From Thermoplasmatota archaeon (lineage in GTDB: Archaea > Thermoplasmatota > E2 > DHVEG-1), in the NCBI GenBank assembly GCA_029762575.1, contig JARVGL010000009.1, positions 1-33,570 of the forward strand: 33,570 bases of DNA. Reading direction: 5' to 3'. The notes beneath the pieces are model-generated. The model was not told where the DNA came from. It did not search any database and saw nothing but the letters and a program-made list of their open reading frames with translations. Of the stretch, positions 1 to 33,570 are shown in pieces. The stretch's first letter is position 1. Every line of letters starts with the position of its first letter. The position numbers were made by a program, and so were the translations under genes.

Positions 1-1
1 A

Positions 2-235
2 TTGATCTATACTCTTGTTTGGGAGAGGGCTAAGGAAAAAGGAAGGGATATGGTTCGTTTTACTCATCTTCGATGGAGTGTTATTTTTTCTGAGCATGCA
101 AGTGATCATCTCTCTGCATTGCTTCGGTATTTGGATATTAACATGGATTTAATGGATTTTTATACTATGTATGATCATCAAGCATTTGATCCACATGCAA
201 ATAGACAACGATTTAGGGAGGAATGGTGGGCTTAA
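2..235 (+). CDS. C-terminal part of an unrecognised protein (cut by window edge)
   Basis: The reading frame is open from the first bases of the window to a TAA at 233-235, so this is most likely the end of a longer gene; the TTG at position 2 need not be a start. The 77 visible residues are soluble in character, rich in Asp, Arg, His and Met, and end in Glu-Glu-Trp-Trp-Ala. I do not recognise the family and see no motif that would assign a function. The next gene is convergent, with about 400 bases between. Confidence 0.45.
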   Translation: MIYTLVWERAKEKGRDMVRFTHLRWSVIFSEHASDHLSALLRYLDINMDLMDFYTMYDHQAFDPHANRQRFREEWWA

Positions 236-644
236 CCGATGACACATGAATACCATTCATATGAGATCAATATCTTTATTTTATCCTAAAAATACTTCAG
301 GATAACAAATAAATATTCCACGGAGAAATTTTTTCATTAATCAACGGTCAAATGTATAGAATGAGTATTTAAAAGTAGTAGGTTGTATCCACTCGGGCAT
401 TTTTGTTATCAATGGGAAAAAAACTATAAAAACGGTAGAATAGCGAATTATTTCCCAAATAGAGCACTAATCGAATGGAACTATAAAGGATTACTTACAG
501 AGTACTTTTCCTCATCAAAGATAAAGAATTGAATTCAACTATTTTATCGTTATGAGAAATAGCGTTATAGTAAGACATACATCATTCAACTAAAACATAC
601 ATTGGTAGACTTAGCATTTTTTTTGTTATTAGAGGATTATATGC
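236..644. other. Gene-free gap between convergent genes
   Basis: About 410 AT-rich bases with no convincing gene on either strand. There are two short inverted repeats: ATGAAT/ATTCAT around 247-260, and TTATCCT/AGGATAA with arms at 281-287 and 299-305. They could help end transcription of the upstream gene, but neither is followed by a clean T run. A TATA-like stretch near 365-375 has no gene at a suitable distance. Confidence 0.5.
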
Positions 645-2273
645 CTACTTCTTTAGGAATGGATATGTATAGTCCGTTGGTGGAAGGAGGTTTTCCTTTA
701 TTGTTCGTGGACTTACCCAGGATAGCAAATTGAGATATGAACCAGATTTATCGTTTGTTCCAGAGCATCGTGCACCGCCAAACGGTTGTTGACCAACTAC
801 TGCACCTGTTGGTTTATCATTTATATAGAAATTTCCTGCAGCCTGACGAAGGATCTTAGTCGCTGTAACTATTGCTTTTCTATCCTGGCTAAAAATCGCA
901 CCTGTCAATGCATATCTTGATGTTTGATCGCATATGTGAAGGGTCTCTTCAAAAAGCGTATCCTTGTATACATATACCGTTAGCACTGGTCCAAATATTT
1001 CTTCCTCCATGGTGATAAAATGAGGATCAACGGTTTCAATGATCGTAGGTTCTATGAAATAACCCTTGGTACAATCAGTTTTTCCACCATATAGTATTTT
1101 CGCGTGTTTGGAATTGCGGGCCTTTTCGATATATTCACTGATTGTATCAAATGCTGGTTTGTCTATTACAGCGTTTATAAAATTACTAAAATTTGTAACA
1201 TCTCCCATTTTTATTTCATTAAGCATGCGTAGGACTATCGATCGTACAGATGGCCAGAGTGATATAGGTATATACAAACGGGATGCAGCAGAGCATTTCT
1301 GACCTTGGTATTCAAAAGCTCCTCTGATGATTGCTGTTGCCACAGCGTCTCTATCTGCTGAGGGGTGGACAAAAATAAAGTCTTTTCCTCCAGTTTCACC
1401 TACTAGTTCCGGATACGAATCATAAATATGTAGGTTATCACTGATAGTCTTCCAGAACATGCTAAATACCGGTGTTGAACCCGTAAAATGAACACCTGCA
1501 AGTCGTTTATCCTTTAGGACTATGTCTCCAATGAGTTGACCAGATCCAGGTAAGAAATTTATCACACCTTCCGGAAACCCTGCTTCTATGTATATATCCA
1601 TAAGGATGCTATTTGACAATAGAGAGGTCGAAGCAGGTTTCCATAAGAGTACATTACCCATCATGGCTGGTGCCGTTGGTAAGTTACATGCAATAGCTGT
1701 GAAATTGAAAGGGGTCGCTGCAAAGATAAAACCTTCTAGAGGTCTATATTCAAGTCTATTTAAAGTTCCAGGTGATGCATCTGGTTGATCAGAATAAATT
1801 TTCTGCATATAATACGCATTAAAACGTAGAAAATCTATCGTTTCGCAGGCAGAATCAATCTCTGCTTGATACACGTTCTTACTCTGACCTAGCATAGTTG
1901 CAGCATTAAGGGTGTAACGATATTTTTTAGCGATGAGCTCTGCTGCTTTCATAGCAAGAGATGCCCGTGTCTCCCATGTAAAATCCTCCCAAACAGATTT
2001 TATATCCATGGCTTTTTCAATAGCCTCTTTGACCAAATCCGATGTGACTTTGTGATAGGTGCCTAGCACATGGTTATGATCGTGTGGCATGATGACTTTG
2101 CCTATATCATCGGTTTTAATTTTTTTATTCCCAATGACTGGCATAATCTCTGTTTTCTTTTTTTGAAGTCTATCTAATTCTTTAATTATTAGTTCTCTTT
2201 CAGTACTCCCTACTGCATAATCAAGGACTGGTTCATTAATTGGTTTTGGGATATTAATGATTGTTTCGTTCAT
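645..2273 (-). CDS. L-glutamate gamma-semialdehyde (1-pyrroline-5-carboxylate) dehydrogenase
   Basis: NAD(P)-dependent aldehyde dehydrogenase of the ALDH4A1/P5C dehydrogenase group, oxidising glutamate 5-semialdehyde, the open form of P5C, to L-glutamate as the second step of proline breakdown. The catalytic Cys lies in the Gln-Gly-Gln-Lys-Cys-Ser motif at about residue 327. The general-base Glu is in Val-Gly-Glu-Thr-Gly-Gly-Lys, and the cofactor-loop motif Phe-Thr-Gly-Ser-Thr is present. At 542 residues it matches the single-domain P5CDH length. An in-frame ATG 69 bases further upstream exists, but 2273 is preferred because AGGAAG lies about 9 bases before it and the protein then begins like the family. 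No proline dehydrogenase is seen nearby, so arginine or ornithine breakdown could also feed it. It makes glutamate, the substrate theme of the 15-22 kb cluster. Confidence 0.9.
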   Translation of the reverse strand: MNETIINIPKPINEPVLDYAVGSTERELIIKELDRLQKKKTEIMPVIGNKKIKTDDIGKVIMPHDHNHVLGTYHKVTSDLVKEAIEKAMDIKSVWEDFTWETRASLAMKAAELIAKKYRYTLNAATMLGQSKNVYQAEIDSACETIDFLRFNAYYMQKIYSDQPDASPGTLNRLEYRPLEGFIFAATPFNFTAIACNLPTAPAMMGNVLLWKPASTSLLSNSILMDIYIEAGFPEGVINFLPGSGQLIGDIVLKDKRLAGVHFTGSTPVFSMFWKTISDNLHIYDSYPELVGETGGKDFIFVHPSADRDAVATAIIRGAFEYQGQKCSAASRLYIPISLWPSVRSIVLRMLNEIKMGDVTNFSNFINAVIDKPAFDTISEYIEKARNSKHAKILYGGKTDCTKGYFIEPTIIETVDPHFITMEEEIFGPVLTVYVYKDTLFEETLHICDQTSRYALTGAIFSQDRKAIVTATKILRQAAGNFYINDKPTGAVVGQQPFGGARCSGTNDKSGSYLNLLSWVSPRTIKENLLPPTDYTYPFLKK

Positions 2274-2463
2274 ATGGATTACTTCCTGGCCTGGAATTGG
2301 ATTATAATATAAAATCTCTTTGATACGTATGATTTCATACAACTCATAGTCTCTACTTCAACTTTCCTAAACGTAGAGAATTAGGGTGAAAAGATGTTTG
2401 GCTGATCATTCATATCAAACATTGAAAGATTGATGGGTCTTATTCATGAACTACGTATATTTT

Positions 2464-3081
2464 TTATTGGACCACATATATTTTCAATGCATCGCCGTAG
2501 AAAGGGAATGATTCCAATATTTGAAGGTTTTCTTTAGATATGATTGCAGGCAATGCACCTCTTTGCATGAATTCAAAATAATGTGATCGATGCGATTGAT
2601 TAGCAAATGATTCAATAAGTTGTATGAAACGTTGTGCGATTCTTCCTTTTATATGCTGTCCATAATCATAATCTACAAGGATGAGAATGCCGCCTTTTTT
2701 GACGATTCTTTTTGCTTCTTGAATGATTTTTCGTATCGTTTTTTGATTATTTGGATGAAGCACCAAGCTTATTATAGCACAATCAAAAGGTTCCGTGGAA
2801 AACGATTTCTTTGTGATATCGCCTAGTACAAAGGTTGTTTTATGGATATCTTTCTTTTTTGCAACTTTCAACATCTTTTCCGAATTATCTATCCCCACAA
2901 CCGTAAGCCCATTCTTTGAAAGGACTCTGCACTGAGAACCAGTTCCGCAACCAAGATCAATAATTCTTTTACAATGATGCCTGCTGATGATCTCTAGGTT
3001 CTTCGAACGTATCTGTTTTAATATCCCGTCGAAAAAGATATCATACAGTGGTGCGAAGGTGCCTTCATTGGCAACGTCCAT
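2464..3081 (-). CDS. Class I SAM-dependent methyltransferase
   Basis: A 205-residue cytosolic protein with the Rossmann-type methyltransferase core. Motif I is Ile-Asp-Leu-Gly-Cys-Gly-Thr-Gly at residues about 41-48. The acidic ribose-binding Asp follows in Val-Gly-Ile-Asp-Asn-Ser, then a post-motif Leu-Gly-Asp-Ile and a hydrophobic strand ending in Leu-Val-Asp-Tyr-Asp. This fits the Methyltransf_11/25 group acting on a small molecule or lipid; the sequence does not tell which. It stands alone, divergent from the cold-shock gene and separate from the dehydrogenase behind it. Confidence 0.8.
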   Translation of the reverse strand: MDVANEGTFAPLYDIFFDGILKQIRSKNLEIISRHHCKRIIDLGCGTGSQCRVLSKNGLTVVGIDNSEKMLKVAKKKDIHKTTFVLGDITKKSFSTEPFDCAIISLVLHPNNQKTIRKIIQEAKRIVKKGGILILVDYDYGQHIKGRIAQRFIQLIESFANQSHRSHYFEFMQRGALPAIISKENLQILESFPFYGDALKIYVVQ

Positions 3082-3332
3082 ATCACAGTATATTGCTAAA
3101 GCGTTATTAACAAATTTCTCTATTTCTTATGAAATATCTCTAATAGAACCTTAGTACTAAACAGGATAAAACGCTACAGGCTAACTGACAACAAACTATA
3201 TAAACCAGAATAAACCATATCCCACAAAGCAAAAGGAATGAAAAGAAAAAGAGTTTCACATTTTCGTCAACACGGGTTTTTGGAATTTTTTTATGTTCGT
3301 TCTTTTTGTATAAAGGAAATACTCCAGAACAC

Positions 3333-3340
3333 AAGGAGGA
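3333..3340 (+). promoter_or_regulatory. Strong Shine-Dalgarno site of the cold-shock gene
   Basis: AAGGAGGA with 7 bases to the ATG at 3348 is the clearest ribosome-binding site in the window and fixes the start of the cold-shock gene. A TATA-like element (TTGTATAAA, about 3306-3314) lies shortly upstream, with another near 3286-3294. Confidence 0.7.
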
Positions 3341-3347
3341 ATAGAAA

Positions 3348-3539
3348 ATGAAAGGAACAGTAAAATGGTACAACGCACGAAAAGGATATGGATTCATCAA
3401 TACAGAAGATGACCAAGATATCTTTGTCCACCGAACATCGATCCCTGCGGGAACTTTTCTCAATGAAGGAGATAAAGTAGAATTTGAGACCGAGGAATCC
3501 GATCGTGGATTGAATGCAAAAAACGTAAAAAAAATATAA
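3348..3539 (+). CDS. CspA-family cold-shock protein
   Basis: A 63-residue single cold-shock (OB-fold) domain that binds single-stranded RNA and DNA and melts RNA secondary structure. It opens with Met-Lys-Gly-Thr-Val-Lys-Trp-Tyr-Asn, then RNP1 (Lys-Gly-Tyr-Gly-Phe-Ile, residues 12-17) and RNP2 (Asp-Ile-Phe-Val-His, 24-28), and ends with Ala-Lys-Asn-Val. The length is typical. CspA-type proteins are patchily distributed in archaea and usually taken as acquired from bacteria, so this may be an old transfer. A DEAD-box helicase, the usual partner activity in cold RNA handling, follows about 300 bases later on the same strand. Confidence 0.93.
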
Positions 3540-3542
3540 GAT

Positions 3543-3580
3543 AATAAGAAAAAAGTAGTAAATAAACGTTATTTCTTATT
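3543..3580 (+). terminator. Hairpin directly after the cold-shock gene
   Basis: A perfect 9-base inverted repeat (AATAAGAAA at 3543-3551, TTTCTTATT at 3572-3580, 20-base loop) begins four bases after the stop codon. It could be a 3' stability or termination element. The stem is A/T only and no T run follows, so this is tentative. Confidence 0.35.
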
Positions 3581-3699
3581 GCTACATCATGATAATGGAT
3601 TGTTTTGAATGGAGTAACATTACAAGATGCTTCAAGGAAGGAAGGGTTTTTATTTCATAACGATACCTGTTTTTTGTTTTTGATACGTAATACTAAGTT

Positions 3700-3843
3700 A
3701 TGCCTATCAAATTCATTAAATGGTTTCGTTCTGAATTAAGTGTTCTTCTTATTCCATTCTTAATTCTTTTCATTATTAACCAATGCTCCACGTCTCTATC
3801 GACACTCGACACTGGTCTTCATCATGTACCTTTTAGGAAATGA
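3700..3843 (+). CDS. Possible 47-residue single-span membrane peptide
   Basis: An ATG at 3700 opens a frame of 47 codons that ends in a TGA overlapping the helicase ATG at 3840 by four bases (ATGA), the arrangement seen between coupled genes. The peptide has a basic N terminus (Met-Pro-Ile-Lys-Phe-Ile-Lys-Trp-Phe-Arg), one hydrophobic segment of about 15 residues (roughly 14-27) and a short polar tail containing one Cys. No family is recognised and there is no clear ribosome-binding site. T-rich DNA readily gives hydrophobic translations by chance, so it may not be real. Confidence 0.25.
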   Translation: MPIKFIKWFRSELSVLLIPFLILFIINQCSTSLSTLDTGLHHVPFRK

Positions 3844-5048
3844 CTAGACAACTCGTGATACAAATGAAATTTCAAGAATTACCGATACAAAAAGAATTAA
3901 TAGAAATAACCAAAAAACATGATTTTACAGATTTGACCGCTATACAAGAACGATGCGTGCCTGAGATTCTTAACGGAAAGGATATCGTTGGTCAAGCTGA
4001 GACAGGTTCAGGAAAAACTATTGCATTTAGTCTTCCCCTTATAGACAAGTTGAAAGGGTCTGATCTCCAAGTACTTGTTCTTACACCAACTAGAGAGCTC
4101 TGTGTCCAGGTCAGTGATGTGTTCACCGAATATGCTAAACCTCTTGGGTTTACAACAACAAGCATATACGGGGGGGTTAAGATAGAACCCCAGATACGAT
4201 CATTACCTCGGTCACATATTGTTGTAGGAACACCGGGAAGAATCCTTGATCATATACATCGAAAGACCATTAATCTCAAGAATATTAGACATCTTGTCTT
4301 TGATGAGACAGATAAGATGTTTGAAATGGGTTTTATTGATGATGTTGAAGAAATCATCCATCATATACCACCTAGAAGACAAACCCTTATGTTTAGTGCT
4401 ACGATAACACCAGATATCGAAAAACTAGTAAAACGACATCAGAACAATCCATTGATCATTAAAACCCAATCCTATGTTGACACTAGTAAGCTCAAACAAG
4501 AATATTATGATATCTATCAGCAGAACAATAAGTTCTCCATCTTAGTTCATCTTTTAAAGAATATCTCTTCAGGACTTTCAATCGTCTTTTGTGCGACTCG
4601 AAAGGAATCTGATATCGTTGCAAGAAACCTTAAACGTCAAGGTATAAATGCTGCTGCTATCCATGGAGGAATGACGCAGGGGAAGCGATCAGAATCATTG
4701 AACCAATTGAAAAACCAGCAGATCGATGTTCTTGTTGCAACTGATGTAGCGGCTCGAGGTCTTGATATAAAGAACGTTACTCATATCTTCAATTATGATG
4801 TCCCTAAGACATCTAAGGAATATGTCCATCGTATCGGTCGTACTGCTCGTGCAGGTGAACACGGTTCTGCTATAACCCTTCTTACCCAACGGGATCATGA
4901 TAATTTCCGCCGGGTCCAAAGTGATGAGGACCTTGATATTTCGCGAAAGGAGATACCCCTGTTTAAAAAAGTCCCGTTTATCCGGGAGATACAACAAAGA
5001 AAGATGCCAATGAGACATAAAGGGTATCACCGATCTTTCAGACGTTGA
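3840..5048 (+). CDS. DEAD-box ATP-dependent RNA helicase (DETD variant)
   Basis: Superfamily 2 RNA helicase of 402 residues with both RecA-like domains. The Q motif lies around residues 11-36. Motif I is Ala-Glu-Thr-Gly-Ser-Gly-Lys-Thr (53-60), Ia Pro-Thr-Arg-Glu-Leu (83-87), II Asp-Glu-Thr-Asp (155-158, where most families have Asp-Glu-Ala-Asp), III Ser-Ala-Thr, V Ala-Thr-Asp-Val-Ala-Ala-Arg-Gly-Leu-Asp, and VI His-Arg-Ile-Gly-Arg-Thr-Ala-Arg. It ends in a short basic tail with no extra domain. It probably unwinds RNA in ribosome assembly or mRNA turnover. ATG 3864 gives the usual family N terminus (Met-Lys-Phe-Gln-Glu-Leu) and may be the true start; 3840 is the longer choice. Confidence 0.92.
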   Translation: MTRQLVIQMKFQELPIQKELIEITKKHDFTDLTAIQERCVPEILNGKDIVGQAETGSGKTIAFSLPLIDKLKGSDLQVLVLTPTRELCVQVSDVFTEYAKPLGFTTTSIYGGVKIEPQIRSLPRSHIVVGTPGRILDHIHRKTINLKNIRHLVFDETDKMFEMGFIDDVEEIIHHIPPRRQTLMFSATITPDIEKLVKRHQNNPLIIKTQSYVDTSKLKQEYYDIYQQNNKFSILVHLLKNISSGLSIVFCATRKESDIVARNLKRQGINAAAIHGGMTQGKRSESLNQLKNQQIDVLVATDVAARGLDIKNVTHIFNYDVPKTSKEYVHRIGRTARAGEHGSAITLLTQRDHDNFRRVQSDEDLDISRKEIPLFKKVPFIREIQQRKMPMRHKGYHRSFRR

Positions 5049-5064
5049 ACACTTATCCGTTCAA
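5045..5064. terminator. Inverted repeat between convergent genes
   Basis: TTGAAC (5045-5050) and GTTCAA (5059-5064) form a perfect 6-base stem with an 8-base loop across the junction of the helicase and the convergent peptidase, with an A/T-rich run after it. It could serve both directions, but the stem is short. Confidence 0.25.
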
Positions 5065-6281
5065 ACATTTAAAAAATTGTGAAAGAGGGCACGGTCAAAA
5101 AATAGCCCTTTACTTATTTTGCTTTCCTTCATATGTTTTTCTTGCTCGATCGTTTGAGCTCGTTCACAGATATAGAGGTTTACCTCAACATGTTTCTCGC
5201 ATGCATCTAAGACCAATGACGGGTTTCTCTCAGGTCTCCGACGACAAAGCTCCATGGTAAACGCTAGTATACCATGTTCTCCATATAACCAGTTCTCAGA
5301 TGAACCTGGTGTCCCCTGATATCGAGGTATGATATATTCTCTTTCTCCGTATTGCCCATAGATTTTTAGTTCGTAGTTATTGATATTAGACATGTTTGCT
5401 CCAATGGAGCGGTAGAGAGATTCATGGGGTGTGTGTCTGCTGGTATGCATCCAGGGAAAAATCATGAATTCTCCATAATCGTGATAGGATAATGAGATAC
5501 TGATATCATGGTTTTCGATAAATCGTTTCACTGCTTGTGTTTCTTTTTCTGAAAATGGTGCTTCTCCTCTATAGATCCAGCTTTGGTCGTTGAGGAGGTA
5601 TTCTAGGAAATAATTCTCAGGGAACAGATAGACGATATTCCACATATATCCATAGTTTCGATTTAAGTCTACACCATAGGAGGTGATGTTCGTACTTTGT
5701 CCATTGGCACCATAATTTGGTTCTCTATTCTTTCGCCACCCGTATTCTACTCCATCAGGATTCACCATGGGAATAATATATATCTGGGTCGTGTTAAGGA
5801 TGTCTCTAACCCGTTTGCACTCAGGGCTCTCATCACTATACTCATCACCGTCATCATCTATACTGTTCATTTGATAGGTGTCTATGATATAATTTATAAA
5901 AAAGATAAGGACCTCAAAAGAAGGTTTTTCATCACCATGATGGGCACCCATAAAAAGGACACTGGGTTCATCATCATCTCTTGTGACATTCTCAGATAGT
6001 TTCACCATCCAGATATCCCGTCCTTCATACGTAGTACCAATGGAAGTAAGCCTCATGATATCAGGATGGGCTTGACTAAGGTTATTAAGAAGTAAGGTCA
6101 TTGAATCATACGTATGATATTCATAGGGTGCAGACGATACGGTTTGAAAGGGGGCAAATATATTTTCTGATGATATTACATGGAATGCTGAAAACGTTGG
6201 GATTGTGCATAGCTGTAGTATGATAAAGAAAAAGAATAGTTTTTTTAGTATTATTGAGAAACCCATATATCTCAACTTCAA
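5061..6281 (-). CDS. Secreted M14 zinc carboxypeptidase
   Basis: An exported metallocarboxypeptidase removing C-terminal residues from peptides outside the cell. A basic start followed by a Phe/Ile/Leu-rich stretch (about 10-30) looks like a signal peptide or N-terminal anchor; Met6 is an alternative start. Zinc ligands are His115 and Glu118 (His-Gly-Asp-Glu) and His267 (Ser-Tyr-His). The substrate-binding motif Asp-Leu-Asn-Arg-Asn is at 205-209, and the catalytic Glu344 is in Phe-Thr-Met-Glu-Leu. An acidic Asp-Asp-Asp-Gly-Asp-Glu stretch near 142-147 resembles a calcium site. At 406 residues it is one peptidase domain with little else. It suits a peptide-scavenging lifestyle together with the cytoplasmic M14 protein at 16.6 kb. 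Confidence 0.9.
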   Translation of the reverse strand: MKLRYMGFSIILKKLFFFFIILQLCTIPTFSAFHVISSENIFAPFQTVSSAPYEYHTYDSMTLLLNNLSQAHPDIMRLTSIGTTYEGRDIWMVKLSENVTRDDDEPSVLFMGAHHGDEKPSFEVLIFFINYIIDTYQMNSIDDDGDEYSDESPECKRVRDILNTTQIYIIPMVNPDGVEYGWRKNREPNYGANGQSTNITSYGVDLNRNYGYMWNIVYLFPENYFLEYLLNDQSWIYRGEAPFSEKETQAVKRFIENHDISISLSYHDYGEFMIFPWMHTSRHTPHESLYRSIGANMSNINNYELKIYGQYGEREYIIPRYQGTPGSSENWLYGEHGILAFTMELCRRRPERNPSLVLDACEKHVEVNLYICERAQTIEQEKHMKESKISKGLFFDRALFHNFLNV

Positions 6282-6445
6282 GACACCTTTTATAAAGGTC
6301 CACTATTAAATAACAGAGTCTGCCCATATAAATATTGTGTGATAAAAATAAACTCGCTTTTTAAAATCGTCATCTACTCTGTTTTTCAGGTTGATCCCCT
6401 TGTTTTTGTAGCGGTACTGAATGGATGACAATGTATAAATCATAG

Positions 6446-6454
6446 TTTTATATT
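6446..6454 (+). promoter_or_regulatory. TATA-like box of the MFS gene
   Basis: TTTTATATT lies about 30 bases before the ATG at 6484, and AAGGAAA (6471-6477) is a plausible ribosome-binding site. A second TATA-like element (TGTATAAAT, 6432-6440) would give a leader with better room for that site, so which is used is open. Confidence 0.35.
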
Positions 6455-6483
6455 CCAATGCACTTATATTAAGGAAACCTAGT

Positions 6484-7677
6484 ATGCATGATACACACAG
6501 GATTCTTGGAACTGTTAGTCTTTTTCATTTGTTCAATGATGGTGCAATCAGTGTCATCCCTCTTCTTTTTCCCATATTCAAGATCATCTTTGATCTGTCC
6601 TATACCCAAATAGGTATCATCACAAGTGCTGGTCTAGCGATTAGTCTTATCTCTCAACTTCTCATCGGAAGGATATCAGATAAAAAAAATTATAGAGAAC
6701 TACTCTTGGTCGGCATCCTCTTATTGAGTGTATCCATGCTTTTTTTTACAACTGTGCAAGGGTTCCTATCTGTTCTTCTCGCAATGTTTGTTCTTCGCTT
6801 CTCGTCCAGTTTCTTTCATCCATTGGGGATTGGGTTGATCTCTAGAACCTTTAAAAATAGAAATCTTGACTCAGCGATGGGTATCCAAAGTGCCTTTGGT
6901 GATCTTGGTGCATTTCTAGCGGTTCTCACAACATTGTATATTGCTGAATTGAACGGATGGCAGTTCCCTTTCTTCATCTGGGCTGTCCTAGGTGTCCTCA
7001 TTCTTCTAATGGGGATAGTACTAACAAGAAAGACCGATGAAACCCTCTTTAGATATAATCATCAAACAAATCAAAAACAGACGATTTCAGAAGCATACCA
7101 TGAATGGAAGAAAATAATGAAAAACATGTTACTGTTCGTACCTTTATTTATCATCAGTGGTGCGATTTGGGGTGTAACTGTTAGTTATCTACCGTTGTAT
7201 CTTGATGAAACAACAGATCTCTTTCTTCCAACCATTGGCCTTATTGTTTCATTGTGGATAGGAACTGGGACGATCATTAGTTTTCTCTATGGACGGATCC
7301 AACAGGTTGTTGGTAGAAGAAAACTGCTCACCATCTCCTATCTTTTAACAGGGATAAGTAGTCTTTTGCTTATCACGTTCTCATCGATACCATTGATCAT
7401 CAGTATGGTGTTTCTCCTTGGATTCTCATCGTTTCTCACCTTTCCTGCCTTGTTTTCCTTTATCTCAGAGATGACACATGAATCGGTAGAGGGAAAAACC
7501 TTTGGATATACGTTCACTCTTCAACTCGGAGGGGGCACCGCGTTCTTGTTCTTTAGTGGCATCGTAGCAGATATTCTTGGGATATGGGTTCCCTTTGCTT
7601 TGTTAGGGGTCAGCGGTCTACTTGCTTCAATGCTTCTCCTAGCAACAATGGACACAAAAATGCTCAAAAACCAGTAG
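6484..7677 (+). CDS. MFS transporter, fosmidomycin-resistance (Fsr)-like
   Basis: A 397-residue polytopic membrane protein with about 12 hydrophobic spans in two halves around a polar central loop (roughly residues 180-210). The opening (Leu-Phe-His-Leu-Phe-Asn-Asp-Gly near residues 13-20) and the loop between spans 2 and 3 (Gly-Arg-Ile-Ser-Asp-Lys-Lys, the MFS motif A region) resemble the Fsr-type efflux branch. It probably exports a small hydrophobic or phosphonate-like compound by proton exchange; the substrate cannot be read from sequence. It is a single gene with its own promoter and SD site. Confidence 0.82.
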   Translation: MHDTHRILGTVSLFHLFNDGAISVIPLLFPIFKIIFDLSYTQIGIITSAGLAISLISQLLIGRISDKKNYRELLLVGILLLSVSMLFFTTVQGFLSVLLAMFVLRFSSSFFHPLGIGLISRTFKNRNLDSAMGIQSAFGDLGAFLAVLTTLYIAELNGWQFPFFIWAVLGVLILLMGIVLTRKTDETLFRYNHQTNQKQTISEAYHEWKKIMKNMLLFVPLFIISGAIWGVTVSYLPLYLDETTDLFLPTIGLIVSLWIGTGTIISFLYGRIQQVVGRRKLLTISYLLTGISSLLLITFSSIPLIISMVFLLGFSSFLTFPALFSFISEMTHESVEGKTFGYTFTLQLGGGTAFLFFSGIVADILGIWVPFALLGVSGLLASMLLLATMDTKMLKNQ

Positions 7678-7999
7678 AATTTCAGATAACAAAAGTCCAA
7701 AAATAGGGAGGTAACATTCGTAATTGAGGATTTGCTAACTAGATACTTTTTCTTGCTGACAAAAGACTTTTTTTAGAGACGTTTTTCATCCTACAAATCA
7801 ATGCAGCACAGTTGAGGTACACTAACGATTGTAGTAAGCAGATTTATGAGATGATAATATGAATGGCTGCTAACAGATAAATGAAAAAACTAGGGGCACC
7901 TCCACTTAAAAAAAATCTTTATTGGAATAATCGGCAAAAAATCTGAAAAATATATATCTACAGTAGGCTTAAAAAACAAGATAACAATAAAAAAATTGA
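7678..7999. other. Gene-free AT-rich gap before the lar operon
   Basis: About 320 bases with no open frame of note on either strand. It contains scattered A and T runs and, at its end, leads into the lar promoter. No hairpin with a clear T tail was found after the MFS gene. Confidence 0.5.
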
Positions 8000-8033
8000 T
8001 TTATATACAGTTTTTCTATATGGCCATATATGG
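8000..8033 (+). promoter_or_regulatory. lar promoter with palindromic operator candidate
   Basis: A TATA box (TTTATATA, 8000-8007) stands 23-30 bases before the larE ATG at 8030, so transcription should begin at or next to the start codon (leaderless). Between the box and the ATG lies a perfect 14-base palindrome, TATATGG-CCATATA (8017-8030), overlapping a second palindrome CCATATATGG (8024-8033) that includes the start codon. A repressor bound here would cover the transcription start. It does not look like a NikR site. Confidence 0.5.
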
Positions 8034-8827
8034 AGTATAAATTAAAAAACGTAACGGCTCAACTTTCAAAGATGAAAAAAGTTATCATTGCGTATTCTGG
8101 TGGTGTCGATAGTAGTTTACTTATAAAAATCGCGTATACTCTTCTTAAAGACGATGCAATAGCTGTTACAATCGCCTCACCGATGCATCCTGAATGGGAA
8201 AGAAAACAGGCAGAAAGAATTGCTAAAGAGATCGGGATACAACATATACTCATCTCGATCAAAGAAAACGAGCTAAAAGAAATATTTCAAAATAACAAGG
8301 ATAGATGTTATCATTGTAAAAGATTAATCTATTCAAAGATACAAAAAATCGCTGATGAAAAAAATATCCAATACGTACTTGACGGGTCAAATGCTGATGA
8401 TCTGTATGATTACCGACCTGGTTTCAAAGCTTTAGATGAATTACAAATAATAAGTCCTTTAAAAAAAGCAGGTTTAACAAAAACAGAGATCAGGAGATTA
8501 TCAAAAGAAATGTATCTTGAAACGTATACTATGCCTTCGTTTGCCTGTCTTGCATCACGTTTTCCATATACTGTAGATATTACGACGAAACGATTAAAAC
8601 AGGTTGAACACTGTGAGAAGATATTAATGTCTCTAGGTATACGACAATGTCGTGTTCGATATCATCAAGATATTGCAAGGATCGAGGTTGAAAAAAAAGA
8701 TTTTAATACAATACTTGATAATGTTGACATGATTAGTACAGATTTTAAAAAAAATGGATTTCACTATGTAACCCTTGATCTACAAGGTTATAGGACCGGG
8801 AGTTTAAATGAGGTTTTATACAAATGA
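8030..8827 (+). CDS. larE: LarE: ATP-dependent sulfur transferase of nickel-pincer cofactor synthesis
   Basis: Adenylates the carboxylates of pyridinium-3,5-biscarboxylic acid mononucleotide and inserts sulfur, the step before nickel insertion in the NPN cofactor of LarA-type racemases. The PP-loop Ser-Gly-Gly-Val-Asp-Ser is at residues 23-28. Gly-Ser-Asn-Ala-Asp-Asp (119-124) and Cys-Leu-Ala-Ser-Arg-Phe (173-178) are family signatures; Cys173 is the position of the sacrificial Cys of Lactiplantibacillus LarE. Cys93 and Cys96 (Cys-Tyr-His-Cys) add a pair, giving the three-cysteine set of LarE proteins that hold a [4Fe-4S] cluster, as in Thermotoga. At 265 residues it is full length. It overlaps larB by four bases (ATGA). 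No larA is seen in the window. Confidence 0.93.
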   Translation: MEYKLKNVTAQLSKMKKVIIAYSGGVDSSLLIKIAYTLLKDDAIAVTIASPMHPEWERKQAERIAKEIGIQHILISIKENELKEIFQNNKDRCYHCKRLIYSKIQKIADEKNIQYVLDGSNADDLYDYRPGFKALDELQIISPLKKAGLTKTEIRRLSKEMYLETYTMPSFACLASRFPYTVDITTKRLKQVEHCEKILMSLGIRQCRVRYHQDIARIEVEKKDFNTILDNVDMISTDFKKNGFHYVTLDLQGYRTGSLNEVLYK

Positions 8828-9552
8828 AAAAAATGTTAGAAGATTATAAAAAAGGAATAATACCGTTGAATAAGATCCTGGAAAAACTTGAGAGGCTGCC
8901 ATATGAGGATTTAGGGTTTGCAAAAATTGATACGCATAGAATCATACGAAAAGGTTTTCCTGAAACAGTCTACTGCAAAGGAAAAACAATAACTCAGATA
9001 ATTGATATCTTAAAGACTATGAATACTGATGATCAAAATATTCTAGCAACAAAAGCAAATAAGAAGATATATACCTCTATTAAAAAGGTTTTTTCAAATG
9101 CTGAGTATAATGAAGAAGCAAAAACAATCATAATAAAAAACGAAGTAATAAAACAAAAAAAAGGAACGATACTAGTCATAACCGCAGGAACATCAGATAT
9201 TCCCATAGCAGAAGAAGCAGTAGTAACTGCTAGCATTATGGGTAATACTGTTATAAAAGCATATGATGTAGGTGTAGCAGGGATACATAGGCTCTTTGAT
9301 ATAAAAGATAAGATGGATCAATCAAATGTCATCATTGTTGTTGCAGGAATGGAAGGTGCATTAGCAAGTATCGTTGGAGGTTTGACATCTAAACCGGTGA
9401 TAGCCGTTCCAACAAGTGTAGGATATGGTTCGAGTTTTCAGGGCATTGCCCCTCTTCTTACAATGATGAACAGTTGTGCAGAAGGCGTTGTAGTAGTAAA
9501 CATCGATAATGGATTTGGTGCAGGATATTTTGCTAGTCTTATCAACAGGTGA
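8824..9552 (+). CDS. larB: LarB: P2CMN synthase (nicotinate adenine dinucleotide carboxylase/hydrolase)
   Basis: Catalyses the first step of the nickel-pincer cofactor: carboxylation of nicotinic acid adenine dinucleotide and release of AMP, giving pyridinium-3,5-biscarboxylic acid mononucleotide. The N-terminal part has Gly-Phe-Pro-Glu-Thr-Val-Tyr-Cys-Lys-Gly-Lys (44-54). The C-terminal half is PurE-like, with Thr-Ala-Gly-Thr-Ser-Asp-Ile-Pro (120-127), Tyr-Asp-Val-Gly-Val-Ala-Gly-Ile-His (147-155), an Ala-Gly-Met-Glu-Gly-Ala loop and Pro-Thr-Ser-Val-Gly-Tyr-Gly. At 242 residues it is a normal length. It is coupled by overlaps to larE before and larC after. Confidence 0.94.
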   Translation: MKKMLEDYKKGIIPLNKILEKLERLPYEDLGFAKIDTHRIIRKGFPETVYCKGKTITQIIDILKTMNTDDQNILATKANKKIYTSIKKVFSNAEYNEEAKTIIIKNEVIKQKKGTILVITAGTSDIPIAEEAVVTASIMGNTVIKAYDVGVAGIHRLFDIKDKMDQSNVIIVVAGMEGALASIVGGLTSKPVIAVPTSVGYGSSFQGIAPLLTMMNSCAEGVVVVNIDNGFGAGYFASLINR

Positions 9553-9557
9553 GACCT

Positions 9558-10271
9558 ATGGCTACAGCATATTTTGATTGTTTTTCAGGAATAGCGGGCG
9601 ATATGATTCTAGGAGCATTTATTGATCTAGGATTGGATGTTGATCATTTTAAAAAAGAAATATCAAAACTATCTCTGACGGGTTACGAGATACAATGTAA
9701 GAGAATGAGAAAGAAAGATTACAATGCAATGGATGTTAACATCATTATCAAAGATAAACAACCTCATCGAACCTATATTGATATCAAAAAATTAATTGAA
9801 ACAAGCGATCTAACCGATCGTGTAAAAAAAATAAGTATTGATATCTTTTTCAATCTTGCAAAAGCTGAAAGCAAAGTACATAATGTTACTATCGAAACGG
9901 TTCATTTCCATGAAATAGGAGCAGTTGATTCAATAATCGATATTGTAGGTACCGCTATTGCCATTGATTTTTTTGATATTCAAGAAGTGTATTGCTCTTC
10001 ACTACCGTTAGGCAGTGGTTTTGTTTATTGTGATCATGGAAAAATATCTATTCCTGCACCTGCAACAAAAGAATTGCTTGTTGGGATCCCAACCTATGCA
10101 TTAGATAGTGGACATGAAATGGTTACACCTACGGGTGCTGCAGTAGTTAAAACGATTTGCTCAGATTTTAAAGAAAAACCTTGCTTTTTAAACGAAAAAA
10201 TAGGATATGGATCTGGAAAAATTAAAAGTAAACAATCCGGTGTTCTTAAGATATCTTTGGGAGAAATATAA
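9558..10271 (+). CDS. larC: LarC (LarC1 part only): nickel insertion protein
   Basis: LarC is the CTP-dependent nickel insertase that completes the NPN cofactor. This protein begins Met-Ala-Thr-Ala-Tyr-Phe-Asp-Cys-Phe-Ser-Gly, the family start, and keeps Val-His-Phe-His-Glu-Ile-Gly-Ala-Val-Asp-Ser, Leu-Pro-Leu-Gly-Ser-Gly-Phe-Val and Val-Thr-Pro-Thr-Gly-Ala-Ala. ATG 9558 is chosen because AGGTGAG (9547-9553) lies just upstream; a GTG at 9549 overlapping larB is the alternative. At 237 residues it stops where LarC1 stops. The C-terminal LarC2 half of full-length LarC (about 400 residues) is absent, and I see no LarC2-like continuation in the other frames downstream. LarC2 may be encoded elsewhere, or may have been lost when the next cassette arrived. 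Confidence 0.88.
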   Translation: MATAYFDCFSGIAGDMILGAFIDLGLDVDHFKKEISKLSLTGYEIQCKRMRKKDYNAMDVNIIIKDKQPHRTYIDIKKLIETSDLTDRVKKISIDIFFNLAKAESKVHNVTIETVHFHEIGAVDSIIDIVGTAIAIDFFDIQEVYCSSLPLGSGFVYCDHGKISIPAPATKELLVGIPTYALDSGHEMVTPTGAAVVKTICSDFKEKPCFLNEKIGYGSGKIKSKQSGVLKISLGEI

Positions 10272-10588
10272 AGTATACCCACATAGTAAAAATATATTTT
10301 TATATGAGTGGATCGTGTGTTGCTGTATAACGTCTCGTGGATAGTAGAAATAGTTCTAAGAGCATAGATCTTTTCTAAGAATTGTGTCCTGCGACCGTAT
10401 TTTTTTTCTCTATTCATCGTTCATATCTTACATCGTAGGGTGTTTTATTTACTACTTTGAGTTACAACAATTTGGAGGTATAATAACTCAAAAAGTTGAA
10501 CTAAGAAATAACAATGTATTAAAATTCATAATTAAATATTAATAATATATACTGGAAACATCGTTTTTCATCAATACTTAACAAAAAT
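10272..10588. other. Gene-free AT-rich junction between larC and the FmdE/ABC cassette
   Basis: About 320 very AT-rich bases with no credible gene. It includes a near-palindromic A/T block (AAAAATATATTTTT, near 10287-10300) shortly after the larC stop. The base composition changes sharply from here into the next genes. Confidence 0.5.
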
Positions 10589-10638
10589 TTTTTATACTGA
10601 TTTCCTATCCGTAACAACAATTACAATTTCGTGTTACG
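10589..10638 (+). promoter_or_regulatory. Promoter and inverted repeat of the FmdE/ABC operon
   Basis: A TATA-like element (TTTTTATAC, about 10589-10597) is followed by a perfect 7-base inverted repeat, CGTAACA (10610-10616) and TGTTACG (10632-10638). It would straddle the expected transcription start about 25 bases after the TATA box. It could be a repressor operator, for example for a metal sensor, or a 5' leader hairpin. The ATG is at 10654 with AGGGGAT a few bases before it. Confidence 0.4.
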
Positions 10639-10653
10639 ATATAGGGGATATAT

Positions 10654-11256
10654 ATGGAGAGGCTTGAAAAAATGCTTATCGATGCAGGCCAGTTTCATGG
10701 ACACATCTGTCCAGGCCTTGCTATTGGGGTGGTGGCCTCTGACATTGCTCTGGCCAACGCGCGGCGTTCAGAGGATGAAGAGTTGGTAGCCATCGTTGAG
10801 AATGACGCTTGCGGTGTTGATGCCATCCAGTACCTAACTGGATGTACCTTTGGCAAGGGTAACCTAGTGTTTAGGGATTATGGAAAATCGGTGTATATCT
10901 TTCTTAACCGAGTTACAGGAAAGGCCTTGCGTCTTTCTCTAAATCACTCTGTCATAGAAAGTAATTCCCAACCTAGCGATCGGATACTATTAGCCCGCGT
11001 CCGCGATGGAACTGCAACTCGGGAGGAGGTCAATGCTTTTCATGTTCGCTGGAAGCAGCGTGCCCGAGATGTCATTAACTGTGCTGAAACTCTATTTCAA
11101 GTTAAACCAGTGAACATAACCTTTCCTGAGAAAGCCCGCATACATGATAGTATCCCCTGCGACACTTGTAAAGAGCAGGTTATGACCACTCGGATTATAA
11201 GGAGCGAAACGGGGGACAAACTCTGCATTCCCTGTTATAAAAAAACCAAAGAATAG
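10654..11256 (+). CDS. FmdE-family metal-binding protein with C-terminal zinc finger
   Basis: A 200-residue cytosolic protein of the family named after FmdE of the molybdenum formylmethanofuran dehydrogenase operon; no enzymatic role is established for the family. The N-terminal Phe-His-Gly-His-Ile-Cys-Pro-Gly gives His15, His17 and Cys19, with Cys53 in Asp-Ala-Cys-Gly-Val-Asp and Cys64 in Thr-Gly-Cys-Thr-Phe-Gly-Lys-Gly, all candidate metal ligands. The C terminus has Cys169-x2-Cys172 and Cys191-x2-Cys194, a four-cysteine zinc finger. It is the first gene of an operon with a metal-complex type ABC importer ten bases behind, so a metal-handling or chaperone role is inferred. Base composition is richer in G+C than in the lar genes. 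Confidence 0.85.
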   Translation: MERLEKMLIDAGQFHGHICPGLAIGVVASDIALANARRSEDEELVAIVENDACGVDAIQYLTGCTFGKGNLVFRDYGKSVYIFLNRVTGKALRLSLNHSVIESNSQPSDRILLARVRDGTATREEVNAFHVRWKQRARDVINCAETLFQVKPVNITFPEKARIHDSIPCDTCKEQVMTTRIIRSETGDKLCIPCYKKTKE

Positions 11257-11266
11257 GGGAAAAAAA

Positions 11267-12370
11267 ATGAAAAGAAAACAAATATCCATTACTATGTTTA
11301 CGATTTTGCTTGCATTAGTTCTCTTTTTAGCTGGATGCATAAACGTTAAAACAGATAAAGGCGAAGAATATTTGAAAATTACAGATTTACTTGGTCGAGA
11401 GGTGAATGTTCCTGCTAATGTAGAACGCGTAGTGGGAGTAGCCTCTGGTGCGGTGAGAATGCTAACTTACCTAAACGCTACTGACATGATTGTGGGAGTT
11501 GAGGATGTCGAGACTCAGTCAGCCTTCACACCATATCAGTTTGCCCAGCCAGACCTAAAGTATCTTCCTGTGATAGGGCCAAAGCACGGAGGCGATGCTG
11601 AACTTATCTTGTCTCGGCAGCCAGACGTAATTTTCTATACATGCTCACAGCTGGAGCCTGCCACTGGTGAAACCATGGACGATCTTCAGGAAAAGACTGG
11701 CATTCCTGTAATTGCCATTGATCTAGGGGATCTAGGGAAAAGACGAGCGGTGTTTGAACAATCCCTCCGTCTTATGGGCGATATTTTAGGTAAGAATAGC
11801 AAAGCGGAGGATGTCATATCCTACGTCGACAGTGTTCTTACAGATCTTGACACTCGGACCTTGGGCATTGCTGATGCTGATAAGCCTTCAGCCTACGTTG
11901 GTGGTGTAGCGCTTCGGGGCGCAAGGGACATCTTATCTACACGGTCAGATTTTCCTCCCTTTGAATTCACCAACGTAAACAATGTTGCCTCTTCTGTGGG
12001 CACCGGTCATATGTTCATAGACAAAGAACAGCTCTTGGTATGGAACCCCGACATTGTGTTCGTCGATGCGTATAGTTATGACCTAGTGGTCGAAGGCAAA
12101 ACTAATGATACAACTTATTCCCTGCTGCAGGCCTTTGAGGATGGTGATATATACATCGTCATGCCATACAATTCCTACAACACCAATTTTGCAACAGTGC
12201 TTGCCAACTGCTACTTTGTTGGATCGGTAGTGTATCCGGAGAATTTCTCAGATGTGAACGTCACGGCCATGGCCGACGAGATATACACCACAATGGTAGG
12301 TGTACCTGTATACAAAAACATGGCCTCAACTTATCAAGGATTTGTAAAAGTGGAAATTGATTACTCCTAA
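11267..12370 (+). CDS. ABC transporter substrate-binding lipoprotein (FepB/BtuF type)
   Basis: Extracellular binding protein of a type II ABC importer for iron-siderophore, cobalamin or similar metal complexes. A basic start and hydrophobic stretch lead to a lipobox Leu-Ala-Gly-Cys with lipidated Cys24. The mature part has the Peripla_BP_2 pattern: Val-Glu-Arg-Val-Val-Gly-Val near the start, then an Asp-Val-Ile-Phe-Tyr strand, a long linking helix and the second lobe with Asp-Ile-Val-Phe-Val-Asp. It is 367 residues, typical for the family, and preceded by an AGGGGA site. The ligand cannot be read; uptake of a nickel, molybdenum/tungsten or iron complex are all possible given the lar and FmdE neighbours. 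Confidence 0.88.
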   Translation: MKRKQISITMFTILLALVLFLAGCINVKTDKGEEYLKITDLLGREVNVPANVERVVGVASGAVRMLTYLNATDMIVGVEDVETQSAFTPYQFAQPDLKYLPVIGPKHGGDAELILSRQPDVIFYTCSQLEPATGETMDDLQEKTGIPVIAIDLGDLGKRRAVFEQSLRLMGDILGKNSKAEDVISYVDSVLTDLDTRTLGIADADKPSAYVGGVALRGARDILSTRSDFPPFEFTNVNNVASSVGTGHMFIDKEQLLVWNPDIVFVDAYSYDLVVEGKTNDTTYSLLQAFEDGDIYIVMPYNSYNTNFATVLANCYFVGSVVYPENFSDVNVTAMADEIYTTMVGVPVYKNMASTYQGFVKVEIDYS

Positions 12371-12391
12371 ACCCCTGGGAAGACCCAAAAT

Positions 12392-13474
12392 ATGACAACT
12401 CTACCTTCAAGTGTATCAGTATCACCCAATCCGGCTGCACAGCACCGTCGGCAAAACCTTCATAAGAATATTATTCTTTTAATAGGGGGCATCTTGGTGA
12501 TAGTTATGGCCATGTATGCTCTCACCTTGGGACCATACCCAATGACAATAGGCGATGTAATCAGAGCGCTCATTGGCAACGGGTCAGATGTCTACCGAGC
12601 CGTGATATGGAACATCCGCATGACAAGAATCCTTTCTGCCATATTTGCAGGGGCTGCCTTGGCTGTATCTGGGATGGTCATGCAGAACGTCCTTAGGAAT
12701 CCCTTGGCATCTCCCTCTACTCTAGGAGTCTCCCGCGCTGCCTCCTTCGGGGCTGCCTTTGGTATCGTAATCCTTGGTGTAGGCTCGACACAGTCCCACT
12801 CGGTTTCTTTCGACATGCCTTACCTCATAGCACTTTCTGCATTCATTGCTTCTATCATCTCCACTGGTGTAATTATTCTACTGGCGCGCATAAGAGATGC
12901 ATCACCTGAGACTATGATCTTAGCCGGCGTAGCCATGTCATCCCTTTTCACTGCGGGTACAACCTCACTAAGGTACTTCGCAATCGATGAGGTGCAGTTA
13001 GGTTCCATCATATTCTGGACCTTTGGCGATCTTGGTCGAACCGAGTGGACTACCTTGACCATTATTGCGGTGTGCACAGTGGTTGCAATCATCTACTTTT
13101 TCCTTAATCGCTGGCGGTACAATGCCATTAACAGCGGTGAGGAGGTAGCCCGAACTTTGGGTGTTGATACCTCACGCACGCGTATCATAAGCCTCCTCGT
13201 CTCGTCGCTTTTGACGGCTCTTGTGGTCTCTTTTGTAGGCGTCATTGGATTTGTTGGTCTGGTGGTGCCTCACATCGTTCGACGGATTGTTGGTACAGAT
13301 TCTCGGTTCCTCATTCCCGGTTGCTGTATTGCTGGTGCACTTCTCTTACTAGTATCCGATACTGTGGCCCGTACTATGCTATCACCTGTAATCATGCCCG
13401 TTGGGATCCTTACCTCGTTCATTGGTGCGCCCTTGTTTATCTACCTTATTATTAGGGGGCGGAAGCATTGGTAG
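12392..13474 (+). CDS. FecCD-family ABC transporter permease
   Basis: A 360-residue polytopic membrane protein of the BtuC/FecCD fold, with a polar 25-residue lead and then about nine to ten hydrophobic spans. Family landmarks are Arg-Met-Thr-Arg-Ile-Leu near residue 75, Gln-Asn-Val-Leu-Arg-Asn-Pro-Leu-Ala-Ser-Pro near 105, Gly-Glu-Glu-Val-Ala-Arg-Thr-Leu-Gly-Val near 250, and Gly-Phe-Val-Gly-Leu-Val-Val-Pro-His-Ile-Val-Arg near 285, the coupling region facing the ATPase. It forms the channel of the importer as a homodimer. It overlaps the ATPase gene by seven bases. Confidence 0.92.
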   Translation: MTTLPSSVSVSPNPAAQHRRQNLHKNIILLIGGILVIVMAMYALTLGPYPMTIGDVIRALIGNGSDVYRAVIWNIRMTRILSAIFAGAALAVSGMVMQNVLRNPLASPSTLGVSRAASFGAAFGIVILGVGSTQSHSVSFDMPYLIALSAFIASIISTGVIILLARIRDASPETMILAGVAMSSLFTAGTTSLRYFAIDEVQLGSIIFWTFGDLGRTEWTTLTIIAVCTVVAIIYFFLNRWRYNAINSGEEVARTLGVDTSRTRIISLLVSSLLTALVVSFVGVIGFVGLVVPHIVRRIVGTDSRFLIPGCCIAGALLLLVSDTVARTMLSPVIMPVGILTSFIGAPLFIYLIIRGRKHW

Positions 13475-14265
13475 ACCTTGTCACAATAAATAATGTCTCA
13501 TTCAACTATGGAAAAATACCTGCACTGCGTAATATTACTCTTTCCATTCCGGCAGGTTCCCTGATTGGAATGATCGGCCCCAATGGATCAGGAAAGACAA
13601 CTCTTATCAGATGCCTTTGTGGCTTGGTTAAGCCATCAGGTGGAACTATTATAATTAACAGCAAAGATCTATCATCGCTAGGCCGACGTGATTTGGCACG
13701 TTTGGTAGGCTATGTACCTCAGGTGCAGGAAAAACCTTTTCCTGTGCCCATATTCGACGCTGTTCTTGCTGGGCGTATACCTCATCTGGAGTGGGCGCCA
13801 TCTATCTATGACCTTGATGTCGTGAGCCACATTCTGTCACTTATGGACTTGGAGGACATTTCCCAACGAAACATCAACACTCTTAGCGGAGGGCAGATGC
13901 AACGTGTACAAATTGCCCGAGCCCTTGCTCAGGAACCCTTGATATTATGCCTGGATGAGCCTACCAACAATCTTGATATCAAGCACCAATTGAGTCTTAT
14001 GAATCTGGTAAGAAACCTTACCAGGAACCGAAATATGCTTACCTTCGTATCCATCCACGACCTTAACCTGGCTTCTCAGTACTGCGACCGACTGGTGCTT
14101 CTAAAAAACGGCGAGATTTTTTCATCAGGTACACCACAGGAGGTATTAACTCGGGAGAACGTAAGAAACGTATTTGGGATAAATGTAGCCATTCATACCC
14201 ACGGCGATTTAATACACATCGTGCCCGTGAATAAAGCGGATGTTAGAAAACTTGAACATATCTGA
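13468..14265 (+). CDS. ABC transporter ATP-binding protein (FecE/BtuD type)
   Basis: ATPase subunit of the importer. Walker A Gly-Pro-Asn-Gly-Ser-Gly-Lys-Thr-Thr is at 37-45, the Q-loop at Val-Pro-Gln, the signature Leu-Ser-Gly-Gly-Gln-Met-Gln-Arg at 139-146, Walker B Cys-Leu-Asp-Glu-Pro at 161-165 and the switch His in Ser-Ile-His-Asp-Leu. The start is TTG at 13468, inside the end of the permease gene with GGGGG some 8 bases before; no better start exists before the first beta strand. At 265 residues it is standard. It is the last gene of the cassette, and the decayed larC copy follows about 110 bases later. Confidence 0.93.
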   Translation: MVDLVTINNVSFNYGKIPALRNITLSIPAGSLIGMIGPNGSGKTTLIRCLCGLVKPSGGTIIINSKDLSSLGRRDLARLVGYVPQVQEKPFPVPIFDAVLAGRIPHLEWAPSIYDLDVVSHILSLMDLEDISQRNINTLSGGQMQRVQIARALAQEPLILCLDEPTNNLDIKHQLSLMNLVRNLTRNRNMLTFVSIHDLNLASQYCDRLVLLKNGEIFSSGTPQEVLTRENVRNVFGINVAIHTHGDLIHIVPVNKADVRKLEHI

Positions 14266-14715
14266 ATCGCTAGGCACTTTATCTTTCTGGGCCAATAGAA
14301 CCGGCGTTTTGCATGCAATCTAGTTTTTTATAATAATGAGTGTATCGTATCGCTTGCGGAAGGTGACCAAATCTTCTTAAAAAACGATTCTCATGTAGAT
14401 TTTAAAGAAAAACTTTGTTTTTTTAAACGAAGAAATAGGAGATGGATCTATGAAACATTAAAAGTAAACAACCTGGTGTGTTGATGATATTATCGGGAGA
14501 TCTTCCTAGTAATCAGTTTTATCGCTTGTATGTATTTAAATAAGAGTGTATGATTCATATTAATGCTACAAATTTAAAAACCGTGCCATAATCATTTTTA
14601 AAACGTGCTACTACAAAGCGCTATTTTTTTTTCTTTGATGGTTTTTGTATTCATAATCTGGGAATAGATCCCAAAAAGGAATACAAATCTAAACGAACAT
14701 GAAAATGGGAGGTTC
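14266..14715. other. Gap holding the cassette's far junction
   Basis: About 450 bases between the ABC ATPase and the convergent exonuclease, with no intact gene. It contains the larC remnant (see separate entry) and otherwise AT-rich sequence with a few TATA-like stretches near 14535-14545. Confidence 0.5.
14378..14500 (+). pseudogene. larC: Decayed duplicate of the 3' end of larC
   Basis: The stretch from about 14378 to 14500 matches the last ~115 bases of intact larC (about 10147-10264). By hand alignment of the clearest ~100 positions, roughly four in five are identical, including the blocks GATTTTAAAGAAAAA, ATTAAAAGTAAACAA and GGGAGA. Single-base insertions in a T run and before the GAAA/ATTAAAAG block break the frame, and in-frame stops result, so it cannot be translated as LarC. 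It lies in the same orientation as larC, about 4.2 kb downstream, just after the FmdE/ABC cassette. This looks like a scar of insertion by recombination or of an old tandem duplication. Confidence 0.75.
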
Positions 14716-15288
14716 CTATAATATACCCATTCCTTTCAATTTAAAAAAACATTGAGCGGTTGCCTTTGCATCTTGATAGGCATTGTGTGCATCCCGATAC
14801 GGTTCATTGAATAGAAAAAAATAAAGGTCAGAGAGACTAGGCCAGTTGGATCGATTATCTCCTCTCATCAATCTACAGAACTCAACGATGTGAGGTGTCT
14901 TCATAGTGCAGAACCGAGGATATTTTCCTAGCAACGTATCTAATTTTTTGCGGGAGTATTCTGCTTTGATAACATGATAATCATAATCCACATTATGACC
15001 GATAAGGATATGGGTGAATCGCAACACCTCTGAGAAACTATTCAAAGCTTCTTGAAGAGAGACACCTTCATTTCTAGCTTGGTTCATGGTAATACCATGG
15101 ATATTGATGGTACGGGAAGGTATGGTGAAACCCTCTGGTTTGATGATCAAGTTATCCTGCCGAAGTATCGATCCTTTCTCATCGGTAAGAAGCCATCCAA
15201 GCTCTACTAACCGAGGCCAATGGCTCAGATCAGAGGATATATGAGGCGGAAGACCTGTTGTCTCCGTATCAAAGAAGAGATACATCAA
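14716..15288 (-). CDS. DnaQ-like 3'-5' exonuclease (DEDDh)
   Basis: A 190-residue stand-alone exonuclease domain of the RNase T/DnaQ family. ExoI is Phe-Asp-Thr-Glu-Thr-Thr-Gly (Asp7, Glu9), ExoII Gly-His-Asn-Val-Asp-Tyr-Asp (Asp103), and ExoIII His-Asn-Ala-Tyr-Gln-Asp (His168, Asp173), which is the DEDDh pattern of two-metal exonucleases. It degrades single-stranded DNA or RNA ends, in repair, proofreading or RNA trimming; the partner is not indicated. A second Met directly after the first is an equally good start. It lies between the ABC cassette and the epimerase operon and is not obviously linked to either. Confidence 0.88.
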   Translation of the reverse strand: MMYLFFDTETTGLPPHISSDLSHWPRLVELGWLLTDEKGSILRQDNLIIKPEGFTIPSRTINIHGITMNQARNEGVSLQEALNSFSEVLRFTHILIGHNVDYDYHVIKAEYSRKKLDTLLGKYPRFCTMKTPHIVEFCRLMRGDNRSNWPSLSDLYFFLFNEPYRDAHNAYQDAKATAQCFFKLKGMGIL

Positions 15289-15455
15289 AACAAACTATAT
15301 CATATCACGGTTAATAATTTTTGTATGATTACTACAGTAGGATACAATAGACAAAGGTGAATAATATGATGTATCTTTCTTTCTCTTTTATGTGTGATGC
15401 GATTTGTGATATTCTCATTTTCTATATATCTTTGGAAAACTCAAGAAATCAATAC

Positions 15456-15464
15456 CTTTTAATA
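15456..15464 (+). promoter_or_regulatory. TATA-like box of the epimerase operon
   Basis: CTTTTAATA lies 23-31 bases before the ATG at 15487, the spacing of a leaderless archaeal mRNA. It supports 15487 over the ATG at 15475, which would be too close. Confidence 0.4.
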
Positions 15465-15486
15465 ATGACGTAATATGTTTTTTGTT

Positions 15487-16557
15487 ATGCGAATAACAAA
15501 GGTATCTGCAATCCCTATTGAATTGGAATTGAACGAACCATTTTCTATTGCTAATGAGACGGTGGAAACCGCGGTGAATGTTTTTTTCAAACTTGAAACA
15601 GATGAAGGGATAACGGGTTGGGGTTGTGCTACACCTGATACGGTGACTTCAGAGACAGGTGAAACGGTGACCGCTATATTCCAAGTAGGTTTCAAGGATA
15701 TCTTGATAGGTTCTGATCCAACACGGATCAATCTGCTCAATGAGATCATTGAGGAAAAGATACAAGGAAACCCGTCAGCAAAGGCCGGGGTAAACATGGC
15801 GCTCTATGATATCCTAGGAAAAAAAGCACATATGCCTTTATATCGACTTCTTGGAGGATATAAAGAGAAGATCGAGACATCGATTACTATTGGGTTGAAC
15901 CCTGTTGATGTCATGATCGATAGGGCAAAAGATTGTGTTTCAAAGGGGTTTAGTTGTTTGAAAGTGAAATGTGGTATGGAACCAGATCATGATATCGAAG
16001 CTATCTTAGGGATTCGAAGTGCAGTGGGTCCTCAGGTAAAGATTCGTATTGATGCGAATGAGGGCTATACCCTTGAAAAAGCGCTTCGGGTGGTTGAAAC
16101 ATTAGAGAAACTTGGAGCAGATATCGAGATATTCGAACAACCCACTCCTGCAAAATATCTCTTTGCGTTAAAAGAGATCACTGCTCAATGTTCTGTTCCC
16201 ATCATGGCTGATGAGACCGCGTTCACTCTTAGGGATAGTCTACGGCTCATCAAACTTGAGATAGCAGATATGATCAATATCAAACTTATGAAGATCGGTG
16301 GTATCACTAACGCGTTAAAAGCAAATGTATATGCTGAACTTGCAGGTATCCCGGTCATGGTTGGATGTATGAATGAATCAATGGGTGCGATGGTTGCTGG
16401 TGTTCATACGGCATGCGCGGTGAAGAACATCATCTATGCAGATCTTGACTCAGCAATTGATTTCAAAGATGATGTGGTCAAAGGTGGTGCAACATATAAG
16501 GATGGATTTGTTATTCCGTCTGAAAGACCAGGGCTTGGTATCGAGGTGGATCTCTAG
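15487..16557 (+). CDS. Dipeptide epimerase of the L-Ala-D/L-Glu epimerase type (enolase superfamily)
   Basis: Mg-dependent 1,1-proton-transfer enzyme inverting the C-terminal residue of a dipeptide, or by analogy with DgcA an N-acyl glutamate. From Met 15487, acid/base residues are Lys161 (Lys-Val-Lys) and Lys266 (Lys-Leu-Met-Lys), and metal ligands Asp189, Glu217 and Asp242. Asp319-Leu-Asp321 is the Asp-x-Asp motif that binds a dipeptide's free amino group. The order and spacing follow Bacillus subtilis YkfB almost residue for residue as I recall that sequence. The YkfB Arg24 that reads the Glu side chain is not kept: the region here is Ile-Ala-Asn-Glu-Thr, so specificity is open. It is 356 residues and first in an operon with an M14 peptidase starting at the very next base. 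Confidence 0.9.
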   Translation: MRITKVSAIPIELELNEPFSIANETVETAVNVFFKLETDEGITGWGCATPDTVTSETGETVTAIFQVGFKDILIGSDPTRINLLNEIIEEKIQGNPSAKAGVNMALYDILGKKAHMPLYRLLGGYKEKIETSITIGLNPVDVMIDRAKDCVSKGFSCLKVKCGMEPDHDIEAILGIRSAVGPQVKIRIDANEGYTLEKALRVVETLEKLGADIEIFEQPTPAKYLFALKEITAQCSVPIMADETAFTLRDSLRLIKLEIADMINIKLMKIGGITNALKANVYAELAGIPVMVGCMNESMGAMVAGVHTACAVKNIIYADLDSAIDFKDDVVKGGATYKDGFVIPSERPGLGIEVDL

Positions 16558-17916
16558 GTGGACCGATTTGCACGTATCCTTAGAAATATTCCTCCCTATA
16601 GTAGGTTTCTTACTGTTAGAGAAATCGATACGTTGACTCAAGAAATAAGACAGATGCCAGGTGTCACACATCATGAGATCGGTAGCACTATTGATGGGCA
16701 ACCTTTGACGATGTTAGATATTGGAAAAGGCGATAAAACCGCGCTTATCATTGGAGTACCTCATAGTGATGAACCACTTGGTAGTCTTGTGATAACCTAT
16801 TTTGCTCGCTGGCTGGCTACTCATCAGGATGTAGACTATTTCGGATGGCGATGGTTACTTATACCTATCCTTGAACGACGGGGCATGCAGTTAAACCAAG
16901 GATGGTTTACGATGCCTAACTCACTAGCTTTAATGGTGAAATCATCATTTCGAGAGCCTACCGAGGATCAATACGAGTGGTCGTTTCCTATTGAGTATAA
17001 AGATTATCAATGGACGAAATCACGACCTGAGACCATAGCGGTCAAAAAAGTATTAGAAAAAGAAAAGCCTGATCTTCTCTGCGGTCTTCATCACAGTGGT
17101 TTTACCAATGCATATTATTATCTGAGTGAGGATTTCCCCCAGATCTATGAGAAATTATCAAGATTTGTAGCTTCATTGCGTATTCCATTAAGTGATTCTG
17201 CTCCAGATGTTCCTTTTGGGAAACAATTACACCCAGGTTTTTACCAGATGTATGGTCTAAAGGATTATCTAACGTATTATGAGAAAACAGATCCGCTCAT
17301 GCTACCCGCACTGAGAAGAGGAGCATGCAGTGATGAATGGTATCAAAACGAGATAGGTGGTTTTAGTTTTAACTGCGAAGTGCCAATGTATCTAAGTCAT
17401 AAGCTCAAAGATACATCTATAGCAAAAAAAACATATCTTGATATGATAACTGAACGGTATGAACGAAAAAAAACACGGGTCAACTATTCAGATAAATTCA
17501 TCAGAACTATTCGAGAATATGCAGATATGGCTGACCCTTTATTATATCCTCTAGCACAAAAACATATAGCAAATGCGAAAGCATCACTTGGTCACGAGGA
17601 AAGAATCCTTCGTTTAAAAAAGGATAGAGCCGTGACAAACGCAGATATATTCGAAAGTGAGGTGGTCGATGATCTTTTTGATCTATTCTTCCTTGGACAG
17701 ATATGGAGGGTTGCAGAAAGTGTCTGTGTGAAAGGGGGGGCTAAAACCATTTGCCGACAGATGGAGTTAGCGGATCTTGAGATCAAATTACTAGCGAAAA
17801 GTATACAAGAACGTGGATTGTTCTATCAGATCCCTTTACGTACCTTAGTAAAAATGCAACTGGGAAGCATCCTCTACATCGCAGAGGAATTAATGAAGAA
17901 CGAGGAGAAACAATAG
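16558..17916 (+). CDS. Cytoplasmic M14-family metallopeptidase or amidohydrolase-like protein
   Basis: Zinc hydrolase of the carboxypeptidase fold without a signal peptide, 452 residues. Candidate zinc ligands are His69 and Glu72 (Pro-His-Ser-Asp-Glu) and His178 or His179 (Gly-Leu-His-His-Ser). The likely catalytic Glu274 is in Phe-Asn-Cys-Glu-Val-Pro. The Asn-Arg pair of classical carboxypeptidases is not evident, and the C-terminal ~170 residues are helical and unassigned. It starts with GTG right after the epimerase stop, with GAGGTGGAT about 8 bases before. In E. coli the Ala-Glu epimerase gene neighbours mpaA, an M14 amidase cutting the gamma-D-Glu-diaminopimelate bond, so a glutamyl-peptide amidase is one inference. 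An N-acyl-glutamate deacylase is another. Confidence 0.75.
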   Translation: MDRFARILRNIPPYSRFLTVREIDTLTQEIRQMPGVTHHEIGSTIDGQPLTMLDIGKGDKTALIIGVPHSDEPLGSLVITYFARWLATHQDVDYFGWRWLLIPILERRGMQLNQGWFTMPNSLALMVKSSFREPTEDQYEWSFPIEYKDYQWTKSRPETIAVKKVLEKEKPDLLCGLHHSGFTNAYYYLSEDFPQIYEKLSRFVASLRIPLSDSAPDVPFGKQLHPGFYQMYGLKDYLTYYEKTDPLMLPALRRGACSDEWYQNEIGGFSFNCEVPMYLSHKLKDTSIAKKTYLDMITERYERKKTRVNYSDKFIRTIREYADMADPLLYPLAQKHIANAKASLGHEERILRLKKDRAVTNADIFESEVVDDLFDLFFLGQIWRVAESVCVKGGAKTICRQMELADLEIKLLAKSIQERGLFYQIPLRTLVKMQLGSILYIAEELMKNEEKQ

Positions 17917-17949
17917 ATTTTTGAAGAAGATATAGATGCCATGTTCATC

Positions 17950-18414
17950 ATGGACCAAGGAGTTATACGGACAGCAACAGAGAAGGATGTCCCAGAAATA
18001 GTAAAGCTAGAGAATAAATGTTTCCTTGATTCACAAGCTTATTCTGAATCTCAGATACGTTATCTAGTTAAAAAGGCAAATAGTTTTTGTCTTGTGGAGA
18101 CATCTGGCGATATCGTTAGAGGATGTATCATCCTCTTGTTCAGACGAGGATCAAAGATCGCAGGGGTTGAGACAGTGAATGTAGACCCTATATTTCAGAA
18201 CAGAGGGATTGGACGACAATTGATACAAGCTGGTGAAGGGGAGGCACGAAAACGTTTAATGAAAGCGATAAGACTTGAGGTTTCCGTTGGAAATACTCAA
18301 GCGATACTGATGTATCAACGATCCGGGTACATTATTACTGGGTTATTGCAGAACTATTATCAATTCAATTATTTCGGGTCTCGTGATGCATACCGGATGA
18401 AAAAGATATTGTAA
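17950..18414 (+). CDS. GNAT-family N-acetyltransferase (RimI-like)
   Basis: Acetyl-CoA-dependent N-acetyltransferase of about 154 residues. It opens Ile-Arg-Thr-Ala-Thr-Glu-Lys-Asp-Val-Pro-Glu-Ile, has the acetyl-CoA motif Gln-Asn-Arg-Gly-Ile-Gly-Arg-Gln-Leu at about residues 83-91, then Leu-Glu-Val-Ser-Val-Gly-Asn-Thr-Gln-Ala and Tyr-Gln-Arg-Ser-Gly-Tyr, the usual RimI-type end. ATG 17950 is preferred to 17941 for the family-like start. RimI relatives often acetylate protein N termini, but its place as third gene of the epimerase operon raises an amino acid or dipeptide substrate. It ends two bases before the end of the convergent MurL-like gene. Confidence 0.82.
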   Translation: MDQGVIRTATEKDVPEIVKLENKCFLDSQAYSESQIRYLVKKANSFCLVETSGDIVRGCIILLFRRGSKIAGVETVNVDPIFQNRGIGRQLIQAGEGEARKRLMKAIRLEVSVGNTQAILMYQRSGYIITGLLQNYYQFNYFGSRDAYRMKKIL

Positions 18415-18416
18415 CA

Positions 18417-19874
18417 CTAGACTTCATCTGAAAACACTGCTTCTTTTGTTGTTGAAACCCATGTGTTATCTTGTAGTATGCAATAGCCTATGGTATCTTT
18501 TTCAAGGAGTTGATAGAGAGATGAACGGAACCTCTCAGGGATCTTATAGGGGTTGCAGAGGACGCGCTCACCATGTATCATTTCAACATGCTGAGTGGCC
18601 TGAGGGTTCTGGTTATCCATATGAATATCTGATAGATAGAGTGAATGGTTCTTTTCATCCTCGTCTAATCGAAGTTTCGCTGTTTTCAATCGTTTTGTAA
18701 AACAAGCGATGTCTTTTTCTTGGAAATTCATCATTTTTGGATCTAGCTTGTTTGCAGCAAGAAACAACATCACTCCTAGACATTTAGAACAATGTCCGCA
18801 GGGTATGATTGAATCGTTGATGCTATGGCAGGAATGACATGATCGTTGCAGTTGAGCGAGATGTGGATATCGTTTCACAAGGATCCGTTGAACGATCAGA
18901 CCTGAGATACTTCGTAGCGCGGACCATTGGACCATTGAAGGGATACGTTTTGTGTACCACTGGTTCATTACATCATCGAAATCCTGATGTTGATCATAGA
19001 CCCCGTAATAATGTGGTATCCCTTTGTATACGGGGCGATCTCTTTGATCATCAAACTCGCTACCTATGAGAAGATTGCCGATGTGATGGTTTATGAACAG
19101 GGGGAGTAAGGCAAAGATGTAAAAAGGAAAGATGCAGAGTCTGATAGGATAGGTGTCAGCTTGTATCTCTCGATGATCCTTTCTGATGAAGGGGAGATTA
19201 TCAAGCATGAAGTTATAGAAACGATCAACATTTGTCCATACTCTCATCGTGTGTTCATCGTTTGCTTTATGGTATACATATGCGGTTCTAGCGGTTCTCC
19301 AGTGTCCTCCGCTCTCATTGACATACAGCGGATATACACTAGCATCTAATTCTTTGAGAAGTCCATAGGATAGAAGGCTTTCTTTTCCTCCGCTTGAGAG
19401 GATGCCACATTTGTTCATATCAGTAGAGGCGGAGAGGCTTGTATCCTTTCGCTTGTTCTTTGGTATAATATGTGCGCAGGGAAGAGAATCATCTGGTTTT
19501 ATACTTGTTTCATCAGGGAGATACTCTGAGAGAATGTAGTTGGTTCGTCTCCTTAGGATCTTATTGATATAGATATCCCTACTGAACACCCTGTTGAGAT
19601 GATTGAGAAGATGTATATCAGAGGTTGAGAGCGGGAACTCTAGTTCAAATTTCTCTGAGAACAACCCATAGTTCAACAAAGGCATACAGAATGCTAGGCG
19701 GAGGAGAGGAAGATATGTTTCATGTAAGGATGTCTCGTAGGAGAGCTGAAGAGAAAAACTGGTTTCTTTGCCGTCAAGATGAGTGAGCTGTACGGTAGCT
19801 TGTGTGGAATGATTCTTAATCAATGGTTCTGAGAGGGATATTGACGTAAAACTAAGGAGATCTTTCATGATCAT
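18417..19874 (-). CDS. MurL-like ATP-dependent glutamyl epimerase homologue
   Basis: A 485-residue soluble protein resembling MurL of Xanthomonas, which inverts the terminal L-Glu of UDP-MurNAc-L-Ala-L-Glu after ATP activation. Matching landmarks are a PP-loop-like Ser-Ser-Gly-Gly-Lys-Glu-Ser (160-166), Ile-Gly-Ser-Glu-Phe-Asp-Asp-Gln-Arg (270-278, where MurL has an Asn-Glu-Arg-Ser-like loop), and Tyr-Asp-Gln-His-Gln near 293. A cysteine cluster Cys346-x2-Cys349 with Cys359-Gly-His-Cys362-x2-Cys365 corresponds to the MurL Cys-Gly-His-Cys-x-Lys-Cys and probably binds zinc. I base this on remembered MurL sequences; overall identity looks low. Murein is not expected in an archaeon, so a different glutamyl substrate is likely. 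It overlaps the DUF1611 gene by four bases (ATGA) and is the last gene of its operon. Confidence 0.6.
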   Translation of the reverse strand: MIMKDLLSFTSISLSEPLIKNHSTQATVQLTHLDGKETSFSLQLSYETSLHETYLPLLRLAFCMPLLNYGLFSEKFELEFPLSTSDIHLLNHLNRVFSRDIYINKILRRRTNYILSEYLPDETSIKPDDSLPCAHIIPKNKRKDTSLSASTDMNKCGILSSGGKESLLSYGLLKELDASVYPLYVNESGGHWRTARTAYVYHKANDEHTMRVWTNVDRFYNFMLDNLPFIRKDHREIQADTYPIRLCIFPFYIFALLPLFINHHIGNLLIGSEFDDQRDRPVYKGIPHYYGVYDQHQDFDDVMNQWYTKRIPSMVQWSALRSISGLIVQRILVKRYPHLAQLQRSCHSCHSINDSIIPCGHCSKCLGVMLFLAANKLDPKMMNFQEKDIACFTKRLKTAKLRLDEDEKNHSLYLSDIHMDNQNPQATQHVEMIHGERVLCNPYKIPERFRSSLYQLLEKDTIGYCILQDNTWVSTTKEAVFSDEV

Positions 19875-20920
19875 ATAGCCTCAAGGGTCTCTAGCCTATC
19901 CACTAATCGATTTACTCCCTGGCTGAATGGTTCAACGGTTGGTACATTAAAAGTCTGTTCCATTCTTTTTGTGATGTCGGTGATGTCTTGCTCTGTCATG
20001 TTCTCGTTGTTTAATCCTATGCCTAGTAATGGTTTTTCAGTGAGTAGTTCTGCGATACGAACCACCCTAGCAGGATCAGGCATAGGATAATCGGGGAATC
20101 CATCGAGATTTTTTCGTTTTGGTGCATCTACAAGGATGAATCCGTCAATGTTTCCAGCGGTTAGTATCTCAAAACCTCCTGGGAAGAACGGATGAACAAG
20201 ACTTCCTTGACCTTCGATGATCATAACATCAGGTGTATCGTCATTCCAGGAAGCTAGGATTGCATCTTCAATACCTCCTGCAACGAAATCATTGATCAAT
20301 GCATCAATAACAACGCCATGTGGCCATCCTTGCATCCATCCTGTTTGACCAGTATAAATCATATCTGCTTTTTTCCCACGTTTCCTTAGTTCTTTAGTGA
20401 GAAGAACCGCTAATGTTCTTTTTCCAATCGCTGAATCCGTACCGATGAGAGCTATCCGTTTTGATTTGACTTTTTTGATTTCACCAGTATAGACTCGTTT
20501 GTGGTCTCGAAACATCTTCCGAACATCAGTGATCTGGCAATTATGCGTCTTTGCTAGTTCCATAAAGACTGGATCATCTGAGAGGAATTGGTGAAGCCCT
20601 GAGACCACATCTAACCCTTGTGTGAGTGCAACGATGACTGCTTGATCATAACCTATTGGTAACACTCCGCCTTCCGATACTGCACCAATGATAAAGACAT
20701 CCGGATCATATTCTTTGATGCTTTTCTTTAAATCGTTACGAAAAGGTATTTCCCGAGTGACACCGTCAAGATGATCTCCTGCATCTCCTTCGGGAAGAGT
20801 GGAGTCAATGACGCAAACCACATCAAAGCGATCGCTATGACGGACGAGACCATGCGCTGTCTTTCCATCTGCACAATGAAATAATCCTTCAACATAAACC
20901 AGCGCTCTCTTCTTTTCCAT
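19871..20920 (-). CDS. DUF1611 (DgcN-like) P-loop protein
   Basis: A 349-residue cytosolic protein of the DUF1611 family. The N-terminal Rossmann-like part (about 1-145) has Ile-Gly-Ala-Val-Ser-Glu-Gly-Gly. The C-terminal P-loop domain has Gly-Thr-Asp-Ser-Ala-Ile-Gly-Lys-Arg-Thr near 159-168, Tyr-Thr-Gly-Gln-Thr-Gly-Trp-Met near 189-196 and Ile-Glu-Gly-Gln-Gly-Ser-Leu-Val-His-Pro. Members named DgcN N-acetylate D-glutamate in marine bacteria and haloarchaea, next to the enolase-superfamily racemase DgcA. Here an epimerase of that type sits in the facing operon. A G-rich SD (GAGGGGGAAAG) precedes the ATG. It lies 42 bases after the PLP enzyme gene and is translationally coupled to the MurL-like gene. 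Confidence 0.88.
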   Translation of the reverse strand: MEKKRALVYVEGLFHCADGKTAHGLVRHSDRFDVVCVIDSTLPEGDAGDHLDGVTREIPFRNDLKKSIKEYDPDVFIIGAVSEGGVLPIGYDQAVIVALTQGLDVVSGLHQFLSDDPVFMELAKTHNCQITDVRKMFRDHKRVYTGEIKKVKSKRIALIGTDSAIGKRTLAVLLTKELRKRGKKADMIYTGQTGWMQGWPHGVVIDALINDFVAGGIEDAILASWNDDTPDVMIIEGQGSLVHPFFPGGFEILTAGNIDGFILVDAPKRKNLDGFPDYPMPDPARVVRIAELLTEKPLLGIGLNNENMTEQDITDITKRMEQTFNVPTVEPFSQGVNRLVDRLETLEAI

Positions 20921-20962
20921 CTACTTTCCCCCTCTTGTTTTCTTTTTATATATCATGGTGTC

Positions 20963-22147
20963 TTATTTTCTTCCAGTTAATACAACAACATATCTATCAC
21001 TAGGAAGAGTTTCTTTTTTATGCCGGTCTAAGAGTGCGATAAGCCCTGCTGTTGAGGCAGGTAACACATTCAATCCTTCTTTTTCCCTGATGATCTTTGC
21101 ATGGGTGAGCATCGTTTTATCACTTGCATATGATGCCCAACCACCTGTTCCCCTGATGGCTTCCAATGCATAGTCACCATCGATGCTTCGCCAGTTGATA
21201 AGGGGTTCATTGATGGGGGTCTCATGGATCTTTGCAGGTAACAGATCATCACAAGTTGGTTTGTTTTTAATATATGCTTGGATAATTGGGTTTTTTCCAA
21301 ATGCGGAGCCTGCGACGATCTTTGGGACCCGGGACGTTTTTCCTCTCCGATACAGGCTTTGGAATCCTTTATGTATACCTGCTAACGTCGTCCCATTTGA
21401 GACTGGTAAAGCGACCACTGCTGGCGCATCTCGAAGTTCATCATAGATTTCGTAGGCGATCTGACCATATGCTCTTAATTGGATCATGGTATTGTGACCA
21501 CCTGCGTTTGCATCATAGTAATCATGGTTATCGGCCATCTGTTGCGAAATGGCCACTGCGTTTTCGTAATCACCAGGCACTCGAATGATCTCTGCTTTGT
21601 TCTGAATCATTTCTTTGATCCGGTTCGTATGATAACTTTCCGGGATGTAGATAGCACAACGGAGTCCTCCAAGGGATGCAGCGAGTGCGATTGCAGCACC
21701 ATAGTTGCCACAGGTTGCAACAGTGACCGTTTCATATCCTCTTCGTAAAGCATCCATCACTTGAGCAAAGGCTATTCGATCCTTCTGGGTCCCTGTTGGT
21801 GTACTTCCTTCGAATTTAAGGTAGATATGACGAAGACCAAACTCTCGTTCAATGTTACGTGCACGGGTCATCGTGGTATCGCCGATCTCTGAATCGATGA
21901 TATCTTCAAAAGCCTCAAGTCGTTTATCTAATGGTTGATCGGGGTCTGCTGCTATTTTCTTCTGAGAGTCAAGTTCTGGAGCAATGGCGGGGGTCTGAGA
22001 TGTTGCTCCATCTAATAGAGAAAAAATTTCATCTAAGGTGACATGTTTAGAAGTCTTGTTGTCACCATTACCATTTTGAGTTGCCGTTGATTGCCCATTG
22101 ATATTGTTATGATCAGGGGGCTTATCTTCTTTTTTTGAATTATTCAT
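20963..22147 (-). CDS. Fold-type II PLP enzyme, threonine synthase-like
   Basis: Pyridoxal-phosphate lyase/synthase of the threonine synthase/dehydratase fold, 394 residues. Lys122 in Lys-Phe-Glu-Gly-Ser-Thr-Pro-Thr-Gly-Thr-Gln-Lys-Asp-Arg is the Schiff-base lysine. Thr-Cys-Gly-Asn-Tyr-Gly-Ala-Ala (near 144-151) and Pro-Val-Ser-Asn-Gly-Thr-Thr-Leu bind substrate and phosphate. Threonine synthase, a deaminase, or a racemase-like use of the fold cannot be told apart. The first ~45 residues are polar, Asn/Gln/Lys/Asp-rich and probably disordered, unusual for the family. ATG 22147 is preferred; a GTG at 22177 would sit nearly on the expected transcription start. First gene of the minus-strand operon with DUF1611 and the MurL-like gene. 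Confidence 0.82.
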   Translation of the reverse strand: MNNSKKEDKPPDHNNINGQSTATQNGNGDNKTSKHVTLDEIFSLLDGATSQTPAIAPELDSQKKIAADPDQPLDKRLEAFEDIIDSEIGDTTMTRARNIEREFGLRHIYLKFEGSTPTGTQKDRIAFAQVMDALRRGYETVTVATCGNYGAAIALAASLGGLRCAIYIPESYHTNRIKEMIQNKAEIIRVPGDYENAVAISQQMADNHDYYDANAGGHNTMIQLRAYGQIAYEIYDELRDAPAVVALPVSNGTTLAGIHKGFQSLYRRGKTSRVPKIVAGSAFGKNPIIQAYIKNKPTCDDLLPAKIHETPINEPLINWRSIDGDYALEAIRGTGGWASYASDKTMLTHAKIIREKEGLNVLPASTAGLIALLDRHKKETLPSDRYVVVLTGRK

Positions 22148-22191
22148 GGTTTTTTCCAAACGGTCTCTATACCCCACATCCAGAATTTACA

Positions 22192-22209
22192 AAGAATATT
22201 TATATTCTT
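22192..22209 (-). promoter_or_regulatory. TATA box within an inverted repeat, PLP-DUF1611-MurL operon
   Basis: AAGAATAT-TT-ATATTCTT is a perfect 8-base inverted repeat with a 2-base centre. Read on the minus strand it contains ATATAAATA, a good TATA box. The expected start of transcription is about 22170-22175, leaving a short leader with TTTGGAAAA before ATG 22147. The symmetry could also be an operator. Confidence 0.45.
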
Positions 22210-22622
22210 CTATTTCAAGAGAAAACCTTAGAATTATTGGTATGTTACCCAATTGTAAGGAGGTTTACGGCCTACATCAAGCATAGTATCTATAATGAAA
22301 ATGCAGTAATAAATGAAAATGAACGGTTAACTGTATTTGTCTATTATAGTATAATGGGCGAATTATTCAGCGTAGTTATACATAAAGAAAAAAAATATGT
22401 AGATGAATGTCCTATATGTGGTACTGTTTCATAAGGTAAAACTTCCAAGGCTATCCAGACATGATATAATCAAAAGTATCGGTCTATCTGTTTTTAACAT
22501 CCTTTGTTAGATATCGGTATATGTCGTTAACTGTCCACAAAATTATTTAAACCTGGTATTATATAATTGTTGGTATTAAGGAATGGGTCAGTCACCATAT
22601 CTTATCAGTGTTCGGGGAGACC
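22210..22622. other. Gap before the prenyltransferase gene
   Basis: About 410 AT-rich bases. A plus-strand frame stays open from 22210 to a stop at 22434 and its last residues include Cys-Pro-Ile-Cys-Gly, a zinc-knuckle look; it may be a gene remnant (see rejected items). A TATA-like block ATTATATAAT near 22558-22567 and the SD GGGGAG (22614-22619) belong to the next gene. Confidence 0.45.
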
Positions 22623-23465
22623 ATGAAAACAAGACTTTCCATTAAAGGCATCGCACTTGTTGAATCGATACGACCATTTACCACTCTTCTAGGAATGGCT
22701 GGTGCATATATTGGCGGTATGGTCGCTGGTGCACCCTTGTTTTCGGTTCCGTTGCTTCTTGCTATGGCCGTTGTCTTTCTCATTGGTGCTGGGAGCATGC
22801 CATTTAATGATTATTTCGATCGTGAGGTCGATAAGATATCTCATCCTCTGCGACCGATACCTTCGAAGAGATTATCACCTAAGGAAACATTATATTTCTC
22901 CTATATCCTCTTTGGTCTTGCAGTTGTACTCTCTTTCTTTATCAATATACTTTGTTTTGCGATCGTCTTGTTCGCTCTCGGGGTCCTTTATTTCTATGAG
23001 ACGTTCTTTAAAAACCATGGTTTTGTGGGTAATGTCGTTGTAGCTTTCCTTTCCTCGATGTCCTTTACCTTTGGTGGCGCGGCGGTAGGAAATCCCTTTG
23101 CGTCAATCCTTCTTTCATTTCTCACCTTTTTCATGTTCACTGGGAGAGAGACATTAAAGGATGTTCAGGATGTGAAAGGAGATGTTCTTTCAAGAAATAC
23201 GCTGCCGATGAAGATAGGTGAAAGAAAAGCAGCGTTAGTAGGATCAGTACTCTTAATCATCTCAATCTTTCTGTCACCACTCCCGTATCTTCTTGGTCAG
23301 TTACGGATAGGATATCTTTTATTCATAACCGTTGTGGATCTGTTATGTATCTATGCTATCATTGTCACGTTACAGGATGTAAGAAATACAGAGAAATCTG
23401 TTAGCTTGATACGTATAGCTGCGGGAATAGGGGTTATTGCGATCATTATAGGTGCTATTCTCTAA
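22623..23465 (+). CDS. UbiA-family prenyltransferase (probable digeranylgeranylglyceryl phosphate synthase)
   Basis: Integral membrane prenyltransferase of 280 residues with about eight to nine spans. In archaea this family adds the second geranylgeranyl chain to geranylgeranylglyceryl phosphate, making the membrane lipid core. First Asp-rich motif Asn-Asp-Tyr-Phe-Asp-Arg-Glu-Val-Asp is at 62-70, with Pro-Leu-Arg-Pro-Ile-Pro after it. The second motif, Lys-Asp-Val-Gln-Asp-Val-Lys-Gly-Asp, is near 178-186. ATG 22623 is chosen because GGGGAG lies just before it; a GTG at 22608 overlaps that site. A quinone prenyltransferase is the main alternative. A convergent sulfotransferase follows. Confidence 0.88.
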   Translation: MKTRLSIKGIALVESIRPFTTLLGMAGAYIGGMVAGAPLFSVPLLLAMAVVFLIGAGSMPFNDYFDREVDKISHPLRPIPSKRLSPKETLYFSYILFGLAVVLSFFINILCFAIVLFALGVLYFYETFFKNHGFVGNVVVAFLSSMSFTFGGAAVGNPFASILLSFLTFFMFTGRETLKDVQDVKGDVLSRNTLPMKIGERKAALVGSVLLIISIFLSPLPYLLGQLRIGYLLFITVVDLLCIYAIIVTLQDVRNTEKSVSLIRIAAGIGVIAIIIGAIL

Positions 23466-23473
23466 AACATTTT

Positions 23474-23500
23474 AGGGGTCTACAAAAGACTCTTATTTTT
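23474..23500 (+). terminator. Hairpin with T-rich tail after the prenyltransferase gene
   Basis: AGGGGTCT (23474-23481) pairs with AGACTCTT (23487-23494) through eight pairs including two G-U, with a 5-base loop, then ATTTTT. It starts 8 bases after the stop codon and reaches into the end of the convergent sulfotransferase gene. It looks like an intrinsic-type terminator. Confidence 0.45.
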
Positions 23501-24611
23501 CGTATCCAAACGCATCAAACGTTTGTTTCCATTCATTATAGACCTTCTGTTTGATCTGTTTATCAAAGGTGTAGCTATCAGCTTTGTAATTTTCATGTTC
23601 TTTTACATATCGTTCAAATGCGGGTTGTGCAGCATCAAAACCCTCTAAGCCTAATTTTCTATAGATTTCTTTTAGCCGTTCAGTAGGGTGTTCTATGAAA
23701 TCCTCATAAGCGATTTCAATAAGGTTTTCCTTAGGGATGAGATGACGTTGGGAGAGATAATGGGAGAATAATTCCTTGTAGCTGTAGATGATATACTCCT
23801 CAAGTGTCTCTGTTGATATATGTTGGAATGAGAATATAGGGAGTATCTTCTGATAGAGTTTCCATGTTGAAAGATAGACCTTGTAGGGGTTTCTATGGAT
23901 ATGGATAAATCTTGCATCAGGGTAGAGCTCAAGTAAATGTTTGATTCGTGCAGTGTTCACAAGGCTTTTGAGCATGATCTGTTTCCCGTTGTTCTTATAT
24001 GCTATTTTCTTTAGGAATAATTCATAGGCATGTTTCCATGAATTGATGGATTCTTGATTCGTACTTAGCACGTATGAATCAAAGTAGTGTTTCCAGTTCC
24101 TAGGGAAATACCACGCGAGGTAAAAAGAAAAAGGTGACGTGTTTGCAATAGCATATTCTTCTTCATACGGAAGAGTTGCATGCATCTCCAGATCATCCAT
24201 TGGTCGTTTTGAAGGTAGATGGTTCTTCACCATGTTTCTGAAGCGCTCTTCGTTAGCAATGATCATTGAGGGTGTCATCGTCTCAAAGGTTGATACATAG
24301 CCTAAACGTTTGTCTTGACCCAGGAGATAATGAAGAAATGTTGTACCGCTGCGCCAATGACCAATGATGAACAAAGGTGCTTTGACGGTTGTGTTCTCTA
24401 TATCCTTTTGGTATTTTCGTTGTTCATAGAGTCTAAAAGGTGTAAGCGCACTGATCATCCCAGTGACATAGAGTGCTCTTGGAATGAACTGCCAATCGAT
24501 GGAAAAATGATTATCTCGAAGTACCTTCAGCCAGTTTACAAACGTTGAACCAGCCATTGGTTGTTCGCGGATGCGTAGATAGTCTTGTTTGGCTATGGTG
24601 AATTGAGGCAT
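23493..24611 (-). CDS. PAPS-dependent sulfotransferase family protein
   Basis: A 372-residue protein with the two 3'-phosphoadenylyl-sulfate sites. The 5'-phosphosulfate loop Gly-His-Trp-Arg-Ser-Gly-Thr-Thr is at 84-91. The 3'-phosphate site His-Ile-His-Arg-Asn-Pro-Tyr-Lys-Val-Tyr-Leu-Ser places Arg240 and Ser248. This is the Sulfotransfer_3 type, found acting on glycans, lipids and small molecules. No signal peptide is seen. The acceptor is unknown; the convergent prenyltransferase makes a membrane lipid a possibility. It ends with Phe-Gly-Tyr-Glu-Lys and stands as a single gene. Confidence 0.87.
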   Translation of the reverse strand: MPQFTIAKQDYLRIREQPMAGSTFVNWLKVLRDNHFSIDWQFIPRALYVTGMISALTPFRLYEQRKYQKDIENTTVKAPLFIIGHWRSGTTFLHYLLGQDKRLGYVSTFETMTPSMIIANEERFRNMVKNHLPSKRPMDDLEMHATLPYEEEYAIANTSPFSFYLAWYFPRNWKHYFDSYVLSTNQESINSWKHAYELFLKKIAYKNNGKQIMLKSLVNTARIKHLLELYPDARFIHIHRNPYKVYLSTWKLYQKILPIFSFQHISTETLEEYIIYSYKELFSHYLSQRHLIPKENLIEIAYEDFIEHPTERLKEIYRKLGLEGFDAAQPAFERYVKEHENYKADSYTFDKQIKQKVYNEWKQTFDAFGYEK

Positions 24612-24745
24612 CGTGCAATCCCTTCAGGAGCTGTAAGGATCCTTTGATCTTTGATCGATAGTGATCAATTGATTCTTTGTTGATATTAGATAAGGTATTA
24701 TTTAAGTGTTAGCGGATAATTATTCGACAAATCAATAAAAAATGC

Positions 24746-25291
24746 TTAATAGATGATGATTACGGTAGAAGCTGTATCATATACTTTTTCGAACGTTACT
24801 GTTAACGTTGCACTCTCAGAGAACGTAAAATTTGGTGTTTCATCAGATACCATCCATCGAGAATCTTGATAGATTCCTTTTCGAAAGATGATGGATGAAT
24901 CACACCAAAGTGCTTTTGTTTCTCCCTGTGTGGTTTGATAGAATATCCCTGAGGATATATCTGAGTCATATTGATCGATTGATGAGGATGCCCAGGGGTA
25001 TGATCCAAAAGAAAGCGTTGAGAGTGATGAAGGTATATGAAAGGAGAACACCCGTGTGGACCCACTTGGTGCATATGGATCACGTATATCTCGAGATTCT
25101 CCTGTTTCACAGAGCAAGGATAGTTCTGATCGTAATATTACTAGTTCGTCTTCAAAACGCTGCATCTCTGTAGTGGTATCTATTCTTTGAAACCCTACGA
25201 AAGCAAGAAGCATGATAGCACTGATGATAGTGATACTCATGAGAAGACGGATAGGTATCATCTCAGCAGCAGTATAATTATCCCGTAACAT
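24746..25291 (-). CDS. Pilin-like or pseudopilin-like membrane-anchored protein
   Basis: A 181-residue protein with a short polar start, one N-terminal hydrophobic helix (about residues 12-34) leading into a helical Glu/Arg-rich stalk, and then a Ser/Thr/Tyr-rich, probably beta-rich exterior domain. This is the shape of type IV pilins and pseudopilins. A standard prepilin peptidase site is not obvious (Thr-Ala-Ala-Glu-Met-Ile-Pro precedes the helix), so processing is uncertain. It lies 45 bases after the HerA-like gene on the same strand and next to the TadA/TadC-like pair, which is the main reason for the call. I know no named family for it. Confidence 0.6.
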   Translation of the reverse strand: MLRDNYTAAEMIPIRLLMSITIISAIMLLAFVGFQRIDTTTEMQRFEDELVILRSELSLLCETGESRDIRDPYAPSGSTRVFSFHIPSSLSTLSFGSYPWASSSIDQYDSDISSGIFYQTTQGETKALWCDSSIIFRKGIYQDSRWMVSDETPNFTFSESATLTVTFEKVYDTASTVIIIY

Positions 25292-25336
25292 TATCTTGTT
25301 TCCCTTCTGATCCTCTTTCTTTCTCCTTGGAATATT

Positions 25337-26611
25337 TCATGCGATATGAGGTTCACCACCGCCATGCCAGCTTATCCGCGGGCGGATCTTGATGATATGG
25401 GCTTCTTCCATGGTGTCGTCAATGACAAGGCATACTCCTTTTTCTTTACCGATCCGCTTCATGATCTCTTCTATGGATCCTTTCATATACGTAGGTCGAA
25501 GTTTCTGAAGTGCGAGGATATCATCTTGTGATGTGAGCCGGTGGCAGAAGAAGAGATCACAGTGAGAGAGGACTTCTTCATCTATAGCGCTAGGTCTTTG
25601 TGTGGCCATGATGAGAGATAATCCTGGTTGACGGCCTTGTCGAAGCCATTTTTCAATAAGGATCTTTTTAGAGAGATTGTTCTTTGCTGCGGGGAGAAAT
25701 AGATGCGCTTCATCGATAGCAAGCCATACCAGAGGATGGGTATGGTCGTTGTGTGATAAACCCATCGTTTTCTGCTCTTGTTCTTTTCGAGCTTGAACCC
25801 GGAATTTAAAAAGATATTCGGAGATGAGGCTGAGAAGGACGTCTTTTACAAACGTTTCTTGGAGATGACTGATATCAAGGATGGTGATCCTGCCTGGTTG
25901 GATAAGGGATTCAAGAAGAGTCCCTTGTGCGGTGAAGAGATTCCATGATGCAGCCATCCGAAGATAATTCTCCGCCACTCCTTTTGTGAGAGGATCACAA
26001 GAAGTATTTGCTTTTATTGTTTCAAGGATGTTTGAGGGGGTAAACGAGTGATGTGTTGATTGTAAGGAAAGGACTGCGTTAGTGAGTATCATGCCAAAGG
26101 GATCTGTTGGTTTCACATCAAAGAGCATGCACCAATGATCTGCGGTGAGATCTGATGTTCGTATATGAAACGATGATACGTTATCGATGAGTCCAGTGTA
26201 GTCCGGTAATGCGTTCTCTGGGACAAAAAGGGAGAAATCGATACCCTCGGACTGTTTACCCAAAGGGTTCTGTTCTTTTTCTTGTACAAGGTTTGAGTAG
26301 GCGCTAGTCCAAAAGATGCCTAAGGTGTCGATGACGATGATACTGAGATTGTCTCGAATATCTTTTTCAAGTAATGCAAGTTCCTCGATGATGACACCTA
26401 GAGTATATGATTTACCGTATCCTCGTTTTCCACAGATAAGCACTGCATGAGGATATGATGCATCCATCTCCACCATTGCTCCATAGGATCCATCCAGTGC
26501 ATAGAAACGACCAATCTGTAATGAAGCTTGTTTAGCGGCTTCTCTCTTTCCGAGTATGTATCTCTTTTGATCTAGAGTACTAAGACAGAGAGTATTGTTT
26601 CCTCGATCCAT
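25337..26611 (-). CDS. HerA/DUF87-like hexameric ATPase
   Basis: A 424-residue P-loop ATPase of the HerA/FtsK superfamily. Walker A is Gly-Lys-Arg-Gly-Tyr-Gly-Lys-Ser (61-68), Walker B Trp-Leu-Ala-Ile-Asp-Glu-Ala-His (297-303), and the sensor segment Ala-Thr-Gln-Arg-Pro-Ser (336-341). The end has Arg-Pro-Arg-Ile-Ser-Trp-His-Gly-Gly-Gly. HerA proper works with NurA in DNA end resection; no NurA is seen here. The gene is co-directional with the pilin-like gene and divergent from a TadA-like ATPase, so it may power or regulate the pilus or secretion machine, or move DNA through it. Lacks a clear N-terminal HAS-barrel beyond about 50 residues. Confidence 0.82.
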   Translation of the reverse strand: MDRGNNTLCLSTLDQKRYILGKREAAKQASLQIGRFYALDGSYGAMVEMDASYPHAVLICGKRGYGKSYTLGVIIEELALLEKDIRDNLSIIVIDTLGIFWTSAYSNLVQEKEQNPLGKQSEGIDFSLFVPENALPDYTGLIDNVSSFHIRTSDLTADHWCMLFDVKPTDPFGMILTNAVLSLQSTHHSFTPSNILETIKANTSCDPLTKGVAENYLRMAASWNLFTAQGTLLESLIQPGRITILDISHLQETFVKDVLLSLISEYLFKFRVQARKEQEQKTMGLSHNDHTHPLVWLAIDEAHLFLPAAKNNLSKKILIEKWLRQGRQPGLSLIMATQRPSAIDEEVLSHCDLFFCHRLTSQDDILALQKLRPTYMKGSIEEIMKRIGKEKGVCLVIDDTMEEAHIIKIRPRISWHGGGEPHIA

Positions 26612-26644
26612 CGTTTATTCCACAAAAACCCAATATCATTCAAC

Positions 26645-26658
26645 AAATTATATAATTT
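26645..26658. promoter_or_regulatory. Palindromic TATA element shared by divergent operons
   Basis: AAATTAT-ATAATTT is a perfect 14-base palindrome in the 67 bases between the HerA-like and TadA-like starts. It sits about 27 bases before ATG 26679 (leaderless on the plus strand) and about 40 bases before ATG 26611 on the minus strand. One symmetrical box could serve both directions. Confidence 0.5.
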
Positions 26659-26678
26659 ACGTCTATAATTACGGGTGG

Positions 26679-28901
26679 ATGACTAAGCATCAATGTCCCC
26701 TTCAAACCATCAAAAAACCAGGTGAGACAACGATAAAGATAAATTGTCGCACCTGTGCCAAAGGAACCGCGTCCATCTTTGATGCCATGTGTCGAAAGAC
26801 GATATTACACATACTTCAAGAAGAGCCAGGGGTTACAAAACTCATACTCAATCATGCATTGGTCAAAGTCTATACTCAAGACACCCTAACCATTCTCAAA
26901 GAACTAGCCTTGTTCTCAGAAGAAGTAACAACCTATCTTTCTCTCAAAAAAGACCAGAAACAACAAAAAAAGATCAAAACAAATAGATACATAGAGAGGG
27001 TAGCTAACATCCTTAAAACATCCTTAGATGATCCCTATCAGACCTATATCGATCTTATCGCTTTACAACATGATGTTTTGAAAGGTGGCGGACCACAACA
27101 AACAGATGAACCATCGCTAGCGAACATCATCTCTGAAATACTCTCACATACACCGTTACGAAAACGATTTAATGGAGAACCACCCACTCGCGATATCTTC
27201 TATACACAGTGTATCAGTCCGTATGTCCGCCCAGGGTTTGTTGATTCCTTTCTCAAACCAAACCCACCACCTGATGCAATCTTCTTAACATCGTATCCTC
27301 TCCCTCAGAAGAAGAACGAAGCACCTGTCACCGTAACTCTTTATACAAGGAAGACAAGGCCTGAAAAGATCTATTTTATCCTTCCATCAGAATATGAACT
27401 ATCACAAAAAGAACTCTTACTCCTTGAAGAGGTACGTCATCATCTTTCATCCCATCGACCTGATGATGCAAGTTTTATGGATGCAGCAAATGCTCGAGAG
27501 TATTTCAAACGATTCGCTAGGAACATCATCACAACACTCCTTGAAGATTATGAAATACGACCAACTGCTCAGCATATCGATTTCCTCTCTGATGTCTTTG
27601 CTCGGTATACTGCAGGTTTTGGTATCCTAGAATATGTACTCCTTGATCCTCATATCCAGGACATCTATGTTAACGCACCAGTGGAGAACAATCCGTTGCA
27701 TCTTGTCGTCGATGGAGAGGAATACTCATCAAACATCTATCTCTCGGTCGATGATGTGGACGCACTTGCATCAAGGTTCCGATCATTAAGCGGACGGCCG
27801 TTCTCTGAGGCGATACCAACCCTAGATATGGACCTTGAACATTATCATACTCGAGTAGCTGCTATCAGTAATCCATTAACTCCTAAAGGTATCGCGTTTG
27901 CATTACGAAGGCATCGGAAACATCCATGGACCCTTGCTCATTTCATTAAGAACAAGATGATCTCAGCGTTTGCCGCAGGTCTTCTCAGTCTTCTTGTCGA
28001 TGGGCAAAGCTCTTTACTTATTGCAGGGAGCAGGGGTGCAGGGAAGACATCGTTACTAGGAGCTCTCATCTTAGAGATACCCCAACGATACCGGATTCTT
28101 ACTATAGAGGATACCTCAGAAATCCCTGTTGATGCTCTTCAGAGATATGACTATAAGATCCAATCATTGCTCACTAGATCCCTTTCCGGTGGTTCATCGT
28201 CAACGGAACTTCACCCTACGGATACGTTACGGACAGCACTTCGATTAGGTGAATCTGTGCTCATCCTTGGAGAGGTCCGAGGCATCGAAGCGAAAGTCTT
28301 GTTCGAAGCGATGCGTATCGGTGCTGCAGGTAACCTGATCATGGGTACAATTCATGGGTCTACGACACAAGCGGTCTTTGAACGTATCGTCCATGACATT
28401 GGTGTCCCACCAACTTCGTTTAAAGCAGTGGATGCCGTCGTTGTCGCTGCACCTATTAGATCAGAAGGTACCATTGAACGGAAACGCCGAGTCATTCAGA
28501 TATCAGAGGTCCTCTCCAGTGGATGGACCACAGCAGATAACGTGAACCATATCTTTCAGGATCTCATGAGCTATGATGTACAACATGATGAGATGAAGAT
28601 ATCTGATATACTCTCCATGGGTCAAAGTGAACTTTTACAAAAGATAGCGGGGAAATGGGGTATAAGCGTTGAAAAAATCCTAGAGAACATCATGCTACGA
28701 GCCTATATGAAACAAAGGATCGTTACGGAAAGCGATAATGATCCGCTTCTGTTGGAGGCAGAATGTGTTCGAGATGCTAACAATGCGTTTTGGATGATGG
28801 TGGAGACTAGCAAACAACGTTTCAAAACCGTAGATTACGACTATATCAAACAACAATGGGAACACTGGTTCAAACAGTACTGCGGAAGAAATGACCTATG
28901 A
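26679..28901 (+). CDS. TadA/VirB11-type secretion ATPase with N-terminal cysteine cluster
   Basis: Motor ATPase of a type IV pilus, Tad-like or type II secretion machine, 740 residues. The ATPase core has Leu-Leu-Ile-Ala-Gly-Ser-Arg-Gly-Ala-Gly-Lys-Thr (Walker A near 450), the Asp box Ile-Glu-Asp-Thr-Ser-Glu, Walker B-like Leu-Ile-Leu-Gly-Glu-Val-Arg-Gly near 530, and Gly-Thr-Ile-His-Gly. The long N-terminal region starts with Cys6, Cys23-x2-Cys26 and Cys38, a possible zinc knuckle. ATG 26679 is preferred over an upstream start at 26595, which overlaps the HerA-like gene and precedes the promoter. It overlaps the next gene by four bases. Confidence 0.9.
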   Translation: MTKHQCPLQTIKKPGETTIKINCRTCAKGTASIFDAMCRKTILHILQEEPGVTKLILNHALVKVYTQDTLTILKELALFSEEVTTYLSLKKDQKQQKKIKTNRYIERVANILKTSLDDPYQTYIDLIALQHDVLKGGGPQQTDEPSLANIISEILSHTPLRKRFNGEPPTRDIFYTQCISPYVRPGFVDSFLKPNPPPDAIFLTSYPLPQKKNEAPVTVTLYTRKTRPEKIYFILPSEYELSQKELLLLEEVRHHLSSHRPDDASFMDAANAREYFKRFARNIITTLLEDYEIRPTAQHIDFLSDVFARYTAGFGILEYVLLDPHIQDIYVNAPVENNPLHLVVDGEEYSSNIYLSVDDVDALASRFRSLSGRPFSEAIPTLDMDLEHYHTRVAAISNPLTPKGIAFALRRHRKHPWTLAHFIKNKMISAFAAGLLSLLVDGQSSLLIAGSRGAGKTSLLGALILEIPQRYRILTIEDTSEIPVDALQRYDYKIQSLLTRSLSGGSSSTELHPTDTLRTALRLGESVLILGEVRGIEAKVLFEAMRIGAAGNLIMGTIHGSTTQAVFERIVHDIGVPPTSFKAVDAVVVAAPIRSEGTIERKRRVIQISEVLSSGWTTADNVNHIFQDLMSYDVQHDEMKISDILSMGQSELLQKIAGKWGISVEKILENIMLRAYMKQRIVTESDNDPLLLEAECVRDANNAFWMMVETSKQRFKTVDYDYIKQQWEHWFKQYCGRNDL

Positions 28902-30856
28902 ACGAAGAAGACCATTGGCTGTATCGGATCGTCTGGTTCTCAAAAAGATATTGTAGCTTCCTCAGACCCGATGGGGCTCTCAAAGGAACAGCGAAAAGCT
29001 TCTTTGATAAAGAATACCTTGATACCTTACAGTTCTGTGGATTTCATCTCTCAGCCTACGAGATGCTCCTAGCATCCTATACCATTGCTTTTCTTAGTTT
29101 TCTAGTTCTTCTTTCTATCGATGTAGCCATCATCATCTTGTATGTATCTATGGCTCTTCCGCTTGATGGACTCACCCTTTTTCTTATGATTTGTATCACT
29201 CTCATCGTCCCGTTTCTCCTTATGAATCTTGTTGCATCATATCCGAAAACATATCTAAAATATGCTAAGATCCATTCTCTTGGTGATATCCCTGAGGTCC
29301 TTAGCTATCTAGTCATGTATCTTAAACTAGTACCAAATCTAGAGAATAGTGTGAAATTCGCAGCAATGGAATCATCAACATCACTAGTTCATGATCTTCG
29401 AAAGATGCTTTGGGATATGGAGATACGAGTATATCATGGTATCACTGATGCGTTGACCCAGTTTGCTAACCAATGGGGTAGATGGAGCGATCATTTCAAA
29501 CGATCCCTTCATCTCATCCGTAGCTCTATCGATGAACCAGAAGAAGCCCAACGAGTCATGACCCTTAACAAAGCGCTTGATGTAGGTCTTGAAGGGACAC
29601 GGACAGTGATGAACGAGTTTGCGCAACGACTTCATCAACCAACCCTTGTCATCTATAGTATCGGCATCATGATACCTCTTGCTATCATCGCGATGCTCCC
29701 TGCAGCAGGCCTCATCGGCATGCAGATAACCATCTTTCAGGTCTTCTTCCTCTACGATATCATCCTTCCTCTTGTATTGTTCATCTATATCCGAAGGATC
29801 CTTCTCAGCCGACCTGCTACCTTTAACCCTCCTAAGATTCCTCGTAATCATCCTTTGCTTAAAGACATCAACCGAAAAGTACACAGAACCATCGCTCTTC
29901 TCTTATTTATCTTATGTATGACACCATGGTTGTTGATCCTTGTTCTCCCTAGATCATCAATGCTATACACTTTTTTATCAAGTGTTCATTCCATAATCCC
30001 TCTTAGCATCTGTCTACCCTGGGGTATCGCTGTATCCATCGCATATTATACGACCGTAGTATTTACACCCCATAAGAAAATTCGTGATACCATCAAACAT
30101 ATGGAGAAAGAGTTCTCCGATGCTCTTTATATCATTGGTAATCGTATCAGTGAAGAGAAATCACCAGAGGAAAGCTTTCTGTATACTGCTGAAACCATGA
30201 AAGGAAGTAGTATCGCAGAGTTGTTCTCCCATACGAGCTATAATCTCACCGCGCTTCATACAACGATATCTGATGCTTTGTTCAACAATGAGTATGGTTC
30301 CCTGAAACATGTGTATTCTGAGCGTATCCGCGCCATCATGCGGTTGTTTGTCGAAGGGATAAAAAAAAGTCAACGATCAGTTAGTATCTCCATCATCAGA
30401 CTTGCGGATCATCTCAAAGAACTCCAAGAGGTGGAGACCCGCATCAAAGAGAACCTCTCTCTGTTAAGTTCAACGCTTCGATCAACAGCGATGATCTTTG
30501 CACCAATGATAGCTGGAGTCACCCTTGCTATCACCCAGCTTATATCTAACATCATTCAAAAGACGACACAATCACTAGATATTTCTACTCTATCGGATTC
30601 ATCGGTGATGTATGGTATCACCAATTCATTTTCTTTAGAGAACATCGATCCAACCTATTTTGTCCTAGTGATCGGAGTCTATATCATTGAACTCGTGTTT
30701 CTCTTAACAAGGTTTACAAACGGTATCGACGAAGGAGATGATACCGCTGAGTTCTCATTTCAACTAGGTAGAAGCCTTCCTGTTGCAGTAATGGTGCTCA
30801 CCGTTAGTATCATCCTTAGTCAAATGTTTCTCTCATCCATAGCAACTCGTATATAG
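28898..30856 (+). CDS. TadC/FlaJ-like pilus assembly membrane protein (two T2SSF domains)
   Basis: A 652-residue inner-membrane platform protein partnering the TadA-like ATPase. It has a pair of hydrophobic spans near 50-115, a cytoplasmic helical T2SSF domain (about 130-240), further spans near 248-300 and 325-390, a second T2SSF domain (about 400-525), then spans near 535-555, 585-605 and 625-645. This doubled layout is typical of the archaeal pilus platform proteins. It is translationally coupled to the ATPase gene (ATGA), and its basic cytoplasmic loops fit contact with it. No archaellum genes are nearby, so a pilus or secretion role is more likely than motility. Confidence 0.88.
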   Translation: MNEEDHWLYRIVWFSKRYCSFLRPDGALKGTAKSFFDKEYLDTLQFCGFHLSAYEMLLASYTIAFLSFLVLLSIDVAIIILYVSMALPLDGLTLFLMICITLIVPFLLMNLVASYPKTYLKYAKIHSLGDIPEVLSYLVMYLKLVPNLENSVKFAAMESSTSLVHDLRKMLWDMEIRVYHGITDALTQFANQWGRWSDHFKRSLHLIRSSIDEPEEAQRVMTLNKALDVGLEGTRTVMNEFAQRLHQPTLVIYSIGIMIPLAIIAMLPAAGLIGMQITIFQVFFLYDIILPLVLFIYIRRILLSRPATFNPPKIPRNHPLLKDINRKVHRTIALLLFILCMTPWLLILVLPRSSMLYTFLSSVHSIIPLSICLPWGIAVSIAYYTTVVFTPHKKIRDTIKHMEKEFSDALYIIGNRISEEKSPEESFLYTAETMKGSSIAELFSHTSYNLTALHTTISDALFNNEYGSLKHVYSERIRAIMRLFVEGIKKSQRSVSISIIRLADHLKELQEVETRIKENLSLLSSTLRSTAMIFAPMIAGVTLAITQLISNIIQKTTQSLDISTLSDSSVMYGITNSFSLENIDPTYFVLVIGVYIIELVFLLTRFTNGIDEGDDTAEFSFQLGRSLPVAVMVLTVSIILSQMFLSSIATRI

Positions 30857-30884
30857 ATCAAAAAGAGTGATGAGTAATCCTATG

Positions 30885-30901
30885 TATCGATCTCATCGAT
30901 A
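30885..30901. terminator. Perfect hairpin between convergent genes
   Basis: TATCGAT-CTC-ATCGATA is a 7-base perfect stem with a 3-base loop in the 50 bases between the platform protein and the PRC-barrel gene. It could stop transcription from either side; no long T run follows. Confidence 0.35.
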
Positions 30902-30906
30902 GTGTA

Positions 30907-31578
30907 TCAGTGTGTTGTAACCTGTTTTTTTGCCGTAGTTTTTTTTGGTAATGGTTTTGTGTTCTTGGTTTGTTTCTTTGATTTTGCTTTTTTTGACGGA
31001 GGGCTTTTGGTTAGGGGTTTTGTTGTTTTATGGTAGGTATCCCAATAGGTTTTTAGTTCCTCAAGGGTTTTATGTAGGGTGATGGTATCAGTTGCATAGT
31101 TTAGATACTCTATTCTTAATGGTAAGATGGTACCATAGGGATATTGCCATATCTCCGATAGATATGAATCAATGAAACAACCATAATAGGAATCGGTATT
31201 ATCTTTTTCAGACCAAGCATAAAACGATCCAACACGTGAACCCTGTCTATCATAGATGCCTTTTTCCATGAGAGTATCCTGTGCATAGGAGATGTGTCCA
31301 ATGGATATCGCTTTTCTCCATTCTATTGAGAGATCGTTTAACGTCTTTTTTAGGGTGATTGATCCAGATGTATCCTTAATATCATCTGTAGAAAAGGGTA
31401 TGAGTTTTGTTGTTCCTCGGAACCATGTATCTCGGATGTTCTCAAAAGGTCTGATACCAAAAACGTAACCATGTTGTTTCTTCCAGCTGTTCCAATATTT
31501 ATCTAGGATACCGACCGCTGATCCTTGATCATCATATACTTGCTTGCCAATAAGCTCATTTGGTTTTGTTATGTTCAT
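30907..31578 (-). CDS. Tandem PRC-barrel-like protein with lysine-rich tail
   Basis: A 223-residue soluble protein. Two repeats of about 85 residues each open alike (Gly-Lys-Gln-Val-Tyr-Asp-Asp-Gln-Gly-Ser-Ala-Val-Gly near 11-23, and Glu-Lys-Gly-Ile-Tyr-Asp-Arg-Gln-Gly-Ser-Arg-Val-Gly near 105-117) and close alike (Thr-Leu-Lys-Lys-Thr-Leu and Thr-Leu-His-Lys-Thr-Leu). This fits the PRC-barrel fold, seen in archaea in cell-division factors such as CdpB and in RNA-processing or photosynthetic proteins elsewhere. The last ~40 residues are Lys/Thr/Pro/Ser repeats like a histone H1 tail and probably bind nucleic acid or membrane. Function unknown. Confidence 0.65.
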   Translation of the reverse strand: MNITKPNELIGKQVYDDQGSAVGILDKYWNSWKKQHGYVFGIRPFENIRDTWFRGTTKLIPFSTDDIKDTSGSITLKKTLNDLSIEWRKAISIGHISYAQDTLMEKGIYDRQGSRVGSFYAWSEKDNTDSYYGCFIDSYLSEIWQYPYGTILPLRIEYLNYATDTITLHKTLEELKTYWDTYHKTTKPLTKSPPSKKAKSKKQTKNTKPLPKKTTAKKQVTTH

Positions 31579-31943
31579 GATCCCATCCTTAGTATTATTG
31601 AAATGAAATATTATTTTGTTATTTATAGTTTTATGAATTTTTTGTCGTATACAAACAGCTACTTAATTGATTTTTCTCAACAATTAATGAGCGGAATCAT
31701 ACATTTTTTATACTTTTTAGTTTTCAATAAAATACTACGGTAACGTAGTAATTTTTTGTTGTCTCCCTATAGAATAACTTGATCTTTCTTCTATAGATCG
31801 CTTGAGAAAACCGATCAAACATCTTTTTTATATCAAAAAATTGTGGGTTTATCCTTTGGATCTATGCATGGGAGTATCGTCGATTAGCTCGAAACTGTTT
31901 TTTTCAAAATATTTAAGTAGGCATTGCTATCTAGAAACACATA
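31579..31943. other. Gene-free AT-rich gap with promoter at its end
   Basis: About 365 bases. A 72-codon plus-strand frame (31525-31743) overlaps the start of the PRC gene and looks like chance. AATATTTAA at 31908-31916 lies 28-36 bases before the next ATG and is a plausible TATA box. Nothing else was recognised. Confidence 0.45.
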
Positions 31944-32654
31944 ATGATTGATCCTGAGACCATCAACCTCATTGCATTTATCATCTTCTGTATCTGCATC
32001 TGTCTATATACTGTGAAACTTATCTATGGGATAAAGAAACCTATAACAGCAAAGAGAGGGGTCTTAAACATCTTCTATGGATTATGGGTAAAACGAATGA
32101 TGGACCCAGAAGAAACACTTCTTGCAGTCCAAACAATGAGAAATCTCATCATGGCGACAACGTTTCTTTCATCATCAATGCTTCTTCTCCTTGGATTACT
32201 GATAAGTCTTCCGGATACAGGGATGAATGGTCTTGTCCCCCTAGCACCGACTTCAACAGAGATCATCGCCCAATATAAGCTCATCATCTTTGTCGCAGTT
32301 ATCGTCTTTTCCATTATCATGTTTCTGTTATCACTTCGACAAATGGTTCGTTTTTCCATACTCATCGGTATCCCTTGTGAATCATTGGAATCAATATCAC
32401 TAGACAACATCAAGATAAAAAAGAACGAAAATAAGAGACAATGTTCTATCGATGCTGAATACTTAAGGAAGGATATCTTCTTACGAGCGATGAATCGGTT
32501 CACGTTTGGAATGAGAGCCGTATTCTATGGGATAACTATCATCCTTTGGTTTCTGAACGTCTATGTGTTCATCGTTGGAACCATATGTCTCACCCTCTTT
32601 CTCATCGTCTATCAGGATGCTACACCACCAAGTATAGAACATTTGACCATTTGA
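31944..32654 (+). CDS. DUF599 family membrane protein
   Basis: A 236-residue membrane protein with about four to five spans: 7-27, roughly 70-90, 115-135, and a C-terminal pair near 188-230. The family-like segment Lys-Arg-Met-Met-Asp-Pro-Glu-Glu-Thr-Leu-Leu-Ala-Val-Gln-Thr-Met-Arg-Asn-Leu-Ile (about 50-69), followed by an Ala-Thr-Thr-Phe-Leu-Ser-Ser span, is characteristic of DUF599. No function is established. It appears leaderless with its own promoter and is not part of an operon. Confidence 0.78.
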   Translation: MIDPETINLIAFIIFCICICLYTVKLIYGIKKPITAKRGVLNIFYGLWVKRMMDPEETLLAVQTMRNLIMATTFLSSSMLLLLGLLISLPDTGMNGLVPLAPTSTEIIAQYKLIIFVAVIVFSIIMFLLSLRQMVRFSILIGIPCESLESISLDNIKIKKNENKRQCSIDAEYLRKDIFLRAMNRFTFGMRAVFYGITIILWFLNVYVFIVGTICLTLFLIVYQDATPPSIEHLTI

Positions 32655-32876
32655 GATAGTCTACGTATTAGGCAAGGGGAGTAAAAAAAAGGATACTTCG
32701 TTTAACAGGGTTTATGATGTCTCTAGTATGAGAGTTTTTTTTTGGGGAGAGCATTCATTTCTAGATGACAAAATCTTTGATGGATTATGTAAAAAAAACA
32801 TTTTTATGTGAGGGTGGGGGAATAATTAAGTAAGATGACGATATTAGTATCATTAAAAGCATAATGGTGATTCTGT

Positions 32877-33404
32877 ATGGAATTACGAGCCTGTCCACGA
32901 TGTGGGAGTAGAAATATGGATGCAGGTACGATGGGGGCGGGGGTTACGTTTGGTGTTACCTCTTGGAAAAGCATGTGTAAGGATTGTGGATATCAAGGAG
33001 AACCACTTCTTTTTGATTCAGAGAAGAGTTATAAGAAATTCCTTATAGCTTTACACGATGAAGACAAGGAACAAGATATCTCAAACGAAGATACTGAGCC
33101 CACTTTTGATAAAGAGGAATATGATGAAATCAAAACAATTGTGGGGGATCTTTCCACTGAAACACTAGATGATGAAGAAAAAACCTCCAAAAAGAAAGGG
33201 TGGTTTTTTGAGATACTTCTAGCAATATGTATTGCAGCGATAAGCGTTGGGTTTGTCACCATATCATCCATCGATATCTTTGGTTTGGACGTAGCCATCC
33301 TTTATGGTGTTCTCCTCTTTGTTGTTGCAACGGTGACAATACTATTCATCATCGTCATAATCGAATATTTTCTCATAAAGATGAAAAAAACCATCATTCG
33401 ATGA
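32877..33404 (+). CDS. Zinc-ribbon protein with two C-terminal membrane spans
   Basis: A 175-residue protein of three parts. An N-terminal zinc ribbon has Cys-Pro-Arg-Cys-Gly (residues 6-10) and Cys-Lys-Asp-Cys-Gly (34-38). A very acidic linker (about 60-100) leads to two hydrophobic spans (near 110-130 and 138-165), ending in a basic tail. The ribbon faces the cytosol by the positive-inside rule. GGTGAT about 7 bases before the ATG supports the start. Such ribbon-plus-membrane proteins are common in archaea and mostly uncharacterised; I do not recognise a named family. Confidence 0.7.
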   Translation: MELRACPRCGSRNMDAGTMGAGVTFGVTSWKSMCKDCGYQGEPLLFDSEKSYKKFLIALHDEDKEQDISNEDTEPTFDKEEYDEIKTIVGDLSTETLDDEEKTSKKKGWFFEILLAICIAAISVGFVTISSIDIFGLDVAILYGVLLFVVATVTILFIIVIIEYFLIKMKKTIIR

Positions 33405-33570
33405 TTTAGATTTCATTTCACTACAGGGAGCATAGGTATTCTTTTTTGTTTCGCAAGTGGAATAGAAATAGTATCTGTTGAACTGCTATATCAAGATCAG
33501 TAGCATCTGTTACCCTTATCTAGAAGTCTTTTGGTCTTATACTCCTTGTTTAATACATAGTTTTTGTATG

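Follow-up and report, generated by a model that had tools for sequence, protein, structure and literature searches.

The pairing of a DUF1611 protein with an enolase-type racemase is already known from DgcN-DgcA, a system of D-glutamate catabolism made up of a DUF1611 N-acetyltransferase and an enolase-superfamily N-acetyl-D-Glu racemase (PMC10845958). MurL acts on peptidyl glutamate (PMC8788868), and QueC-family proteins ligate or conjugate (PMC13329287, PMC13279940), the known chemistry of the QueC/QatC fold being ligation or amidation and not epimerisation (PMC13329287). With these systems, and with the L-Ala-D/L-Glu epimerases YkfB and YcjG, we compared a six-gene locus from the MAG of a wall-less Thermoplasmatota archaeon, which lies in a window of 33,570 nucleotides (the whole stretch of DNA analysed; Table 1). 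Like DgcN-DgcA, it has a DUF1611 protein and an enolase-superfamily enzyme (EPI) in one locus, which fits N-acylation followed by racemisation and hydrolysis; unlike DgcN-DgcA, it has in addition a MurL-like protein (MURL), a PLP enzyme and a hydrolase. The sequence-only reading of this DNA regarded an ATP-driven together with an ATP-independent epimerase type in one locus as undescribed, and we indeed found no description of a MurL-like protein together with a dipeptide epimerase in the open-access literature, although the DUF1611-racemase pairing in the locus is not new. We tentatively interpret the locus as a module for the stereochemistry of N-acyl or peptidyl amino acids with an ATP-driven MurL-like step.

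A conserved core with lineage-specific additions

As the sequence-only reading described, the six open reading frames are all present and form two convergent runs whose stop codons, those of the GNAT and MURL genes, lie two bases apart. The EPI and M14 genes abut on the plus strand, and the MURL and DUF1611 genes overlap by 4 bp on the minus strand. For EPI, the ATG at 15487 agrees with the homologues better than the start at 15475. Pfam calls are clear for MR_MLE_N/C, PALP, both the N- and C-terminal DUF1611 domains, and GNAT.

Table 1 Genes of the locus, with positions in the window
Gene product	Position	Strand	Length	Remarks
EPI, enolase-superfamily dipeptide-epimerase-like	15475..16557	+	360 aa	probable start 15487
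M14-like zinc carboxypeptidase or deacylase, cytoplasmic	16558..17916	+	452 aa	PF00246 borderline
GNAT N-acetyltransferase, RimI-like	17941..18414	+	157 aa	PF00583
MURL, MurL-like / QueC-like zinc PP-loop protein	18417..19874	-	485 aa	PP-loop, Cys motif, hhalign
DUF1611 protein, DgcN superfamily, separate clade	19871..20920	-	349 aa	PF07755, PF17396
Fold-type-II PLP enzyme, PRK06381 'threonine synthase' family	20963..22177	-	404 aa	possible start 22147

Conservation was counted over the best 80 of 256 relatives. Among these 80 loci, the DUF1611 gene adjoins the MURL gene in 74, the PLP gene is present in 66, and the GNAT gene is convergent with the MURL gene in 28. Linked loci span Thermoplasmatota, Bathyarchaeota and several bacterial phyla, and because many genomes repeat the gene order, the orientations and the near-zero spacing at protein identities of 37-77%, the arrangement goes beyond chance. 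The core, DUF1611 with the adjoining MURL and usually the PLP enzyme before them, is near-invariant, and in this lineage it is extended by GNAT, M14 and EPI. The EPI-M14 pair is a lineage-specific addition found in 8 of the 99 surveyed genomes, all 8 of which have the MurL-like gene (for family-f1 genomes with EPI, 7/7, Fisher p=0.0026). M14 orthologues are limited to these 8 EPI-carrying genomes, and among the surveyed genomes no full-length EPI or M14 orthologue occurs without MURL, a 101-aa EPI-like fragment in G027 aside. The two runs are thus linked, and the six-gene locus is one module, for which we found no earlier description.

Most loci have the core but no EPI, M14 or GNAT, and some lack the PLP enzyme, so the accessory genes may have another substrate. 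In G067, the EPI-M14 pair sits on a different contig from the core. An in-place swap of the middle gene, DUF1611, for a bacterial-type copy is also seen, with MURL still of the archaeal type. Bacteroidales and Deltaproteobacteria encode MURL as a fusion with a creatininase-family hydrolase, followed downstream by an EPI of the operon clade, and Ignavibacteria repeat the gene order. In G003, DUF1611 and the PLP enzyme are missing beside MURL, whose start contains a run of unknown bases, and this was not counted as a loss. An apparent 722-aa DUF1611 fusion in G091 proved to be an artefact of reading frames in high-GC DNA, as tblastn recovered DUF1611 and the PLP enzyme as separate genes.

The Thermoplasmatales core is surrounded by housekeeping genes, and no transporter, secreted amidase or murein hydrolase is conserved beside the core among the best 80 of 256 relatives. 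Salvage of murein peptides, one of the two roles suggested from the sequence, is therefore unlikely. Directly upstream of the core, 28 Thermoplasmatales loci (again among the best 80 of 256 relatives) have a D-aminoacyl-tRNA deacylase gene, which may simply be inherited gene order.

The locus proteins and their named relatives

No entry of Pfam, NCBIfam or the PDB sequences matches MURL. It carries a PP-loop (SSGGKES, 160-166) and a cysteine motif (C346-x12-C359GHC362SKC365), all four cysteines of which are at MurL positions. By hhalign, it matches seven MurL homologues, five of them encoded beside a MurD-like ligase, with E values of 5e-9 to 1e-8, and another PP-loop family without a name with E values of 4e-18 to 2e-17. 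Like MurL, MURL has the homologous PP-loop and cysteine region, the conserved E, Q and LR positions and a similar length; unlike MurL, it has LRLDxDE for KPFxCVG, is only ~17% identical over 242 columns, and has other partners, with no MurD2-type ligase in the locus. MURL-carrying archaea have 0-2 weak Mur_ligase_M matches vs 6 in two MurL genomes, and lacking the muramyl-ligase set, they cannot make the muramyl substrate of MurL. We therefore rejected the proposed identity of MURL as a true MurL; the two are remotely homologous, and the MURL profile lies closer to the other PP-loop family, itself uncharacterised, than to the MurD2-linked MurL proteins. The sequence-only reading had staked itself both on conserved linkage of the two runs and on this identity, and only the linkage held.

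The AF2 model of MURL (pLDDT 94) has its best Foldseek matches in QatC (E 7e-5) and QueC, and MURL shares with QueC, QatC and Cap9 the SGGxxS loop and the C...CxxCxxC zinc motif. MURL could accordingly be a ligase of this kind, which adenylates a carboxylate to form an amide or a protein or metabolite conjugate, with M14, creatininase and EPI processing the product, so that the module yields an amidated peptide or a modified small molecule and leaves stereochemistry unchanged. The ligation and conjugation known for QueC-family proteins favour this alternative, but we consider it unlikely, since the profile similarity to QueC is weak (hhalign E about 5e-5), falls short of the PF06508 threshold and is exceeded by that to MurL, and the partners of MURL are amino-acid or peptide enzymes rather than 7-deazaguanine or defence proteins. 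MURL as QueC itself was rejected because it falls below the QueC model and the same genome encodes a separate QueC on C99, and MURL as a defence protein because PADLOC gave no match.

The DUF1611 protein (PF07755, 1.7e-58; PF17396, 1.7e-22) has a P-loop, GTDSAIGKRT, at 160. It scores 182.5 bits against the DgcN model NF041892, far below the cut-off of 480, a cut-off that Thermoplasmatota DUF1611 proteins paired with DgcA-like proteins likewise miss (192-263 bits). In the DUF1611 tree, the operon copies, 76 in all, group in a single clade (local support 0.70) that leaves out eight DgcN-type copies and an Orr-linked copy, and G091 carries both types, its DgcN-DgcA-type pair being separate from the operon. 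Other DUF1611 relatives are paired with DgcA-like racemases, and one with an ornithine-racemase-like protein.

EPI retains the full catalytic set (the catalytic lysines K163/K165 and K270, the metal ligands D193, E221 and D246, and the D323xD325 DxD motif), although the DxD motif does not discriminate because DgcA-like proteins carry it too. It matches YkfB (1jpm) with 236 bits; its best NCBIfam model is A_G_epim_Thtga (NF041118), at 233 bits against a cut-off of 500, and it scores lower on the DgcA model (147 bits, cut-off 400). Its partner hydrolase, unlike that of YkfB and YcjG, is M14 or creatininase and not a murein endopeptidase. Arg24 in the 20s loop of YkfB, which we take to have a role in glutamate binding, is replaced by E28, and a glutamate occupies this position in 12 of 12 operon EPIs, making the glutamate specificity of EPI doubtful.

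These results bear on the proposal that the six genes share D/L-Glu or glutamyl peptides as their substrate, whether for salvage of murein peptides or for synthesis of a D-Glu compound. The best named model for EPI is an L-Ala-D/L-Glu epimerase, the DUF1611 protein belongs to the DgcN superfamily, and peptidyl glutamate is the substrate of MurL (PMC8788868). We nevertheless judge this proposal improbable because of the substitution at Arg24, the separate DgcN-DgcA-type pair of G091, the near-absence of Mur ligases and the lack of a conserved transporter or murein hydrolase beside the core, and none of the three named activities (Ala-Glu epimerase, DgcN, MurL) survived a test of membership.

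M14 barely exceeds the PF00246 cut-off (21.7 against 21.6 bits) and its AF2 model is poor (pLDDT 54), but its zinc-site residues H69xxE72, H178/H179 and E274 are invariant in nine homologues. GNAT matches PF00583 (2e-14) and scores 59 bits on rimI (cut-off 86). The PLP enzyme (PALP, 7.5e-54) passes the PRK06381 model (434 bits, cut-off 266), whose name, 'threonine synthase', is founded on homology. We rejected it as a housekeeping threonine synthase, since it scores 110 bits on TIGR00260 (cut-off 167), five genomes (G100, G102, G106, G107 and G108) encode a canonical ThrC elsewhere, and homoserine dehydrogenase (PF00742) is absent from the source MAG. It has CGNYG where ThrC has its TGNTS loop. 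It is the sole ThrC-like protein of the source MAG.

A possible ATP-driven stereochemistry module

The link of these gene families to amino-acid or peptide stereochemistry is upheld; we infer the following reactions and their substrate. By analogy with MurL, MURL would act on an amino acid with its alpha-nitrogen bound in an amide, either peptidyl or N-acyl; it would adenylate the alpha-carboxylate and, spending ATP, epimerise that amino acid in a single direction. DUF1611, perhaps with GNAT, would attach the N-acyl group, much as DgcN acetylates D-Glu, and EPI may reversibly interconvert the L and D forms of the dipeptide or N-acyl product. The acyl or amino-acid group could then be stripped off by M14 or, in the bacterial fusions with MURL, by the creatininase domain, and the PLP enzyme might supply or consume the free amino acid. 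Glutamate is a possible substrate, but we do not prefer it to an amino acid with a cationic or another side chain, and bacterial-wall D-glutamate is probably not the substrate.

This interpretation is supported by the cross-domain linkage of DUF1611, PLP enzyme and MURL, the nesting of EPI and M14 within MURL-carrying genomes, the bacterial fusion followed by an EPI of the same clade together with the Ignavibacteria order, the in-place swap of DUF1611, the pairing of DUF1611 relatives with racemases, the neighbouring tRNA deacylase, and the PP-loop, four cysteines and E, Q and LR positions common to MURL and MurL. It is weakened by the closer similarity of MURL to the other PP-loop family, by a fold with known ligation and amidation chemistry, and by the many cores without EPI, M14 or GNAT and the split arrangement in G067. 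These last loci would suit two separate units, the PLP-DUF1611-MURL operon and an unrelated peptide-catabolism pair, EPI-M14, adjacent by chance inheritance in one lineage, which we regard as the least probable explanation because bacterial cores are followed by an EPI of the same clade and full-length EPI and M14 never occur without MURL in the surveyed genomes.

The conservation of a module with no described function that we could find, across Thermoplasmatota, Bathyarchaeota and several bacterial phyla, points to an overlooked pathway. It is possible, if doubtful, that archaea without peptidoglycan produce or sustain a D-amino acid or a D-residue peptide by epimerising an N-acyl or peptidyl amino acid in one direction at the expense of ATP, with a MurL-type enzyme that was recruited to a role beyond cell-wall synthesis and that they share with several bacteria. 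Should MURL prove to be a genuine ATP-driven epimerase, stereochemical control paid for with ATP would extend beyond peptidoglycan synthesis, even into wall-less archaea, and the D-aminoacyl-tRNA deacylase beside the Thermoplasmatales core would gain an obvious reason.

Arrangement and conservation of the locus

ORF calling recovered all six genes in two convergent runs, as the sequence-only reading had laid them out, in a window that is the entire contig C161 of a 1.58-Mb, 94% complete MAG and whose named relatives are Thermoplasmatota. An enolase-superfamily dipeptide-epimerase-like protein (EPI), an M14-like zinc carboxypeptidase or deacylase (M14) and a RimI-like N-acetyltransferase (GNAT) face a fold-type-II PLP enzyme (PLP), a DgcN-superfamily protein (DUF1611) and a MurL-like, QueC-like zinc PP-loop protein (MURL). 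The GNAT and MURL stops lie 2 bases apart, EPI abuts M14, and MURL overlaps DUF1611 by 4 bases. Pfam and NCBIfam back every family assignment (the M14 match is borderline) but that of MURL, which has no match in Pfam, NCBIfam or PDB sequences.

Coordinates of the six genes and of other features discussed
Feature	Location	Position	Strand
EPI, M14, GNAT (first run)	window	15475-18414	+
PLP, DUF1611, MURL (second run)	window	22177-18417	-
Second M14 carboxypeptidase	window	5061-6281	-
LarE, LarB, LarC	window	8030-10271	+
FmdE protein	window	10654-11256	
Metal/cobalamin-type ABC importer	window	11267-14265	
Second EPI-M14-GNAT-MURL copy	contig C4 (L051)	1-4102	
D-aminoacyl-tRNA deacylase (example)	L101	5793-6590	
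Stand-alone MURL	L129	8091-9536	
Stand-alone MURL	L131	9004-10449	
DUF1611 and ornithine-racemase-like gene	L225	1070-3250	
Uncharacterised PP-loop family	L052	2916-4151	
Uncharacterised PP-loop family	L053	437-1855	

Linkage of the two runs, on which the proposal of a joint system depended, is conserved in related genomes. Among 99 genomes from the window's genus up to its phylum, 22 (the window's included) carry MURL orthologues, the others 53-61% identical, nearly always arranged as PLP-DUF1611-MURL with a convergent GNAT; one further genome, G091, has a 33% identical orthologue. A collection of 84,980 species gave 256 places encoding a MURL relative, and in the best 80 of these DUF1611 adjoins MURL in 74, PLP is beside it in 66, GNAT in 28, EPI in 10 and M14 in 7. 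On the archaeal side these 80 loci cover Thermoplasmatota, with Thermoplasmatales and Methanomassiliicoccales among them, and Bathyarchaeota; the bacterial ones carry the labels Deltaproteobacteria, Bacteroidales, Ignavibacteriae, Caldiserica and others, with binning errors possible for single MAGs. The linkage is real, and its minimal core is DUF1611 and MURL, because the Aciduliprofundum group has this pair without PLP and a Caldiserica contig has DUF1611-MURL-GNAT, all in one direction. PLP is the best conserved member across domains (54-67% between window and bacteria; DUF1611 39-43%, MURL 31-36%). In two Nitrosomonas MAGs MURL stands alone, with neither DUF1611 nor PLP, and converges on a gene that, judged by eye, probably encodes an M18-type aminopeptidase.

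Full-length EPI and M14 orthologues occur in an identical set of 8 of the 99 genomes, every one MURL-positive; within the window's family, MURL is present in all 7 of the genomes that carry EPI (Fisher p = 0.0026, uncorrected for phylogeny). The two genes form a coupled addition to the core. In G067 the pair lies on a contig other than the core's, and therefore physical linkage is not obligatory. The MURL-negative G027 has a 101-aa EPI-like fragment. In L130 (Bacteroidales) and L128 (Deltaproteobacteria) a creatininase-family amidohydrolase (E about 1e-68) is fused to the C-terminus of MURL, and an EPI of the same clade as the operon EPI comes next; L132 (Ignavibacteria) shares this long ORF and the gene order. 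Thus in both domains the core is found with EPI and a hydrolase, which is M14 in archaea and creatininase in bacteria. The Methanomassiliicoccales-type loci L071, L081 and L083 have exchanged their middle gene: their DUF1611 is 57-64% identical to bacterial copies vs 40-46% to window-type and Bathyarchaeota copies, whereas their MURL is 51-62% identical to window-type and Bathyarchaeota MURL vs 32-37% to bacterial ones. The fusion and the exchange are two independent signs of shared function. No description of MURL combined with EPI was found in the open-access literature that the search covered; the enzyme families are already known, and the module, the fusion and the cross-domain conservation appear new.

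A second EPI-M14-GNAT-MURL copy in the window's own genome (88, 82, 61 and 70% identical), truncated where its contig ends, is either a paralogous locus or another strain's contig binned into the MAG.

Relation of MURL to MurL and QueC

MURL carries the motifs SSGGKES (160-166) and C346-x12-C359GHC362SKC365. We compared its profile with MurL, represented by seven Gammaproteobacteria homologues, five of which have a MurD-like ligase as neighbour within the DNA retrieved. In single comparisons each, the E-value was about 1e-8 for MurL, 1e-17 for an unnamed PP-loop family and 5e-5 for QueC, and above 0.1 for four unrelated controls. The proposed MurL-type assignment therefore gives way, on these profiles, to a looser kinship: MURL is a MurL homologue but not a MurL, and may work like one. 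A muramyl-type substrate is unlikely in the MURL-positive archaea, since each has at most 1-2 weak Mur-ligase matches vs 6 in two true-MurL genomes. In the strongest rival view MURL would be a QueC-like ligase; the confident AlphaFold2 model (pLDDT 94) has QatC and QueC as its Foldseek matches, and the QueC profile is more distant than that of MurL. The nearest family, uncharacterised and with weak QueC and DUF6395 matches, was found in two genomes of the same family.

A proposed role in amino-acid stereochemistry and the candidate substrate

In six genomes of the window's phylum, including G091, which also has the MURL operon, a DUF1611 gene immediately precedes a DgcA-like gene of the enolase superfamily; DgcN-DgcA is a described route of D-Glu use (PMC10845958). 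The 76 operon copies all fall into one clade of a FastTree phylogeny, apart from the DgcA-paired copies (local support 0.70), and the nearest to this clade is the copy in G034 that abuts an ornithine-racemase-like gene (Orr model, 407/480 bits). The partners of DUF1611 are thus three unrelated enzyme kinds tied to amino-acid stereochemistry, which is our main reason for placing the module in that field. In 28 Thermoplasmatales loci a D-aminoacyl-tRNA deacylase (PF04414) is directly upstream of the core, which fits such a pathway, although inherited gene order could explain it. A convergent Tsr3-like gene lies downstream of the core in the same loci.

In our best reading, in which we infer every reaction, MURL would spend ATP to epimerise a peptidyl or N-acyl amino acid; acylation would fall to DUF1611, perhaps assisted by GNAT; and EPI would equilibrate a dipeptide or N-acyl form, which M14 or creatininase would hydrolyse. 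The idea that Glu is the substrate shared by all six genes fares less well. EPI has the full set of catalytic residues, and all 12 operon EPIs have Glu where the B. subtilis epimerase has Arg24, a residue taken to contact the Glu side chain. CMDES, present in the bacterial operon EPIs, also occurs in the Methylococcus enzyme (3rit), presumably specific for cationic dipeptides. This residue pattern argues against EPI acting on Glu, as a prediction.

PLP is named threonine synthase (PRK06381), an identity we rejected: it scores 110 bits against ThrC where 167 are required and has CGNYG at the TGNTS position, homoserine dehydrogenase is absent from the MAG, and canonical ThrC coexists with PLP in five other genomes.

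Other genes in the window

The second M14 carboxypeptidase has a clear score (191 bits) and a hydrophobic N-terminus resembling a signal peptide. LarE, LarB and LarC, for nickel-pincer cofactor synthesis, stand in a row, with no LarA noticed among the window ORFs; the FmdE protein follows LarC and is itself followed by the ABC importer.
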